From: Micromonospora ureilytica
GTDB taxonomy: Bacteria; Actinomycetota; Actinomycetes; Mycobacteriales; Micromonosporaceae
DNA: 64,000 nucleotides
Direction: 5' to 3'
NCBI RefSeq assembly: GCF_015751765.1
Contig: NZ_JADOTX010000001.1
Coordinates: 1,054,001-1,118,000, forward strand
Shown here: positions 1 through 64,000 of the stretch, piece by piece
Position numbering within the stretch: the first letter of the stretch is position 1
Layout of the letters: each line of letters begins with the position of its first letter
Position numbers and translations under genes: made by a program
Notes under the pieces: generated by a model
Told to the model about the DNA's origin: nothing
Database searches by the model: none
What the model saw: only the letters and a program-made list of their open reading frames with translations

Positions 1-3000
1 TCCCGCTCCGTACGGGGTGCCCGGCCGGCACCCGTCGCGCCGAGGTCGGGCGCGGGCAGCACGGCTCGGTTCAGCTTGCCGTTGGCCAGGGTGGGCAACC
101 GGTCGAGGCGGACCAGGGCGGACGGCACCATGTAGTCGGGTAGTTCGACGGCGACCGCGGCACGCAACGCGGCCAGGTCGAGGCCGTCGGCACCGACCAC
201 GTAGCCGGCCAGGAGGCGTACGCCGGGGCGGTCCTCCCGGGCGATCACCACGGCCTCGGTGACGCCGGGCTGCGCGGCGAGCACCGACTCGATCTCGCCC
301 AGCTCCACCCGGAAGCCGCGGATCTTCACCTGTTCGTCGACCCGGCCGAGGTACTCCACCCGGCCGTCCTCGGTCCACCGCACCAGGTCACCGGTGCGGT
401 ACATCCGCTCGCCCGCCGCGCCGTACGGGTCGGCGAGGAAACGCTCCGCGGTCTGGTCCGGCCGGCCCAGATAACCACGCGCCAGGCCGGCGCCGCCGAC
501 GTACAGCTCGCCGGCCACACCGGTCGGGGTGTGCCGCAGGGCGCGGTCCAGCACGTACGCGCGGGCGCCCGCGACGGCCCGGCCGATCACGGGGGTGGCG
601 GTGTCGCCGATCCGGGCGGCGAGAGCGTCAACTGTCGCCTCGGTCGGACCGTACAGGTTGAACGCCTCGGTGCCGGGCAGCCCGCCCAGGCGCTGCCAGA
701 GCGCGGGCGGCACCGCCTCGCCGCCGACACCGACCACGGCGAGGGGGCAGCGCCCGTCGCGGATCAGGCCGGCGTCGGCGAGTTGCGCGAAGTGCGAGGG
801 GGTCAGCTCGATGAAGTCGATCCCCTCGGCCCGGATCAGCTCGGCCAGCTGCTCCGGGTCGCGTTGCAGTTCCTCGCTGACGATGTGCAGGGCATGCCCG
901 TCGAGCAGCCACAGTTGCGGTTGCCAGGAGGCGTCGAACGCGAACGACCAGGCGTGCCCGACCCGCAGGTGACGGCGGCCGGTGGCGGCGCGGGCGGGCA
1001 GGTGCAGCTGCGCGCGGTGGCTCCGGAACAGGTTGACCAGGTTGCGATGGGTGACCACCACGCCCTTCGGGCGTCCGGTGGAGCCGGAGGTGTAGATGAC
1101 GTACGCCGGGTGCTGGGGGAGGGCCGGACGTACCCGCTCGCCGTCGGTCAGGTCGTGGCCGGCGAGGGTGTCCAACGCCGGGTCGTCGACCAGGACGCGG
1201 TCGAGCCCGTCCGCGGTGACACCGACCCCGGAGGCGGTGACCAGCAGGGCGGGCCGCGCGTCGGCGAGCATCGCGGTGACCCGGGCCGGTGGGTAGGCCG
1301 GGTCCAGCGGCAGGTAGGCGGCACCGCACTTGAGCACCGCGAGGATCGCGGTGATCGCGTCGGCGGTGCGCGGCAGGGCCAGTCCGACCACGTCCTCGGC
1401 GCCGACTCCACGGGCGGCCAGCAGCCGGGCCAGCCGGTTGGCGCGACCGTTGAGTTCGGCGAACGTCAGGCGAACCGTGCCGCAGACGACTGCGGGCGCG
1501 TCCGGCGACTCGGCCACCTGCCGTTCGAACAGGACCGCCACGGTCGGGTCGTCGCCGTCGGCGGGCGGTGGTGGGTTCCAGCCGGTGCGGTCCTCGTCCG
1601 ACACCAGGTCGAGGCGGCCCACCGCGCGGTCCGGATCGGTGGTGAACGCGGTCAGGACGGCGGTGAGCGCGCCGACCAGGCGTCGGGCGACCGGCGGGGC
1701 GAACAGGTCGGGACGGAACTCCAGGCCCACCCGCAGCCGCTGCCCCGGGTCGACGACCCAGGTGAGCGGATAGTGGGTGGCGTCCCGCCCACCCGCGTCG
1801 ACGGCGGCGAGCAGGCTCTCCGGCCCGTCGCCGGTCCGCTCCGGGTAGTTCTCGACGATCAGCAGCGTGTCGAACAGCTCCCCGACCCCGGCCAGGCGTT
1901 GGATGTCGGCCAGCCCGAGGTACTGGTGATCGAGCAGCGCCGACTGCTCGTCCTGGAGCCGGGCCAGCAGCCCCGCCACCGGTTCGGCCGGGTCGATGCG
2001 CACCCGCACCGGCACGGTGTTGATGAACAGCCCGATCATCGACTCCACGCCTGGCAACTGCGCCGGTCGTCCGGAGACGGTCGCGCCGAAGATCACGTCG
2101 TCACGGCCGGTGAGCCGGCCCAGCACGATGCTCCAGGCGGCCTGGACCAGCGTGTTCAGCGTCAGCCCCCGGGAACGGGCCAGGCTGGTCAGGCGCGCGG
2201 TCACGGCCTCGGCCAGCTCCTGCTCGACAAGCTCGGGCACCGCCGGTTCCCGTTGCGGGTCGGCCGGGGCGAGCCGGGTGGCGTCGGCGACTCCGTCCAG
2301 TGCGGCACGCCACGCCTGCTCGGCGGCGGACCGGTCCTGCCCGACCAGCCAGGCGAGGAAGTCGCGGTACGGCGCCGGGGCGGTGCCGCCGTCGGCGCCC
2401 TCGTACAACTCGGAGAGCTGGTCCATCAGCGGCCCTCGGGACCAGCCGTCGAGCAGCATGTGCTGGTGGGTGAGGACCAGCCGGTACGCGTCACCGGTGC
2501 GTACCAGCATCATCCGCAGCAGCGGGGCGACCGCCGGATCGAATCGGCGGCCCTCCTCGGCGAGGCAGCGTTGCCAAGCCTCCTCCTGCCGTGCGGCCTC
2601 CAGATCGGACAGATCCGCCTCGGCCCAGGGCAGCGTGACACCACGGTTCACCACGGCGACCGGTCGGCCGGAGTCGAGCTGGTGAAACGACGTCCGCAGG
2701 TTGGCGTGCCTCTGCAACAGCGCCTGCCCGGCGGCGCGCAGCCGGGCCGGGTCGACGCTGCCGGGCAGGTCGAAGACCATCTGCACGGTGTAGAGGTCGA
2801 GGCCGTCGGCGTCGAACGCGGCGTGGAAGAGCAGCCCGGTCTGCAGCGGTGAGAGCGGCAGCACCTCGGCCACGTCCAGGCCCCGCCCAGCAATCTCGGC
2901 GATCTCGGCGTCGGTGAGCGTGACCAGCGCACCGCTGCCGCTGGTCACGGTGAACGCCGACCCGGCGGCGGCGGCCAACGCGGCAGGCGTACGCAGTTGG

Positions 3001-6000
3001 AACACCTGCCGCAGGGTCAGCGACAGACCGGCGGCGCGGGCCCGGCCGACCAACTGGATCGAGATGATGCTGTCGCCGCCGAGGCTGAAGAAGTCGTCCT
3101 CGACACCCACAGTGGGCACCGCCAGCACCTGTGCGAACAGGTCGACGAGCACCTGTTCACGCGGGTTGCGCGCGGCCGTGCCGGTGCCCGCAGCGGCGAA
3201 GTCGGGCGCGGGGAGGGCGGCCCGGTCCAGTTTGCCGTTGACCGAGACCGGCAACGCGTCGAGGACGACGAACGCGGACGGCACCATGTGCTCGGGCAGC
3301 AGCGCCGCGAGCCGGGCCCGCAACAGGGCCTCGTCCAGGTCGCCGGCCACGGTGAGGTACGCGACCAGGTGTGCGACACCCGGCCGGTCCTCGCGCAGCA
3401 GCACCACTGCCGAATCCACGTCGGGCTGTCCGGTGAGCGCGGCCTCGATCTCGCCCAGTTCGACGCGCAGCCCACGGATCTTCACCTGGCCGTCGCCGCG
3501 ACCGAGGAACTCGAGCACCCCGGGCGCGCTCCAGCGCACCTGGTCGCCGGTGCGATACATGCGCGCGCCGGCCGGACCGTACGGGTCGGCGACGAACCGG
3601 CCGGCGGTCAGGTCGGGCCGGCCCCGGTAGCCGCGGGCCAACTGCACACCGGCGAGGTAGAGCTCTCCCGGCACCCCCACCGGCACCTGGCGCAGCCCGG
3701 CGTCGAGGACTGTCACCCGGGTGTTCCACACCGGCGCGCCGATCGGGACCGTGCCCGTGCCGGTGCCACGCTCGGCGGGCCACGCCGTCACGTCCACCGA
3801 CGCCTCGGTCGGGCCGTACAGGTTGTGCAGGGCGGCGCCGGGCAGCAGTTCCCGGCACCGATCGGCGAGGACGCTGGGCAGCGCCTCGCCGCTGCACAGG
3901 ACGCGGCGCACAGCTGTGCAACCGGCCGCGCGGGGCTCGGCGAGGAACGCGGCGAGCATCGACGGCACGAAGTGCACGGTGCTGACCCGTTCCCGTTGGA
4001 TCAGTTCGGCGAGGTAGACCGGGTCGCGGTGGCCGTCCGGTCGCGCGAGGACGAGGGTGGCGCCGGTGATCAGCGGCCAGAAGAACTCCCAGACCGAGAC
4101 GTCGAAGCCGGCCGGTGTCTTCTGCAGCACCCGGTCGCCCACCGTGAGGCCGTACTCGTGCTGCATCCAGCGCAGCCGGTTGACGATGCCGGCGTGCTCG
4201 ATCTCGACACCCTTGGGCACGCCGGTGGAGCCGGAGGTGTAGATGACGTACGCCGGATGCCGGGGACCGGGCGGGGTGAGCCGCACCTCCGGGTCGTCCA
4301 GCGGTCCGTCGAGCACGATGGGCGCGTCCGCGTGCGGCAGCCCGGCGACGCGCGACGCGGTGACGCCGACGGTGAGTACCGCGGCGGGCCGCGCGTCGGC
4401 GAGCATCGTCGCCAGTCGCGCGTCCGGGTGGTCGAGGTCGAGCGGCAGGTACGCGGCGCCGGCCCGCCCGGCCGCGAGGATCGCCACGACCAGCTCGACC
4501 GAACGCGGAAGGGCCAGCGCGACAACGGTCTCCGGTCCGGCGCCGACGGAGGCGAGCACCCGGGCCAGCCGCTCGGTGCGCGCGTCCAGTTCGCGGTAGG
4601 TCATCTCGACACCGTCCGGGTCGACGAGCGCCACCGCGTCGGGGGTCGCCGCGACCTGCGCGGCCACCAACTCCGGCAGGGTCGCCTCGGGCAGTTCCCG
4701 GATCTCGCCGGTCCCGGCGGCGAGGATCGCCGCGCGCCCGGCCCGGTCGAGCAGGCCGACCCGACCGACCGGGGCGTCCAGCCCGCTGACGAGTTCGTCC
4801 ACGACTGTGACCAGCGCCGTGGCGAGCCGGCTGGCGTACGCGGAGTCGAACAGATCGGGCCGGTACTCGACGGCGAGGTGCAGGGTCGGGCCGGGCTCGG
4901 CGATCAGCGTGAGCGGATAGTGGGTGGCGTCGTGCCCGTCGGTGCCGGTGACCGGCAACCCGTCGTCGTCGGCGTCGCCGTCCGGGTAGTTCTCGAAGAC
5001 CAGCAGCGTGTCGAACAACTCGCCGTGCCCGGCGATGCGCTGGATGTCGCTGAGGCTGAGGTACTGGTGTTCCATCAGCGCGGACTGCTCGTCCTGGAGG
5101 CGGTCGAGCAGCGCGTGGGCGGGCTCGGCCCTGTCGATGCGGACCCGCACCGGCACGGTGTTGATGAACAGCCCGATCATCGACTCGACGCCTGGCAGCT
5201 GCGGGGGCCGCCCGGAGACGGTGGCGCCGAAGACCACGTCGTCGCGGCCGGTGAGCCGGGCCAGCAACAGCGCCCACGCGGCCTGCACGATGGTGTTCAC
5301 GGTGAGACCACGGGCGCGGGCGCTCGCGGTCAACGCCGCCGTCCGGTCCTCGGGCAACTCCACCTCGGCCACTTCGGGAGCCAGCGCGGCACGACGCCCG
5401 TCGACGGGCGCGACACGGGTGGGCTCGGCCAGGCCGCCGAGCGCGGCGGCCCAGGCGTCCTCGGCGGTCCGCCGATCCTGCCCGGCCAGCCAGGCGAGGT
5501 AGTCCCGGAACGGCCGGCCGGTCACCGGCGCGGTGTCGCCGTCGCGGTACAGGGCGGACAGCTCGGCCAGCAGTGGTCCTCGGGACCAGCCGTCGAGCAG
5601 TAGGTGGTGGTGGGTGAGCACGAGCCGGTGGGAGTCCGGGCCGGTACGCGCCAGGGCGAGGCGCAGCAACGGCGCGACTGTCGGATCGAAGCGGCGGCCC
5701 TGCTCGGCGAGGAGCCGCTGCCAAGCGTCCTCCCTCGCGTCGCCGTCTAACTCGGACAGGTCGACAGCGGTCCACGGCACGGTGACGGTGGCCGGGACGA
5801 CGCTGACCGCCGTGCCGGACGTGAGGTGGTGGAACGAGGCGCGCAGGCTGGCCTGCCGGTCGAGCAGGGCCTGACCGGCGGCGCGCAGGCGGGTGGCGTC
5901 GATCGGCCCGGTCAGGTCGACCACCATGCGGACGGTGTAGACGTCCGGGCCGGCGTCGTCGAGCAGGCTGTGGAACAGCAGGCCGGTCTGCAACGGCGAG

Positions 6001-9000
6001 AGCGGCAGCACCTCGCGTACGTCGACGCCGAGGCCGGCCAGTTCACGCCTGTCGGTCTCGGTGAGGGTGACCAGGGACAGGCTCGACGGAACCGCGTCGG
6101 CGCCGGTCACGGTGCCGGCGACGGCCACCAGCCGGGCCGGGGTGCGGTGGTGGAACACCTGGCGTGGGGTGATCACCAGGCCGGCGACCCGGGCCCGGCC
6201 GACCAGCTGCATCGACATGATGCTGTCCCCGCCGAGGGCGAAGAAGTCATCGTCGATGCCGACCGTGGGCACCTCCAGGACCTCGGCGAACACGTCGCAG
6301 AGCAGCTTCTCGCGGGGAGTGCGTGGTGTGCGGCCGCCGCCGTCGGCGGTGAACTCCGGGGCCGGCAGGGCGGCCCGATCCAGCTTGCCGTTGACCGACA
6401 CCGGCAGCGCGTCCAGGGCGACGAACGCGCCGGGGACCATGTAGTCGGGCAGCGTGGCCGCGACGCCCGCCCGCAGCCGGCCGAGGTCGGTGCCGCCGAC
6501 GACGTACGCGACGATCCGTTTGACGCCACCGTCGGTACGCAGCACCACGGCGGCCTGCCGGACGCCCTCCTGGCGGGCGACGACAGCCTCGATCTCGCCG
6601 AGTTCCACCCGGAACCCGCGGATCTTGACCTGGTGGTCGACGCGACCGACGAACTCCAACGCCCCGTCCGGGGACCAGCGCACCAGGTCGCCGGTGCGGT
6701 ACATCCGGGCGCCGGGCGCGGCGAACGGGTCCGGCAGGAAACGCTCGGCGGTCAGACCAGGTCGGTTGTGGTAGCCACGGGCCAGGCCGAGGCCGCCCAG
6801 GTACAGCTCACCGACGATCCCGGGCGGGACCGGGTTCAGGCCGCTGTCCAGCACGTACGCCAACTGCCCGGGATCGGGGTAGCCGATCGGCACGGTGCCG
6901 GTGGAGACCGGCGCGCACTCCCACAGGGTCGCGTTGACGCTTGCCTCGGTGGGCCCGTACGCGTTGAACATGCGCCGGCCGGCGGCGAACCGCTCGGCCA
7001 GCCGGGCGGGCACCTCCTCGGTACCGACAAGCATGGACACCCCGAGCGGCAGTCGGCAGTCGGCGGGCAGCGCGCTGAGCACCGACGGCGGCAGAGCCAA
7101 CTGGGTGACCTCGTGCTTGGTGAGGTAGTCGACGAGCGGCGCGCCGGGAACGCGCAGTTCGGCCGGGACCACCACGAGCGCGCCGCCGGACAGCAGCGCC
7201 TGGCACAGCTCCCAGTAGGCGAGGTCGAAGCTGGGCGACGCGAAGAGCAGCACCCGACTGGCCTGCGTGACACCGAGCCGGCGCTGCTGGGTGGCGAGCA
7301 GCTTCGCGACGCCCTCGTGGGTGACGACGACGCCCTTGGGCTGGCCTGTCGAACCGGACGTGTAGATGACGTACGCGGCGTCCGAGACGGCGGGCTCGAC
7401 AAGCGTCACGTCCGGCCCGGACGCGGCCACGTCCACCACGGGAACGTCGTCGGGCAGCGCGTCGGTCAGCTCGGCGCGGGTGATGACGCAGGCCGGCGCG
7501 GCGTCCTCCACCATGTAGCGCAGCCGATCGGCCGGGTAGTCCAGGTCGAGCGCGAGGTAGGCGGCGCCGCAGCGCAGTACGCCGACAAGCGCGGTGACCA
7601 GGTCGACCGAGCGGGGGAGTGCCACCGCGACGACCTGGCCGGGGCCGACCCCACGGGCGGCCAGCGCCCGGGCCAGCCGGTCCGACCGGACGGCCAACTC
7701 GGCGTAGCTGATCTGCTCGTCCTCGCAGATCACGGCGATGTTCTCCGGATACGCCGCGAGCATGTCGGCGAACCGCCGGGGGAAGGTGGTGGCGACGATG
7801 CCGTCCGTGCTGCCGTTCCACTCGGTGAGGACGACAGCGCGCTCAGCCGGGTCGAGGATGTCGATCCGGCCGACCGGGGCGCCCGGGTCGGCGGCCATCG
7901 TGCTGACGATGCGGATCAGCCGGTCGAGGATGGCGCGGGCGGCGTCGGCGTCGAACACGTCGGCGCGGTGCCGGATCTCCAGATTGATCCGGGGGCCCGG
8001 CTCGGCGACCAGCACCAGCGGATAGTGGGTGGCGTCCTCGTCCTGCGCCTCGGTGACCCGCAGTCCGGGCACCGGCTCGGCGGCGTCCGGATCGTCGGGG
8101 TAGCTCTCGAAGACGGTGAGCGTGTCGAACAGCTCGCCGTGCCCGGCCAGCCGTTGGATGTCGGCCAGCCCGAGGTACTGGTGTTCCATCAGCGCGGCCT
8201 GCTCGTCCTGCAGGCGTACGAGCAGGGCGTCGGCGGGCTCGGCCGGATCGATGCGGACCCGCACCGGCACGGTGTTGATGAACAGCCCGATCATCGACTC
8301 GACACCTGGCAACTGCGGTGGCCGCCCGGAGACGGTGGCGCCGAAGACCACGTCGTCGCGACCGGTGAGCCGGGCCAGCAGCAGACCCCAGGCCGCCTGC
8401 ACCACAGTGTTGACCGTGACGCCGAGGGTACGCGCGAGATCGGTGAGCCGGCCGCTCAGCTCGGCTGGCAGCGCGGTCTCCACCGAGCCGGGGACGACCG
8501 GCTCGGGCCTGGTGCCGGCGGGTGCCATCCGGGTCGGTTCGTCCAGCCCGGCGAGCGCGTGCCGCCAGGCAGCGGTAGCCGCGTCCCGGTCCCAGCGGGC
8601 CAGCCACGCCAGGTACGCCTTGTACGGGGTGACCGGCGGCAACGAGCCGGGCTTGGCGTACAGGTCGAGCAGTTCCCGCACGAGCAGCGGCGCGGACCAG
8701 CCGTCGAGCAGGATGTGGTGGTGCGTGATGGTGAGGCGGTGCGCCGCGTTCCCGAGTCGGGTCAGGGTCATCCGCAGCAACGGCGGCCGGGCCATGTCGA
8801 AGCGTTGTTGCTGGTCGGCGGCGCCGAGTCGGTCGAGTTCGGCGTCGCGTTCGGCCTCGGACAGGCCGCTGAGGTCGTGCTCGGCCCAGGGCAGGCGTGC
8901 CCGGGTGGGGATCGCGGCGACAGTGGTGCCCTTGGCCGTACGCCGGAACCCGGCCCGCAGGTTGGCGTGCCGGTCGAGCAGCGCCTGCCCGGCGTCGCGA

Positions 9001-9152
9001 AGCCGGACGCTGTCCAGCGGCCCGGTCAGGTCCAGCGCTGTCGACACGGTGTAGACGTCAGGGGCGTCGGTGTCGTAGAGCGCGTGGAAGAGCAGCCCTT
9101 CCTGCAACGGCGACAGTGGCAGGACGTCCTCGAGCCCGGTCTTCTTGGTCAC
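1..9152 (-). CDS. NRPS, modules 5-7 (C-A-PCP-C-A-PCP-C-A...), partial
   Basis: Third NRPS of the siderophore assembly line; it runs off the left edge just after the A10 motif (NGKLNR) of its third A domain. The start is a GTG whose GTGA overlaps the stop of the preceding NRPS, with GGGAG five bases upstream. Approximate residues: C 1-430 (HHHILLDGW near 144), A 450-930, PCP near 977 (GGDSI), C 1030-1450 (HHHLLLDGW), A 1490-1980, PCP near 2024 (GGDSI), C 2090-2520 (HQHMLLDGW, first His of the HHxxxDG motif replaced by Gln), A 2550-3030. The second A domain gives code residues D-V-W-H-L-S-L-V-D, the serine signature, read from the [22 protein letters not shown] and [11 protein letters not shown] segments. 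The first reads about D-L-W-A-M-V-A-V-N, the third belongs to an FDASWQP class; I assign neither. No epimerase is visible here. The release domain must lie outside the window. Confidence 0.93.
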
Positions 9153-12100
9153 TGCGTCTCCCACTCGGACTCGAGGTCGGCGAATTCGGCCTCAAGGCTG
9201 TCGATGTCGGCCTGGCTCAACTCGACCAGGCTCAGGTCGGACGGGGTGTAACCCCCGGATCCCGGATCGGCGGCGAGCGCCCGTAGCGCCGCCTGCCAGC
9301 GGCCGGCCAGGTCGCGGACCTGCTCCTCGGTGAGCAGGTCCCGCGGCCAGGTGAAGGTCGCGGCGAGCCGTGGCCCGTCGGCGTGGTCCTCGGTGGTCGC
9401 GTTGATCTCCAGCGGGTAGTCGGCGGGCATGCCGTCGTCGGCGCCGCCGCCCCAGCCCTCCCCGGCCGGTTCCCACGGCCCCTCGTCGGCGTTCCCGGCG
9501 GCGAACCGGCCGAGGTAGTTGAAGCTGATCAGGGGCTTGTCGTATCCGGCGAGCACGGTGGCCGTCTCGGGGTTGAGGTACCGCAGCAGGCCGTAGCCGA
9601 CGCCGTTGTCCGGTGCCGCCCGCAACCGCTCCTTGATCGTCTTCAGGGCGTCACCGGGGTGCTCCGTGCCGAGGTCCAGTCGTACCGGGTACTCGCTGGT
9701 GAACCAGCCGACCGTGCGGGACAGGTCGGCGCCGGCCACCAGGTGCTCCTCGCGGCCGTGCCCTTCGAGCATGACCAGCCAGCCGGCGCCGCCGGCCCAG
9801 TCGCGTAGCGCCAACGCGAGCCCGGTCAGCAGCACGTCGCCGACGCCGGCGTGGAAGCCGGTGGGCACCGTGGTGAGCAGCGGCTGGGTCTCCTCCGGTG
9901 GCAGTTCGATGGTGATCTCGTCGCAGGTGCCGGTGCGGTCGCGGGTCCGGTCGAGGGGTCGGCTGCCCAGCGGGGCGCGCGGCCCGGCCAGAACCTCGGC
10001 CCAGTACGGCAGTTGCGCCACGGTCTTCGCGTCGCGGGAGAGGCCGTCGAGTTCCCGGGCCCAGCGGCGGAACGAGGTGCCGGTGGGCGGGAGGGTGATC
10101 GGGGTTGCCGCCTGCCGGGCCGCCCAGGCGGCAACGAGGTCGGGCAGCAGGACCCGCCAGGACACTCCGTCCACGGCGTAGTGGTGCACGACGAGCAGCA
10201 CGTGCCCGGGTTCGAGCAGCACCGCCTGGAGCATGACGCCGCGGGCGGGGTCGAGCCGGTCGCGGGCAGCGGCGGCGATCGCGGGCAGGTCCTTTTCGTC
10301 GTACGAGGCCACCCGCACGACGTCGACAGGCGCGCCGGGCTCGGGGATTCGCACAGCGTCCTCGGTCACCCGGGCGCGCAGCAGGTCGTGGCGATCCACA
10401 AGCGCCTGTAGCACCTCGGCCAGCCCGGCCGCGGTGAGCCCGGCCGGGGCGTGCAGCAGCATCGACTGGCTGTATCCGGTGGTCGGGCCATCCACCTCGG
10501 CGAGCCAGCGCATCACCGGGGTGAGCGGCGCGCTCCCGTACGCCTCGCGTGGGTCCTCGGTCACCGCGACCTCGACGGTGGCGGCCTGGGCGAGGCCGGC
10601 CGGGGTCTTGTGCCGGAACACGTCCCGTGGGCTGATGCCGAGGCCGGCCGCACGGGCGCGGCTGACCAGTTGGATCGAGACGATGCTGTCCCCACCCATT
10701 GCGAAGAAGTCGTCGTCGATGCCGACCGACGGCAGGCCCAGCACCTCGGCGAACAGGTCACACAGGTGTTGTTCGCGGTTGTTGCGGGCGGCCGTGCCGC
10801 CGACCAGTTGGGAGAAGTCCGGGGTGGGCAGCGCGGCTACGTCGAGTTTGCCGGCGATGGTGCGGGGCAGCGCGTCGACCTGGACGAACGCCGACGGGAT
10901 CATGTAGTCGGGCAGCGTGGCCCGCAGCCGGTCGGTGTCGACCGGTCCGCCGACCACGTAGGCGACGAGTCGGCCGTCGCGGACCACCACGGCGGCTTGG
11001 CCGAGGGCGGCCTCGATCTCGCCCACCTCGATCCGGTAGCCGCGGACCTTTACCTGCCCGTCGGCGCGGCCGGCGAACTCCAGCACCCCGTCCCGGTCGA
11101 ACCGGGCGAGGTCTCCGGTGCGGTACATGCGCGCGCCGGCGGGACCGAACGGGTCGGCCACGAACCGCTCGGCGGTGAGCCCGGCCCGGTTCAGGTAGCC
11201 GTGTGCCAACCCGGCCCCGGCGACGTACACCTCGCCGAGCACCCCCGGCGCCACCGGCTGCAATCCGGCGTCGAGCAGATAGGTCCGCACGTTGGCCAAC
11301 CGGTACGCCGACCGGTCCGGACCGTGCCATCCGTAGGCGTCCACCGATGCCTCGGTCGGCCCGTACAGGTCGTGACAGGTCAACCCGGGTGTGGCACAGA
11401 CCCGCTGCCACAACTGCCCGTCGATGGCCTCACCACCGACGAGCAGCACGCTCAGACCGGCGTCCAACACACCTGCCGGAATCAACTCCCGCAGATAGGT
11501 GGGCGTCACGTCCAACACGTCGACGTGGTGGCGGCGGACGTAGCCGACCAGGGCGGCGTCGTCGCGGTACTCGTCGTCGTCCAGGACGTGCAGGGTGTGC
11601 CCGTCGAGCAGCCAGATCAGCGGTTCCCACGACCCGTCGAACGTGAACGACGCGACGTGCGCCACCCGTCGCCGCGGCCCGGCCATCAGCCGCTCACGAT
11701 GCGAGCCGAACAGGTTCACGATCCCCCGGTGGGGCACCACCACACCCTTTGGCCGCCCCGTCGACCCCGACGTGAAAATCACATATGCGGGGTCGTCCGC
11801 CCGAGGGCGGGTGGTGCCGCCGATCGGACCCTCGAAGACTGTGGGGTCGTCTAGCAGCAGGCGGGCGGTGCCGGGCGGTAGGGACGTGTCGCCGGTGGTG
11901 AGCACAAGCGTCGGCGCGGCGTCGTCGAGCATCGCGGCGATCCGGTCGGTCGGCTGGTACGCGTCGAGCGGCAGGTACACCGCACCCGCCTTGAGCACGC
12001 CCAGGATCGCCGGAACGGTGAGCGGGCGGGGGACCGCGAGCGCGACCAGGTGCCCTCGGCCCACGTCGCGTCCGGCCAGCACCCCGGCCAGCCGGGACGA

Positions 12101-15100
12101 CCACCCGTCCAGCTCGGCGAACGTCCAGGACCGGCCACCGGAGACCAGCGCCACGGCCGTGGGCGTGGTTGATACCTGTGTCTCGAAGAGGTCCACGATG
12201 GACCCCGGCGGGATGGTCGCGCTGACGTCCGCGTCGAAGAGCCGATCCCGTTCGTCAGGGCTCAGGACGTCGATTCGGCTGACCACCGCCGACGGGTCGG
12301 CGGCGACAGTGGCGAGGACCCGCTGCAACCGCTCGACCAGGGTGTGGGCGGTCGTGCGGTCGTACCGGTCGGTGGCGAATTCGAGGCTTCCCTCGATGCC
12401 GCCGTCCGGGGCGTCGGCGAAGTCGAAGGAGAGGTCGAACATCGCCGTACGGTGTCCGACGGGTTCGGGCCGTCCGGTCAGCTCGCCGAGCGTCCAGGTG
12501 TCACCCCCGCCGGGCAGGTAGGAGACCATCGTCTGGAACAGGGGGTGCCGGCTCAGGGACCGGACCGGGTTCAGTGCTTCGACCAGGTGCTCGAACGGTA
12601 CGTCCTGCCTGTCGAACGCGGCGAGGTCGGTCTCCCGTACCCGGGCCAGCAGTTCCTGGAACGACGGGTTACCCGAGGTGTCGGTGCGGAGCACGAGTGT
12701 GTTCACGAAGAAGCCGACGAGGTCGTCCAGTGCGGCGTCCGGGCGGCCCGCCACCGGCGCGCCCAGCGGCACGTCAGTACCTGCGCCCAACCGCGACAGC
12801 AGGACCGCCACCGCCGCCTGCACCACCATGAAGAGGCTGGTGCCTGTCGATCGGGCCAGGTGGCGGAGGTCGCGGGCCACCGCGTCGGGCAGGACGAAGT
12901 CGACGAGGTCGCCGCGGTGGCTGGCCTCGGCGGGGCGGGGCCGGTCGGCCGGCAGGTCCACCTCGTCGGGCAGCCCGGCCAGGGCCTCCCGCCACGCTCG
13001 CACCTGTTCGGTCAGGTCCGCGGACTGCTCGCGCTGCCAGAGGGCGAAGTCGGCGTACTGCACGGGGAGCGGTCGGAACGCCGGGGCGCGTCCGGCGCGG
13101 CGCGCCTCGTACGCCGCGGTGAGGTCGGCGCGCAACGGTTCGTCGGACCACTCGTCGCCGGCGATGTGGTGCAACAGCAGGAGCAACACGTGCTCGTCCG
13201 GTGCCACCCGGAACACGTCGACCCGCAGCGGCGGCTCCCGATCGAGCGCGAACGCGTGCTCGGCGGCGGCGTCGACGTCGCCGCCCTCGTGGAACGCGAC
13301 AGGGACGGCGTCCGGTTGGAGGATGTGTTGGTAGGGGGCCCCGTCGACGTCCGGGAAGATGGTGCGGAGGGTTTCGTGTCGGGCCACCACGTCGCCGACG
13401 GCGGCGATCAACGCGTCGGTGTCGAGACGGCCCCGCAGTCGCCAGGCGATCGGGATGTTGTACGTCGGGTTCGGTCCTTCGAGGCGGTAGAGGAACCACA
13501 GCCGTTGTTGGGCGTACGACAGCGGCACCCGGTGCGGGCGCGGCCGTGCCACCAGCGGTGCTCGACTCGATCCGACCAGCCTCGGCAGCAGAGCCGCCAC
13601 TGTCGGTGCGTCGAACACCGCTCGGACCGGCAGTTCCACGCCCATGACGGCCCGCACCCGGCCGGCGAGGCGCATCACCAGCAGCGAGTGACCGCCCAAC
13701 GCGAAGAAGTCGTCGTGGATGCCGACCGACGGCAGGCCCAGCACCTCGGCGAACAGGTCGCACAGGTGTTGCTCGCGGCTGTTGCGGGCGGCCGTGCCGC
13801 CGACCAGTTGGGAGAAGTCCGGGGTGGGCAGCGCGGCTACGTCGAGTTTGCCGGCGATGGTCCGGGGCAACGCGTCGACCTGGACGAACGCCGACGGGAT
13901 CATGTAGTCGGGCAGCGTGGCCCGCAAGCGGTCCAGGTCGACCCCGCCGACCACGTAGGCGACGAGTCGGCCGTCGCGGACGACGACTGCGGCTTGGCCG
14001 AGGGCGGCCTCGATCTCGCCCACCTCGATCCGGTAGCCGCGGACCTTGACCTGTCCGTCGGCGCGGCCGGCGAACTCCAGCACCCCGTCCCGGTCGAACC
14101 GGGCCAGGTCCCCGGTGCGGTACATGCGCGCGCCGGCGGGGCCGAACGGGTCGGCCACGAACCGTTCTGCGGTGAGCCCGGCCCGGTTCAGGTAGCCGTG
14201 CGCCAACCCGGCCCCGGCGACATACACCTCGCCGAGCACCCCCGGCGCCACCGGCTGCAATCCGGCGTCGAGCAGATAGGTCCGCACGTTGGCCAACCGG
14301 TACGCCGACCGGTCCGGACCCTCCCACCCGTAGGCGTCCACCGATGCCTCGGTCGGCCCGTACAGGTCGTGACAGGTCAACCCCGGTGTGGCAGAGACCC
14401 GTTGCCACAACTGCCCGTCGATGGCCTCACCACCGACGAGCAGCACACTCAGACCCGCGTCCAACACACCTGCCGGCACCAACTCCCGCAGATAGGTGGG
14501 CGTCACGTCCAGCACATCGATGTGCTGTTCACTCAACCGCGACACGAGAACACCCGGATCGCGGTACTCGTCATCATCGAAAACGTGCAGGGTGTGTCCG
14601 TCGAGCAGCCAGATCAGCGGTTCCCACGACCCGTCGAACGTGAACGACGCGACGTGCGCCACCCGTCGCCGCGGACCGGCCATCAGCCGCTCACGATGCG
14701 AGCCGAACAGGTTCACGATCCCCCGGTGGGGCACCACCACACCCTTCGGCCGCCCCGTCGACCCCGACGTGAAAATCACATACGCCGCGTCGTCCGCCGA
14801 CGGCGCACCCACGAACGGCGTCGCCTCCGGTACCGCCGAACCCACCACCAGTCGAGGGCCCGACCAGGGCACGTCGGTGTCCCCGGTGGTGACCAGGATC
14901 GCCGGCTGGGCGTCGTCGAGCATCGCAGTGATCCGGTCGGTCGGCTGGTACGCGTCGAGCGGCAGGTACGCCGCACCCGCCTTGAGCACGCCGAGGATCG
15001 CCGGGACGGTGAGCGGGCGGGACGTGGCCAGCGCGACGAGGCCGCCCGCGTACGCGGCGAGCGCACCGGCGAGCCGCGACGACCAGTGGTCCAGCTCGGC

Positions 15101-18100
15101 GAACGTCCAGGCGCGTCCGCCGGAGACCAGGGCCACCGCGTCGGGCCTGGCGGCCGCCTGCGCGACGAACAGGTCCACGATGGAGTTCGTGGGGATCGGC
15201 GTGGCGGCCTCCACGGCCAGCAGCCGCGAACGCTCGGCCGGGGCGAGCACGTCGATCCTGCTCACCACCGCCGCCGGGTCGGCGGCGACCGTGGCGAGGA
15301 CCCGCTGCAACCGCTCGACCAGGGTCCGGGCGGAGGAACTGTCGTACCTGTCGGTCGCGTACTCCAGTTCGGCACGTATGCCGCCGCGGGTCTCGAAGAA
15401 GTCGAATGACAGATCGAACATCGCGACGTGCTGGCGCACCCGCTCGGTCTCGACGCGCAGCGACCCGAGGTGCCAGGCGCCGTCGGCCTCGCCGAGGTAG
15501 GAGACCATCGTCTGGAACAGGGGGTGCCTGCTCAGGGACCGGACCGGGTTCAGCGCTTCGACCAGGTGCTCGAACGGCACGTCCTGCCTGTCGAACGCGG
15601 CGAGGTCGGTCTCCCGTACCCGGGCCAGCAGTTCTTGGAACGACGGGTTACCCGATGTGTCGGTGCGGAGCACGAGTGTGTTCACGAAGAAGCCGACGAG
15701 GCCGTCCAGTGCGGCGTCCGGGCGGCCCGCCACGGGCGCGCCCAGCGGCACGTCAGTACCCGCGCCCAACCGCGACAGCAGCACCGCCACCGCCGCCTGC
15801 ACCACCATGAACATGGAGGTGCCGGTCGACCGGGCCAGCGCACGCAGCCGTTCGGTCACCTCGGCGGGCAGCGTGAAGTCGACAACGTCGCCGCGGTGGC
15901 TGGCCTCGGCGGGGCGGGGCCGGTCGGCCGGCAGGTCCACCTCGTCGGGCAGCCCGGCCAGCGCCTCCCGCCATCCGTCGACCTGCGCGGTGAGCGCGCT
16001 CGACTCCTCGCGCTGCCACAGCGCGAAGTCGGCGTACTGCACGGGCAGGGGCGGGAACGCCGGCGCCAGTCCGGCGCAGCGGGCCGTGTAGGCGGCCACG
16101 ATGTCCCGGCGCAGCGGCACGTCCGACCATTCGTCGCCGGCGATGTGATGCAACAGCAGAAGCAGCACATGCTCGTCCGGTGCGATCCGGAAGAGCCAGG
16201 CGCGCAGTGGCGGCTCGTGGTCGAGACGGAATCCGTACGCCCCGATCTCCGCGAGCCGTTCGGGGAGGTCCGCCTCGGCGATGTCCGCCACCGGCACCGC
16301 GACCGATTCGGCGGGCAGGACGCATTGGTACGGCTCACCGCCGTCCTGGTCGCCGAAGATGGTGCGGAGGGTTTCGTGTCGGGCCACCACGTCGCCGACG
16401 GCGGCGATCAACGCGTCGGTGTCGAGACGGCCACGCAGTCGCCACGCGATCGGGATGTTGTACGTCGGGTTCGGTCCTTCGAGGCGGTAGAGGAACCACA
16501 ACCGTTGTTGGGCGTACGACAGCGGCACCCGGTCCGGGCGCGGCCGTGCCACCAGCGGCGCTCGACTCGATCCGACCAGCCTCGGCAGCAGACCCGCCAC
16601 TGTCGGTGCGTCGAACACCGCTCGGACCGGCAACTCCACACCCATGACGGCCCGCACCCGACCGGCGAGGCGCATCACCGACAACGAGTGACCGCCCAAC
16701 GCGAAGAAGTCGTCGTCGATGCCCACCGACGGCACGCCCAGCACCTCGGCGAACAGGTCGCACAGGTGTTGCTCACGGGTGTTGCGGGCGGTGCGACCCA
16801 CGCTTGACCCGGCGAAGTCCGGAGCCGGCAACGCGGCCACGTCAAGCTTCCCGGCCACCGTCCGGGGCAGTGCGTCCATCTCGACGAACGCCGACGGGAT
16901 CATGTAATCCGGCAACGTCTCCCGCAGCCGGTCGGTGTCGACCGGCCCGCCCACCACGTACGCGACGAGTCGGCCGTCGCGGAGCACCACGGCGGCCTGG
17001 CCGAGGGCGGCCTCGATCTCGCCCACCTCGATCCGGTAACCGCGGATCTTTACCTGTCCGTCGGCGCGGCCGGCGAACTCCAACACCCCGTCCCGGTCGA
17101 ACCGGGCCAGGTCCCCGGTGCGGTACATCCGCGCACCCGCCGGACCGAAGGGGTCGGCCACGAACCGCTCCGCCGTCAGCCCGGCCCGGTTCAGGTACCC
17201 GTGCGCCAACCCGGCCCCGGCGACGTACACCTCGCCGAGCACCCCCGGCGCCACCGGCCGCAACCCGCCGTCGAGGACGTACGTGCGCACGTTCGCCAGT
17301 CGATACGCCGACCGGTCCGGACCCTCCCACCCGTAGGCGTCCACCGATGCCTCGGTCGGCCCGTACAGGTCATGACAGGTCAGCCCCGGAGTGGCCGACA
17401 CCCGCTGCCACAGCTGCCCGTCGATCGCCTCACCACCGACCAGCAACACACTCAGACCCGCGTCCAACACACCCGCCGGAACCAACTCCCGCAGAAACGT
17501 GGGCGTCACGTCCAGCACGTCGATCCGCTGCTCACGCAGCTGGCCGACCAGCGCGGCGGCGTCGTGGTAGACGTCGGAGTCGATGACGTGCAGGGTGTGT
17601 CCGTCGAGCAGCCAGATCAGCGGTTCCCACGACCCGTCGAACGTGAACGACGCGACGTGCGCCACCCGTCGCCGCGGACCGGCCATCAGCCGCTCACGAT
17701 GCGAGCCGAACAGGTTCACGATCCCCCGGTGGGGCACCACCACACCCTTCGGCCGCCCCGTCGACCCCGACGTGAAAATCACGTACGCCGCGTCGTCCGC
17801 CGACGGCGCACCCACGAACGGCGTCGCCTCCGGTACCGCCGAACCCACCACCAGCCGAGGGCCGGTCCACTGCGGGGCCGGGTCGTCGCCGGCCGCTACC
17901 ACCAGCACCGCCGGGGCCGCGTCGTCGAGCATCGCCGTGATCCGGGCTGTCGGCTGGTTCAGGTCGATCGGCAGGTAGGCCGCCCCGCTGTCGAGCACGC
18001 CGAACACCGCCGGCACGGTGAGCGCCCGTGGCAGCGCGAGCGCGACCCGGTCGGTTCGCGTGACGCCGTGCTCGCGCAACGCCCCGGCCAGTCCGGCAGC

Positions 18101-19558
18101 CCAGCGCTCCACGTCGGCGAAGGTCCACTCGCGTCCGTCCGCGACGAGAGCGACAGCTGTGGGCGTCCGGGTCGCCTGCTCGTGGAACAGCGCGCTGACC
18201 GTGGTGTCGGGCACCGGCCTGGCGGTGTCGTTCCAGCCCCGCAGGACGCGGTCCCGTTCCGCCGAGGTCAGCACGTCGACCGCGGCTAGGGGCGCGTCCG
18301 GGGCGTCGCAGATCCGGGTCAGCACCAGGGTCAGCCGGTCCAGCAGCGTCCCGGCGGCGTCCCGGCCGATCAGGTCGGCGCGGTACTCCAGGTCGAGGTG
18401 CAGCCGGTGGCCGGGACGCGCGGTCAGTGTCAGGGGATAGTGCGCGCAGTCGCGGACGTCCGCGCCGGTGACGCGTACGCCGTCGACCGGCTCCGGTAGC
18501 GACTCGCCCAGCGGGTAGTTCTCGAAGACCGTCAGGGTGTCGAACAGCTCGCCGTGCCCGGCCAGCCGCTGGATCTCGGCCAACCCGAGGTGCTGGTGCT
18601 CCATCAGCCGCACCTGCCCGTCCTGCAGGCGGCGCAGCACTGTCGCCACCGGCGCGGCCGGATCCAGGGTGATGCGTACCGGAATGGTGTTGATGAACAG
18701 ACCGATCATGGTGTCGGCACCGGGGAGGTCCGGCGGACGACCGGCGACTGTCGCGCCGACCACCACGTCGTCGCGTCCGGTCAGCGCCCCGGCCACGACC
18801 CCCCAGGCACCCTGGACGATGGTGTTCATGGTGAGCCCACGGGCACGACCGAGTGCGGTGAGCCGCGCGGTCAGTTCGACCGAGAGGTCACGCACGAGGC
18901 GTTCCGGCACCACCGCCTCGGCCGGGGGACGCCCGGCGAGCACTGTCGGCCCGTCCAGCCCGGCCAGTGCCTCGCGCCACGCGGCCTCGGCCGCCGGACG
19001 GTCCTGAGCGGCGGTCCAGGCGAGGTAGTCGCGGAAGTCGGCGGGCTCCGGCAACAGGTCGCCCCGGTACAGGGCGATCAGCTCGTCCAGCAACAGCGGC
19101 ACCGACCAACCGTCGAGCAGCAGGTGGTGGTGGGTGATCACGAGCCGGTGCCGGTGCGGACCGAGGCGGACCAGTGTCATCCGCAGCAGTGGCGCGGTCG
19201 CCGGGTCGAGCCGGGTCGCGAGGTCCGTGTCGAGGAATCCGGGGAGTTCGTCCTCGGCCAGGGTCAGGGCGGACCAGGGCAGTGGCACGTGCCGCGGCAC
19301 CACGGCCACGGACTGCCCGTTCTTCCGGCGGCGGAAGGCCACCCGCAGGTTGGGCCGACGGTCGAGCACTGACTGCCCGGCGGCCCGCAGCCGCTCGGCG
19401 TCCAGTGGCCCGTCCAGGGCGACTGTCAACTGCCCGGTGTAGACGTCCGGGCCGTCCGCGGCGAGATGCGCGTGGAACAGCAGCCCCTCCTGCAGCGGGG
19501 TCAGCGACAGGATGTCGGCGATCCCGGAGGCCTGCCCGGGAGTGGCGGTCGCGGTCAC
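9149..19558 (-). CDS. NRPS, modules 2-4 (C-A-PCP-C-A-PCP-C-A-PCP-E)
   Basis: Central NRPS of about 3,469 residues. I chose the GTG at 19558 because its GTGA overlaps the upstream stop and a GGGAG lies at good spacing, the same junction seen before the third NRPS; an ATG at 19570 is the alternative. Domains: C 1-430 (HHHLLLDGW near 143), A 460-890, PCP near 956 (GGHSL), C 1000-1420 (HHIAGDEW near 1139), A 1450-1910, PCP near 1956 (GGHSL), C 2000-2420, A 2450-2900, PCP near 2956 (GGDSI), E 3000-3430 (HHYAVDG near 3126). All three A domains share a core with FDGSWEP, DVTPT, LLVGGEA and [11 protein letters not shown], so they should load the same residue; a one-residue gap beside the usual code Trp makes a standard code unreliable. 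The C-terminal tail ([16 protein letters not shown]) resembles a docking donor and matches the tail of the first NRPS. Confidence 0.95.
10640..17800 (-). repeat. Triplicated PCP/A-domain coding segment, 3.0-kb period
   Basis: The DNA encoding the A domain and PCP recurs three times in the central NRPS, at about 10640-11790, 13640-14790 and 16640-17790. Stretches of 60-100 bases are identical or differ by one or two bases, and lines at 10741, 13741 and 16741 align at exactly 3,000 bp; a 3-base deletion near 13940 shifts the register to 2,997 for part of the copy. Between these blocks identity falls sharply, giving a mosaic. Confidence 0.92.
12500..16700 (-). repeat. Duplicated C-domain coding segment
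   Basis: The two internal C domains of the central NRPS are near-copies at about 12520-13700 and 15520-16700, again 3,000 bp apart. For example, the 60 bases at 13381 and 16381 differ at one position. The parts at about 13200-13330 and 16200-16330 are clearly diverged, so the similarity is patchy rather than uniform. Confidence 0.9.
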
Positions 19559-22500
19559 GAAAGCTCCCATTCGGCCTCGAACTCGTCGATCTCGTCCTGG
19601 CTGAGCGTCAGCGTCAGGTCGGACGGGGTGAGCCCGCCGGCGGCCGGGCCGCGGGCATGCACGACGAGCGCCTCCAGCGCGGCGAACCAGGCCGCGGCGA
19701 GGTCGGCGACCGCCGCGTCGTCCAGCAGGTCACGCGGGTACGCCCAGGTCACACCCAACTCCGGGCCGGCCGTGGTGTCCTGCACGTACGCGTTGATCTC
19801 CAACGTGTACGGCGCGACAGGCATGCCGAGGTCGAACCCGCCGGCCAGGATGCCGTGCCCCGCCACCGGCGTCCAGCTCTCGCCGTCGCCGGACGAGGCG
19901 GTGAACCGACCGAGGTAGTTGAAGCTGACCTGCGGCGCGGGGCGGCCGGCCAGCTCAGGCTCGGTATCCGGATTGAGGTAGCGCAGCATCCCGTACCCGA
20001 TGCCGTGGTCCGGGATGGCCCGCAGCTGCTCCTTGAGCCGCTTCAGCGCGATGCCGGCGCTCGGTCCACCGGCCAGCGCGTCGGCGACATCGATGTCACC
20101 GGGGTCGAGGCGGACCGGGAAGACTGTGGTGAACCAGCCGAGCCCCGGAGTGAGGTCGGCGTTCGCGACGACCTGCTCCTCCCGGCCGTGCCCCTCCAAC
20201 GCGATGAGCACCGAGCGCTCGGTGCCCTTCCCGTGTCGGGTCCGCCAGTCGATCATCGCCAGAGCGAGCGCGGTGAGCAGCACGTCATTGATGCCGGCGT
20301 GGAAGGCTGCGGCAACCGTGGTGATCACCGGTTCGGTGGTCGCGGCGGGCAGCCGTACGGTGTGCCGGGCGACAGTGGCGAGGTCGTCCACCGGCCGCAG
20401 CGGGCGCCGCGTCAACGCCGGGTCCGCGCCGGTCAGGATGCGCTGCCACAGCGCCAGTTCCGCTGTGCGTTCCGGGCGCCGGGCCGCCTCGGTGAGTTCC
20501 GTGGCCCACCGCCGGAAGGACGTGCCGGTGCGTTCCAGGACCGGGGTACGACCAGCCAACCGCCGCTCCCAGGCGGTGGCGAGGTCGGCCGGCAGGATCC
20601 GCCACGAGACGCCGTCCACGATGCTGTGGTGGATGACCAGCAACAGCCGGCCCGGCGCGGAGTCCCCCCTGTCGAACCAGACGGCCTGGGCCAGCACACC
20701 CCGCTCGGGGTCGAGCCGGCCGGCGGCGGCCTGCTCCTCGACCTCGATCACCGCTGCGGGTTCGGCCCGCCGCAGCCACGACCGGCCGGTGCCGCGCGGC
20801 GCGACGTGCAGCCGGCCCGGTGCCGTGGGGGTGGCGCGGACGAACCGCGAGCGCAGCAGGTCGTGCCTGTCGGTGAGCGCGTTCAGCACGGCGGCCAGGT
20901 CAGCCTCGGTGGCTCCCGCCGGGGTCGCGAGCACGATCGACTGGCTGAACGCGTCGATCGGGCCGCCGGTCTCGTCGAGCCACCGCAGGATCGGCGTGAA
21001 CGGAATGTCGCCCACACCGTCGTCGGGCTGGTCCTGGGTGCCGGCGTCGAGGTCGGTGACGACCTCGGCCAACGCGGCCACCGTCCGAAGCTCGAACACC
21101 TGGCGTGAGGTGCAGACCAGCCCCGTCGCGCGGGCGCGCAGCACGAACTGGATGGAGACGATGCTGTCCCCGCCCAGGCTGAAGAAATCGTCCTCGATGC
21201 CGACGCCGGGGACGCCCAGGACGTCCGCGTACAGCTCGCAGAGCACCCTCTCCCGTGGCGTGCGGGGGGCGGTGCCGGTGGCCTGGGCGGCGTAGTCCGG
21301 TGCTGGCAACGCGGCCCGGTCGAGCTTGCCGCTGGTCAGCACCGGCAGTCGGTCCAGCAGCACGAAGCCGGTCGGCACCATGTAGCTGGGCAGCCAGGAC
21401 TCGGCGTGCAGGCGCAGCGCCTTCACCAGCGCCGTCGGATCGGCGACCGCGGTCAGGGTGTTGGCGTGCGCGACCACGCCACCGCGACGGTAGGCGTGGC
21501 GGGGCTCGGCGCCGCGTTGGAAGACGACGTCCAGATCCCCGCTGATCGAGGAGCCGTCCCAGGTCACCACGGCGCGGTAGCCGAATGCGTCGGCCAGCGC
21601 GTGGAAGTCCTCGACGGACGGGGCGAATTTTCCACCCAGGCGGGCGTTCGGCACACCTGTGATCCGCAGCCGCTGCGGGCCGACCGCCAGCTGGTCCCGG
21701 ACGTCGTCCAAGCGCCCGGTCCAGGCGTACGTCGCCTCGGCTGTGGGCGCGGGCGTGGGCGCGGTGGTCAGCACGACGTCGTAGCGGTAGCGGCTCAGCT
21801 CGTTGTCGTAGCCGCCCCGCTTGACCCACACCTCGGCGCCCCGGATCGATCCGCTCGGCAGCGCGGCGAAGTAGTCCGGGTCGAGCAGTAGCTCGCGTTC
21901 GGCTCGGACCGCCGCCTCGACCGCGGCGTCCAACTCGGCGGGGGCGACGCCACGGCTGGCCTGGATCGCCTCGTGCAGCATCCGGTGCAGGCGCAGGTTA
22001 CGGACGTCCCCGACGAAGATCACACCGCCGGGGGCGAGTCGCTCGGCTGCGGCACGCAGCACGCCGGTCAGGTAGTCGGCGCTCGGGAAGTACTGCACCA
22101 CCGAGTTGATGACGACAGTGTCGAACCAGCCGGTCGGCACCCCGGTCAGGTCGTGGGCCGGTTGGGCGCGAAGCGTGACCCGTTCGTCGAGCCCCGGGAT
22201 CGTCGTCACTGCGGCACGCAACGTGTCGATGGCCTGCTCGGAGAGGTCCAGCCCCCAGTAGCTCTCACACTCCGGGGCCAGTCGCGACAGCAGCAACCCG
22301 CTGCCGACGCCGATCTCCAGGACGCGTCGGGGCCGCAGCGACCGGATCCGGTCGACTGTGGTGTCCCGCCACTCGCGCATCTGCTCCAACCCAATGGGCG
22401 AGCCGTCGAAGCTGCTGTTCCATCCGGTGAAGTTCTCGTCGAAGCGCTCGACCCGGCCGGCCTGGTAGAGCAGTTCGTGCAACTCCTTCCACTCGGCGAC

Positions 22501-23961
22501 CTGACTGTCGGCCCGGTCCTCCGGTGCGTCGTCCTCGCTCGGTACGACGTAGGCGGCCAGCCGCACGTCACCCGGGCGGTCCTCGCGGGCCAGCACGGTG
22601 ACCTGGCCGACGTTCGGGTGGCGGGCCAGCACCGACTCGATCTCGCCCAGCTCGATGCGGTATCCACGCACCTTCACCTGGTCGTCGACCCGCCCGAGGA
22701 AGTCCAGCCGTCCGTCGGCACGCCAGGTCGCCACGTCGCCGGTGCGGTACATCCGTCGGCCGGGTGGCCCGTACGGGTCGGCGAGGAACCGCTCGGCGGT
22801 CAGGTCCGGCCGGTTGACGTAGCAGCGGGCCAGGCCCGGACCGGCGAGGTAGAGCTCGCCGGGCACACCGGGCTCGACCGGCCGCAGCGCGTCGTCGAGC
22901 ACGTAGGCGTCGGTGCCCGGGTCGGGACGTCCGATCGGGACGGAGGAGCCGTCGATCCGCTCCGGGTCACACTCGCCAAGCGTGGAGTTGACGGTGGCCT
23001 CCGTCGGGCCGTACGCGTTGAACATGCGGCGGCCTCGCGCCCAGCGGGCGACCAGTTCCGGCGACACCCGTTCGGTGCCGGCCAACAGGATGCCCGGTGG
23101 CAGTTCACACTCCGGGGGCAGCGCGGCCAGCAGCGCCGGTGGCAGGATCATGAAGTTGACCCGGTGCCGGATCGCGTACTCGGTGAGCGCCGGTCCGGCG
23201 ACGCGGCGGTCGGCGGGGACGATGACCAGCCGCCCACCGGAGAGCAGGGCCAGGCAGAGATCCCAGAACGCCACGTCGAAGCTCGGCGAGGCGAAGTGCA
23301 GGACCCGGACGTCGGGGGTGAGCCCGAACCGCTCGAACTGGGTGGAGAGCAGCTTGGCCACGCCGGTGTGGGTGAGCAGCACCCCCTTGGGCCGGCCGGT
23401 CGAGCCCGAGGTGTAGATGACGTAGGCGGCGTGGTCGACCCGCAGGCCGGGGCGTTCGGGGTCGTCGGTCGACGCGTTCGCCAGTTCAGCCGCCACTTCT
23501 GGGGTATCGAGCAGCAGCCGGGGCACACCATCGACCCGGGGGAGCCGGTCGGCCACCTCGGAGGTGGTGACCAGGCAGACCGGCCGCGCGTCGCCGACCA
23601 GGTAGGCGAGCCGCTCGGCCGGGTCGGCCGGGTCCAGCGGAAGGTAGGCGCCGCCGGCCTTCAGCACGGCCAGCTCCGCCACGATCATGTCGACCGAGCG
23701 CGGCACGGCGAGCCCGGCCACCCGATCCGGGCCCAGCCCTCGGGCGACGAGCAGGTGCGCCAGCCGGTTGGCCCTGGCGTCCAGCTCGGCGTAACTGACC
23801 TCGATGTCCTCGAAAACGACAGCTACCGCGTCGGGGTTGCGTCGAGCCATCGTCGCGAAGGCGTCCGGGAGTGTGGTCGGCGCGACGGTCAGCGGGCCGC
23901 CAGTGGAGTGTGACTCCCGGTCCGCCACGGTGCCGCCGGTGCTGCCACCGATGATCTGCAT
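19555..23961 (-). CDS. NRPS initiation module A-(N-methyltransferase)-PCP-E
   Basis: Starter NRPS of 1,468 residues with no condensation domain, as expected for the first module. The adenylation domain (about 25-470, [13 protein letters not shown]) is interrupted after the [10 protein letters not shown] motif by a SAM-dependent methyltransferase (about 480-800; SAM motif VLEIGVGSG near 544), then resumes to its A10 lysine ([10 protein letters not shown] near 875). A PCP ([13 protein letters not shown] near 930) and an epimerase domain ([10 protein letters not shown] near 1108) follow. The module should therefore install an N-alpha-methylated D-amino acid. Code residues read about D-V-W-I-L-A-A-V-N, resembling module 5 but not a code I can assign; N5-acylated hydroxyornithine is an inference from the neighbours. 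ATG is preceded by AGGAG at seven bases and, 37 bases upstream, by an iron box. The last residues form a docking-like tail (LTPSDL...LSQDEID). Confidence 0.95.
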
Positions 23962-23997
23962 ACAGTCGCTCCTGAGGGCCGGGGCGGTTGAAGTCAG

Positions 23998-24016
23998 TAA
24001 GGCAAGCCTGCCCTAA
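23998..24016 (-). promoter_or_regulatory. Iron box (DmdR/IdeR-type) upstream of the first NRPS
   Basis: On the minus strand the site reads TTAGGGCAGGCTTGCCTTA. It matches the actinobacterial iron-box consensus TTAGGTTAGGCTAACCTAA at 14 of 19 positions, including the outer TTAGG and central AGGCT/CCT elements. It lies 37 bases upstream of the NRPS start, where an iron-loaded DtxR-family repressor would block transcription. It gives the NRPS genes an iron-responsive promoter separate from the one at 25078. Confidence 0.85.
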
Positions 24017-24100
24017 ATGTGTGGATCCGGGGCGCGACGGATCCGGGGCCCGGCCCATCGGCGCGAACCCCGGAGGCCCGAACGAATCAGCGCCCGCGCG

Positions 24101-25045
24101 TCACGGGTGGCTGGTGAGATAGCCGCCCATGGTGCGGAAGTACTCCGCCGCGGTCAGCTCCGTGCCGTCGTCCAAGCGGACCCGCTCGATCGCGAGACCG
24201 CGGCTCTTGCCGCGGCGGGCCTCGGCGCCAGCCACGATGACGACGGCGTCACCCTCGCGGATGAAGATGCGACCAGGCGTACCGCCGTAGTTGCCCTGCG
24301 AGACGGACGCGGCGGTGATGCGCAGTCGCTGTCCCTTGTGGAACGCGTACGCGTTCGGGTACGGGTCGGACTGCGCCCGGACCAGCCGGTCCAGCTCCTC
24401 CGCCGACCAGGTCCAGTCGATGCGGTTGTCCTCGTCGGACCGCTTGTGGAAGAAGCTGGCCTTCGAACGGTCCTGCGGCGTCCAATCGGTCTTGCCGGAG
24501 GCGATCAGCGCGAGACCGTCGACGGTGATCGGCCCGAACAGCTCCAGCGTCTTGTGGAAGAGGTCGGTAGTGGTGTCGCGTGGGCCGACCGGGACCGACC
24601 GCTGCAACACGACGTTTCCGGCATCCAGCTCGGCATCCATCATGTGCGCGGTCACCCCGACCTCCTTCTCGCCGTTGATCAGAGCCCAGATCAACGGCGA
24701 GAAGCCCGCGTACGCGGGAAGTAACGAGTCGTGCACGTTGAGCGTGCCCCGGCGGGGCAACTCGAAGATCTGCGGTGGGATCCAGGTACGCCAGTTGGTC
24801 GCCACGATGACGTCCGGATCGGCCTTCTCCAGCGGGACCAGCAGGTCGTCGTCGGGTCGGTCACGGACCTCGACCGGAACGCCGTGGGCCGCCGCGAGGT
24901 CGGCGACCGAGTCGCTCCAGATCCGCTCGTACGCGTGGTCACTCGGCGGATGCGTGACCACGAGAGCGACCTCGTGCTCCGAGTCCAGCAGCGCTTGCAG
25001 GGTGCGATGCCCCCACGTCTGGTACCCGAACATGACTACCCGCAC
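24101..25045 (-). CDS. N5-hydroxyornithine formyltransferase (Fmt-like)
   Basis: Predicted cytoplasmic formyltransferase of 314 residues using 10-formyl-tetrahydrofolate, related to methionyl-tRNA formyltransferase and to the coelichelin formyltransferase type. The catalytic Asn-His-Asp set is visible in NVHDSLLPAYAG and, about 35 residues later, MDAELDAGNV. The N-terminus (VRVVMFGYQTWGHRTL) fits family members, so I start at the GTG 25045, which has AGGAGG just upstream; an in-frame ATG at 25066 would place that ribosome site inside the gene. It is probably co-transcribed toward the NRPS genes and starts about 30 bases from the iron box. In context it should formylate N5-hydroxyornithine to give a hydroxamate ligand. 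Acting on free amino acid rather than tRNA is inferred from the hydroxylase and NRPS neighbours. Confidence 0.88.
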   Translation of the reverse strand: MRVVMFGYQTWGHRTLQALLDSEHEVALVVTHPPSDHAYERIWSDSVADLAAAHGVPVEVRDRPDDDLLVPLEKADPDVIVATNWRTWIPPQIFELPRRGTLNVHDSLLPAYAGFSPLIWALINGEKEVGVTAHMMDAELDAGNVVLQRSVPVGPRDTTTDLFHKTLELFGPITVDGLALIASGKTDWTPQDRSKASFFHKRSDEDNRIDWTWSAEELDRLVRAQSDPYPNAYAFHKGQRLRITAASVSQGNYGGTPGRIFIREGDAVVIVAGAEARRGKSRGLAIERVRLDDGTELTAAEYFRTMGGYLTSHP

Positions 25046-25077
25046 GGTTCCTCCTGGCCCATCCAACTCAGCAAAAG

Positions 25078-25096
25078 TTAGGTTAGTCTAACCTAG
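25078..25096. promoter_or_regulatory. Near-perfect divergent iron box
   Basis: The palindrome TTAGGTTAGTCTAACCTAG matches the DmdR/IdeR iron-box consensus TTAGGTTAGGCTAACCTAA at 17 of 19 positions. It sits between the divergent formyltransferase and ornithine hydroxylase genes, so a single bound repressor could silence both under iron sufficiency. Confidence 0.93.
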
Positions 25097-25171
25097 CTTC
25101 GCGCCGTCCCTGGGGGCGGCTCGTTCACGTGCAGGGTGTCGACCCGCTCGACCTGACGATGAGGACTGCCG

Positions 25172-26518
25172 ATGTCACAGGCCGCTCCGTACGGCGCAAT
25201 TCCGGTCATCGACCTGCTGGGAATCGGCTTCGGTCCGTCCAATCTGGCCTTGGCGGTCGCTGTTCACGAGCACAACCGCGGCGGCGCGACGGACCCGGTG
25301 ACCGCCGTGTTCCTGGAGCGCCAAGCCCGTTTCGGCTGGCACCGCGGCATGCTTCTGTCGGACGCGACAATGCAGGTGTCCTTCCTCAAGGACCTGGTCA
25401 CGCTGCGTAACCCCACCAGTGAGTTCAGCTTCCTGTGCTACCTGCAGGACCAGGGACGACTCATCGACTTCGTCAACCACAAGAGCTTCTTCCCGCTGCG
25501 CGTCGAGTTCCACGACTACCTCGAGTGGGCCGCGGCCAAGGTCGGCGACATGGTGCACTACGGCCAGGAAGTCACAAAGGTCGTCCCGGTGCTCCGCGAC
25601 GGCGTCGTCGAGGCGTTCGACGTGCTGGTCTGCCACAGCGGCGGCGCCACCTCGTACCGCGCCCGCAATCTCGTCATCGCGACCGGGCTGCAACCGCAGA
25701 CCCCGGCCGGCGTGGAGATCTCCGACCAGATCTGGCACAGCCGCGACCTCCTGACCAACATCGACCGGCTCGACGGCACCGACCCGTCCCGGGTCGTCGT
25801 GGTGGGCGCCGGCCAGAGTGCCGCCGAGGTCACCGCGTTCCTGCACGAGCGGTTCCCCAACACCGAGGTCTGCGGCGTGTTCTCCCGCTACGGCTACAGC
25901 CCGGCCGACGACAGCTCGTTCGCCAACCGCATCTTCGACCCGGCCGCCGTGGACGATTACTTCACCGCGCCGTCCGAGGTCAAGACGATGCTGATGAACT
26001 ACCACCGCAACACGAACTACGCGGTCGTCGACGCCGACCTCATCGAGGACCTCTATCGACGCTCCTACCAGGAGAAGGTAAACGGCGTCCAGCGGCTGCG
26101 CCTGCTCAACATGTCCCGCCTGACCGGAGCCCGGCAACACGACGGCAGGGTGGCGGTGAGCGTCGAGACGTTGACCACCGGCGAGGTGTCGGTCCTCGAC
26201 GCCGACGTGCTGATCTGCGCCACCGGCTACCAGCCGGTCGATCCGTTCCCGCTGCTCGACGACGCCGCCCGGTACTACCACCGGGACGAATTCGGCCGGG
26301 CCGTGGTGCAACGCGACTACCGCATCCGCGCGGACGCGTCCGTGTTGGCCAACGTCTACCTGCAGGGAGGCACCGAACACTCCCACGGCATCACTGCCTC
26401 CCTGCTGTCCAACGCTGCCGTACGCGCCGGCGAGATTCTCGGCTCCATCGTCGGCCACCTCGGCGACGCGCGCCCGATGGCCAACCGCGTCGCGGTGAGC
26501 GCGGGCGTTCCGGACTGA
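25172..26518 (+). CDS. L-ornithine N5-monooxygenase
   Basis: Flavin-dependent N-hydroxylating monooxygenase of 448 residues that converts L-ornithine, NADPH and O2 into N5-hydroxyornithine, the precursor of the hydroxamate groups. Visible are the FAD-binding segment (LLGIGFGPSNLALA, about 15-28), the substrate-side segment around SDATMQVSFLKDLVTLRNP (about 66-85), the NADPH-binding segment (VVVVGAGQSAAEV, about 209-221) and the ATGYQP motif near 350. Length and motif order match the bacterial ornithine/lysine N-hydroxylase family. The ATG is preceded by GAGGA at six bases. It is transcribed away from the formyltransferase from a shared iron-box region. Ornithine rather than lysine as substrate is inferred from the peptide-siderophore context. 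Confidence 0.93.
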   Translation: MSQAAPYGAIPVIDLLGIGFGPSNLALAVAVHEHNRGGATDPVTAVFLERQARFGWHRGMLLSDATMQVSFLKDLVTLRNPTSEFSFLCYLQDQGRLIDFVNHKSFFPLRVEFHDYLEWAAAKVGDMVHYGQEVTKVVPVLRDGVVEAFDVLVCHSGGATSYRARNLVIATGLQPQTPAGVEISDQIWHSRDLLTNIDRLDGTDPSRVVVVGAGQSAAEVTAFLHERFPNTEVCGVFSRYGYSPADDSSFANRIFDPAAVDDYFTAPSEVKTMLMNYHRNTNYAVVDADLIEDLYRRSYQEKVNGVQRLRLLNMSRLTGARQHDGRVAVSVETLTTGEVSVLDADVLICATGYQPVDPFPLLDDAARYYHRDEFGRAVVQRDYRIRADASVLANVYLQGGTEHSHGITASLLSNAAVRAGEILGSIVGHLGDARPMANRVAVSAGVPD

Positions 26519-26573
26519 CGGCCCAGTCCCCGTCGATCGCCCGGCAACTGCGCCGGCCGACGTGGCGTCGCTG

Positions 26574-27494
26574 CTATTCGGCGTCAGTGACGATGACGAC
26601 GTTGGCCATGTCGACGACCGGCCGGTAGCCGAGGGCGGCGTAGATCTTGTTCGAGGTCGGGTTGGCCTGGTCGGTGAACAGGCAGACCCGCGCAGCCTCG
26701 GCCTGGATTCGCCGGGAAACCTCGGCGACCGCGTTGCTCGCCCAACCACGCCCGCGCTGGGCCGGCGGCGTGTACACCGGGCCCACGCGGGCCACCCCGA
26801 ACGCCGGTGGGTTGGCGCCGGTGAGGTGCACCGGCTCGCCGGTCTCGTCGACCCAGAACCACAGCCGTCCGGTGTGGAGTCGGCGCAGCATCTCCGCGTG
26901 GTCGGGCACTTCGTGCGCGCTGGCACCGCGCGGGCGGCCCGCCTGTTCGTCGGCGTCGCCCATGAACGCGGCGAACCACTCCGTGACCAGTCCCACGTCG
27001 TCCTCGCTCGCGGCCACCAGGCCGCCAGGGACAGGTGGCGGCCAGGCCAGCTCGCCGAGCTCGTGCAGTCGTGTGTGCTGGGTGACCTGGACTCGACCCC
27101 CGCCGAGCCGGGTCAGCTCGGCGGCGCACAGCTCAACGGCGGGCAGGGCCCCGTTGACCGCGAGGACCTCCTCCCCGCGCTCATGCAACGCGTGGGCCAG
27201 CGCAACGGCCGCCTCGTCGGGCATGGGCAGCAGGAAGGGCGGGTAGGGGGCATACGGCGCCGAGCGCATCCCCGCGCCGACCACGGCGCCCGAGTCGTCG
27301 CTGACCACCAGCCACCAGTTGCGGTCGGGCTGCGAGATTCCCTCGGACCGCTGCGACAACACCCGGTGCGCGATGGTGGTCACCACAGTGCTGACGACCG
27401 GATCGGCGCCCAGGTAGTCACCCGCAGCGGCCAGGAACTCTTCCGGATCGGTGTAGAACCGCAGCCGCAGTCCGGCCATCGGGACAATGCTCAT
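26574..27494 (-). CDS. GNAT-family N-acetyltransferase
   Basis: Predicted cytoplasmic acetyl-CoA-dependent acyltransferase of 306 residues. The C-terminal half holds the GNAT core: a strand with GVARVGPVYTPP, the acetyl-CoA loop QRGRGWASNAVAE (about 238-250) and the NPTSNKIYAALGY segment (about 277-289) typical of this fold. The N-terminal half (about 1-150) is a less conserved domain found in longer actinobacterial GNAT proteins. The gene faces the ornithine hydroxylase tail to tail, with 55 bases between stops. The 5' end is uncertain: no clear ribosome site precedes the ATG at 27494, and a second in-frame ATG lies five codons in. Substrate is unknown; the siderophore enzymes nearby face the opposite way with their own promoter, so a link is unproven. 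Confidence 0.8.
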   Translation of the reverse strand: MSIVPMAGLRLRFYTDPEEFLAAAGDYLGADPVVSTVVTTIAHRVLSQRSEGISQPDRNWWLVVSDDSGAVVGAGMRSAPYAPYPPFLLPMPDEAAVALAHALHERGEEVLAVNGALPAVELCAAELTRLGGGRVQVTQHTRLHELGELAWPPPVPGGLVAASEDDVGLVTEWFAAFMGDADEQAGRPRGASAHEVPDHAEMLRRLHTGRLWFWVDETGEPVHLTGANPPAFGVARVGPVYTPPAQRGRGWASNAVAEVSRRIQAEAARVCLFTDQANPTSNKIYAALGYRPVVDMANVVIVTDAE

Positions 27495-27603
27495 CTGCGT
27501 ACGCTAGCCACCGTCGACCACGTCGACACCCGAATTGTGCACGGCCGAGAACCTGCGGAACCCTGAGCCAGCCGGCGCGCGCGGCCGCGCGGAGACGCGC
27601 CGG

Positions 27604-27666
27604 GCCCGGCCTTCACCATCGTCCTGAGGCTCGGGTACGAGACCTCGACGCCGTTGAAGGCCGGGC
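27604..27666 (-). terminator. Long inverted repeat downstream of the chitinase gene
   Basis: A perfect 12-bp inverted repeat (GCCCGGCCTTCA at 27604-27615, TGAAGGCCGGGC at 27655-27666) encloses a 39-base loop that contains further GC-rich pairing potential. It begins 12 bases after the chitinase stop in the transcription direction. It could act as a factor-assisted terminator or mRNA-stabilising structure; no T-tract follows. Confidence 0.5.
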
Positions 27667-27677
27667 GCCGTCGTACG

Positions 27678-29018
27678 TCAGCGGCCCTGCAGGCGCTTCA
27701 CGTTGTCGCCGAAGGTCCATCCCTTCGACCCGTCCCAGTTCGCCGACCAGGTCATCAGGCCCTTGAGGCCGGGCACAGAGTTCCAGGCCTGCGTGACCAA
27801 CGACGTCGACAGGTAGCCGCCGCCCGCCCCGATCTGCGCCGGCAGGCCCGGGACCTGCCTGTCGTACGGCACGCGGATGGTGGTGCCCTGGATGGTGAGG
27901 CCGTTGTTCAGGCACTGCGTCTGCACCGTGAAGCCCTGCACGGTGCCCGCCGGGTACGAGTCGCCGGCGCAGCCGTACATGCTGCCGTTGTAGTACTGCA
28001 TGTTCAGCCACCAGAGCCGGCCGTTGTCCACGTACTTCTTGATGATCGGCAGGTACGAGCCCCAGATCGAGCCGTAGACCACGCTGCCGCCGGTGACGTA
28101 GGCCGTCTCCGGGGCCATGGTCAGGCCGAAGTTCGACGGCATCCGGGCCAATACACCGTCGATGATCCGGATCAGGTTGGCCTGCGACGTGGACAGGGTG
28201 TTGATGTTGCCGCTGCCGGTCAGGCCGGTCTCGATGTCGATGTCGATGCCGTCGAAGTGGTAGGCCGTCAGGATCGGCACGATCGTCGCGATGAACCGGT
28301 CGGCGACCGCGGCGGAACTCAGGTCGATGCCCGCGGCGGCCCCGCCGATCGACATCAGGATGGTGGCGCCGGCCGCTTTGGCCTGGCACATCTCGGCCGG
28401 GGTCGCCACCTTCACGCCAGCGTCCATGCCGTTCTCCCAGAGGACGGTGCCGTCCGAGCGGATCACCGGGAACGCCGCGTTGATCACGTTGTAGCCGTGC
28501 TGGGTGAGCCGGCTGTCGGTGATCGGGATCCAGCCGAGGCCGGGGTGCACGCCGTTGGAGGCGCCGTCCCAGTTCTCCCAGTAGCCCTGCAACACCTTGC
28601 CGGTGGGCCGCGACTTCACCGCGCAGGCCCCACCCGTCGGCGGTGGCGTGGTGGGGGGAGGTGTGGTCGGTGGCGGCGTGGTGGGCGGCGGGGTCGTCGG
28701 TGGTGGGGTGGTGGGCGGCGGAGTGCTTCCCGAGCACGCGCCCAGGTCACGCCACAGCGACGGGGTCGCGGCGGGGTTCCAGCCGGCGCCGGGGTGCGCG
28801 GTGTGGGTGACCAGTGCCTGGTACTGCCTGCCGCTGTAGGTGACCTGGGCGCCCGCCTGGTAGGTGGGGCCCTCGGACCAGCCCGGGGCGGTGCAGGCGA
28901 CCATCGGGGCGGCATTGGCCGAGGACACGGCCGCCATGCTGCTGGGGACGAAGGCGACGGCGGCCGCGACGGTCATCGCCGCCCCGGCTACCACTGCGAA
29001 AATCCGACGGCTTCTCAT
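27678..29018 (-). CDS. Secreted GH18 chitinase with carbohydrate-binding domain
   Basis: Extracellular endo-acting chitinase of 446 residues. An N-terminal signal peptide (basic MRSRR, hydrophobic core, likely cleavage after SANA around residue 37) is followed by a CBM5/12-type chitin-binding domain (about 40-95; APGWSEGPTYQAGAQVTY and a C-terminal LWRDLGAC). A Pro-Thr linker of five PPPTT units leads to the GH18 catalytic domain (about 130-446). The catalytic DxxDxDxE motif is present as FDGIDIDIE, with Glu as the acid/base; SIGGAAAG and MTWSANWDGS are other GH18 landmarks. GGGGAG six bases upstream supports the ATG. It is a single gene with its own upstream region; chitin scavenging is typical of soil actinomycetes. 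I saw no classical streptomycete chitinase direct-repeat operator. Confidence 0.95.
   Translation of the reverse strand: MRSRRIFAVVAGAAMTVAAAVAFVPSSMAAVSSANAAPMVACTAPGWSEGPTYQAGAQVTYSGRQYQALVTHTAHPGAGWNPAATPSLWRDLGACSGSTPPPTTPPPTTPPPTTPPPTTPPPTTPPPTGGACAVKSRPTGKVLQGYWENWDGASNGVHPGLGWIPITDSRLTQHGYNVINAAFPVIRSDGTVLWENGMDAGVKVATPAEMCQAKAAGATILMSIGGAAAGIDLSSAAVADRFIATIVPILTAYHFDGIDIDIETGLTGSGNINTLSTSQANLIRIIDGVLARMPSNFGLTMAPETAYVTGGSVVYGSIWGSYLPIIKKYVDNGRLWWLNMQYYNGSMYGCAGDSYPAGTVQGFTVQTQCLNNGLTIQGTTIRVPYDRQVPGLPAQIGAGGGYLSTSLVTQAWNSVPGLKGLMTWSANWDGSKGWTFGDNVKRLQGR
28647..28721 (-). repeat. 15-bp tandem repeat encoding the PPPTT linker
   Basis: Five imperfect 15-bp units encode PPPTT between the chitin-binding and catalytic domains of the chitinase, followed by a partial unit. 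It is a flexible extracellular linker and may vary in copy number between strains. Confidence 0.9.
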
Positions 29019-29169
29019 TGCTCACTCCCCAGGCTTCGGCGACCCGCGACCTCCACATATTGACGTTCGTGAAGTCTAATATCAAGGGTTGTTTACAGAT
29101 CCCGGGAAGTTGGGGGTGCCGAGGCCGGGGCGCCTCCCTGGGTCTTCCGAACTGGAGCGTGGGCCTCGT

Positions 29170-30258
29170 CTATCTGGTGCCGCACCTCATGAACCGACGC
29201 AGTGCATCGAGTGTCGCCGAGGCGAGCACGTCGGGGTTCGCGGGGTCGGTCAGATCGTGAGCCACGTCCGGTAGCACGATTCGGCCGGGCCCGCTGGTGT
29301 GCGCCCGCTCCAGCGCTGCCGCCAGCTCCGTGGTCGTGTGGCACGGGACCTGCTGGTCGATGGTTCCGCAGGTGAGCAGGGCAGGGATCCGAGGCGGTAG
29401 CTGGTGTGCGACCGAGGCGGGGTTGATGGCGTCGATGGTTTCCACGTACCGCCGACTGGGACCGGCAAGGGCCCGGAAGAGTTCGGCGAGCGCGGGCGGC
29501 ATGGCGCTGGTGTCGGGCGGGCGGTGCGCCCGGAGATCGGCAACGGCCTGGTCGACGGCGCGGCCGATGGTGAGTTGCTCCTGCCGGCTCAGCTGGCCTG
29601 CGGCGACGGCGGCGGCGAGCTGGTCGTGCAGTTGCTGGGCGAGCACGTCGAGGAACCGTCTCGCCAGGGGTTGCAACAATCCGACTCCGGCCGCGCGGGG
29701 TGCGGCGGTGACGGCGACCCGCAGTGCCGTCAGTGCGCCTTCGCTGTGACCGATCAGGCGTACCGCTCGCCGGTTGACCTCGGGCTGGCCGGCGAGTAGC
29801 CGGTACGCGGCATCGGCTTGGCGGACGAAGGCGGGGTAGTCGAGCGTCTCGGGCCGTCCGGCGTAGGCGCCCAGCCCGGTCCGGCCCGTGCCGTACTTGT
29901 CGAAGCGCAGGCTGACGACTCCGTCACCCGCCAGCGCCCCGGCGAGTTTGGCCAGGGTGTGCGGGGTGAGCGCGGGCGGCTGGTCGCCGTTGCGGTCGGT
30001 GGGGCCGCTGCCGGGCAGCAACAACACGGCGGGCATCTTCTGCCCCGGGCGGTGGGCGGGGATGTGCAGGGTGCCGTACGTGATGGTCCCGTCCACGGTG
30101 AAGGTGATCTCACGGTCCGCGGCCGGCGTGGCTGGCCTGGCCTGCGCGGCGGTGGCGGGAAGGGACCCTGCGGCGATGCTGCCGACCATGACGGTACCGA
30201 CCGCGACTCTGCGTGCGATCCGGCGGGCGGTCCGCGGCATCCCGCCGATCGAGATCAT
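29170..30258 (-). CDS. Secreted alpha/beta-hydrolase
   Basis: Serine hydrolase of 362 residues with an N-terminal export signal (arginine-rich TARRIARRVAVG, hydrophobic stretch, then ATAAQA). The catalytic triad is visible as Ser in GHSEGALTA (about 165-175), Asp in TCGTIDQQVP (about 300) and His in PDVAHDLTD (about 335); LLPGSGPTDRNGD near 85 supplies the oxyanion region. It resembles the S33/lysophospholipase-like branch, but the natural ester or peptide substrate cannot be told. The ATG at 30258 overlaps the stop of the upstream gene as ATGA, implying translational coupling; an ATG six codons later with GGCGGG in front is an alternative start. No iron box or cluster link is visible. Confidence 0.85.
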   Translation of the reverse strand: MISIGGMPRTARRIARRVAVGTVMVGSIAAGSLPATAAQARPATPAADREITFTVDGTITYGTLHIPAHRPGQKMPAVLLLPGSGPTDRNGDQPPALTPHTLAKLAGALAGDGVVSLRFDKYGTGRTGLGAYAGRPETLDYPAFVRQADAAYRLLAGQPEVNRRAVRLIGHSEGALTALRVAVTAAPRAAGVGLLQPLARRFLDVLAQQLHDQLAAAVAAGQLSRQEQLTIGRAVDQAVADLRAHRPPDTSAMPPALAELFRALAGPSRRYVETIDAINPASVAHQLPPRIPALLTCGTIDQQVPCHTTTELAAALERAHTSGPGRIVLPDVAHDLTDPANPDVLASATLDALRRFMRCGTR

Positions 30259-30608
30259 CGAGGGACCGCCTGCTCGATCAGGGCGACCGTGGCGGCCGGG
30301 TCGGCGACCTCCACGACCAGGCGGGCGTAGTGCTCGTCCGCGAGTTCGATGACGACGGCGCGGGCACCGTCACGAATGTTCCAGAAGATGCGTTCACCGT
30401 CCTGGTGGAAGGTGCCGGCCGTGATCACACCGGGCAGGCTCGTTCCCGGTGCGCGCAGGCCCTTGGGTTCGGCGGCGATGCCCGGGTCGGCGGTGGCGCC
30501 GCGGACGTTGGCCAACGGGATCACCATGCGGCTCTTGAGCGACCACAACCTGTCCATACCTTCGATCTGCACGACGAGGTCGTCGCCATCGATGAGGACA
30601 TTGGCCAT
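30255..30608 (-). CDS. Conserved small protein, function unknown
   Basis: Protein of 117 residues beginning MANVLIDGDDLVVQIEG. I start at the ATG 30608 because AAAGGA lies about nine bases upstream; the frame is open further upstream, but that part reads as arginine-rich shadow sequence. It has no signal peptide or membrane segment. Alternating short beta-like stretches (LWSLKSRMVIPLANV, ERIFWNIRDGARAVVIEL) and a short C-terminal helix give the look of a small PH-like beta-barrel, but I cannot name a family with certainty. It overlaps the secreted hydrolase gene by four bases and follows the TetR gene by about 100 bases, so the three may form one transcription unit controlled by that regulator. 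Confidence 0.7.
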   Translation of the reverse strand: MANVLIDGDDLVVQIEGMDRLWSLKSRMVIPLANVRGATADPGIAAEPKGLRAPGTSLPGVITAGTFHQDGERIFWNIRDGARAVVIELADEHYARLVVEVADPAATVALIEQAVPR

Positions 30609-30705
30609 GAACACGGTCCTTTCGTCAGCCCGGCGGCACCGGCTGCGGGGCATGGTGGGGCACCGGCGCGAGCAGCGCCGGGCGGGCTGGTCGGTGAGCG
30701 GGGGG

Positions 30706-31170
30706 CTACCAAGGGTCGGCCGATGCCGGAGCGGCACGGATCCGCAGCCGCTCGCCCAGCAACGCGTCCAACGCAGTCGAGCGAGGGTCGTCGGCGGGGG
30801 TCGCCGACGCCCGCTGCAGGGCCTGATCAAGCGCCTGCCACGCCTTGGCCACGAGGGTGGCTACCTCGACGTCGTTGGGGGCGCGCTCGACAGCGGCCAG
30901 CAACAGCAGATCGAGCGCGGAGCCGTCGGCGACTGCCGCGCCGGCGGCGAGCTGCTCGGTCAGCGACGGTAGCCGGTGCTCGAGGTGCCACCGCAGGGCG
31001 GCGAGATACAGACCTCGCTTGCTGCCGAAGGTCTTGTACAGACTGTTGCGGTGCACGCCCAGCTGCTGGACGAGGTCGTCGACGGACACCCCGTCGTAGG
31101 CCCGGCCGGCGAACAGCTCCGCTGCCGCGGCCGTCACAGCCTGTTCGTCGAAACCCCTCGGGCGTCCCAT
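30706..31170 (-). CDS. TetR-family transcriptional regulator
   Basis: Short TetR repressor of 154 residues. The N-terminal DNA-binding domain is clear: GFDEQAVTAAAAELF (helix 1), YDGVSVDDLVQQLGVHRNSLYKTFGSKRGLY (helices 2-4, about 27-58). The ligand-binding part is shorter than usual for the family (about 95 residues). It is divergent from the GntR regulator and upstream of the small protein and hydrolase genes, which it may control. A 7-bp inverted repeat 23 bases upstream of its start is a candidate operator, suggesting autorepression. No strong ribosome site precedes the ATG. Confidence 0.88.
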   Translation of the reverse strand: MGRPRGFDEQAVTAAAAELFAGRAYDGVSVDDLVQQLGVHRNSLYKTFGSKRGLYLAALRWHLEHRLPSLTEQLAAGAAVADGSALDLLLLAAVERAPNDVEVATLVAKAWQALDQALQRASATPADDPRSTALDALLGERLRIRAAPASADPW

Positions 31171-31192
31171 GTCGAGAACCCTAAATTATTTG

Positions 31193-31220
31193 GGAACGAC
31201 CAGTCAAGAACAATCGTTCC
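31193..31220. promoter_or_regulatory. Candidate TetR operator (inverted repeat)
   Basis: GGAACGA (31193-31199) and TCGTTCC (31214-31220) form a perfect 7-bp inverted repeat with a 14-base spacer in the intergenic region between the divergent TetR and GntR genes, next to an AT-rich stretch (CTAAATTATTT) that could hold the TetR-gene promoter. Dyad and position suit a TetR dimer site. Confidence 0.6.
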
Positions 31221-31320
31221 TAATCTGCGCGCGTGCTCCGGCGCTGGAACGAGGAGGGTGAGATCGTCGCGCCGGATGGCGTCGACTGACCTGGGCAATC
31301 GGGCGACGTACGCTCGGGCG

Positions 31321-32229
31321 ATGAGCAAGCTGTCCGTCGAGTCGGCGTCGGCCGTCCCGGTCTATCGCCAGATCGTCGAGCAGATCCGGTTCCTGGTCGA
31401 GAGCGGCGGGCTGCGGCCGGGCGAGCGCCTACCACCGGTCCGGCAGCTGGCAGAAAACCTCGGCGTCAACCGGAACACCGTGGTGAAGGCGTACGCCACG
31501 TTGCGCGAGATGGGGATGATCGAAACCCGCGGCGCGTCCGGGACGGTGATCGCCACGCCGCCGGTCGCCGTGCAGCAGGCGCCGGCGTTGCGGGACGCCG
31601 TGCTGGCGGCGGTGCGCGGCGGGATGTCCCCGGAGCAGGTGCGCGACGCTGCGTACGCGATCGCCCGCCAGGGCGCGAGCGGGGTGCGGGCGGTGTTCGT
31701 GGAGTGCAACGAGGAACGCGCGCAGGCGTTCTCGAAGGAGCTGTCCGTCCGGCTGCGCATCGACGTGCGGCCGGGGCTGCTCACCGAACTGGACACCAGC
31801 ACGAACGACGTGGGCCTGGTCATCACCACGTTCTTCCACCTGGCGGAGGTCCGTCGGTGGGCGCGGACCAGGCAACGCGACATCGAGACGGCCGCCATCG
31901 TGGTGGCCCCGCACATCCGCACGCTGATGAAGGTCGCCGAGTTGCCCGCCGGCGCCCGGGTCGGCGTCCGCTACTCCACCGAGCACCAGAGCGCGCAGGT
32001 CCGCGACTGGCTGGCCACCGCCGGAAGCGCGGAAGTCGTGCTCATCGCGTCCGCCGCGCCGGTCCCCGCGGACCTGGCGGTGCTGGTCGTGCCGAGTGAG
32101 GATCCGCGGCTCGGCGAGGGCGCGGGTCCGGGCACCGAGGTGGTCGAGTTCGGCAACGTCCTCGACGAGGGGTCGATCCGCATGGTCGCGACGGTTGTCG
32201 ATGAGATTCGGTTCAGGCGGTGGGTTTGA
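31321..32229 (+). CDS. GntR-family transcriptional regulator
   Basis: Regulator of 302 residues. The N-terminal winged-helix domain is typical (VPVYRQIVEQIRFLVESG, GERLPPVRQLAENLGVNRNT, then a wing ending GMIETRGASGTVI; about 12-78). The remaining 220 residues form a longer effector domain than in the minimal YtrA type and lack an aminotransferase-like region, so it is not of the MocR class; its ligand is unknown. I start at ATG 31321 by alignment with the usual N-terminus; the frame is open upstream and an in-frame ATG lies at 31276. It is divergent from the TetR gene and 65 bases upstream of a CPBP protease gene on the same strand, which it may regulate. Confidence 0.85.
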   Translation: MSKLSVESASAVPVYRQIVEQIRFLVESGGLRPGERLPPVRQLAENLGVNRNTVVKAYATLREMGMIETRGASGTVIATPPVAVQQAPALRDAVLAAVRGGMSPEQVRDAAYAIARQGASGVRAVFVECNEERAQAFSKELSVRLRIDVRPGLLTELDTSTNDVGLVITTFFHLAEVRRWARTRQRDIETAAIVVAPHIRTLMKVAELPAGARVGVRYSTEHQSAQVRDWLATAGSAEVVLIASAAPVPADLAVLVVPSEDPRLGEGAGPGTEVVEFGNVLDEGSIRMVATVVDEIRFRRWV

Positions 32230-32294
32230 CCTAGGACGAGAACGGTCAAGGGGTGTTTGGCATAGGCCAAGATGCACTCTTGAAGGAGCCGCTC

Positions 32295-33005
32295 ATGTCG
32301 ACTACCGACGTCCTGGAGAGAAGCGAGACGCGCCGCTCGATCACACCGGGCTGGCCGGAGATCGTGGTCGGCCTGGTCGTGCTGGTGGCCGTCGCGTTCG
32401 GCTTTCCGGCGCTGCTCAAGGCCACCGGGGTCGCCGAGCACCTCTCATCGCTGGCTTCCGGTCTGATCCTCGCCGCGCTGTCCGGTGTGGCCGGACTCAT
32501 CGCCTTCTTCGCCGCCAACCAGGTGCGCATCCATGACTGGTCCGCTTTCGGCGTACGCCGTACCTCCGTACGGTGGCTGCTGATCGGCGTCGCCGGCGGA
32601 ATCGTCGCGGCGATCGTGTGGCGGCTGGTGGCCGGAATCGTCCTCGTCCTGGTCGGACCGACTGAGAACATTCAGGAGCCGTATCGCGACGCGGCCCAGG
32701 GCAGCGTGTTCCTCATCGTGCTGTCCATTCTGTTCCTGGCCGTGCTCACCCCGCTCGGCGAGGAGTTCCTGTTCCGCGGTGTCATCACCACAGCGTTGCT
32801 GCGTTACGGCGCACTGATCGGCGTCATCGGCAGCACGTTGATCTTCGCCTTGGCCCACTGGAACCTCGCGATCTCCATCATCGCGCTTGTCGTCGGCCTG
32901 ATCGCCGCCGAGCTGCGTCGGCGCAGCGGTTCGGTGTGGCCCGGCTTTGTCGTCCACCTGGTCAACAACCTGATCGGCCAACTGATCATCGTGGTGTGGC
33001 TGTGA
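32295..33005 (+). CDS. CPBP-family intramembrane glutamic protease
   Basis: Integral membrane protein of 236 residues with about six to seven hydrophobic helices. The CPBP (Abi/CAAX-type) motifs are present in order: EExxxR as LGEEFLFRGV (about 156-165), a His in FALAHWNL (about 185-192), and HxxxN as FVVHLVNN (about 218-225). Family members cleave within membranes or act in prenyl-peptide and bacteriocin-related processing; the substrate here is unknown. AAGGAG six bases before the ATG at 32295 fixes the start; an in-frame ATG at 32253 lacks a ribosome site. The next gene overlaps its stop by four bases, so the two are translated together. Confidence 0.9.
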   Translation: MSTTDVLERSETRRSITPGWPEIVVGLVVLVAVAFGFPALLKATGVAEHLSSLASGLILAALSGVAGLIAFFAANQVRIHDWSAFGVRRTSVRWLLIGVAGGIVAAIVWRLVAGIVLVLVGPTENIQEPYRDAAQGSVFLIVLSILFLAVLTPLGEEFLFRGVITTALLRYGALIGVIGSTLIFALAHWNLAISIIALVVGLIAAELRRRSGSVWPGFVVHLVNNLIGQLIIVVWL

Positions 33006-33454
33006 AGCTGACTGCGAAGGGCCGGGGATTGTTCAAGAACGACTACGAGTTGAGCGCCGACGGGAAGCCGCTGACCTCCTGGGACGCGAACAGCCTGCGC
33101 AGCGGCGGATCGTTCTCGCTCGACGGCCGGACCTACGAGGTGAAGGCCAACATGCTGGCCACCCAGTGGGAGCTGACCGACGAGACCGGGATGCCGGTCG
33201 CGGTTACGGAACGCGTAGGGCGTAAGAACTGGACGATCACCTCGGGTGGACGAACGTACGCCTTCGAGCGCGCCTCGATCTTCCGGCTGGAGGAACGGCT
33301 CATCGTCGACGGCAGAGCGGCCGGTTCCATCCGCCGCAAATACCTGCACAGCGATGTCTCCCATGCCGACCTGCCGGGGCTGCCGGCGCCGATCCAGGTG
33401 TTCGCGTTCATGGTGTCGTTGAGCGGGTGGGACCTCGCCGCCGACGCCGGGTAG
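33002..33454 (+). CDS. Conserved small protein coupled to CPBP protease
   Basis: Protein of 150 residues starting at a GTG that overlaps the protease stop (GTGA). No signal peptide or convincing membrane helix is seen, apart from a mildly hydrophobic segment near 132-145 (IQVFAFMVSLSGW). Repeated beta-strand patterns such as FSLDGRTYEVKANM and WTITSGGRTYAFERA suggest an all-beta fold reminiscent of the LURP-one/tubby-like group; that resemblance is impression, not proof. Translational coupling suggests a joint role with the membrane protease. A strong stem-loop terminator follows 36 bases after its stop. Confidence 0.75.
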   Translation: MKLTAKGRGLFKNDYELSADGKPLTSWDANSLRSGGSFSLDGRTYEVKANMLATQWELTDETGMPVAVTERVGRKNWTITSGGRTYAFERASIFRLEERLIVDGRAAGSIRRKYLHSDVSHADLPGLPAPIQVFAFMVSLSGWDLAADAG

Positions 33455-33490
33455 GGCGCAGAGTGCGGGTTTGCTTCAGTGAAGAAGATC

Positions 33491-33522
33491 GCCCGGTTAA
33501 CCGGCCTGCCGGTTGGCCGGGC
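33491..33522 (+). terminator. Strong stem-loop terminator
   Basis: A 14-bp stem (33491-33504 with 33509-33522) closes a 4-base CCTG loop. Twelve pairs are Watson-Crick and two are T/G positions that would be G-U wobbles in the plus-strand RNA, so the hairpin is best formed by plus-strand transcripts leaving the gene that ends at 33454. There is no T-tract, which is common in high-GC actinobacteria. It separates the accessory genes from the polyketide locus. Confidence 0.8.
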
Positions 33523-33744
33523 GAGACGGATCGCGTAGCGGCCGACCGTACCGGGTGTTGCCCCGGGGGCGGCCGGCATTGAGCGCTTGCCTTCGGTGAC
33601 CGAGGCGAGGTTGTTGGTTTCGAGGGGTACCTCGTTCTTGCGCTGCTTTGTCCTCTGCGTGTCTGCCGGCTCGGCGAGGGCAACGTTCTCGACGCGGCAG
33701 TAGCCCTGCGCACCCACCGTCTCCGCGCGATGCCTGCTGGGCGC
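33523..33744. other. Non-coding spacer, nothing recognised
   Basis: Part of a 414-base gap between the gene ending at 33454 and the AMP ligase. Between the terminator and the promoter I see no credible reading frame, repeat or RNA gene. Base composition is visibly less GC-biased than the flanking genes, which fits non-coding DNA. Confidence 0.6.
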
Positions 33745-33772
33745 TTGACGGTAGGGACCGCGCCGATATAAT
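33745..33772 (+). promoter_or_regulatory. Near-consensus vegetative promoter
   Basis: TTGACG (33745-33750) and a perfect TATAAT (33767-33772) are separated by 16 bases, a housekeeping sigma (HrdB-type) promoter with 11 of 12 consensus bases. It would start transcription near 33779, giving about 90 bases of leader before the AMP ligase. It is the clearest promoter in the polyketide half of the window. Confidence 0.8.
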
Positions 33773-33868
33773 TCATCAAACCGGGATGTCACCAGATGAG
33801 GAAAGCCCTTCGTTCGGCACGAGCACACCCGTCGAGCCGGCCCGCCGTTCGAGCAGCGTGGAGGCTAC

Positions 33869-35302
33869 GTGTCCACTATAGATTCGCCGCTGGCGGCCGG
33901 GAGGCATGATTTGCCCGCGCACGGCACCGGTTGGGTCGACGACGTCCTGCTGGCCGGGCCGGGCAGCGAAACCTGCCTCGTCCTCGGCGCACCGATCACC
34001 AGGGCGCAGCTGCGCGCCGAGGTGACCTCCCGGCAGGCCCGGCTCACCGACGCCGGCCTGCGCCCGGGCGGCGCGATTGCGCTGCGACTGCCCTCCTCGC
34101 TGGCATACGTGGCCAACCTTCTCGCCGCCTGGCGGATCGGCGCCCAGGTGACGCTGCTGGACCACAGACTGTCACGCGGCGAGGTGGAGCGGGCGCTCGA
34201 GCGCGTCGGCGCGCAGTTCCTCGTGCAACCCGCCGCGGCGGTGGTCGCTCCGCTGCGCGGCTTCGTCACAGTCGACGAGACTGTCGTCGCACTCCCGGCC
34301 GGGCGGCCGGCGCCGACATCGCACGCGCTCATCCAGCTGAGTTCCGGGTCCACCGGCCCGTCGAAGGTCATCGGCCGCACCGTCGACGACCTCGTCGCCG
34401 AGATCGAGCGCTACACACGCATCGACGGGGTGCCCCGGCCCGGCGAGCGGCTCGTGCTGCTCGCGTCGATGGCGCACGTGCTCGGCCTGGTCGGCGGCCT
34501 GCTCTACGCGCTGCACGCCCATGTCAGGCTCACGCTGCCCGAGCGGATGACCGTGGGCGGGGTGCTGGGCGCCATCACTGCGGAATCGACGCCGACCACC
34601 GTGATCGGTGTTCCGGTCCACCTCGAGATGCTGATGGCCGGCCGCCCCGACGGGCCGCTGTCGCAGTTCGTGCGGATGACCACGGCGGGCGAGCTGGTCC
34701 GGCCCGGGGTCCGGGAGCGTTTCGCGACCTGCTACGACACCGTGCTGGCCAACATGTACGGGATGACCGAGGTCGGCGTCATCGCCACCGACCTGTTCGG
34801 CGCACACCGGCCCGGGGTCCGCCCGGCGCCCGGGATCGACGTACGGGTCGTCGACGGTGAGCTTCAGGTGCGCCGGCCCGTCACACCGTACGTGGGGCTC
34901 GTCGACGAGAGCCGCTGGTCCGACGGCTGGCTGCGCACGCGTGACGCTGCCTCGCTCGACCCCGTGACGGGCCTGGTCACGATCCGCGGTCGCCTCGACT
35001 CGCAGGTCTCCATCGGGGGCCTCAAGGTCGACCTGACCGAGGTCGAACAAGCCATCCTCGACCTGCCCGGCGTCACCGAGGTGGTGGTGACGTTCGACGG
35101 CGGTGCCATCGAGGCCTACACGGCGGTGGAGAAGCCGTGGACCGGGCCGGAGCTCGACGCCGCGCTGGAGGACGTGCTGGCCCCGTACAAGCGACCGCTG
35201 CGGTGGCAACTCCTGGAGCGTCTGCCGCGTACGTCCAGCGGCAAGGTGGTGCGTGACGTGGCGGTGCTGCGCCGTGCGTCGGCCGGGCCGACGCCGTCAT
35301 GA
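33869..35302 (+). CDS. Stand-alone AMP-dependent acyl ligase (ANL family)
   Basis: Adenylate-forming enzyme of 477 residues expected to activate a carboxylic acid as acyl-AMP and load it on an ACP or CoA. Family motifs: LIQLSSGSTGPSKVIG (P-loop-like A3, about 152-167), ANMYGMTEVG (A5, about 294-303), WLRTRDAA (A7 Asp), IGGLKVDLTEVE (A8) and the C-terminal catalytic Lys in RTSSGKVVRD (about 458). At 477 residues it is compact and carries no ACP, unlike an NRPS module. Start is GTG with GGAGG four bases upstream. It is the first gene after the promoter at 33745 and precedes two ACP genes, so it likely supplies the starter acyl-ACP for the polyketide. Substrate cannot be predicted. Confidence 0.88.
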   Translation: MSTIDSPLAAGRHDLPAHGTGWVDDVLLAGPGSETCLVLGAPITRAQLRAEVTSRQARLTDAGLRPGGAIALRLPSSLAYVANLLAAWRIGAQVTLLDHRLSRGEVERALERVGAQFLVQPAAAVVAPLRGFVTVDETVVALPAGRPAPTSHALIQLSSGSTGPSKVIGRTVDDLVAEIERYTRIDGVPRPGERLVLLASMAHVLGLVGGLLYALHAHVRLTLPERMTVGGVLGAITAESTPTTVIGVPVHLEMLMAGRPDGPLSQFVRMTTAGELVRPGVRERFATCYDTVLANMYGMTEVGVIATDLFGAHRPGVRPAPGIDVRVVDGELQVRRPVTPYVGLVDESRWSDGWLRTRDAASLDPVTGLVTIRGRLDSQVSIGGLKVDLTEVEQAILDLPGVTEVVVTFDGGAIEAYTAVEKPWTGPELDAALEDVLAPYKRPLRWQLLERLPRTSSGKVVRDVAVLRRASAGPTPS

Positions 35303-35351
35303 TGCCCCTGCGCCTGACGCGTGCGGCGCGGCTGCCGACCGGCCCCGGCCG

Positions 35352-35984
35352 TCATGGCGCGGTCGCCTCCCGGGGGTCGGTGATCAGCCGGATGCCGTCG
35401 GCAGCGCCGTCGTGGAGCAGCCTGTCCTGCCCGGCCACCGCCAGCACCAGGCCGCCGGAGAGCACACCGCAGGCCACACCGGCCGTGCTGCCGGGCACGG
35501 GGCGTAACGGCAGTGAGCCCAGCGGGTCCGGCCAGACGGGCGGCAGCACCAGCGGCTGCCGTAGACCGCCGCCGCGCAGGCCGGTGCCGCGTGCCTTGCC
35601 GATGGCCTCCTTCTGCGTCCACAGCCACAGGAACGCGCTGGTGTGCAGCGCCGCCGGCCGGTCGGTCAGCCAGTCGGCGTCGGCCGCCGTCATCCAGCGC
35701 CGGGCCAACGCCTCACCCGGCAGGGCGCGTTCGCGCTCGATGTCCACACCGACCTCCGTGACCGCAGACACGGCCACCGCGACCACGCCACGTCCGTGGC
35801 TGATGCTCGCGTGCAACTCTCGCGCCGCGCCGGTGAGCCTCGGCCGGCCGGTCTGGTCCCGTGCCACGGCGACCTCGCCTGCCGGCACGCCGAGCACGTC
35901 GGCGGCGGTGTCGACCAGATATCCCGACGCCCGATCCCTGGGGTCGCCGGTGACCCTCGCAATCCGCACCACGACCCATTCCAT
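35352..35984 (-). CDS. Sfp-type 4'-phosphopantetheinyl transferase
   Basis: Enzyme of about 210 residues that transfers phosphopantetheine from CoA to carrier-protein serines. Family motifs: ASISHGRGVVAVAV (about 60-73), VGVDIERER with the Mg-binding Asp and Glu (about 78-86), and WLWTQKEAIGKARG (about 118-131). It would activate the ACPs of the neighbouring PKSs and perhaps the NRPS PCPs. It is oriented against all flanking biosynthetic genes: its stop is 49 bases from the AMP-ligase stop and its ATG is only 15 bases from the ACP start on the other strand. I prefer the ATG at 35984; an in-frame TTG at 35996 would add four residues. No ribosome site is obvious for either, and its promoter must lie inside the ACP gene. 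Confidence 0.9.
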   Translation of the reverse strand: MEWVVVRIARVTGDPRDRASGYLVDTAADVLGVPAGEVAVARDQTGRPRLTGAARELHASISHGRGVVAVAVSAVTEVGVDIERERALPGEALARRWMTAADADWLTDRPAALHTSAFLWLWTQKEAIGKARGTGLRGGGLRQPLVLPPVWPDPLGSLPLRPVPGSTAGVACGVLSGGLVLAVAGQDRLLHDGAADGIRLITDPREATAP

Positions 35985-35999
35985 GGGAGGAGTCAAGCA

Positions 36000-36287
36000 A
36001 TGTCAGATGAGGTTCGCCAGTCCATCATTGATGCGCTGGCCCAGATGAACTACGACGTCGACGACGTCAACGGGACCACGGTGCTCGGCCCCGCCGGGCT
36101 CGACCTGGAGTCGCTGGCCGTCGCCGAACTCGCCGTCCGGGTGGAGGACACCTTCGGAGTCAAGTTCACTGATGAGGAGTTGGAGAAGCTGGCCGACCTG
36201 ACGCTCGATCGGTTCGCCGCCGAGGTGGCCGGGCGTGCGGAGCCGGCGTTGAGCGCACCTGCCGCGCCGGCTGCTACGGCGGAGTGA
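36000..36287 (+). CDS. Acyl carrier protein 1
   Basis: Free-standing ACP of 95 residues. The phosphopantetheine Ser lies in GLDLESLAVAELAVRVED (about 37-54), a type II variant with LES in place of the usual DSL. Helix 3 and the acidic surface (FTDEELEKLADLTLDRFAAE) are typical; an Ala-Pro-rich tail of about 20 residues follows. GGAGGAG nine bases upstream fixes the start. It is the first of a run of overlapping genes (ACP, ACP, KAS, KAS-like, KAS), so it probably carries the starter or growing chain for those condensing enzymes and then passes it to the first PKS. Confidence 0.92.
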   Translation: MSDEVRQSIIDALAQMNYDVDDVNGTTVLGPAGLDLESLAVAELAVRVEDTFGVKFTDEELEKLADLTLDRFAAEVAGRAEPALSAPAAPAATAE

Positions 36288-36532
36288 CGGTGGGCGGCAG
36301 CGATCGCCGCGACGAGATCCTGTCGATCCTCGCCGCCGTGGGTTACCGGACAGTCGACGCCTCGCGCGAGCGCATCGACTCGCTGGAGCTCGCCCGGCTG
36401 GTCCACGAGCTTGAGCGGCGCTACGGCATCGACCTGGACCTGGACGACGACGAGTTGGCGGCCATGTCCACGGTGTCCGGTGCGGCGGAGCTCCTCGGCC
36501 GCCTTACCCTGACGGCGGCGGAGCCCGAGTGA
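36284..36532 (+). CDS. Acyl carrier protein 2
   Basis: Second free-standing ACP, 82 residues, starting at a GTG that overlaps the first ACP stop by four bases. The modification Ser is in RIDSLELARLVHELERRYG (about 31-49), followed by an acidic segment (IDLDLDDDELAAMS). It differs clearly from its neighbour, so the pair is not a recent duplication; the two may hold different intermediates, for example starter and extender units. The next gene (KAS) again overlaps its stop, indicating a tightly coupled operon. Confidence 0.9.
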   Translation: MTVGGSDRRDEILSILAAVGYRTVDASRERIDSLELARLVHELERRYGIDLDLDDDELAAMSTVSGAAELLGRLTLTAAEPE

Positions 36533-37644
36533 CCTGCTCACCTGTTCTGGTCACCGGGCTGGGCCTGCTGACGGCCCATGGCCGTGGCCCCGCGCGGCTG
36601 CTGGCGGCGGTGTTGGCCGGGGAGCCCGCGTTCAGCGAGGTTCGCCGCTTCGACCCCGGTCGCAGCCGGGTGCGGGCGGCGGCGACGCTGGCCGACGCGG
36701 GCGACCTGACCGCCGAATTGGTCGCCGTGGTGGCGGATGCCTGCGACGACGCCGGGTTGGCGCACCGTCGAGCGGAGTGCCAGTTGTTCTTCGCCACCGG
36801 CACGGGCACCACAGTGGTCCGTTCCGGCGGGCAGGGCAACGGGCCGGCCGAGCTGGCGGCCGCCGTGGCTCGGCGGTCGGGGCTTTCCGGCGTCGCGCGG
36901 GTCTACACGTCGGCATGCGTGGCGGGCAGCACGGCGCTGGCCGAGGCCGCCTCGATGATTGCCCGGGGCCGCTGCGAACGCGCCGTGGTCGCCGGGGGCT
37001 TCCTCGTCGACGCCGACCACCAGGCCCTGTTCGACGCTGGCCGGGCGCTGGCCGACGACGGCGCAGTGCGGCCGTTCAGTAAGGACCGGCGGGGGATGCT
37101 GCTGGGCGACGGGATCGTCGCCGTGGTGCTGGAGTCGGCGGCCGGCACCCGGGGTCGGGGCGATCGGGTGCGGTCCCGGCTGGCCGGCTGGGCCCGGGCT
37201 GGCGACGCGTACCACGTCTGCCAGCCCGACCCGGGCGGCGCAGGGTTGGCGTCGGCCATCCGGGCCGGCCTGGCCCGGGCCGGGGTGACGCCGGCGGAGC
37301 TGGCCTACGTCAACGCCAACGGCACCGGCACGATGCGCGCCGATGCCGCCGAGAGCAGCGCGCTGCGCACCGGCCTCGGTGCCGTGGCGGGGTCGGTCGC
37401 GGTGAGCTCGACCAAGTCCGTTCACGGGCACGCCCTGGAGGCGTCCGGTCTGCTGGAGTTCGCGGTCACCGCACTGGCCCTCGACGCGGGACAGTTGCCG
37501 GTCAACGCCGGTTTCCGGGCGGCGGATCCGCAATGCCCGGTACAGGTGGTCCGCGAGCCCAGCCCGATGGTGGGCCGGTACGCCCTGAGCTGCAACCTCG
37601 CCTTCGGCGGTGCGAACACCGCGCTGGTGCTGGGGGCGGTGTGA
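36529..37644 (+). CDS. Atypical ketoacyl-ACP synthase with Cys-Asn-His triad
   Basis: KAS-fold protein of 371 residues, shorter than usual FabF (about 410). The nucleophile Cys is kept in VYTSACVAGSTAL (about 122-134). The first catalytic His, normally in a NAHGT motif, is replaced: the sequence reads VNANGTGT, with codon AAC at this position. The second His is kept (TKSVHGHALEASG) and the C-terminal glycine segment is present (CNLAFGGAN). GTG start overlaps the preceding ACP stop. The change predicts altered chemistry, such as poor decarboxylation or acyl-transfer activity, rather than simple elongation; this is inference. It may pair with the half-length KAS-like protein encoded next. Confidence 0.88.
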   Translation: MTCSPVLVTGLGLLTAHGRGPARLLAAVLAGEPAFSEVRRFDPGRSRVRAAATLADAGDLTAELVAVVADACDDAGLAHRRAECQLFFATGTGTTVVRSGGQGNGPAELAAAVARRSGLSGVARVYTSACVAGSTALAEAASMIARGRCERAVVAGGFLVDADHQALFDAGRALADDGAVRPFSKDRRGMLLGDGIVAVVLESAAGTRGRGDRVRSRLAGWARAGDAYHVCQPDPGGAGLASAIRAGLARAGVTPAELAYVNANGTGTMRADAAESSALRTGLGAVAGSVAVSSTKSVHGHALEASGLLEFAVTALALDAGQLPVNAGFRAADPQCPVQVVREPSPMVGRYALSCNLAFGGANTALVLGAV

Positions 37645-38198
37645 CCGGCCTCGACACCGACCGCGGTGCGCTTCACGAGCTGGCCCGCGCGGCGTGGCCC
37701 GAGCCCGGCGACGCTGGCCCACCGCCGCCGATCCGCGGCTTTGTCGCCTCGCCGTTCGCCCCGCTCGTCGCGGCCGTCGCCGGTCGCTGCCTGCACCGGC
37801 GCACCGGAGTCGGGCCCACCGGGCAGACCGCTGTCGTGCTGGTCAGCGCGTACGCCGACCAGGCGACGGCGGCGGCGGTCGTCGCGGAGGTGGACGGTGG
37901 CCGCCGGGTGTCGCCGATGTACTTCTTCCAATCCGTGCCGAACTCGATCCTCGGCCACGTCGCCACCGAATGGGCGTTGACCGGACCGGTCGTGTGCCTC
38001 AGCCCGGCCGGCGATCCACACGGCGAGGGCCGGGCGGTGGCCGAGGGCCTGTTCGCCGATGGAGACGCGGCCGAGGCGCTGGTGATCATCGTCGAGCACG
38101 GCGCCGACCCGGCCAAGCCCTCCGGCGCTACCGCCGTGCTGCTGAGGCCGGACAACCAGACGACCAGGCCGCCGACCGGCGGCGGACAGGGCGGTTGA
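37641..38198 (+). CDS. Half-length KAS-like protein (chain-length-factor-like)
   Basis: Protein of 185 residues, coupled by a GTGA overlap to the KAS before it. It resembles the short ketoacyl-synthase N-terminal domain proteins found next to KAS genes in aryl-polyene-type clusters (segments IRGFVASPFAPLV, MYFFQSVPNSILGHVATEWA, LTGPVVCLSPAG). The position that holds the nucleophilic Cys in active KAS carries no Cys, and both His motifs are missing because the second half of the fold is absent. It is therefore probably a non-catalytic partner that sets chain length or stabilises a KAS dimer. Membership of the two-domain KAS partner group is my reading of the pattern, not a database result. Confidence 0.75.
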   Translation: MTGLDTDRGALHELARAAWPEPGDAGPPPPIRGFVASPFAPLVAAVAGRCLHRRTGVGPTGQTAVVLVSAYADQATAAAVVAEVDGGRRVSPMYFFQSVPNSILGHVATEWALTGPVVCLSPAGDPHGEGRAVAEGLFADGDAAEALVIIVEHGADPAKPSGATAVLLRPDNQTTRPPTGGGQGG

Positions 38199-38199
38199 C

Positions 38200-39504
38200 A
38201 TGACCGGATCGACCAGAGTCTCGGCCACCATCACCGGCATCGGGCTGGTGACACCCGTCGGTCGGGGCGTGGCGGACTTCTTCGGGGCGATCTGCACCGG
38301 ACGCTCCGGGCTGGTGCGCCCACCCGACGGGCACGGCGCGGCCGGTGCCACGGAGGCGGTCGGGATCGCCCCGGACATCGACCCCACCACCGTGCTGCCG
38401 CGCAACGAGGTGCTGGGCGCCGACCGATTCCTGATCATGGCGTTGGCCGCCGCCGACGACGCGATGCGGGACGCCGCGCTGGAGGTCGGCCGCGATGTCG
38501 ACCCGCTGCGGATCGCCGTTGTCGTCTCCAGCGGAGCGGGCGGCCTCACCACCTATGAGGCGCAGGCCAAGGCCCGGGAGGAGCGCGGCCGTACCGCAGT
38601 GAGCGCGTACCTCTACCCAGGCTTCCTCCCCAACATGGCGGCCGCCCGTATCGCCATCAGGTACGGCATTCAGGGCTACAGCTCCTGCATCGCCACCGCC
38701 TGCGCGGCCGGCGCCCACGCGGTGGCGGAGGCGCTGCGGCTCATCCGGGCCGGCGACGCGGACGTGGTCGTGTGCGGCGGTGCCGAGTCACCACTCGGGC
38801 CGACCGGCACCGCCGGTTTCGCCAATGCCCGGGCGCTGGCCACCGGCTGGTCCGACCCGACGCAGGCGAGCCGCCCGTTCGACCGACGACGCAACGGCTT
38901 CGTGCTCGGCGAGGGTGCCGGGATCATGGTCGTCGAGCGCGCCGGACACGCGGACGCGCGGGGGGTGGCCGGCTATGCCGACATCATCGGGTGGGGAGCC
39001 ACCACCGACGCCTTCCACCCCACGTCGCCGCGGGCGGACGGCGCCGGCGCCGCGCAGAGCATGCGTCGGGCGGTCGCCGACGCCGGCGTCGAGGCTACCG
39101 ACGTCGGTTACATCAACGCCCATGGCACGAGCACCAAGCGGGGCGACGTGGCCGAGACCCGGGCCGTCCACACCGCATTCGGTACGCACGCCCCCGCAGT
39201 CAGCTCCACCAAGGGCGTGACCGGCCACCTGCTGGGTGGCGCCGGAGCCGTGGAAGCGGCAGCCACTGCCCTGACGATGACCTACGGGCTGCTGCCGCCG
39301 ACCCACAACCTCGACGAGCCGGACCCGGCCTGCGACCTCGACCACGTGCGGGGTCACGCGCGCCCGGCTCGGCCCCGCGCGGCCCTGTCCAACTCCTTCG
39401 CGTTCGGCGGACACAACGTCAGCCTGATGTTCGGCCCGCCGTCCACTGCGCGGGCCCGGGAGGCGGAGGCGGCGCCGGTGGTCACCACAACGGATCAACG
39501 ATGA
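38200..39504 (+). CDS. Ketoacyl-ACP synthase II (FabF-like)
   Basis: Canonical decarboxylating condensing enzyme of 434 residues. The full Cys-His-His triad is visible: ATACAAGAHAV (Cys about 167), INAHGTSTKRGD (His about 306) and TKGVTGHLLGGAGAVE (His about 343). Length matches FabF. It starts one base after the stop of the half-length KAS-like gene. With two ACPs and the AMP ligase it provides a discrete type II condensing system inside a type I PKS locus, but no discrete ketoreductase, dehydratase or enoylreductase is visible in this window, so it may perform only one or few elongations or use primary-metabolism partners. Confidence 0.93.
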   Translation: MTGSTRVSATITGIGLVTPVGRGVADFFGAICTGRSGLVRPPDGHGAAGATEAVGIAPDIDPTTVLPRNEVLGADRFLIMALAAADDAMRDAALEVGRDVDPLRIAVVVSSGAGGLTTYEAQAKAREERGRTAVSAYLYPGFLPNMAAARIAIRYGIQGYSSCIATACAAGAHAVAEALRLIRAGDADVVVCGGAESPLGPTGTAGFANARALATGWSDPTQASRPFDRRRNGFVLGEGAGIMVVERAGHADARGVAGYADIIGWGATTDAFHPTSPRADGAGAAQSMRRAVADAGVEATDVGYINAHGTSTKRGDVAETRAVHTAFGTHAPAVSSTKGVTGHLLGGAGAVEAAATALTMTYGLLPPTHNLDEPDPACDLDHVRGHARPARPRAALSNSFAFGGHNVSLMFGPPSTARAREAEAAPVVTTTDQR

Positions 39505-39514
39505 GAGGAGCGCG

Positions 39515-40444
39515 ATGACAACGACGGAATTCACGCTGACCGACGCGGAACGGGCCGCGCTGCCCACCGACGAAGACGTGCGGTCGTACGCGGAGCGGGG
39601 CTGGTACCTGAGCCAGAAGCTCCTCACCGACGACGAGGTCGACACGCTCGTCGAGGCCAGCGAACGGTTCTACGCGGGTCACCGCGCCCGGCGGCTGCCC
39701 AGCCGGCCGGCGAAGCTGGCCTACTGGGAGCCGGAGCACGGCGACGTGCAGCGGCACAACGACTACGTGCACTACGAGAGCGACGAGATCGCCGCGATCC
39801 TGCGTAAGCCGATCATCGGCGCGGTCGCGGCTCGGCTGGCGGAAGCGGCCGAGATCCGGGTGTTCCAGAGCACGCTCATCCTCAAGCCGCCGAGCCCTGG
39901 CGAGCCGAGCAACATCGTGCCCTGGCACTTCGACCGCCACTACTGGCAGACCTGCACCTCCGAGCGGATGCTCACCGCCTTCATCCCGATGCACGAGTGC
40001 ACCGAGGAGATGGGCACCATCACGATGGTCGACGGCAGCCACGCCTGGAAGGAGATCGGCGGAGACGACAAGACGACGAGGCACTTCGCCGAGCGGAATC
40101 GTTCCGAGCTGGAGGACCTGCTCGTCCGCAACGCGGAGTTCAACGGCGCGCAGGTGAACAAGATCCCCATGCACATCCCCAAGGGGCACATGAGCTTCCA
40201 CCACTGCCGCACGTACCACGGCAGTGGGGCCAACCGCAGCCCGCGCCCCCGGCGCGCCATCTCGTTGCACCTGCAGGACGGCGACAACCGGTACCGGCAA
40301 TTCCACCGCTCGGACGGTGACCTCGTCGTCTACAACCACGATTCCCTGGTGCGCCGTGACGAGGCGGGTCTGGCCGACTACAGCGATCCGCAGTTCTGCC
40401 CGGTGCTGTGGCAGTCCCAAACCGCCTCGGACGAGACGGCATGA
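39515..40444 (+). CDS. PhyH-family Fe(II)/2-oxoglutarate dioxygenase
   Basis: Non-heme iron oxygenase of 309 residues related to phytanoyl-CoA dioxygenase. The iron ligands are visible as HxD in PWHFDRHYW (about 137-145) and a distal His in RTYHGSGANRS (about 235), with an Arg in PRPRRAISLH suited to bind 2-oxoglutarate. Because the HxD Asp is kept, it should hydroxylate or desaturate rather than halogenate as SyrB2-type enzymes do. AGAGGAG precedes the ATG. It follows the KAS gene and overlaps the PAP2 gene by four bases, so it likely oxidises the polyketide or its starter chain. Confidence 0.9.
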   Translation: MTTTEFTLTDAERAALPTDEDVRSYAERGWYLSQKLLTDDEVDTLVEASERFYAGHRARRLPSRPAKLAYWEPEHGDVQRHNDYVHYESDEIAAILRKPIIGAVAARLAEAAEIRVFQSTLILKPPSPGEPSNIVPWHFDRHYWQTCTSERMLTAFIPMHECTEEMGTITMVDGSHAWKEIGGDDKTTRHFAERNRSELEDLLVRNAEFNGAQVNKIPMHIPKGHMSFHHCRTYHGSGANRSPRPRRAISLHLQDGDNRYRQFHRSDGDLVVYNHDSLVRRDEAGLADYSDPQFCPVLWQSQTASDETA

Positions 40445-41475
40445 CGATCGGCACGCCCCGGCTCGCGGCGGTTGCGCGGGACCGGGGCGACGGCCGGCGC
40501 GACCCGTTGCTGTGGCCGGAGGAGTGCCTGTTCGCGGTGGCCCTCACGCTCGTCGCCGGGCTGGCCGTGGCCACCGGCGCGTTCTCGTGGGCGCTGGGTG
40601 GCGCGTTGGCCGTGGTGGTCGCCGGGCTCCTGGCCGCGTTCACGCTGTCGCGCCGCCGACGTACACAGTCGTTGGGGTCGGCGGCGCTCGACGGGCCGGC
40701 GCGGTCGGGCGGCCCGGCGAGGTTGGCCAGGCTCGTCGGCGGGGCGGCCAGGACGGGGGTGCCGTTCCTGGCCTGCGTGGTGATCTACACGAGCCTGCGC
40801 ACCATCACCCCGCAGCTCGACTTTCCGCTTGTCGATCCGGCGTTGATCGAGTTCGACCGGGCCGTCTTCGGCGGTGACGTCAGCCGTTGGGTCAACGACA
40901 CCCTCGGCTCACCCGCACTGACGCTGTTCATGGTGATCTGTTACCTGAGCTACGGCGTGTCCCAGGGGGCGTACGCCCTGACCACGTACCTGCGGGGCCG
41001 GGTGAGGGAGTATCACGACTTCGCACTCGCGATATCCATCACCGCGGTCGTCGGCTACTCCGGCTACGTGCTGGTGCCGGGGGTCGGTCCGCACATCTAC
41101 CAGACCGACACGTACGCCGACCCGCTCCCTGGCCAGGAGGGGTCGATCGGCGGCGCGCTGGACGCCATCACCGCGGTCCAAGGCCCGGCGCGGGACCTCT
41201 TTCCCAGCCTGCACACCGCAATGACTGTGGTGTTGATGGTGTACCTGTGGCGCGACGCCCGTCGGTTGTTCTGGTGGTATCTGCCGGTCGGCCTGGGACT
41301 GCTGCTGTCCACGCTGTACCTGCGTAAGCACTACGCCGTCGACCTGCTGGCCGGGATAGCGCTCGCGGCACTGGCGGTGGTGGTGTCCGGGCGGGTCAAC
41401 CGCTGGTGGTACCGGCCTCGGGTCGACGGCCCGGCCGAAGCAGCTCGGTCATTCGCGCCGTCAGCGTCGCGATGA
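40441..41475 (+). CDS. PAP2-superfamily membrane phosphatase/phosphotransferase
   Basis: Integral membrane protein of 344 residues with about six transmembrane segments (for example 27-70, 110-125, 158-175, 196-215, 255-285, 295-318). The active-site motifs of the PAP2/Aur1-like group are present: PSLHTAMTVV (about 255-264) and YLRKHYAVDLLAG (about 291-303), supplying the His residues and Arg; the first lysine-containing PAP2 motif is not evident. Such enzymes hydrolyse or transfer phosphate or phospho-head groups on lipids. Its ATG overlaps the dioxygenase stop by four bases, so it belongs to the same operon. Its role is unclear: removal of a protecting phosphate, lipid modification of the product, or self-protection. 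The last 80 bases overlap the thioesterase gene on the other strand. Confidence 0.85.
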   Translation: MTIGTPRLAAVARDRGDGRRDPLLWPEECLFAVALTLVAGLAVATGAFSWALGGALAVVVAGLLAAFTLSRRRRTQSLGSAALDGPARSGGPARLARLVGGAARTGVPFLACVVIYTSLRTITPQLDFPLVDPALIEFDRAVFGGDVSRWVNDTLGSPALTLFMVICYLSYGVSQGAYALTTYLRGRVREYHDFALAISITAVVGYSGYVLVPGVGPHIYQTDTYADPLPGQEGSIGGALDAITAVQGPARDLFPSLHTAMTVVLMVYLWRDARRLFWWYLPVGLGLLLSTLYLRKHYAVDLLAGIALAALAVVVSGRVNRWWYRPRVDGPAEAARSFAPSASR

Positions 41476-42193
41476 CCTGCGGATGGTCGAGAAGGAAGTG
41501 CCCGGCATCGGCAACGGTCAGGTCGAAGCGGTCGGCCGTCTCCTGCTGCCAGGTCAGCGAGCCCGCGGCGTCGGCCATCCGGTCGTGGCGGCCCACGACG
41601 GCGGCGATCGGGCATGGCAACGCCGGCCGGGGCGGGCGGGCGTAGGTCTCTGCCAGCCGCAGGTCGGTGCGCAGCACGGGCAGGGCGAGCCGCATCAGCG
41701 CCGGTTCGGCGAGGACTTCGGCCGGGGTGCCGCCGAGGCGCCGCAACGACTCGATGAGCCGGTCGTCGTCCAGCATGTGCAGGGGGCGGTGCGCGAGACC
41801 GGCGGCGGGTCCGTTGCGTCCCGCGACGATCAGCAGCGCCGGGCCCGGGACGGTGCGTGGCAGCGTCGCCGCCACCTCGTACGCCAGGAGGGCGCCGAAG
41901 CTGTGCCCGACCAGCGCGTAGGGACCGGACACGCGACCGTGCAGCGTTTCGCACGCCGTGGCCACCAGCTGGGGCCAGTCGTCGATCGCCGGCTCCTGTC
42001 GGCGGGTGCCGTGCCCGGGCAGGTCCACCGGCTCGACAGTCACTCCGGCCGGAAGCCATCGCCTCCACCTGGTGAAATGCGAGGCCGACCCGCCGGCGGC
42101 CGGGAAGCCGAACACGGTCAGGGACGGCAGCCCGGCGGGGCCCTTGTGCAGGGCGCCATCCCCAGCCGAGGCGTGATCTATCAGCATTGACAT
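41396..42193 (-). CDS. Type II thioesterase
   Basis: Discrete thioesterase of about 265 residues that removes stalled or wrong acyl groups from carrier proteins. The alpha/beta-hydrolase triad is seen as Ser in LVGHSFGALLAYE (about 97), Asp in VVGRHDRMAD (about 200) and His in DAGHFLLDHP (about 232); FGFPAAGGSASHF supplies the oxyanion region. I start at the ATG 42193, since this matches the usual N-terminus; the frame is open to 42235. It lies antisense between PAP2 and the first PKS, overlapping PAP2 by 80 bases at its 3' end, and its start codon overlaps a possible TTG start of the PKS. It could serve either the PKS or the NRPS, but position favours the PKS. Confidence 0.9.
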   Translation of the reverse strand: MSMLIDHASAGDGALHKGPAGLPSLTVFGFPAAGGSASHFTRWRRWLPAGVTVEPVDLPGHGTRRQEPAIDDWPQLVATACETLHGRVSGPYALVGHSFGALLAYEVAATLPRTVPGPALLIVAGRNGPAAGLAHRPLHMLDDDRLIESLRRLGGTPAEVLAEPALMRLALPVLRTDLRLAETYARPPRPALPCPIAAVVGRHDRMADAAGSLTWQQETADRFDLTVADAGHFLLDHPQVIATLTARMTELLRPGRRPEAGTTSG

Positions 42194-42215
42194 CTCGCTT
42201 CTCGTCCGATGTACT
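42187..42215 (+). promoter_or_regulatory. Possible promoter for the first PKS
   Basis: A perfect -35 hexamer TTGACA at 42187-42192 overlaps the thioesterase start. Weak -10-like sequences follow (TGTACT after 17 bases or TACTTC after 19). Only about 77 bases separate the two divergent start codons, so any PKS promoter must lie about here. The -10 is poor, so the assignment is tentative. Confidence 0.35.
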
Positions 42216-42270
42216 TCAACATACAGGGAAATCATCAGGCGGGGAATCGCCGTTGCAGTTCGCCAGACGG

Positions 42271-45200
42271 ATGAGCGTGGGGGGTGCCGTGGGGATGCGC
42301 CGCGACCGTCGCTCGGCCTCCCGGGTGGGCGGGACCGACATCGCCGTTGTGGGCGTCGGTTGCCGGTTCCCCGGCGACGTGGACGACCTCGACTCGCTCT
42401 GGCGCGTTCTGCAGGAGGGGCGCGACGTCACCGGTCGGGTCCCGGCCGGGCGGCCCGGCGCCGCCTCGCTCGACACGGTCGGCGTCGGCGGATTCCTGCC
42501 CGACATCGACAGGTTCGACGCCGAGTTCTTCGGCGTCTCGCCACGTGAAGCCCGCGAGATAGACCCGCAACAGCGTCTCCTCCTGACGCTCGCCTGGCAG
42601 GCCATGGAGCACAGCGGCGTGCCGCTGACGACCTGGTCCGGCAGCAACACCGGGGTCTACTTCGGCATTCTGGCGATGGACTACGCGGTCCTGCACGCCC
42701 GCACCCTCGGCGTCGACCAGGTTGGCGCGCACTACGCCAGCGGCAAGGAGTTCAGCTTCGGCTCCGGGCGGGTGTCGTACACGTTCGGCCTGAACGGGCC
42801 GTGCATGACCCTGACCGCCGCCTGCGCGTCCTCGCTGTTGGCGGTGCACCTCGCCGCCCGCGCCCTGGTGGCCGGCGACTGTGACACCGCGCTGGCCGGC
42901 GGGGTGAACCTGATGGTCGGGCCGGAGCTCACCCTCTACATGCGACAGATTCAGGCCCTGTCGCCGCAGGGGCTCTGCCGACCATTCGACGCGGCGGCCG
43001 ACGGCGTGGTGCGCGGCGAGGGCGGCGCCGTGGTCGTCCTCAAGCGGTACGCGGACGCGGTCGCCGACGGCGACCAGATCTGGGGTGTGATCAAGGGAAG
43101 CGCGACGAACCACGACGGCCGCAGCGCCGGCCTGACCGCGCCCAGTGCCGTCGCCCAGGAGCAGTTGCTGCGCAACGCGCTCCGCGATGCCGGCGTGGCG
43201 CCCGCGGAGGTCGGCTACGTCGAGGCCCACAGCACCGGCACACCGCTGGGCGACCCGATCGAGCTCAGCGCGCTGGCGGCGGTCTTCGGCCCGGAGCGTC
43301 CACCGGAGCGCCCGCTGCTCATCGGCTCGCACAAGGCCAACTTCGGCCACCTCGACTCCGCCGCCGGCATCCTCGGGTTGCTCAAGGGCCTCCTGGTCGC
43401 GCGCACTGGCATGGTGCCGCCGCAGATCAAGCTGGTCCAGCAGACGCCCCGGTTCGGCTGGTCCGGCTCCGGCCTGGCCGTCCCCACCACCCGTACGGCG
43501 CTGCCCCATGCCCCCCAACACCTGACCGGCGTCAGCGCGTTCGGCCTGTCCGGCAGCAACGTCCACGTCGTGCTCGCCGCGCCCGACCAGGACCGGCCGA
43601 CGCCGGCGCCGGAGCCCGTCCGGTGGCCGGTTCTGGTGTTGTCCGGTCCCACCGAAGCGGCCCTGGCGGACCAGGTCACGCGGCACGCGGAGCTGCTCGA
43701 CGACAGTTCGGTGGCCGAGCCCGACCAGCTCGGCGACCTGCTGTTCAGCGCTGGCGCCCGGCGCAGCCACCACACGCACCGGCTCGCGGTGACCGGCGCG
43801 ACGGCCGCGGACCTGCGCGCCACGTTGGCCCGGCGCCAGGACGGCGAGGCGTCCCCCAAGACGGTCGCCGCGGAGCTGCTCCACGACGGGCCGGCGTACG
43901 TGGTGCACGTGTTCTCCGGCCAAGGCTCGCAATACCCGGGCATGGGGCTCGACCTCTACCGAGCCGACCCGACCATGCGCGCCACGCTTGACGAGTGCGA
44001 TGCGCTGATGCGGCGGATCGCCCGGTGGTCGCTCCTGGAGGAGCTGGGCCGCCGCACCGGCAGCCGGCTGGCCGATACCCGGTTCGCTCAGCCGGCGATC
44101 TTCGCGCTCCAGGTCGGGCTGTCCCGGCTCTGGGCGCGGTGGGGTGTCCCGCCGGATTCGGTCGTCGGTCACAGCATGGGCGAGGTCGCCGCGGCCTGCG
44201 CCGCCGGCGCGTTGCCGCTGGAGGACGCGCTGCGCGTCATCGTGCTACGCGGTGAGCTGCTGCAGCAGGCCGCCGGCAGCGGGCGGATGGCAGCCATCGC
44301 GCTGTCCGCCGACGAGGTCACCGCAGCCACCGAACGGCACGCCGACGAGGTCGTGATCGCGGCTGTCAACGGGCCGCGCTCGGTAGTGGTCGCCGGCCCG
44401 GCGGCCGCCCTGGACCGGCTGCTCGCCGAGCTGACCGCCGCCGGGGTACGGTGCGTGCCGCTGGCCGGTGACTACGCGTTTCACAGCCCGGCGGTTGCGG
44501 CGTACGGCGACGAGCTGGAGCGCCAGCTCGACGGTCTGACACCGGCCAAGCCGCAGGTGCCGATCCTGTCCAGCGTGGACCCGGCCGCCGGCGCGCCCGT
44601 GCCCGACCCGGCCTACTGGGGCCGCAACGTGCGCGAACCCGTGCTGTTCTGGTCGGCGGTCGACCGGCTGCTGGCCCGGCGTCCGGCGGTCTTCCTGGAG
44701 CTGGGCCCGCACCCGGTGCTGACCGGGCCACTGAGCGCCGCACTCGCGGCCCGCTCCCGTCCGGGCGCCGCGGTCGGCACGCTGACCCGGGGCCGGCCGC
44801 CGGCGGAGAGCATGACGCGCGCCCTCGCTGAGGCGTACGCGGCCGGTGTCGCGGTCGACTGGGCGGCTGTGCACGGCGAGGGCCGGCGGTACGTGCCGCT
44901 GCCGCCGGTGCGGCTGGCCGGCGAAAAGTACTGGCTACCAAGCCCGCCGATCCAGAACGGGGCATCCGTCGCCCAGGCGTCACCGGATGCGGTGCGGGTG
45001 GGCTCCCAGGGGCCCGCCGACCCCGGGCCTGGTGCCCGTGGGCTGGCCGGCCTGACGCTCGGCGAGCTGCGGGCCGAGGTGCGCCTCATCGCGCCGGACG
45101 GCACCGTCGTGCAGACGCTGGCCGGGGTCGGTGCGCCCGTGGCTGCCACGCGCAACGGCGGCGGCAACGGTAGCGGCAACGGTAGCCGGGACAGCAGAGC

Positions 45201-48200
45201 CGTCGGCGACGGGCACGTCGCCGCCGCGGACGCCAACCGCACGGGTGCGACAAGCGGCGAAGCCGGTGGCGGTGTCGGCAACGGCGGCCGTGCGGCCACC
45301 AACGGAAACCGCCCCCGCGCTGGCACGCCGTCGGAGCGGGAACGGATCGCCGCCCTGGTCAACGACGCGGCCGCCGAGGCCCTGGGGCACGAGCCCGGCC
45401 GGCGCCTGGCGCGCGGGCGTGGGTTCTTCGAGCTGGGCATGGACTCGCTCGCCCTGGTCGCTCTCGTCAGCCGGCTCGAACGCGACCTGGGGGCGGTCCT
45501 CGGCGCCGCCGTCGGCATCGAGCACCCGACCATCGACGCCCTCACCGACCATCTCCTCGCCGAGGTGCTCCCGGCTGCGCCGCCGCTCCAGCCTGGACCG
45601 CCGCTTCGGCCCGAGTCACCGCCGACCCGCGATGCGGTCGTCGCGCCGGCGGCTGGAGCACTCGTCGCCCTCGCCACGTCGGGGACGCCTGGTCCGACCG
45701 TGGCCGTCGCACGTGGATCGGCCGAGCCGGTGGCCATCGTGGGCATCGGTTGCCGACTGCCGCAGGCCGACGGCCCCGAGCAGTTCTGGCAGCTGCTCTC
45801 CGACGGCGTCGACGCCACCGGCGACGTGCCGGCGGACCGGTGGGACGCCGAGGCGCTGCTCGGCGCCGGGCCCGGGGCACCCGGCACGGTGGTCACCCGT
45901 CGCGGCGGCTTCCTGGACCGGATCGACCTGTTCGACAACGCGTTCTTCCGAATCTCGGCCCGCGAGGCCCGCGCCATGGACCCGCAACAGCGCCTCTTCC
46001 TGGAGGTGGCGTGGGAGGCACTCGAGGACGCGGGGATCACGCTGGAGCACCGGCGCGCCGCCCGCGTCGGCGTGTTCGTCGGCATGAACACCACCGACTA
46101 TCAGCAACTGCTCACCCGGCGCGCCCGGGACGTCGACCTCTACTACGGCACGGGCAACTCCTTCAGCGGAACGGCCGGCCGGCTGTCGTACTTCCTGGAC
46201 GTACGCGGCCCGAGCCTGGCGATCGACACGGCGTGCTCGTCCTCGCTGGTCGCGGTGCACCTGGCCGTGCAGAGCCTGCGCGCCGGCGAGGCCGACGTCG
46301 CGCTCGCCGGCGGCGTCAACGTGATGGTCGGGCCCACCGTCCACCTGGCCATGTCGGCCGCGGGCGCGCTGTCGCCCGACGGTCGCTGCAAGACCTTTGA
46401 CGCCGGCGCCGACGGTTACGGGCGCGGTGAGGGTGCCGGCGTGGTGGTGCTCAAGCCGCTCGCCCGGGCCGAGCGCGACGGCGACCGGATCTACGCCGTG
46501 ATACGCGGCAGCGCGGTCAACCACAACGGCGCCAGCGGCGGCCTGACCGTGCCCGGTGGCGAGGCTCAGGAGGAGCTGATCCGGTCGGCGCTTGCCGTGG
46601 GCGGCGTCGCCGCGTCGGACGTGGACTACCTGGAGGCGCACGGCACCGGCACGGTGCTCGGCGACGCCGTGGAGGTGCGGGCGATCGCCCGCGCGCTCGG
46701 CGGTGGCCGCCAGCCGGACCGGCCGCTGCTGGTCGGGTCCGTGAAGACGAACATCGGCCACCTGGAGGCGGCCGCCGGCATCGCCGGGCTGATCAAGACC
46801 GCGTTGGCGCTGCGGCACGGTGAGCTGCCCGCGCACCTGCACGTCTCCCAGCCCACGAACCAGGTGGACTGGGCGCGGCTGCCGGTCCGGATCACCACGT
46901 CGACGACGCCGTGGCCGGCCACCGGCGGGCGACCCCGGGTCGCCGGGGTGAGCGCGTTCGGGTTCACCGGGACCAACGCCCACGTGGTTCTCAGCGGGCC
47001 GTCGGCCCCGGCGTCGTCGTCGGCGAACGGTGCCGGGCGTCCGACGCCGGGTGTCGGCCCGGCGTCGAGGGCCGGCGCGATCATCTCCGGCCGGGCCCAC
47101 CTACTGGTGCTGTCGGCCGCCGGGGGCGGCGCCCTGGCCGCCGCGCGGGACGGCTTCGCTCGAGCGCTGTCCGCGCCGGCCGACGCCGACATCGGCGACA
47201 TCTGCTACGCCGCGGCGGCCCGCCGCGCTCACCTGGAGCACCGGTTGGCGGTGGTCGGCCACGGGGCCGCCGAACTCGTCGCGGGGCTGTCCGGTGGCCC
47301 GACCGCGCACCAGGGCGTGGCCCCGGGCGACGCCGCGCGCCTGATGATCGTGTATGGCGACCGGGTGGCCGTGGACTGGCGTGCTCTGGAGCGGGACGAG
47401 CCGGCATTCCGCGGCGCGTTGGACGCGCTCGACGACGGCGGTGTGGTGCGCGCGGCGCTGGCCGCCAACGGCGCGGAGCGGGGCGAGCCCGTCGCCGTGC
47501 TGGCGATCCAACTCGCTCTCGCTGCCGTCTGGGAGGCGTACGGGCTGCGGCCCGACGCGGTTGCCGGCCGCGGCGTCGGCGAGTTGGCGGCAGCCTGCGC
47601 GGCTGGTGCGCTGGACCAGGCGCAGGCGATCCGAGCGACGCTCGGCGGCGCGACGGTCACCGTGGCGCCGCCAGTGGACAGTCCGGCGGCGCCTGTGTTG
47701 TGGCTGGCCTCGGTGGGCGGGCCGCTGTCCGGTCCGCACCCGCTGACGGCGCGGACACCGGTGTTCGATTGGGATGCGCTGTCCGCGTCACTCGCGGCGG
47801 CGGGGGAGTACGAGCTGCTCGCGATCGCCGGTGGGCCGGACGCTGCGGCCGTCACCGCGAAGCGGCAGCCGGGCCTCGCTGCCGTCGGGGTGGACCTGAA
47901 CCGCCCCGAGGGATTTCTGGACGCCGTCGCCGGGCTGCACGTGCGCGGGGTCGGCATCCACTGGGAGACGCTGTTCGGCCGCCGCCCGTACCGGGCGGTG
48001 CTGCCGCGCTACCCGTGGCAGCGTCGCCGGCACTGGGCGGACGCGCCGGGCCAGGCGGCGTCGCCGGCACCCGCCGGGACACCTGCGGCCGTGGTGCGGA
48101 CCGCATCCGTGACCACTGCCCCGGCCGCCACCACCGCTGCGGCTGTCCCCGCTGTGTCGGCCGTCGCTGTCTCGGCTGTCACTGTGTCGGCTGTCGCGCG

Positions 48201-50298
48201 CGAGGCTGTCGAGGTCACATCCGGCGGTCCCGTCGGCGCGGTCCTGCCCGACGACGTCCGGGGCCGCTGTGCGGCGCGGATGTTCACCGTCCGGTGGCGC
48301 CACGTCTCGCCGCCCGCCGCAGACCCGGTCGGGAGGTGGCTCGTCGTCCCGCTCACGGGCGCGTCCGTCGAGGCGGGTCGCCGGGTGGCCGACGCTCTGC
48401 TGCTCGGTGGTGCCGAGGTGACCTGGCAGCCATCGTCCGCCGGCTCCGACCGCGACCGGGTCGCCGGCGCGTCGGCCGCCGCCGTGCCTGAGGCCGACGC
48501 GCCGTGGGACAAGGTTCCGCCGGACCACGGGATCGTGCTGGTCGCGGCAGCGGTACCCGGCAGCGTGCCGGGCGACGTCCTGGCCGCGCGTGTGTTGCGG
48601 GCGGCCCGTCAGCTGCGCACCGGGCTGGACGTGGCACCCGGGCGGCTGCGCGTCGTCACCGCCGGGGCGCACCAGCCGACCGGCTCCGGGGAGGTCGACC
48701 CGGCGCAGGCGGCGGTGTGGGCCGCCGGGCGGGTGCTCGCGATGGAGGCGGCGCCCGGGTGGGGCGGTCTGGTCGACATCGACCCGCACGCACTCGGCAC
48801 CGCCCCGGGCCAGGCAGGTGCCGTGCCGGGCCAGGCAGGTGCCGAACCCGGCTGGGCCGCCGGCGACGCGGCCGAACTGGCCGGGGCCCTGACGGCGCCG
48901 CGTGCGCCCGGCATTGAGCCGGCCGAGGACGAGCTGTGCCTGCGCGACGGCACCTGGTACGCCCCCCGGCTGTCCTCGGCGGACCCGCTGCCCGCCGCGC
49001 TACCCGAGATCGACTGCGACCCGGACGCCTGGTATCTGGTGACCGACGCGTTGCACCCCGCCAGCCGGCCGTTCGTCGACGTGCTCGTGCGCCGTGGCCT
49101 GCGCCGGCTGATCGTCGGAGAGACCGCGCCAGCCGACACCGCGCCAGCCGACACCGCGCCAGCCGACACCGCGCCAGCCGACACCGCGTCGCTCGACGCC
49201 GTGCCCTCCCACGATGCCCGGCTCGGCGAGCTGGCGGCGGCCGGCGTGGCGGTACGACGAATCGACCTCACGGCGGCAGACCTCACGGCGGCAGACCTCA
49301 CCGCCGAACTGACGCCGGACGCGTTGGGCGCCCCGCTCGGTGGCGTGCTGCTGATCGGCTTGCCCGTGCCGGCGGCCCCGCTGGACACCGTCGACGCGGC
49401 TGCGGTGTCGGCGGCCATGCGCTGGGCTGACCTCGTACACCGGCTGGACCTGGCGACCCGCGAACTCGCGCCGCGGCTGTTCTGCGTGACCGGGGCGGCG
49501 GCCGCGATCTGGGGGGCCACCGGGATGGCCGCGCGGGCCGCGGCCGAGGGCGCGGTCGACGCGGTGACCGCCGCCCGGGAGCGGGCTGGCCAGCCCGTCC
49601 AGGTGGTCCGGTTCATGCCCGGCGACGACCCCGCCCAGCTGTCCCGCCGGGACCGGATGGTGATGGTCGACAGTGGTCTGCGGCCGCTGGCCGGGGCGGA
49701 CGTCGGCGAGGCCTTCGAGGTCGCTCTCCGGGCGGGCCTGACCCAGGTCACGGTCGCGGACGTCGACGGTCCGCGGTACGCGCGGGTGTGCCGAGAGCGG
49801 GCCTACCGCGCGTTCCTGGCCGAGGTCGGCACCGGATCTCCGGTGACCGGCGACCGAGCGGAGGAGGCCGCACCGACTGTCGCGCCGCTGGCCGCCGTCG
49901 TGCTGGCGCTGCCGACCGAGCAACGCGTCGAGCACCTGTTGGAAACGGTGCTCGACGCGGTGGCCGAGGTGCTGGGCGAGACGTCCGGGGTGGATGTCAT
50001 GGCCAACCAGGGCTTCTTCGATCTCGGCATGGATTCGGTGATGTCGCTGAGCCTGCGCGGATGGCTCGAGCGGGCGCTGGGGGTCGCCCTGCCGGCGACG
50101 CTGACCTTCGAGTTCCCCAACGCGGCGGCGCTCACCGATCACCTCCTGACGCTGCTCGACCCGACGGCCGCTCCGGTTGGTGGCCCGCCGCCCACCACGG
50201 CCCCGGGCGTGCTGGACGGGGCCGGCGACGACCTGGCGGCGATGCCCGAGGACGAGCTGATCGCGCGGTTGTCGGCCGCGATAGCGGAGGGAGGCTGA
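42271..50298 (+). CDS. Type I PKS: KS-AT-ACP-KS-AT(dead)-KR(dead)-ACP
   Basis: Modular PKS of about 2,675 residues. Module 1: KS (about 20-440; Cys 185 in TAACASS, His in VEAHSTGT and NFGHLDSAAG), AT (about 540-840; Ser 635 in GHSMGE; specificity segment YAFHS, a hybrid of malonyl HAFH and methylmalonyl YASH), ACP (Ser 1059 in GMDSL) after a Gly/Asn/Ser-rich linker. Module 2: KS (about 1150-1575; Cys 1322 in DTACSSS, EAHGTGT, GHLEAAAG), an AT remnant (GHSxGE replaced by GRGVGE, small subdomain missing), a KR remnant without its NADPH glycine motif or catalytic Tyr, and ACP (Ser 2589 in GMDSV). No loading module is present, so the first KS should take a chain from a free ACP. The C-terminus (MPEDELIARLSAAIAEGG) looks like a docking helix. 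ATG 42271 is my choice; TTG 42187 or ATG 42295 are possible. Confidence 0.92.
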   Translation: MSVGGAVGMRRDRRSASRVGGTDIAVVGVGCRFPGDVDDLDSLWRVLQEGRDVTGRVPAGRPGAASLDTVGVGGFLPDIDRFDAEFFGVSPREAREIDPQQRLLLTLAWQAMEHSGVPLTTWSGSNTGVYFGILAMDYAVLHARTLGVDQVGAHYASGKEFSFGSGRVSYTFGLNGPCMTLTAACASSLLAVHLAARALVAGDCDTALAGGVNLMVGPELTLYMRQIQALSPQGLCRPFDAAADGVVRGEGGAVVVLKRYADAVADGDQIWGVIKGSATNHDGRSAGLTAPSAVAQEQLLRNALRDAGVAPAEVGYVEAHSTGTPLGDPIELSALAAVFGPERPPERPLLIGSHKANFGHLDSAAGILGLLKGLLVARTGMVPPQIKLVQQTPRFGWSGSGLAVPTTRTALPHAPQHLTGVSAFGLSGSNVHVVLAAPDQDRPTPAPEPVRWPVLVLSGPTEAALADQVTRHAELLDDSSVAEPDQLGDLLFSAGARRSHHTHRLAVTGATAADLRATLARRQDGEASPKTVAAELLHDGPAYVVHVFSGQGSQYPGMGLDLYRADPTMRATLDECDALMRRIARWSLLEELGRRTGSRLADTRFAQPAIFALQVGLSRLWARWGVPPDSVVGHSMGEVAAACAAGALPLEDALRVIVLRGELLQQAAGSGRMAAIALSADEVTAATERHADEVVIAAVNGPRSVVVAGPAAALDRLLAELTAAGVRCVPLAGDYAFHSPAVAAYGDELERQLDGLTPAKPQVPILSSVDPAAGAPVPDPAYWGRNVREPVLFWSAVDRLLARRPAVFLELGPHPVLTGPLSAALAARSRPGAAVGTLTRGRPPAESMTRALAEAYAAGVAVDWAAVHGEGRRYVPLPPVRLAGEKYWLPSPPIQNGASVAQASPDAVRVGSQGPADPGPGARGLAGLTLGELRAEVRLIAPDGTVVQTLAGVGAPVAATRNGGGNGSGNGSRDSRAVGDGHVAAADANRTGATSGEAGGGVGNGGRAATNGNRPRAGTPSERERIAALVNDAAAEALGHEPGRRLARGRGFFELGMDSLALVALVSRLERDLGAVLGAAVGIEHPTIDALTDHLLAEVLPAAPPLQPGPPLRPESPPTRDAVVAPAAGALVALATSGTPGPTVAVARGSAEPVAIVGIGCRLPQADGPEQFWQLLSDGVDATGDVPADRWDAEALLGAGPGAPGTVVTRRGGFLDRIDLFDNAFFRISAREARAMDPQQRLFLEVAWEALEDAGITLEHRRAARVGVFVGMNTTDYQQLLTRRARDVDLYYGTGNSFSGTAGRLSYFLDVRGPSLAIDTACSSSLVAVHLAVQSLRAGEADVALAGGVNVMVGPTVHLAMSAAGALSPDGRCKTFDAGADGYGRGEGAGVVVLKPLARAERDGDRIYAVIRGSAVNHNGASGGLTVPGGEAQEELIRSALAVGGVAASDVDYLEAHGTGTVLGDAVEVRAIARALGGGRQPDRPLLVGSVKTNIGHLEAAAGIAGLIKTALALRHGELPAHLHVSQPTNQVDWARLPVRITTSTTPWPATGGRPRVAGVSAFGFTGTNAHVVLSGPSAPASSSANGAGRPTPGVGPASRAGAIISGRAHLLVLSAAGGGALAAARDGFARALSAPADADIGDICYAAAARRAHLEHRLAVVGHGAAELVAGLSGGPTAHQGVAPGDAARLMIVYGDRVAVDWRALERDEPAFRGALDALDDGGVVRAALAANGAERGEPVAVLAIQLALAAVWEAYGLRPDAVAGRGVGELAAACAAGALDQAQAIRATLGGATVTVAPPVDSPAAPVLWLASVGGPLSGPHPLTARTPVFDWDALSASLAAAGEYELLAIAGGPDAAAVTAKRQPGLAAVGVDLNRPEGFLDAVAGLHVRGVGIHWETLFGRRPYRAVLPRYPWQRRRHWADAPGQAASPAPAGTPAAVVRTASVTTAPAATTAAAVPAVSAVAVSAVTVSAVAREAVEVTSGGPVGAVLPDDVRGRCAARMFTVRWRHVSPPAADPVGRWLVVPLTGASVEAGRRVADALLLGGAEVTWQPSSAGSDRDRVAGASAAAVPEADAPWDKVPPDHGIVLVAAAVPGSVPGDVLAARVLRAARQLRTGLDVAPGRLRVVTAGAHQPTGSGEVDPAQAAVWAAGRVLAMEAAPGWGGLVDIDPHALGTAPGQAGAVPGQAGAEPGWAAGDAAELAGALTAPRAPGIEPAEDELCLRDGTWYAPRLSSADPLPAALPEIDCDPDAWYLVTDALHPASRPFVDVLVRRGLRRLIVGETAPADTAPADTAPADTAPADTASLDAVPSHDARLGELAAAGVAVRRIDLTAADLTAADLTAELTPDALGAPLGGVLLIGLPVPAAPLDTVDAAAVSAAMRWADLVHRLDLATRELAPRLFCVTGAAAAIWGATGMAARAAAEGAVDAVTAARERAGQPVQVVRFMPGDDPAQLSRRDRMVMVDSGLRPLAGADVGEAFEVALRAGLTQVTVADVDGPRYARVCRERAYRAFLAEVGTGSPVTGDRAEEAAPTVAPLAAVVLALPTEQRVEHLLETVLDAVAEVLGETSGVDVMANQGFFDLGMDSVMSLSLRGWLERALGVALPATLTFEFPNAAALTDHLLTLLDPTAAPVGGPPPTTAPGVLDGAGDDLAAMPEDELIARLSAAIAEGG
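49126..49185 (+). repeat. Four exact 15-bp tandem repeats inside the dead KR
   Basis: The unit gcgccagccgacacc occurs four times in a row, encoding repeated APADT, within the degenerate ketoreductase region. A two-copy 24-bp repeat lies near 48808-48842 and a 15-bp repeat near 49266-49300. Such in-frame slippage repeats suit a region under weak structural constraint. Confidence 0.9.
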
Positions 50299-50299
50299 G

Positions 50300-53200
50300 A
50301 TGTCGACGCAGACTTCGCGTACCCCGGACAGCCGACGGCTGATGGTCGAGGCGCTGCGCACCATCGAGGACCTGCGCGGCCGTCTGGCCAGCAGCCGTGA
50401 CGGGTGGCTGGACGAGCCGATCGCCATCGTCGGGATGGCCTGCCGGTTTCCCGGCGGCGCGCAGTCGCCGGAGGAGTTCTGGACGCTGCTGCGCAACGGG
50501 GTGGACACCACCTCGGAGTTCCCGCAGGAGCGCGCCGACGCCCAGTCCTACCACCACCCGGACCCGGAGGAGCCGGGCAAGGCGTACACGATTCGGGGAG
50601 CCTTCCTCGACCAGGTCGACCGGTTCGAGCCGGAGGCGTTCGGCATCTCCCCGCGCGAGGCGCTGGGCATGGACCCGCAGCACCGCATCGCGCTGGAGAT
50701 CTGTTGGGAAGGGTTGGAGCGGGCCGGCTACGCCCCCGACCGGCTCGACGGTTCGCGCACCGGCGTCTACTTCGGGCTGAGCACGACCGACTACGTACGC
50801 GGTCGGCAGGCCGTCGGCGACATCAACGACGTGGATTTCTACCAGCTCACCGGCGAGCCCAGCTTCCTGGCCGGTCGCATCTCGTACCTGCTCGGGTTGC
50901 GGGGGCCGAGCAAGGTCGTCGACACGTCCTGCTCGTCGTCGCTCGTCGCCCTGCACGAGGCGTGCCAGGCGCTGCGGCTGAGGGAGTGCGATCTGGCGCT
51001 GGCGGGCGGGGTGAACCTGCTGCTGTCGCCGTACGGCTTCGTGATGATGAGCAAGTTCCGCGGTCTGTCCGCCGACGGGCGGTGCAAGACCTTCGACGCG
51101 TCGGCCGACGGATACGCCCGCGGGGAGGGCGCCGGCGTCGTGGTGCTCAAGCGGCTGTCCGCCGCGCAGGCGGACAACGACCCGATCATTGCCGTCATCC
51201 GCGGCTCGGCGATCAACCACGACGGTCGCTCCAGCGGCCTCACCGTGCCGAACCCCGTCGCGCAGCAGGACGTGATCGGGGCGGCCATGGCCCAGGCCGG
51301 CGTCGGGCCGGACGGGGTGGACTACGTCGAGGCGCACGGAACGGGCACCTCCCTCGGCGACCCCATCGAGCTGCGCTCGCTGGAAGCCGTCATCGGCCGG
51401 CACCGTCGGTCGGACGACCCGCTGCTGGTGGGCTCGGTCAAGACGAACATCGGGCACCTGGAGCCGGCCGCCGGCATCGCCGGCCTGTTCAAGGTCGTCC
51501 TGGCGATGTCGCACGGGGAGATCCCACCGCACCTGCACCTGACCCAGCCGAACCCGAATCTGGACTGGTCGGGTCTGCACGTGCGGGTTCCCGTGGCGTG
51601 CACGCCGTGGCCGGAGCGGGGTCACCCGCGCACCGGCGGGGTGAGCAGCTTCGGAGCCAGTGGAACCAACGCGCACGTCGTGGTCGCCGCGCCGCCGGCC
51701 GGCGACGCCCGCACCGGCTCGCACCTGTCGCACGGGCTGTTCCTGGCCTCCGCACGTACCGAGGAGGCACTGCGCGAGCTGGCCGACCGGCACGCGCGGT
51801 GGCTGCGTGGTCCCCAGGCGCCGTCCCTCGGCGATGCCTGTTACACCACACACGTCGGCCGCGCGGTGCAGGCCCACGGCCTCGCGGCCACCGCGGCGGA
51901 CACCGAGGAACTCGCGGACGTGCTGTCGGCGTACGCCCAGGGACGCCACCCGCGCGGGCTGACCGTCGCCGCGTTGCCGCGGCGCCGTGAGCGCAAGGTC
52001 GCCTGGCTGTTCACCGGCCAGGGCGCGCAGTACCCGGGCATGGCCCGCGGGCTGCTCGGGAACGCCGCCTTCCGCGCCGCGTTCGAGGAAGCCGCAGCCC
52101 TCTTCGATCCCGAGTTGCTGCGCCCGGTGGCGGACGTGCTGTGGGCCGACGGCCCGACGCCGCTCGACGACACCCGGTACACGCAGCCGGCGCTGTTCGC
52201 GGTGGAGTACGCGCTAGCTCAGATGTGGCTCTCCTGGGGCATGCGGCCGGCCGCGGTGGCCGGCCACAGCGTCGGTGAGCTGGTCGCCGCCTGCGTCGCC
52301 GGCGTGCTGGACCTGCCCGCCGCCGCGACGCTGGTGGCCGCGCGGTCGCGACTGATGGCCGAGCTGCCGCCGGGCGGCGCGATGGCCGCCGCGAGTTGCG
52401 CCGAGGAGGTCGCCGTCGCGGCGATCGACGGGTACGCGGACACGGTCGCCCTCGCGGCGGTCAACGGGCCGGCCGACGTCACGATCTCGGGGGCCACAGC
52501 ACATGTGGACGCCGTCCTGGAACGGCTGGCCGCCGACGGCGTACGCACCCGGCGGTTGGCCGTGTCGCACGCGTTCCACTCGCCGCTGATCCGGCCCATG
52601 CTGGAGCCGTTCCGGGCGGTGTTGGCCGGGCTGTCCTTCCGGCCGCCGCGCATCCCGTTGGCGTCCAACGTCACCGGTCGGCTGTGGGGCGACGACGAGG
52701 TCGGCCCGGACTACTGGCTGCGGCACGCGGCCGGCGCGGTCCGCTTCCGCGAGGGGGTGCGCGCGTTGCACGACGCGGGCGCACGCACCTTCGTGGAGCT
52801 CGGGCCCGCCCCGGTGCTGACGACCCTGGCGACGCGCTCCCTCGCGGGCGAGGCGGACTGCGCGTTCGTGCCGACCCTGCGGCGGGGCGGTGCGGACCTG
52901 CGGGACGTGCTCAGCGCGGTCGGCACCGTCAGCCTGCGGGGTTCCCGGCCGGACTGGCGGGCCTTCCACGAGGGCGAGGACGTGCGCGCGGTACCGCTGC
53001 CGACGACGCCGTGGCGCGGGGCGCACTACTGGTTCCGCGAGGTCGGGCGGGCGGCCGCGCCGGTGTCTGCGGCGTCGCCGAATGTCGGCGAGGAGACCGG
53101 GGCCGCCGTCGTGACCGGCGAGGTCCCGGGCGTCGGCCGCCGCCTGTCGGGGCCGGTGCCGGCGTACGAGGTGACACCCGAGGCGTTGCCCGGTGAGCTC

Positions 53201-56200
53201 AGTCTGGGTGTGGTGTTGGACCTGGCTGCCCGCGCCGCCGCGGACTGCCTGGGTGGCGTGTGGCGTTGCGTCGAGGGTCTGACCGCCCACGCCGCGGTTC
53301 CGACCGGCGACCGGGGCCAGTTGCGGCTCACCGTCACGGCGCAGGACGACGGTTCGGCCGCCTGGGAGCTGACCGGGGCCACGGCCGCACGGGAGGCGTT
53401 GGCCGCCCCGTGGATCCGCTACGCCAGCGGGCTGCTGCGTCGCCGGTGGCCGGCGGATCGTCAGTACCCGGACGTTGACGCGACGACTGCGGCGTCCATG
53501 ACGGAGGTTCCCGTGCCGGACGGCGCGGGCTGGCACGAGGTGCTCGAGGCCGCCGGCGTCGCGGTGACGGCGGCGGGCGGGGCGGCACCGCCGGGTCCGG
53601 CGCACCTGTCGACGGTGGCCGGCTGTGGCGCGCTTGGCCTAGCGCGCGTGGATGGCACCGCTGTCGGAAGTGGCACGGTGCCACCGGGCGGCGTACGGGC
53701 GGTGCGGGTCCGCGCCGGGTCCGTCCGGCTGGTCGACGACGCGGTGACCGGCTCCGTCGACCTGCTCGACGGATCGGGCGTCCAGATCGGATACGCGCAG
53801 GACGTGACAGTGGCGCCGGTGCCGGCTGCGACGCCGTGGGAGGAACCGGCCGACCTGCTCTACGACCAGACCTGGGTGCCGCTGACCGGGCCGTCCCCGC
53901 AGCCCACGGCCGACCTGGCCGGACGGAGCTACCTGCTGGTGGCCGACCCGGCGGGCCAGGATGCCGCGCTGACGACCCGGCTGACCGCGCTGCTGCGGCA
54001 GCAGGGCGCCGTGGTGACCGTGGCGGCGCCGCCGGTGGTGGGGGAGGGGCCGGACTGCCGGCCCGACTCCGACGGCGTACGGGACCTGGTGACCACCTGG
54101 TCCACCGGCCCCGGCCGGCCCTGGCTCGCGGTGGTCATGACCGGGCTCGACGCACCGGCGTCCGCCCACTGCGACGCCTGGAGCCTGGAGGAGTACGCCG
54201 GGCGCGCCGACCTGATGACACTTGCCCTTCTCCGCGAGCTGCTCGACCACTCGGAGTGCGCGGACGCCCGGCTCACAGTGGTCACCCGGGCGGCGATGCG
54301 AGTGCCGACGACACCGGCCACCGACACCACCGACCGGGCCGCTGGCAGCTCGGACGCCGCAGCTCCGGTCGCCGGCACGTTGTGGGGCCTGGGCCGGGTG
54401 CTGGCACTGGAACACCCCGACCGGTGGGGCGGCGCGATCGACCTCGACCCGGACCGGCCGACCGGTGAGGAGCACCAGCTGCTCGCCGCGCTGACCACGG
54501 GCGGGCTGACCACGGACGGGTCGCCCGGCGGGGAGGACGGATACGAGGATCAGCAGGCGCTGCGCGCCGACCGCCGGTACGCGCTGCGCCTGGTGCCCGC
54601 ACCGCTGCCGCCCGAGGCTCTGCGCCGTCGGCCGCCGGTCCACGGCGACGCCACGTACCTGATCACCGGGGCTTTCGGTGGGATCGGCCTGACCGTCGCG
54701 GAGTGGCTGGCCCGCGCCGGCGCCGGCCGTCTGGTGCTGCTCGCCCGCACGCCGCTGCCGGAGCGGGACGGTTGGGCCGACTCGACCGGCGAGGCGGCGC
54801 GGCGGGTGTCCGCGGTGCGGCGACTGGAGCAGCTGGGCGCGGCGGTCGACGTGGTGGCCGCGGACGTCGTCGACGAGGCGGCGATGACCGCCGTGTTCGC
54901 CGCGTTGGATGCGGCTCCTCTGCCGCTGCGCGGGGTCGTCCACGCCGCCGGGGTGTCCGAGCCCGAGTTCGCCCGCGAGGCCACCGGCGCGGCGTACCGG
55001 CGGGTTTGGCGGCCCAAGGTGATCGGCGGCTGGCTGCTGCACCGGCTCACCCGCGGCGCGGAGCTGGACTTCTTCGTCGGGTTCTCGTCGATCGCCGCGA
55101 CCTGGGGTTCGCAGCACCTGGCCAGCTATGCGGCCGGCAATGCGTTCCTCGACGCGCTGGCCGGGCACCGCAACGCGGCCGGCCTGCCGGCTCTGTCCGT
55201 CGCGTGGGGCCCATGGGACCTGCCCTCCGCGCTGTTCGGCGACGAGGTCATGGCGTTCCTGCGGGCCACCGGGCTGCGGCCGCTGCCGGCCGAACAGAGC
55301 ATGCGGCTGCTCACTGCGCTCGCGGCTGGCGACGCCCCGCAGCGGGTGGTCTGCGCGGTGGACTGGTCGGTGTTCAAGCCGGTCATGCAGGCCCGCACGG
55401 AGCGGCCGATGCTGCGCGGGATCACCGTCGACGAGACGGCGACTGACGACTCCGGAGCGGCGCCCCTGTTGGCCGGCCTGCGCGCCGAGCGCGACCCGCG
55501 CCGGGTGCGCGCGACGCTCGGCTCGTACGCGGTCGAGCTGGCGACGGACGTCCTGGGCGCCGGTGCGGGCGCCCTCGACGAGGAGAGCGACGTGCTGGCC
55601 AGCGGCATGGACTCGCTGATGGTCATGGACGCGGTCCGGCGCTGCCGGCGCGACCTCGGCCTGACCGTGCGGGCCGGTGACCTGCTCACGCTGGCCACCC
55701 CGGCGCAGTGGGCCGACCTGTTCGCCGGGCTGCTGGCCGACCGGCTCGGTGACCCGGCCGCCGACGCCGTCGGTGAGCCCGCCGACGATCAGGCCGGCGA
55801 CGATCCAGCGGGTGACCTGGCCAGCGACCCGGCGTGGATCGCGGGTGACGTCACCCTCGCGCCGGATGTCCGGGTGATCGGCGCGGCGCCGGCCCGGGTA
55901 CGCGACCCCCGGCACGTCCTGCTGACCGGTGCCACCGGCTTCGTCGGCGGCTATCTGCTGCACACCCTGCTCGAGTCGACCGCGGCTCACGTGTCGTGCC
56001 TGGTCCGGTGCGCCGACGAGGCGGTCGGGCTGCGGCGGGTGCTGGACAACATGGAGCGCTACCTTCCCCGGCCAGCCATGGCAGCCGACCGGATCACCGT
56101 GCTGCCGGGTGACCTGGGGCAGCCCAGGCTGGGCCTGTCTGCGGACCGGTACGACGAACTCGCCGAGCAGCTGGACGGGATCTACCACTGTGGCGCCCGG

Positions 56201-57028
56201 GTGCACTTCGGCTACAGCTACCAGCAGCTCCGGCCGGACAACATCGCGGGCACGGCGGAGATTCTGCGGCTGGCCGCGCGAGGCCGCCCGACCGCTGTGC
56301 ACCACGTCTCCACGTACGGCATCTGGGGCCTGCCGGCCCCCGGCCGGGATGTCGTCGGTGAGGACGACGACATCGCCACGGCCGGCCGGCTGGTGACCGG
56401 CTACGTGCAGACCAAGTGGGCGGCGGAGCGGCTGGTCGAGTTGGCCCGCGCACGCGGGGTCCCGGTCGACATCTACCGACCCGGTCGGGTGCTCGGCGAC
56501 TCCCGTACCGGCGCCAGCCTGACCACCCACTTCACGACGCGGGTGATGAAGGGCTGCGTGCAGCTGGGGATGGCGCCGGACATCGACATCAAGGTGGAGA
56601 TGACGCCTGTCGACTACGTGGCGAGCGCGCTTGTGCACATTTCCCGGCATGGCCCGGCCCTCGGAGGCACGTACCACCTGGTGAGCCCGCACAAGCTGCT
56701 GTTCGCGGACGTGGTGCGCGCGCTGCGCCGGCACGGCTTCGGGGTCGAGGTCGTGCCGGTAGAGGAGTGGTGGCAGGCGCTCAAGGCGTCCTATGCCGTC
56801 GGCACGAACGAGCTGCACCCCGTCATGCCGGTGGTGGAGGAGTTCGTGGTCGGTGGCGAGGAGGCCGTCCACTACGCCGTCGACAACACCGAGGAACAGC
56901 TGCGCGGCACCGACGTCCGATGCCCGCCGTTGGACGACGACCTGCTCGACACCTACCTGCGCTGGATGGTGCGGACCGGCTACCTGCCCGCGCCCAGAGC
57001 GGCCGATAAAGGAGCTCGAACGACATGA
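50300..57028 (+). CDS. Type I PKS: KS-AT-DH(dead)-KR-ACP-thioester reductase
   Basis: Terminal PKS of 2,242 residues. A helical N-terminus (about 1-35) resembles a docking domain for the preceding PKS, whose gene ends one base earlier. Domains: KS (about 38-460; Cys 211 in DTSCSSS, EAHGTGT, GHLEPAAG), malonyl-type AT (about 565-910; Ser 657 in GHSVGE, HAFHS), a DH-like region (about 950-1180) without the HxxxGxxxxP His motif, KR (about 1450-1700; GAFGGIG for NADPH, FSSIAATWG and YAAGNAF, with Trp eight residues before Tyr as in A-type KRs), ACP (Ser 1772 in GMDSL) and a C-terminal reductase (about 1870-2230; TGATGFVGG, YVQTKW). There is no thioesterase domain, so release should be NADPH-dependent to an aldehyde or alcohol. 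The product should keep a beta-hydroxyl from the last module. GGAGGGAGG precedes the ATG. Confidence 0.93.
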   Translation: MSTQTSRTPDSRRLMVEALRTIEDLRGRLASSRDGWLDEPIAIVGMACRFPGGAQSPEEFWTLLRNGVDTTSEFPQERADAQSYHHPDPEEPGKAYTIRGAFLDQVDRFEPEAFGISPREALGMDPQHRIALEICWEGLERAGYAPDRLDGSRTGVYFGLSTTDYVRGRQAVGDINDVDFYQLTGEPSFLAGRISYLLGLRGPSKVVDTSCSSSLVALHEACQALRLRECDLALAGGVNLLLSPYGFVMMSKFRGLSADGRCKTFDASADGYARGEGAGVVVLKRLSAAQADNDPIIAVIRGSAINHDGRSSGLTVPNPVAQQDVIGAAMAQAGVGPDGVDYVEAHGTGTSLGDPIELRSLEAVIGRHRRSDDPLLVGSVKTNIGHLEPAAGIAGLFKVVLAMSHGEIPPHLHLTQPNPNLDWSGLHVRVPVACTPWPERGHPRTGGVSSFGASGTNAHVVVAAPPAGDARTGSHLSHGLFLASARTEEALRELADRHARWLRGPQAPSLGDACYTTHVGRAVQAHGLAATAADTEELADVLSAYAQGRHPRGLTVAALPRRRERKVAWLFTGQGAQYPGMARGLLGNAAFRAAFEEAAALFDPELLRPVADVLWADGPTPLDDTRYTQPALFAVEYALAQMWLSWGMRPAAVAGHSVGELVAACVAGVLDLPAAATLVAARSRLMAELPPGGAMAAASCAEEVAVAAIDGYADTVALAAVNGPADVTISGATAHVDAVLERLAADGVRTRRLAVSHAFHSPLIRPMLEPFRAVLAGLSFRPPRIPLASNVTGRLWGDDEVGPDYWLRHAAGAVRFREGVRALHDAGARTFVELGPAPVLTTLATRSLAGEADCAFVPTLRRGGADLRDVLSAVGTVSLRGSRPDWRAFHEGEDVRAVPLPTTPWRGAHYWFREVGRAAAPVSAASPNVGEETGAAVVTGEVPGVGRRLSGPVPAYEVTPEALPGELSLGVVLDLAARAAADCLGGVWRCVEGLTAHAAVPTGDRGQLRLTVTAQDDGSAAWELTGATAAREALAAPWIRYASGLLRRRWPADRQYPDVDATTAASMTEVPVPDGAGWHEVLEAAGVAVTAAGGAAPPGPAHLSTVAGCGALGLARVDGTAVGSGTVPPGGVRAVRVRAGSVRLVDDAVTGSVDLLDGSGVQIGYAQDVTVAPVPAATPWEEPADLLYDQTWVPLTGPSPQPTADLAGRSYLLVADPAGQDAALTTRLTALLRQQGAVVTVAAPPVVGEGPDCRPDSDGVRDLVTTWSTGPGRPWLAVVMTGLDAPASAHCDAWSLEEYAGRADLMTLALLRELLDHSECADARLTVVTRAAMRVPTTPATDTTDRAAGSSDAAAPVAGTLWGLGRVLALEHPDRWGGAIDLDPDRPTGEEHQLLAALTTGGLTTDGSPGGEDGYEDQQALRADRRYALRLVPAPLPPEALRRRPPVHGDATYLITGAFGGIGLTVAEWLARAGAGRLVLLARTPLPERDGWADSTGEAARRVSAVRRLEQLGAAVDVVAADVVDEAAMTAVFAALDAAPLPLRGVVHAAGVSEPEFAREATGAAYRRVWRPKVIGGWLLHRLTRGAELDFFVGFSSIAATWGSQHLASYAAGNAFLDALAGHRNAAGLPALSVAWGPWDLPSALFGDEVMAFLRATGLRPLPAEQSMRLLTALAAGDAPQRVVCAVDWSVFKPVMQARTERPMLRGITVDETATDDSGAAPLLAGLRAERDPRRVRATLGSYAVELATDVLGAGAGALDEESDVLASGMDSLMVMDAVRRCRRDLGLTVRAGDLLTLATPAQWADLFAGLLADRLGDPAADAVGEPADDQAGDDPAGDLASDPAWIAGDVTLAPDVRVIGAAPARVRDPRHVLLTGATGFVGGYLLHTLLESTAAHVSCLVRCADEAVGLRRVLDNMERYLPRPAMAADRITVLPGDLGQPRLGLSADRYDELAEQLDGIYHCGARVHFGYSYQQLRPDNIAGTAEILRLAARGRPTAVHHVSTYGIWGLPAPGRDVVGEDDDIATAGRLVTGYVQTKWAAERLVELARARGVPVDIYRPGRVLGDSRTGASLTTHFTTRVMKGCVQLGMAPDIDIKVEMTPVDYVASALVHISRHGPALGGTYHLVSPHKLLFADVVRALRRHGFGVEVVPVEEWWQALKASYAVGTNELHPVMPVVEEFVVGGEEAVHYAVDNTEEQLRGTDVRCPPLDDDLLDTYLRWMVRTGYLPAPRAADKGARTT

Positions 57029-58764
57029 CTGATCATCCGCGGAGCACGCCGGATTACGACGTGGCGATCATCGGGTCCGGCCTGTCCGGCACGATGCTGG
57101 CCGCGTGCCTGGCCCGCAACGGCGCGAAGGTGCTGATCGTCGACGGCGCAACCCATCCCCGTTTCGCCATCGGCGAGTCGACCATCCCGGCCACGTCGAT
57201 GATGATGCGGCTGGTCAGCGAGCGGTACGGGGTTCCCGAGATCAAGTGGCTGTCCACCTTCGAGGGCGTCCAATCGAAGATCAACACCACGTCGGGTGTC
57301 AAGCGCAACTTCGGGTTCGTCTACCACCGGCCCGGGGAGCGCCAGGACCCGCGCGAGACGCACATGTTCCCGATCCCGAAGGTCACCCACACCGAGAGCC
57401 ACTTCTACCGCCAGGACATCGACAACTGGATGCTCACGGTAGCGGCGAAGTACGGCACCACGGTCCGCCAGCAGGTGCGGATCACCGGTGTGGAGGTGGA
57501 TGACGACGGGGTGACGCTCGCGCACACCGGCGGGCACTTCCGGGCCAAGTTCGTGGTGGACGCCAGCGGCTACCGCTCGGTCCTGGCCGAGCAGTTCGGC
57601 CTACGGGAGGAACCGTCCCGGTTCCGACACCAGTCGCGATCGCTGTTCACCCACATGGTCGGTATCCGCCCGTACGACGAGATCGCCCCCAAGTCCCGCT
57701 ACGGGCATCCCAGTCCATGGCACGACGGCACGCTGCACCACCTGTTCCCCGGCGGCTGGATGTGGGTCATCCCGTTCGACAACCACCTACGGGGCACCAA
57801 CGACCTGTGCAGTGTCGGCCTGCAGCTCGACCCGCGGGTGCACCCGGTGCCGGACTGCTCCCCGGAGGAGGAGTTCCGTCGCTTCATCGCGCGGTTCCCG
57901 GACATCGAACCGCAGTTCGCCGAGGCTCGGTCGGTACGCGACTGGACGCGTACCGGCCGGCTGCAGTATTCGTCGCGGCAGACGGTCGGCTACCGGTGGT
58001 GCCTCACCTCGCACGCGGCCGGGTTCCTGGACCCACTGTTCTCCCGGGGGCTGTCGAACTCCCTGGAGACGATGCACGCGCTTGTGCACCGCCTGCTGTC
58101 CGCGATCGCCGACGACGACTTCTCGGTCGAGCGGTTCGAGTACATGCAGGAGTTCGAGCAGGGTCTGCTGGACTTCAACGACGACCTGGTCGCCAACGCC
58201 TACACGTCGTTCGGCGACTGGCGGCTGTGGGACGCCTGGTTCCGCATCTGGTCGCTCGGGCAGTTCATCGCCACCTTCGAGGTGAACCGGGCGTACGCCC
58301 GGTTCCTCGACACCCGCGACCCGGCGGTGCTGGCCCCGCTGGAGCGGCCGTGGTGGCGGGGTCGGGTCATTCCGCAGGACTCGCCGTACGGGGCGGTGAT
58401 GGAACTGCTGCAGCAGGTCAACGACATGACCCGCGCGGTGCAGGAGGGCCGGGCGGAGTCCGGGGCGACCGCCGAGGAGCTGCTCCGGCTGTTGCGCGAG
58501 GCGGACTTCGTGCCACCCGCGTGGGGGCTGGCGGACCCGAACAACCAGTGGACCGACGCCAGCTTCCTCGAAATCGGTCGGACCCTGCGCTGGGCTCGCA
58601 AGACGGCACCGAAAGCCGTCGGCGACCTCACCTACGACGGTCTCACCCTGTTCATGAAGAAGCGCTTCTCGCGCGGCGAGTTCGCCGTCGGCGAAGAGCT
58701 CAAGCACCTTCTCGCGCGCTGGCCCGTGATCGGTAAGCGGCTACGCGTTCCGACGCCGAAGTGA
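57025..58764 (+). CDS. Flavin-dependent halogenase 1 (all motifs intact)
   Basis: FAD-dependent halogenase-family protein of 579 residues. Landmarks in order: GSGLSG FAD-binding glycines (17-22), GESTIP (about 49-54), a conserved Lys region GVKRNFGFVYH (about 90-100), the halogenase signature WxWxIP as GWMWVIPF (about 244-251) and FLDPLFSRG (about 334-342), which fits the second FDH signature FxxPxxSxG. It should generate hypohalous acid with reduced flavin and chlorinate or brominate a substrate, perhaps carrier-bound, as in the CmlS-like branch. No flavin reductase is seen in the window. ATG overlaps the PKS stop as ATGA and follows AAAGGAG, so it is co-translated with the PKS. Of the four paralogues it is the most likely true halogenase. 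Confidence 0.88.
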   Translation: MTDHPRSTPDYDVAIIGSGLSGTMLAACLARNGAKVLIVDGATHPRFAIGESTIPATSMMMRLVSERYGVPEIKWLSTFEGVQSKINTTSGVKRNFGFVYHRPGERQDPRETHMFPIPKVTHTESHFYRQDIDNWMLTVAAKYGTTVRQQVRITGVEVDDDGVTLAHTGGHFRAKFVVDASGYRSVLAEQFGLREEPSRFRHQSRSLFTHMVGIRPYDEIAPKSRYGHPSPWHDGTLHHLFPGGWMWVIPFDNHLRGTNDLCSVGLQLDPRVHPVPDCSPEEEFRRFIARFPDIEPQFAEARSVRDWTRTGRLQYSSRQTVGYRWCLTSHAAGFLDPLFSRGLSNSLETMHALVHRLLSAIADDDFSVERFEYMQEFEQGLLDFNDDLVANAYTSFGDWRLWDAWFRIWSLGQFIATFEVNRAYARFLDTRDPAVLAPLERPWWRGRVIPQDSPYGAVMELLQQVNDMTRAVQEGRAESGATAEELLRLLREADFVPPAWGLADPNNQWTDASFLEIGRTLRWARKTAPKAVGDLTYDGLTLFMKKRFSRGEFAVGEELKHLLARWPVIGKRLRVPTPK

Positions 58765-58787
58765 AGCCGATGAATAAGGAGCCCATG

Positions 58788-60548
58788 ATGGAAGGTGCGG
58801 CCGCGCACAACGGGTCGTTCGACGTGGTGGTGATCGGCTCCGGGCTGGCAGGCTCCACCCTGGCGGCGTGCCTGGCCCGCAACGGCGCGCGCACGCTCGT
58901 GCTGGACGCCGGCACACACCCGCGATTCGCCGTCGGCGAGTCGACCATCCCGTACACCTCCATGGCGATGCGCCTGATCAGCGAGCGGTACGGGGTGCCG
59001 GAGATCAAGTACCTGAGCACCTTCGAGTCGGTGTACGCGCACATCAACACGACAGGCGGGGTGAAGCGGAACTTCGGCTTCGTCTATCAGCGGCCGGGCG
59101 AGCAACAGCGGCCCGAAGAATCCAACATGTTCCAGATTCCGAAGATCCTGAACACCGAGAATCACTTCTTCCGGCAGGACATCGACAACTTCATGCTCAC
59201 CGTCGCGGCGAAGCACGGCGCCGTGATCCGGCAGCAGGTGCGTGTCGCGAACGTGCAGGTCGACGACGACGGTGTGACGCTCGACGTCGGCCCCGGCGCG
59301 CCGGTTCGGGCCCGCTACGTGGTGGACGCCAGCGGTTTCCGCTCGGCGCTGGCCGAGCAGTTCGATCTGCGTGAGGAGCCGACCCGGCTGGAACACCACT
59401 CGCGGTCGCTGTTCACCCACATGGTCGGCGTGCGGCCGTACGACGACTTCGCCCCGCGAAGCGAGTACGGCAATCCGACCCGGTGGCACGAGGGCACGCT
59501 GCACCACATCTTCGAGGGCGGTTGGATGTGGGTGATCCCGTTCGACAACCACCCCCGGTCCACCAACGACCTGTGCAGCGTCGGTGTGCAGTTCGACCCG
59601 CGGACGCACCCGGTGCCGGACTGCTCGCCGGAGGAGGAGTTCCGCCGGTTCCTCGAGCGGTTCCCGGGCATCGCCCAGCAGTTCACGAACGCCACGCCGG
59701 TGCGCGAGTGGGTGCGTACCGGCCGCCTGCAGTACTCGCCGAAGAAGACGGTCGGCTATCGCTGGTGTCTGATGTCGCACGCCGCGGGCTTCGTCGACGC
59801 GCTGTTCTCCCGCGGCCTGTCCAACACCATGGAGATCATCAACGCGTTGACCCAGCGGCTGCTGGACGCGCTGAAGGACGACGACTTCGCCGTCGAGCGG
59901 TTCGAGTACGTGCAGGAGCTCGAACAGGGCCAGCTCGACTTCAACGACGATCTGGTCAACAACGCGTACATCGCGTTCCGGGACTGGGACCTGTGGGACG
60001 CCTGGTTCCGGGTCTGGGCGCTGACCCAGATCCTCTCCACGTTCGAGATCAGCAGGGGCTACTCGCTCTACTCCAAGACCCGTGATCCGGCCGTGTTGCG
60101 GCGGATGGAACGGCCGTGGTGGCGGGTGGACCTGCGCGAGTTCGACAGGTCCAAGGTCGACGACCCGGACCACGCCGCGGTGCTCGAGTTCCTGGCCGAC
60201 GTCAGCCGGATGATGCGCGCCGTCGACGCGGGGCAGGCCCAGCCCAAGGACGTCGCCAACCAGATCCGCGACCGGCTCGCACGCGCGCCGTTCGTGCCGC
60301 CGGCGTTCGGGCTGGCCGACCCGTCCGTCCGGATCACTGGCGCCTCCGCCGCCAAGGTGCTCGGCACCCTGCGCTGGGCAAAGCGGGACGCGCCGCCGGC
60401 GATCGGCGAGCTCACCTACGAGGGCCTGACCCTCTTCATGCGCAAGCGCTTCGCCCGGGGCGAGTTCGAGCCGGTCGAGGAGATCAAGCAGAAGCTCGCC
60501 GGCTGGCCCGTGCTCGGCTCCCGGCTGCGCGTTCCCGAGCCGAAGTAA
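58788..60548 (+). CDS. Flavin-dependent halogenase 2 (one signature altered)
   Basis: Close paralogue of the preceding protein, about 586 residues, sharing long identical stretches (for example GVKRNFGFVY and NDLCSVG). It keeps GSGLAG, GESTIP and WxWxIP (GWMWVIPF, about 245-252), but the second signature reads FVDALFSRG (about 335-343), with Ala where FxxPxxSxG has Pro. Whether this lowers halogenation or changes substrate is unknown. AAGGAG at 58776 supports a start at ATG 58788 (or 58785); a GTG at 58761 overlapping the upstream stop is also in frame. Activity as halogenase is likely but less sure than for the first paralogue. Confidence 0.85.
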   Translation: MEGAAAHNGSFDVVVIGSGLAGSTLAACLARNGARTLVLDAGTHPRFAVGESTIPYTSMAMRLISERYGVPEIKYLSTFESVYAHINTTGGVKRNFGFVYQRPGEQQRPEESNMFQIPKILNTENHFFRQDIDNFMLTVAAKHGAVIRQQVRVANVQVDDDGVTLDVGPGAPVRARYVVDASGFRSALAEQFDLREEPTRLEHHSRSLFTHMVGVRPYDDFAPRSEYGNPTRWHEGTLHHIFEGGWMWVIPFDNHPRSTNDLCSVGVQFDPRTHPVPDCSPEEEFRRFLERFPGIAQQFTNATPVREWVRTGRLQYSPKKTVGYRWCLMSHAAGFVDALFSRGLSNTMEIINALTQRLLDALKDDDFAVERFEYVQELEQGQLDFNDDLVNNAYIAFRDWDLWDAWFRVWALTQILSTFEISRGYSLYSKTRDPAVLRRMERPWWRVDLREFDRSKVDDPDHAAVLEFLADVSRMMRAVDAGQAQPKDVANQIRDRLARAPFVPPAFGLADPSVRITGASAAKVLGTLRWAKRDAPPAIGELTYEGLTLFMRKRFARGEFEPVEEIKQKLAGWPVLGSRLRVPEPK

Positions 60549-60570
60549 ACCGAGAAAATTGGAGTGCACG

Positions 60571-62238
60571 GTGAGTGAATTGATAGAGGCCGAGAAGGTC
60601 ACGTACGACGTCGCGATTCTCGGAGCGGGGTTCGCCGGCTCGATGCTCGGCGCGATCCTGGCGCGCAACGGCGCGAAGGTGTTGCTGGTCGACGCCAAGG
60701 CGCACCCGAAGTTCGCCATCGGCGAGTCCACCATCCCCAACATGCTGGTGTCGTTGCGCACCATGTCCGAGCGCTACAAGGTGCCGGAGCTGATGACCCT
60801 GGCGACGCTGACCGCCTGCCAGAAGATCATCTCGCCCTGGCACGGCAAGAAGGACCACTTCGCCTTCCTGAACCACCAGGAGGGCAAGCAGCAGGATCCG
60901 AAGCAGGTCACCATGTTCAACTTCCCGAGCCTGCTGCACGAGACGCCGCACATGTACCGGCAGGACACCGACGCGTACCTGTTCCACGCGGCGATCAAGT
61001 ACGGGTGCACGGCGCGGGTGAACTTCACGATCGCCGACGTCGACTTCGACGACTCCGGTGTGACTGTCAGCTCCACCCGGGGCGAGCAGTTCCGCAGCCG
61101 GTACGTGGTGGACGCCAGTGGTTACCGTTCGCCGCTGGCCGAGAAGTTCGCCCTGCGTGAGGACCCGTGCCGCTACAAGCACCACTCGCGCGCCATCTGG
61201 AACCACATGATCGACCTCAAGACCACCGACGAGGTGTTCAAGCGCACCGGCGCGGACAAGCCTCCGGTGCCGTTCTACGAGGGCACCGTGCACCACCTGT
61301 TCCCGCGGGGCTGGTCGTGGGTGATCGCGTTCAACAACCACAAGGACTCCAAGAACCCGCTGTGCAGCGTCGGCCTGACGATGGACCCACGTATGTACCC
61401 GAAGACGCCCGGCATGTCGCCGGAGGAGGACTTCTGGAAGCACATGCAGCGGTTCCCGGGCATGGCCGCGCAGTTCGAGGGCGCCCGGCCGATGCGGGAG
61501 TGGGTGGGCACCGACCGGGTGCAGTACTCGTCCAAGACCACCGTCGGCGACCGCTGGGTGCTGCTGGCCCACGCCGCGGCGTTCATCGACCCGCTGTTCT
61601 CCCGCGGCCTGTCCAACACCTGCGAGGCGGTCAACGTGCTGGCCTGGCGGATCCTGCGGGCGGTCGGCGACGACGACTTCTCGGCCGACCGGTTCGAAGG
61701 GGTGAACACCCGCCAGCAGGCGCTGTTCGACGGCAACGACAAGTTGGTGAACGCCGCATACGCCTCGTTCGAGAACTACGGGCTGTGGACGGCCGTCTTC
61801 CGGATCTGGGCGTGGGGCTCGAACGCCGGCACCTTCCGGGCCCACGAGGCGTACCGCCGCTGGCGCTCCACCGGCGACGAGCGGCATCTGAACGAGCTGG
61901 AGGAGGTGAAGAACCCCGGCCTGCACTGGTCCGACCACGAGGGCTATGGCGAGCTGTTTGAGGACATGGTCAAGCAGTGCGGTGACTTCGAGGCGGGGAC
62001 GATCACCGGCGAGCAGGCGACGGACGCCCTCTACGACCACCTCAACCGCGCGCCCTTCGTGCCGGACCACTGGGGCTGGAAGGACCGCAACCTGCGGTTC
62101 ATCAACCCGACCCCAGTCAAGATCGCCCGAACCATGCTGTGGGCCGCGACCAAGGCGCCGCCGGACGTGCGACGGCTGATGCTCGGCTTCCTCCGCGAGG
62201 CCGGCAAGGAGCAGCTGCTGGGCCGGAAGATCTTCTAG
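60571..62238 (+). CDS. Flavin-dependent halogenase-like protein 3 (WxWxIA)
   Basis: Third family member, about 555 residues, more diverged than the first two. FAD glycines (GAGFAG) and GESTIP are intact, and FIDPLFSRG keeps the FxxPxxSxG signature (about 338-346), but the WxWxIP motif reads GWSWVIAF (about 247-254), with Ala replacing Pro. The region around the Lys also differs (GKKDHFAFLNH). It may be a halogenase with altered substrate or a flavin monooxygenase. I start at GTG 60571 because GGAG lies six bases upstream; a TTG at 60559 is in frame but overlaps that site. It is spaced 22 bases from the preceding gene and eight bases before the next. Confidence 0.83.
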   Translation: MSELIEAEKVTYDVAILGAGFAGSMLGAILARNGAKVLLVDAKAHPKFAIGESTIPNMLVSLRTMSERYKVPELMTLATLTACQKIISPWHGKKDHFAFLNHQEGKQQDPKQVTMFNFPSLLHETPHMYRQDTDAYLFHAAIKYGCTARVNFTIADVDFDDSGVTVSSTRGEQFRSRYVVDASGYRSPLAEKFALREDPCRYKHHSRAIWNHMIDLKTTDEVFKRTGADKPPVPFYEGTVHHLFPRGWSWVIAFNNHKDSKNPLCSVGLTMDPRMYPKTPGMSPEEDFWKHMQRFPGMAAQFEGARPMREWVGTDRVQYSSKTTVGDRWVLLAHAAAFIDPLFSRGLSNTCEAVNVLAWRILRAVGDDDFSADRFEGVNTRQQALFDGNDKLVNAAYASFENYGLWTAVFRIWAWGSNAGTFRAHEAYRRWRSTGDERHLNELEEVKNPGLHWSDHEGYGELFEDMVKQCGDFEAGTITGEQATDALYDHLNRAPFVPDHWGWKDRNLRFINPTPVKIARTMLWAATKAPPDVRRLMLGFLREAGKEQLLGRKIF

Positions 62239-62246
62239 GAGAGCGA

Positions 62247-64000
62247 ATGACTACCACCGAACCCGGTGCCACGGTGTCGTACGACGTCGTGATCCTGGGC
62301 AACCATCTGGCGACTGGCCTGCTCGCCACGGTGCTGGCCAAGCAGGACCTGCGGGTCCTGCTCGTCGGCTCGCCCGACGACACGGTGTTGCCGTCGGGCG
62401 ACAGCACCGTGCCGTACACGACAGCTGTGCTGCACCTCCTGGCCGAGCGGTTCGACGTGCCGGAGATCGCCTCCTTCGCCCACTTCGAGGACCTACCGGA
62501 GCAGGTACGCAGGAACAGCGGGATCAAGAAGAGCCTCGCGTTCCTGCACCACACCGCGGGCCGTGGGCACGATCCGGCGCACGCCGTGCAGTTCCACGTG
62601 CCGGGGGAGCACAGCGAGTGGCACCTCTACCGGCCGGTCGTCGACGAGTACGCCCGGGAGTTGGCCGTCAGCTACGGCGCGTCGGTCCTACCGGACCGGG
62701 CGTCCGCCACCGAGGTTCGGCTGGCGTCCGACGCCGTACACCTGACCTTCGGTGGTGGGCAGACGGCGACCGCGCGGTTCGTGGTGGACGCGTGCGGAGC
62801 GGACTCACCCCTGCGGGCGGTGACCGGCGACGGCGATCCGGGCACGCTGACGTTGCGGTCCCGGATGATGCACGCCTACCTGCGCGACGTCCGGAAGTTC
62901 GAGGAGTGCAGCCGGCTCACCGACTACCACCGGGCGACCGCCTGGTCGCGGGGGACAGTGCATCACCTCTTCGACGGCGGCTGGATCCAGGTGGTGGACT
63001 TCCGCAACCACCACGACGCGGTCAACGACCTGTGCAGCGTCACAGTGGGGCTGGACCCCGACCGGTTCGACGACCTGCCGGCCGGCCCGGAGGAGGCGTT
63101 CCGGGCGCTGGTCGCGCGGTTCCCGAGCCTGGCGGAGCAGTTCGCGTCCGCCGCGGTGCAGGGTGACTGGACCACCTCACCCAGCTGGCAGCGTCGGGCG
63201 GCGGTGACCCACGGGCCGCGGTGGTTCGCGATGGAGCGGTCGGCATGCCGCACGGACGAGTTCCTGTCCCGCGACGTGACGATGACGGCGGAGGTGGTCC
63301 ACGCGCTCGGCGCGGCGCTGCCGCGCGCGGTGCGCGACGAGCAGGCGGCGGGCGCCGCGTTGGCCGAGGTGGCGGCCTTCCAGGACGCCCTGATCGAGTT
63401 CAACGACCAGATGCTGGCCGCGGCGCGTACGGCCTGCGGCAGCTTCGCGCTGTGGAACGCGTACAGCCGGGTCTGGCTGCTCTGGCAGATCCTGGCCCAC
63501 CTGTCGCTGAAGCGGGCGACAAACGATGCCGTCGCGGCCGGGACGTGGGATCCGGTCGAGCAGTTCGCCGACGGCGGGCTGTGGTTCCGCACCCCGGACG
63601 GCCTGCGCCAGATGTTGGACTGGTTCTTCGGGGTGTTCGCCCGGGTACGCGACGGTGGGCTGGGGCAGACCGAGGCGGCTGACATGATCTTCCGGGAGCT
63701 GCGCCGGGCGCGGTTCGTGCCGCCGCTGTACCGCTTCGGCGACCCGGACGCGCGGTACTACCACTTCACCAAGGCCCGTCGCCTCCTGATGGTGGCGTGG
63801 GTCATGACGGTGGCGCCCGCGGACTTCAAGCGGCTGCTGACCAAGGACAACGTGACCGGCCGGCGAGATGACGCGCCGGTGCCGACCCCCGCTCGGGGGC
63901 CGGTCCCGGCCGGCGACGGGCGGGTGGAAACCAACGGTGACGGGCGCGCGGACGGCTCGGCCGCCGGCGCGCCCGGCGTCACTCAGCCAGGTCGGCGGTG
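62247..64000 (+). CDS. Halogenase-family pseudoenzyme 4, partial
   Basis: Fourth family member; at least 584 residues, cut by the right edge without a stop. Its fold-wide similarity is clear (VILGN start, GDSTVP for GESTIP, RFVVDACGADSPL, GTVHHLFDGGW, NDLCSVTVGLD), yet every key motif is lost: the FAD GxGxxG reads GNHLAT (about 18-23), WxWxIP reads GWIQVVDF (about 244-251), and FxxPxxSxG is replaced by TDEFLSRD. The frame is uninterrupted, so it is not a simple pseudogene. It probably cannot bind FAD normally and may be a structural partner or substrate-presenting subunit for the active paralogues. The C-terminus carries an extra Gly/Pro/Asp-rich tail not seen in the others. GGAGAG precedes the ATG. 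Confidence 0.85.
   Translation, partial: MTTTEPGATVSYDVVILGNHLATGLLATVLAKQDLRVLLVGSPDDTVLPSGDSTVPYTTAVLHLLAERFDVPEIASFAHFEDLPEQVRRNSGIKKSLAFLHHTAGRGHDPAHAVQFHVPGEHSEWHLYRPVVDEYARELAVSYGASVLPDRASATEVRLASDAVHLTFGGGQTATARFVVDACGADSPLRAVTGDGDPGTLTLRSRMMHAYLRDVRKFEECSRLTDYHRATAWSRGTVHHLFDGGWIQVVDFRNHHDAVNDLCSVTVGLDPDRFDDLPAGPEEAFRALVARFPSLAEQFASAAVQGDWTTSPSWQRRAAVTHGPRWFAMERSACRTDEFLSRDVTMTAEVVHALGAALPRAVRDEQAAGAALAEVAAFQDALIEFNDQMLAAARTACGSFALWNAYSRVWLLWQILAHLSLKRATNDAVAAGTWDPVEQFADGGLWFRTPDGLRQMLDWFFGVFARVRDGGLGQTEAADMIFRELRRARFVPPLYRFGDPDARYYHFTKARRLLMVAWVMTVAPADFKRLLTKDNVTGRRDDAPVPTPARGPVPAGDGRVETNGDGRADGSAAGAPGVTQPGRR

Follow-up and report, generated by a model that had tools for sequence, protein, structure and literature searches.

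Gene content of the locus

The window, a 64,000-nucleotide stretch of the Micromonospora ureilytica genome, ends in four halogenase-like open reading frames arranged in tandem on the forward strand (FDH1-FDH4, 57025 to 64001 by ORF calling; Table 1). All four match the Pfam family PF04820 (Trp_halogenase), FDH4 with 20.5 bits slightly below the curated cut-off of 21, and identity to FDH1 is 65% for FDH2, 44% for FDH3 and 33% for FDH4, well beyond chance. The array of four halogenase paralogues claimed for 57025..64000 in a sequence-only reading of this DNA is thereby confirmed. The PKS2 stop and the FDH1 start share the sequence ATGA, FDH1 and FDH2 overlap by 4 bases and the remaining intergenic gaps in the array measure 8-10 bases; with genes this closely packed, PKS2 and FDH1-FDH4 are likely one transcription unit. 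The start of FDH3 may alternatively be a GTG a few codons downstream of the TTG at 60559, and the stop codon of FDH4 runs one base past the window end.

Table 1. Features of the locus. Positions are those of the window or, where prefixed, of locus L009; percentages are identities to genes of genome G189.
Feature	Position	Strand	Assignment and basis
AMP-dependent ligase	33869..35302	+	Probable left edge of conserved cluster; 67%
4'-phosphopantetheinyl transferase	35352..35996	-	PF01648
Second stand-alone ketosynthase-like protein	36529..37644	+	62%
Stand-alone ketosynthase (FabF-like)	38200..39504	+	73%
PhyH	39515..40444	+	Phytanoyl-CoA dioxygenase-like oxygenase; 78%
Stand-alone thioesterase (TE; PltG/McsA-like)	41396..42235	-	PF00975, 134 bits; 58%, same place in G189
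PKS1	42187..50298	+	KS-AT-ACP-KS-(degenerate AT and KR)-ACP; Pfam and sequence reading
PKS2	50300..57028	+	KS-AT-KR-ACP-thioester reductase (TR); Pfam and sequence reading
FDH1	57025-58764	+	579 aa; phenol-type flavin-dependent halogenase, clade I; PF04820, PDB matches, tree
FDH2	58761-60548	+	595 aa; second clade I halogenase, FxxA variant; PF04820, alignment, tree
FDH3	60559-62238	+	559 aa; clade III halogenase, WxWxIA variant; PF04820, alignment, tree
FDH4	62247-64001 (L009:6247-8001)	+	584 aa; clade IV pseudo-halogenase, proposed aromatizing dehydratase
Prolyl-PCP dehydrogenase	L009:8721-9857		Proline oxidation
Ligase	L009:9884-11452		Proline loading; specificity predicted
PCP	L009:16040-16318		
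FDH5	L009:16340-17695		PltA/Mpy16-type halogenase

The cofactor motifs of the KR and TR of PKS2 are intact, and neither Pfam nor sequence reading found a DH domain in this protein. In the second module of PKS1 the Pfam AT match covers 51 residues and the KR scores 36 bits; this AT has GRGVG in place of GHSxG, the KR has no glycine motif, and no working AT was found in the module by the same two approaches. The two proteins thus provide three modules which, with the stand-alone TE, give a layout of the mcs type, with AT and KR degenerate in the second module. An open frame at 41483-42187 (+) has no family match and was rejected, the true gene being the TE on the other strand. The phosphopantetheinyl transferase lies inside the conserved block and has no counterpart among the G189 matches listed.

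A fifth halogenase, overlooked in the earlier reading, lies 8.3 kb further on, beyond the window. Its best PDB matches (5buk, which is Mpy16, 743 bits; ChlB4, 687; PltA, 629) place it with the pyrrolyl-S-carrier dihalogenases of the PltA/Mpy16 type. A set for proline loading and oxidation and a flavin reductase gene are also present, and the cluster begins near 33.9 kb of the window and extends about 14.7 kb past its end. The NCBIfam match of the prolyl-PCP dehydrogenase is below its cut-off.

Motif states and clade membership

The earlier motif table proved correct when the motifs were re-read from alignments: GSGLSG, WMWVIP and FLDPLFSRG in FDH1; GSGLAG, WMWVIP and FVDALFSRG in FDH2; GAGFAG, WSWVIA and FIDPLFSRG in FDH3; and GNHLAT, WIQVVD and RTDEFLSRD in FDH4. 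What that table missed is the lysine equivalent to PltM Lys87, which is present in all four proteins (K93 in FDH1, which thus retains Lys93 along with every motif). The best PDB match of FDH1 is CtcP (546 bits), followed by PltM (328 bits), and the same two phenol halogenases are the closest PDB relatives of FDH4. Both have solved structures and carry GxGxxG, WxWxI and FxxPxxSxG, although their substrates differ; they share fold, size and catalytic lysine with FDH1 and FDH4. FDH1-FDH3 have the PltM/CtcP-type signature set (GxGxxG, catalytic Lys, WxWxI, FxxP/AxxSxG) and, judged by these signatures, look like working chlorinating enzymes. FDH4 lacks the active-halogenase set of GxGxxG, WxWxI and FxxPxxSxG, as does its clade throughout.

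Of 264 confirmed places, the best 80 (78 loci) were kept as relatives, and all clade counts given here refer to this sample. Halogenase genes in these loci were stop-to-stop open reading frames with BLAST scores >150 bits, a definition under which weaker or split genes may be missed. The tree comprises 163 family members and omits FDH5-type rows, rows <380 aa and loci L013, L014, L016, L023, L025 and L055, which were treated as repeats of genes present in other loci; clade sets for the motif counts were assigned from it by hand. FDH1 and FDH2, FDH3, and FDH4 fall into three separate, well-supported clades (I, III and IV, respectively) that are common to other genera. Within clade I, FDH1 groups with genes of G208, G227 and others (97/95), and FDH2 joins the one clade I gene observed in G189 (100/99). 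The two are not sisters, and a recent tandem duplication giving FDH1 and FDH2 is unsupported. The FxxA state of FDH2 occurs in 12/20 clade I rows and in 50/91 other rows, 19 of the 22 clade III rows have A or G in place of P after WxWxI as in FDH3, and the W and F motifs are absent from all 22 FDH4-type rows. The tree and these counts reject the stepwise loss of signatures along the array that had been read from the motifs, a plausible story of motif decay which is corrected here. From the wider proposal of duplication followed by functional partition, what survives is a set of paralogues with probably divided roles, without the loss series. The suggestion that the fourth member is probably non-halogenating is likewise supported.

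In related strains the genes are not scattered: clade I, III and IV genes are linked in G189, G208, G227 and several other loci. A clade III gene directly follows 15 of the 20 clade I genes; for the other five the next halogenase is of clade I in two (in L033 after a gap) or CtcP-like in two, and one lies at a contig end. A first search of genome contigs with FDH4 alone returned zero relatives, a blank that reflects the limits of the patterns, since the second, alignment-based scan recovered loci with FDH4 orthologues.

Conservation and candidate function of FDH4

Structure prediction gives FDH4 the halogenase fold, as in CtcP. Its orthologues are under purifying selection (dN/dS 0.09-0.37 in 11 pairs), and many clade IV residues are invariant in 15/15 rows. 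That FDH4 is a decaying pseudogene is extremely improbable: motif loss and a G189 orthologue read in two frames would fit decay, but FDH4 itself has an uninterrupted frame of 584 aa, full-length frames are present in every other clade IV row except G189 and L034 (truncated where the locus ends), and the dN/dS values and the invariant residues disfavour this reading. The split frame in G189 may mean that the gene is dispensable there, or may be a sequencing error.

The idea of a non-catalytic structural partner, a putative heteromer subunit of an active halogenase, came with the earlier reading. As in several other loci, the FDH4-type gene comes directly after the clade III gene, fold and selection are maintained, and Mpy10 and Mpy11 are named jointly for one coupling reaction in the accessible text of PMC12942903. 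However, in five loci of the IV-b group (L051, L054, L056, L059, L060) the flanks retrieved around the clade IV gene contain no clade III gene. In L034 and L036 the clade IV gene lies on the opposite strand, 5-7 kb from the clade I-III pair, and in L085 it is divergent, on the other strand, from a lone other halogenase. The fixed residues of clade IV also suggest that its members have a separate task. An obligate partnership is thereby weakened, and we consider it quite improbable.

FDH4 might instead have kept flavin chemistry despite its changed signatures, as a halogenase, oxidase or monooxygenase. The lysine is kept in 15/15 core clade IV rows with data and in 5/5 IV-b rows, the GxGxxG and lysine counts excluding L107 (G189; N-terminus out of frame) and L034, and the predicted fold is CtcP-like. 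According to the accessible part of PMC8407142, active halogenases include Fx.Px.Sx.G variants with a charged residue replacing G, and some, such as Bmp5, are without WxWxIP. Against this, the clade IV rows with data have lost the second Gly of GxGxxG, the second W, and both F and P of FxxPxxSxG, which makes retained flavin chemistry rather unlikely.

By analogy, we propose that FDH4 is a PltD-like aromatizing dehydratase, which would finish the ring instead of adding chlorine. PltD has this function in pyoluteorin biosynthesis, a dichloropyrrole PKS cluster with a reducing last module, as described in the accessible parts of PMC12670696 and PMC10204065; likened by description only, both proteins are halogenase homologues without FDH motifs, and FDH4 combines a predicted halogenase fold with their absence from the alignment. 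The retained halogenation lysine counts against the PltD-like reading, as a pure dehydratase need not keep one. Because these pseudo-halogenases form an old, conserved group beside KR-bearing PKS genes, 'halogenase' counts by Pfam in genome mining may exceed the number of chlorinations.

Comparison with known clusters

The mcs cluster of Micromonospora sp. RB23 (PMC12670696), another strain (genome of 6.8 Mb against 7.10 Mb here), supersedes the claim that no described pathway has this exact set. Compared by description only, from the accessible text, it shares the TE, two type I PKS genes, four phenol-clade halogenases (mcsD-G, the fourth without motifs), a regulator, adenylation enzyme, pyrrolidine oxidase, transporter, PEMT-type methyltransferase, another regulator and a PltA/Mpy16-type halogenase. 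In the same text mcsI is the adenylation enzyme and mcsJ the oxidase, the reverse of the order here, where the dehydrogenase precedes the ligase; mcsK, mcsM and mcsP have no description in its accessible sections. In Phytohabitans rumicis, t1pks-3 is termed pyrrolomycin-like (PMC7692728, accessible part) and has two stand-alone KS and a PKS with a terminal TD domain; unlike here, its last PKS has a DH and its first PKS is shorter. The word 'halogen' has no match in that part of the text. The accessible part of the Streptomyces sp. MP131-18 paper mentions no dichloropyrrole product.

Streptomyces (Wenjunlia) vitaminophilus, a pyrrolomycin producer, has clade I-III pairs in its loci L036 and L037, with L036 adding a proline ligase, a prolyl dehydrogenase, a flavin reductase and a clade IV gene which, unlike FDH4, is on the opposite strand. 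Its pyr cluster reportedly has five halogenases. Two of the plasmid matches (Azotobacter and Burkholderia pyrrocinia) lie beside a PrnB-type gene and were rejected as pyrrolnitrin-type rather than plt loci.

Proposed pathway

FDH1-FDH4 probably make up the phenol-type halogenase block in a dichloropyrrole-polyketide cluster of the pyrrolomycin (mcs-like) type, with FDH4 PltD-like. The reactions and products, like the PltD function of FDH4, are what we infer from here on. Proline would be loaded on the PCP, oxidised to a pyrrole and dichlorinated by FDH5. PKS1 and PKS2 would add three malonyl units, with reduction only in the last module, which has the one intact KR and in which a DH was not found; the lack of a DH may not hold for the whole cluster type, because the accessible text of PMC7692728 annotates one in the corresponding P. 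rumicis PKS. After chain release and ring closure, FDH4 would dehydrate and aromatize the ring without halogenating it, and FDH1-FDH3, supplied with reduced flavin by the flavin reductase of the cluster, would chlorinate the phenol ring or join two molecules, as reported for Mpy10/Mpy11. In a rival reading, FDH1-FDH3 are not all halogenases, and the clade I/clade III pair carries out such an oxidative coupling, so that the product would be a dimer. The frequent adjacency of the pair agrees with such a role, but RB23, with a like cluster, is reported to yield pyrrolomycins K and L and monodeoxypyoluteorin rather than dimers (PMC12670696, accessible text), and this rival reading appears unlikely.

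For release, the terminal TR may yield an aldehyde, and aldol closure and dehydration would leave one phenol oxygen, as in monodeoxypyoluteorin, with the TE perhaps only editing. This bears on the origin of the mono-hydroxy ring in pyrrolomycins and marinopyrroles. The mcs paper ascribes chain release to the TE, and its accessible text does not mention a 'TR domain' (PMC12670696); were release the work of the TE alone, the TR proposal would not hold. Tentatively, and with more doubt than confidence, the gene set might point to two chemical subtypes. In one, a terminal TR accompanies a clade I/III pair, and the chain would be released reductively and closed by an aldol reaction to a mono-hydroxy phenyl ring; in the other, the PKS stops after the ACP, and closure would be TE-driven and give a dihydroxy ring. 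The clade IV pseudo-halogenase would serve in both as the aromatase that replaces the missing DH. All eight clade I loci of the scan in which the end of the PKS is visible have the reductase, and it is absent from all eight KR-containing clade IV loci without clade I, the exception being L085, where the reductase is present and a clade I gene is absent from the flank.

Gene content of the halogenase cluster

The four neighbouring halogenase-like genes FDH1 to FDH4, together with the genes around them, make up the set expected of a dichloropyrrole-polyketide cluster. The host genome is assembled as one contig of 7.10 Mb, of which the window takes up positions 1054001-1118000. FDH5, a fifth halogenase beyond the window, is closest to Mpy16 (5buk, 743 bits), ChlB4 and PltA, and the downstream AMP ligase is, from position alone, a candidate proline ligase.

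Genes of the cluster (window positions; L009 is the locus continuing past the window end)
Gene	Position	Strand	Remarks
Upstream genes			further upstream: PhyH, two stand-alone KS, PPTase, AMP ligase
Thioesterase		opposite to FDHs	upstream of FDHs
PKS1			upstream of FDHs; KS-AT-ACP-KS-degenerate AT/KR-ACP
PKS2	50300-57028		upstream of FDHs; KS-AT-KR-ACP-TR
FDH1	57025-58764	+	PF04820 match
FDH2	58761-60548	+	PF04820 match
FDH3	60559-62238	+	PF04820 match
FDH4	62247-64001	+	PF04820 match slightly under cut-off
Downstream genes (L009)			TetR, prolyl-PCP dehydrogenase, AMP ligase, flavin reductase, MFS, PEMT, TetR, PCP, fifth halogenase, HPPD-like protein

FDH1 to FDH4 lie directly 3' of a PKS gene, and neighbouring genes in this run either overlap or are no more than 10 bases apart. 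Alignments bear out the motifs listed in the sequence-only reading, where FDH1 carries GxGxxG, WxWxIP and FxxPxxSxG, FDH2 has FxxAxxSxG, FDH3 has WxWxIA and FDH4 has none of the three. The nearest solved structures are CtcP and PltM both for FDH1 (546 and 328 bits, with PltA distant at 83 bits) and for FDH4 (225 and 170 bits). PltM requires Lys87 (PMC6424973), and the equivalent lysine is kept in all four proteins.

Micromonospora sp. RB23 carries a closely similar system, the mcs cluster, reported in 2025 (J Nat Prod; PMC12670696). Its available description lists a thioesterase (mcsA), PKS genes (mcsB/C), phenol-clade halogenases (mcsD-G), regulators (mcsH/O), an adenylation enzyme and pyrrolidine oxidase (mcsI/J), a transporter (mcsL) and a PEMT-type gene (mcsN), with McsQ close to PltA and Mpy16, and every gene kind described there is also present in M. 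ureilytica. According to the same paper, McsG lacks key residues, as does PltD, which it cites from Yi et al. 2022 as an aromatizing dehydratase. However, the letters I/J suggest ligase then oxidase, whereas M. ureilytica has ligase and dehydrogenase in reverse order; moreover, PKS2 ends in a thioester reductase domain (TR), a feature outside the description available for mcs. The strains are different, since their genomes measure 6.8 Mb (RB23) and 7.10 Mb.

Distribution of FDH4

In the family tree FDH1 and FDH2 fall in clade I, FDH3 in clade III and FDH4 in clade IV (pseudo-halogenases). The genus survey covered 160 genomes, the host genome among them, and gave matches in 10. Only the host genome has a close FDH4; six of the others gave long matches at 29-32%, and three matched in short pieces. 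The family survey (300 genomes) gave matches in 40, with FDH4 orthologues in G189 (63%), G208 (54%) and G227 (54%), each of which sits in linkage with genes of clades I and III. In the class survey (394 genomes) three genomes, the host's among them, scored at the level of clade IV, at least 870 bits, and the best match below that had 468 bits. A scan of named species genomes, in which the best 80 of 264 confirmed places form 78 loci, placed a clade III gene directly 3' of a clade I gene in 15 of 20 cases.

The G189 cluster is collinear from the AMP ligase to the Na+/H+ antiporter and has one clade I gene only; among the matches listed, the PPTase and PAP2 genes have no G189 counterpart. Its FDH4 orthologue (L129, G189:C1:5463903-5465533) spans two frames, a frameshift or sequencing error. 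The order of the AMP ligase, two stand-alone ketosynthases and PhyH oxygenase at 33869-40444 is also shared with G189; these genes have no obvious role in pyoluteorin-type chemistry. In the available text on Phytohabitans rumicis, the pyrrolomycin-like cluster has two stand-alone KS, and its last PKS reads KS/ATm/DH/KR/ACP-TD (PMC7692728), and a review, as available, credits bipyrrole coupling to Mpy10 and Mpy11 (PMC12942903).

Chain release and proposed course

Pfam found no DH domain in PKS2, even with E up to 10. The TR spans residues about 1866-2242, and its GATGFVG and YVQTK stretches, which we take to be thioester reductase motifs, are intact. With the stand-alone thioesterase, the cluster thus holds two candidate release enzymes.

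A terminal reductase was present in all eight clade I scan loci with the PKS end in view (L027-L033, L047); L034 (PKS cut by the locus end) and L035-L039 (no PKS in view) fall outside this count. It was absent from 8/8 KR-containing clade IV loci lacking clade I (L048, L049, L051, L054, L056, L059, L060, L061), and in L085 a reductase is present although the flank lacks a clade I gene. As these loci are related by descent, the association is a correlation only.

For pyoluteorin, the portion of the source available describes a tetraketide reduced by the PltC KR and off-loaded by PltG, followed by dehydration and aromatization (PMC10204065). For the M. ureilytica cluster we infer every reaction of the following course, which is the most likely one. 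FDH5 would dichlorinate the pyrrole on its carrier, and the PKS would reduce one keto group. If the chain is then released reductively and closes by an aldol reaction, a single phenol oxygen would remain, as it does in monodeoxypyoluteorin, the intermediate named for the mcs pathway in its available description (PMC12670696). FDH4 would remove water, making the ring aromatic, and FDH1 to FDH3 would act on the phenol ring.

Other pseudo-halogenases and neighbouring genes

A sister group of clade IV (L040-L046 and L050, eight rows) lies directly 3' of a normal FDH in clusters with KR-containing PKS. The lysine is replaced by H or Q, and the last G of FxxPxxSxG by D, in 8/8, and these genes may form another set of pseudo-halogenase aromatases. 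L093 (Micromonospora arborensis) combines a proline ligase, a prolyl dehydrogenase and an Mpy16-like FDH (69% to FDH5) with two divergent FDHs, at 8412-9989 (+) and 13373-15052 (-), whose catalytic Lys was apparently lost independently. In a Telmatospirillum MAG (Pseudomonadota; L094:9941-13439), a proline ligase and dehydrogenase (52%) accompany a KR-PKS and an FDH pair; no closer proxy for a proteobacterial PltD was found than the second FDH, which in the tree is sister, on a long branch, to clade IV plus its sister group.

At the other end of the window (1-26518), three very long minus-strand genes are putative NRPS genes from their length and first residues. With a formyltransferase at 24101-25066 and a lysine/ornithine N-oxygenase at 25172-26518, this region is perhaps a hydroxamate siderophore cluster.
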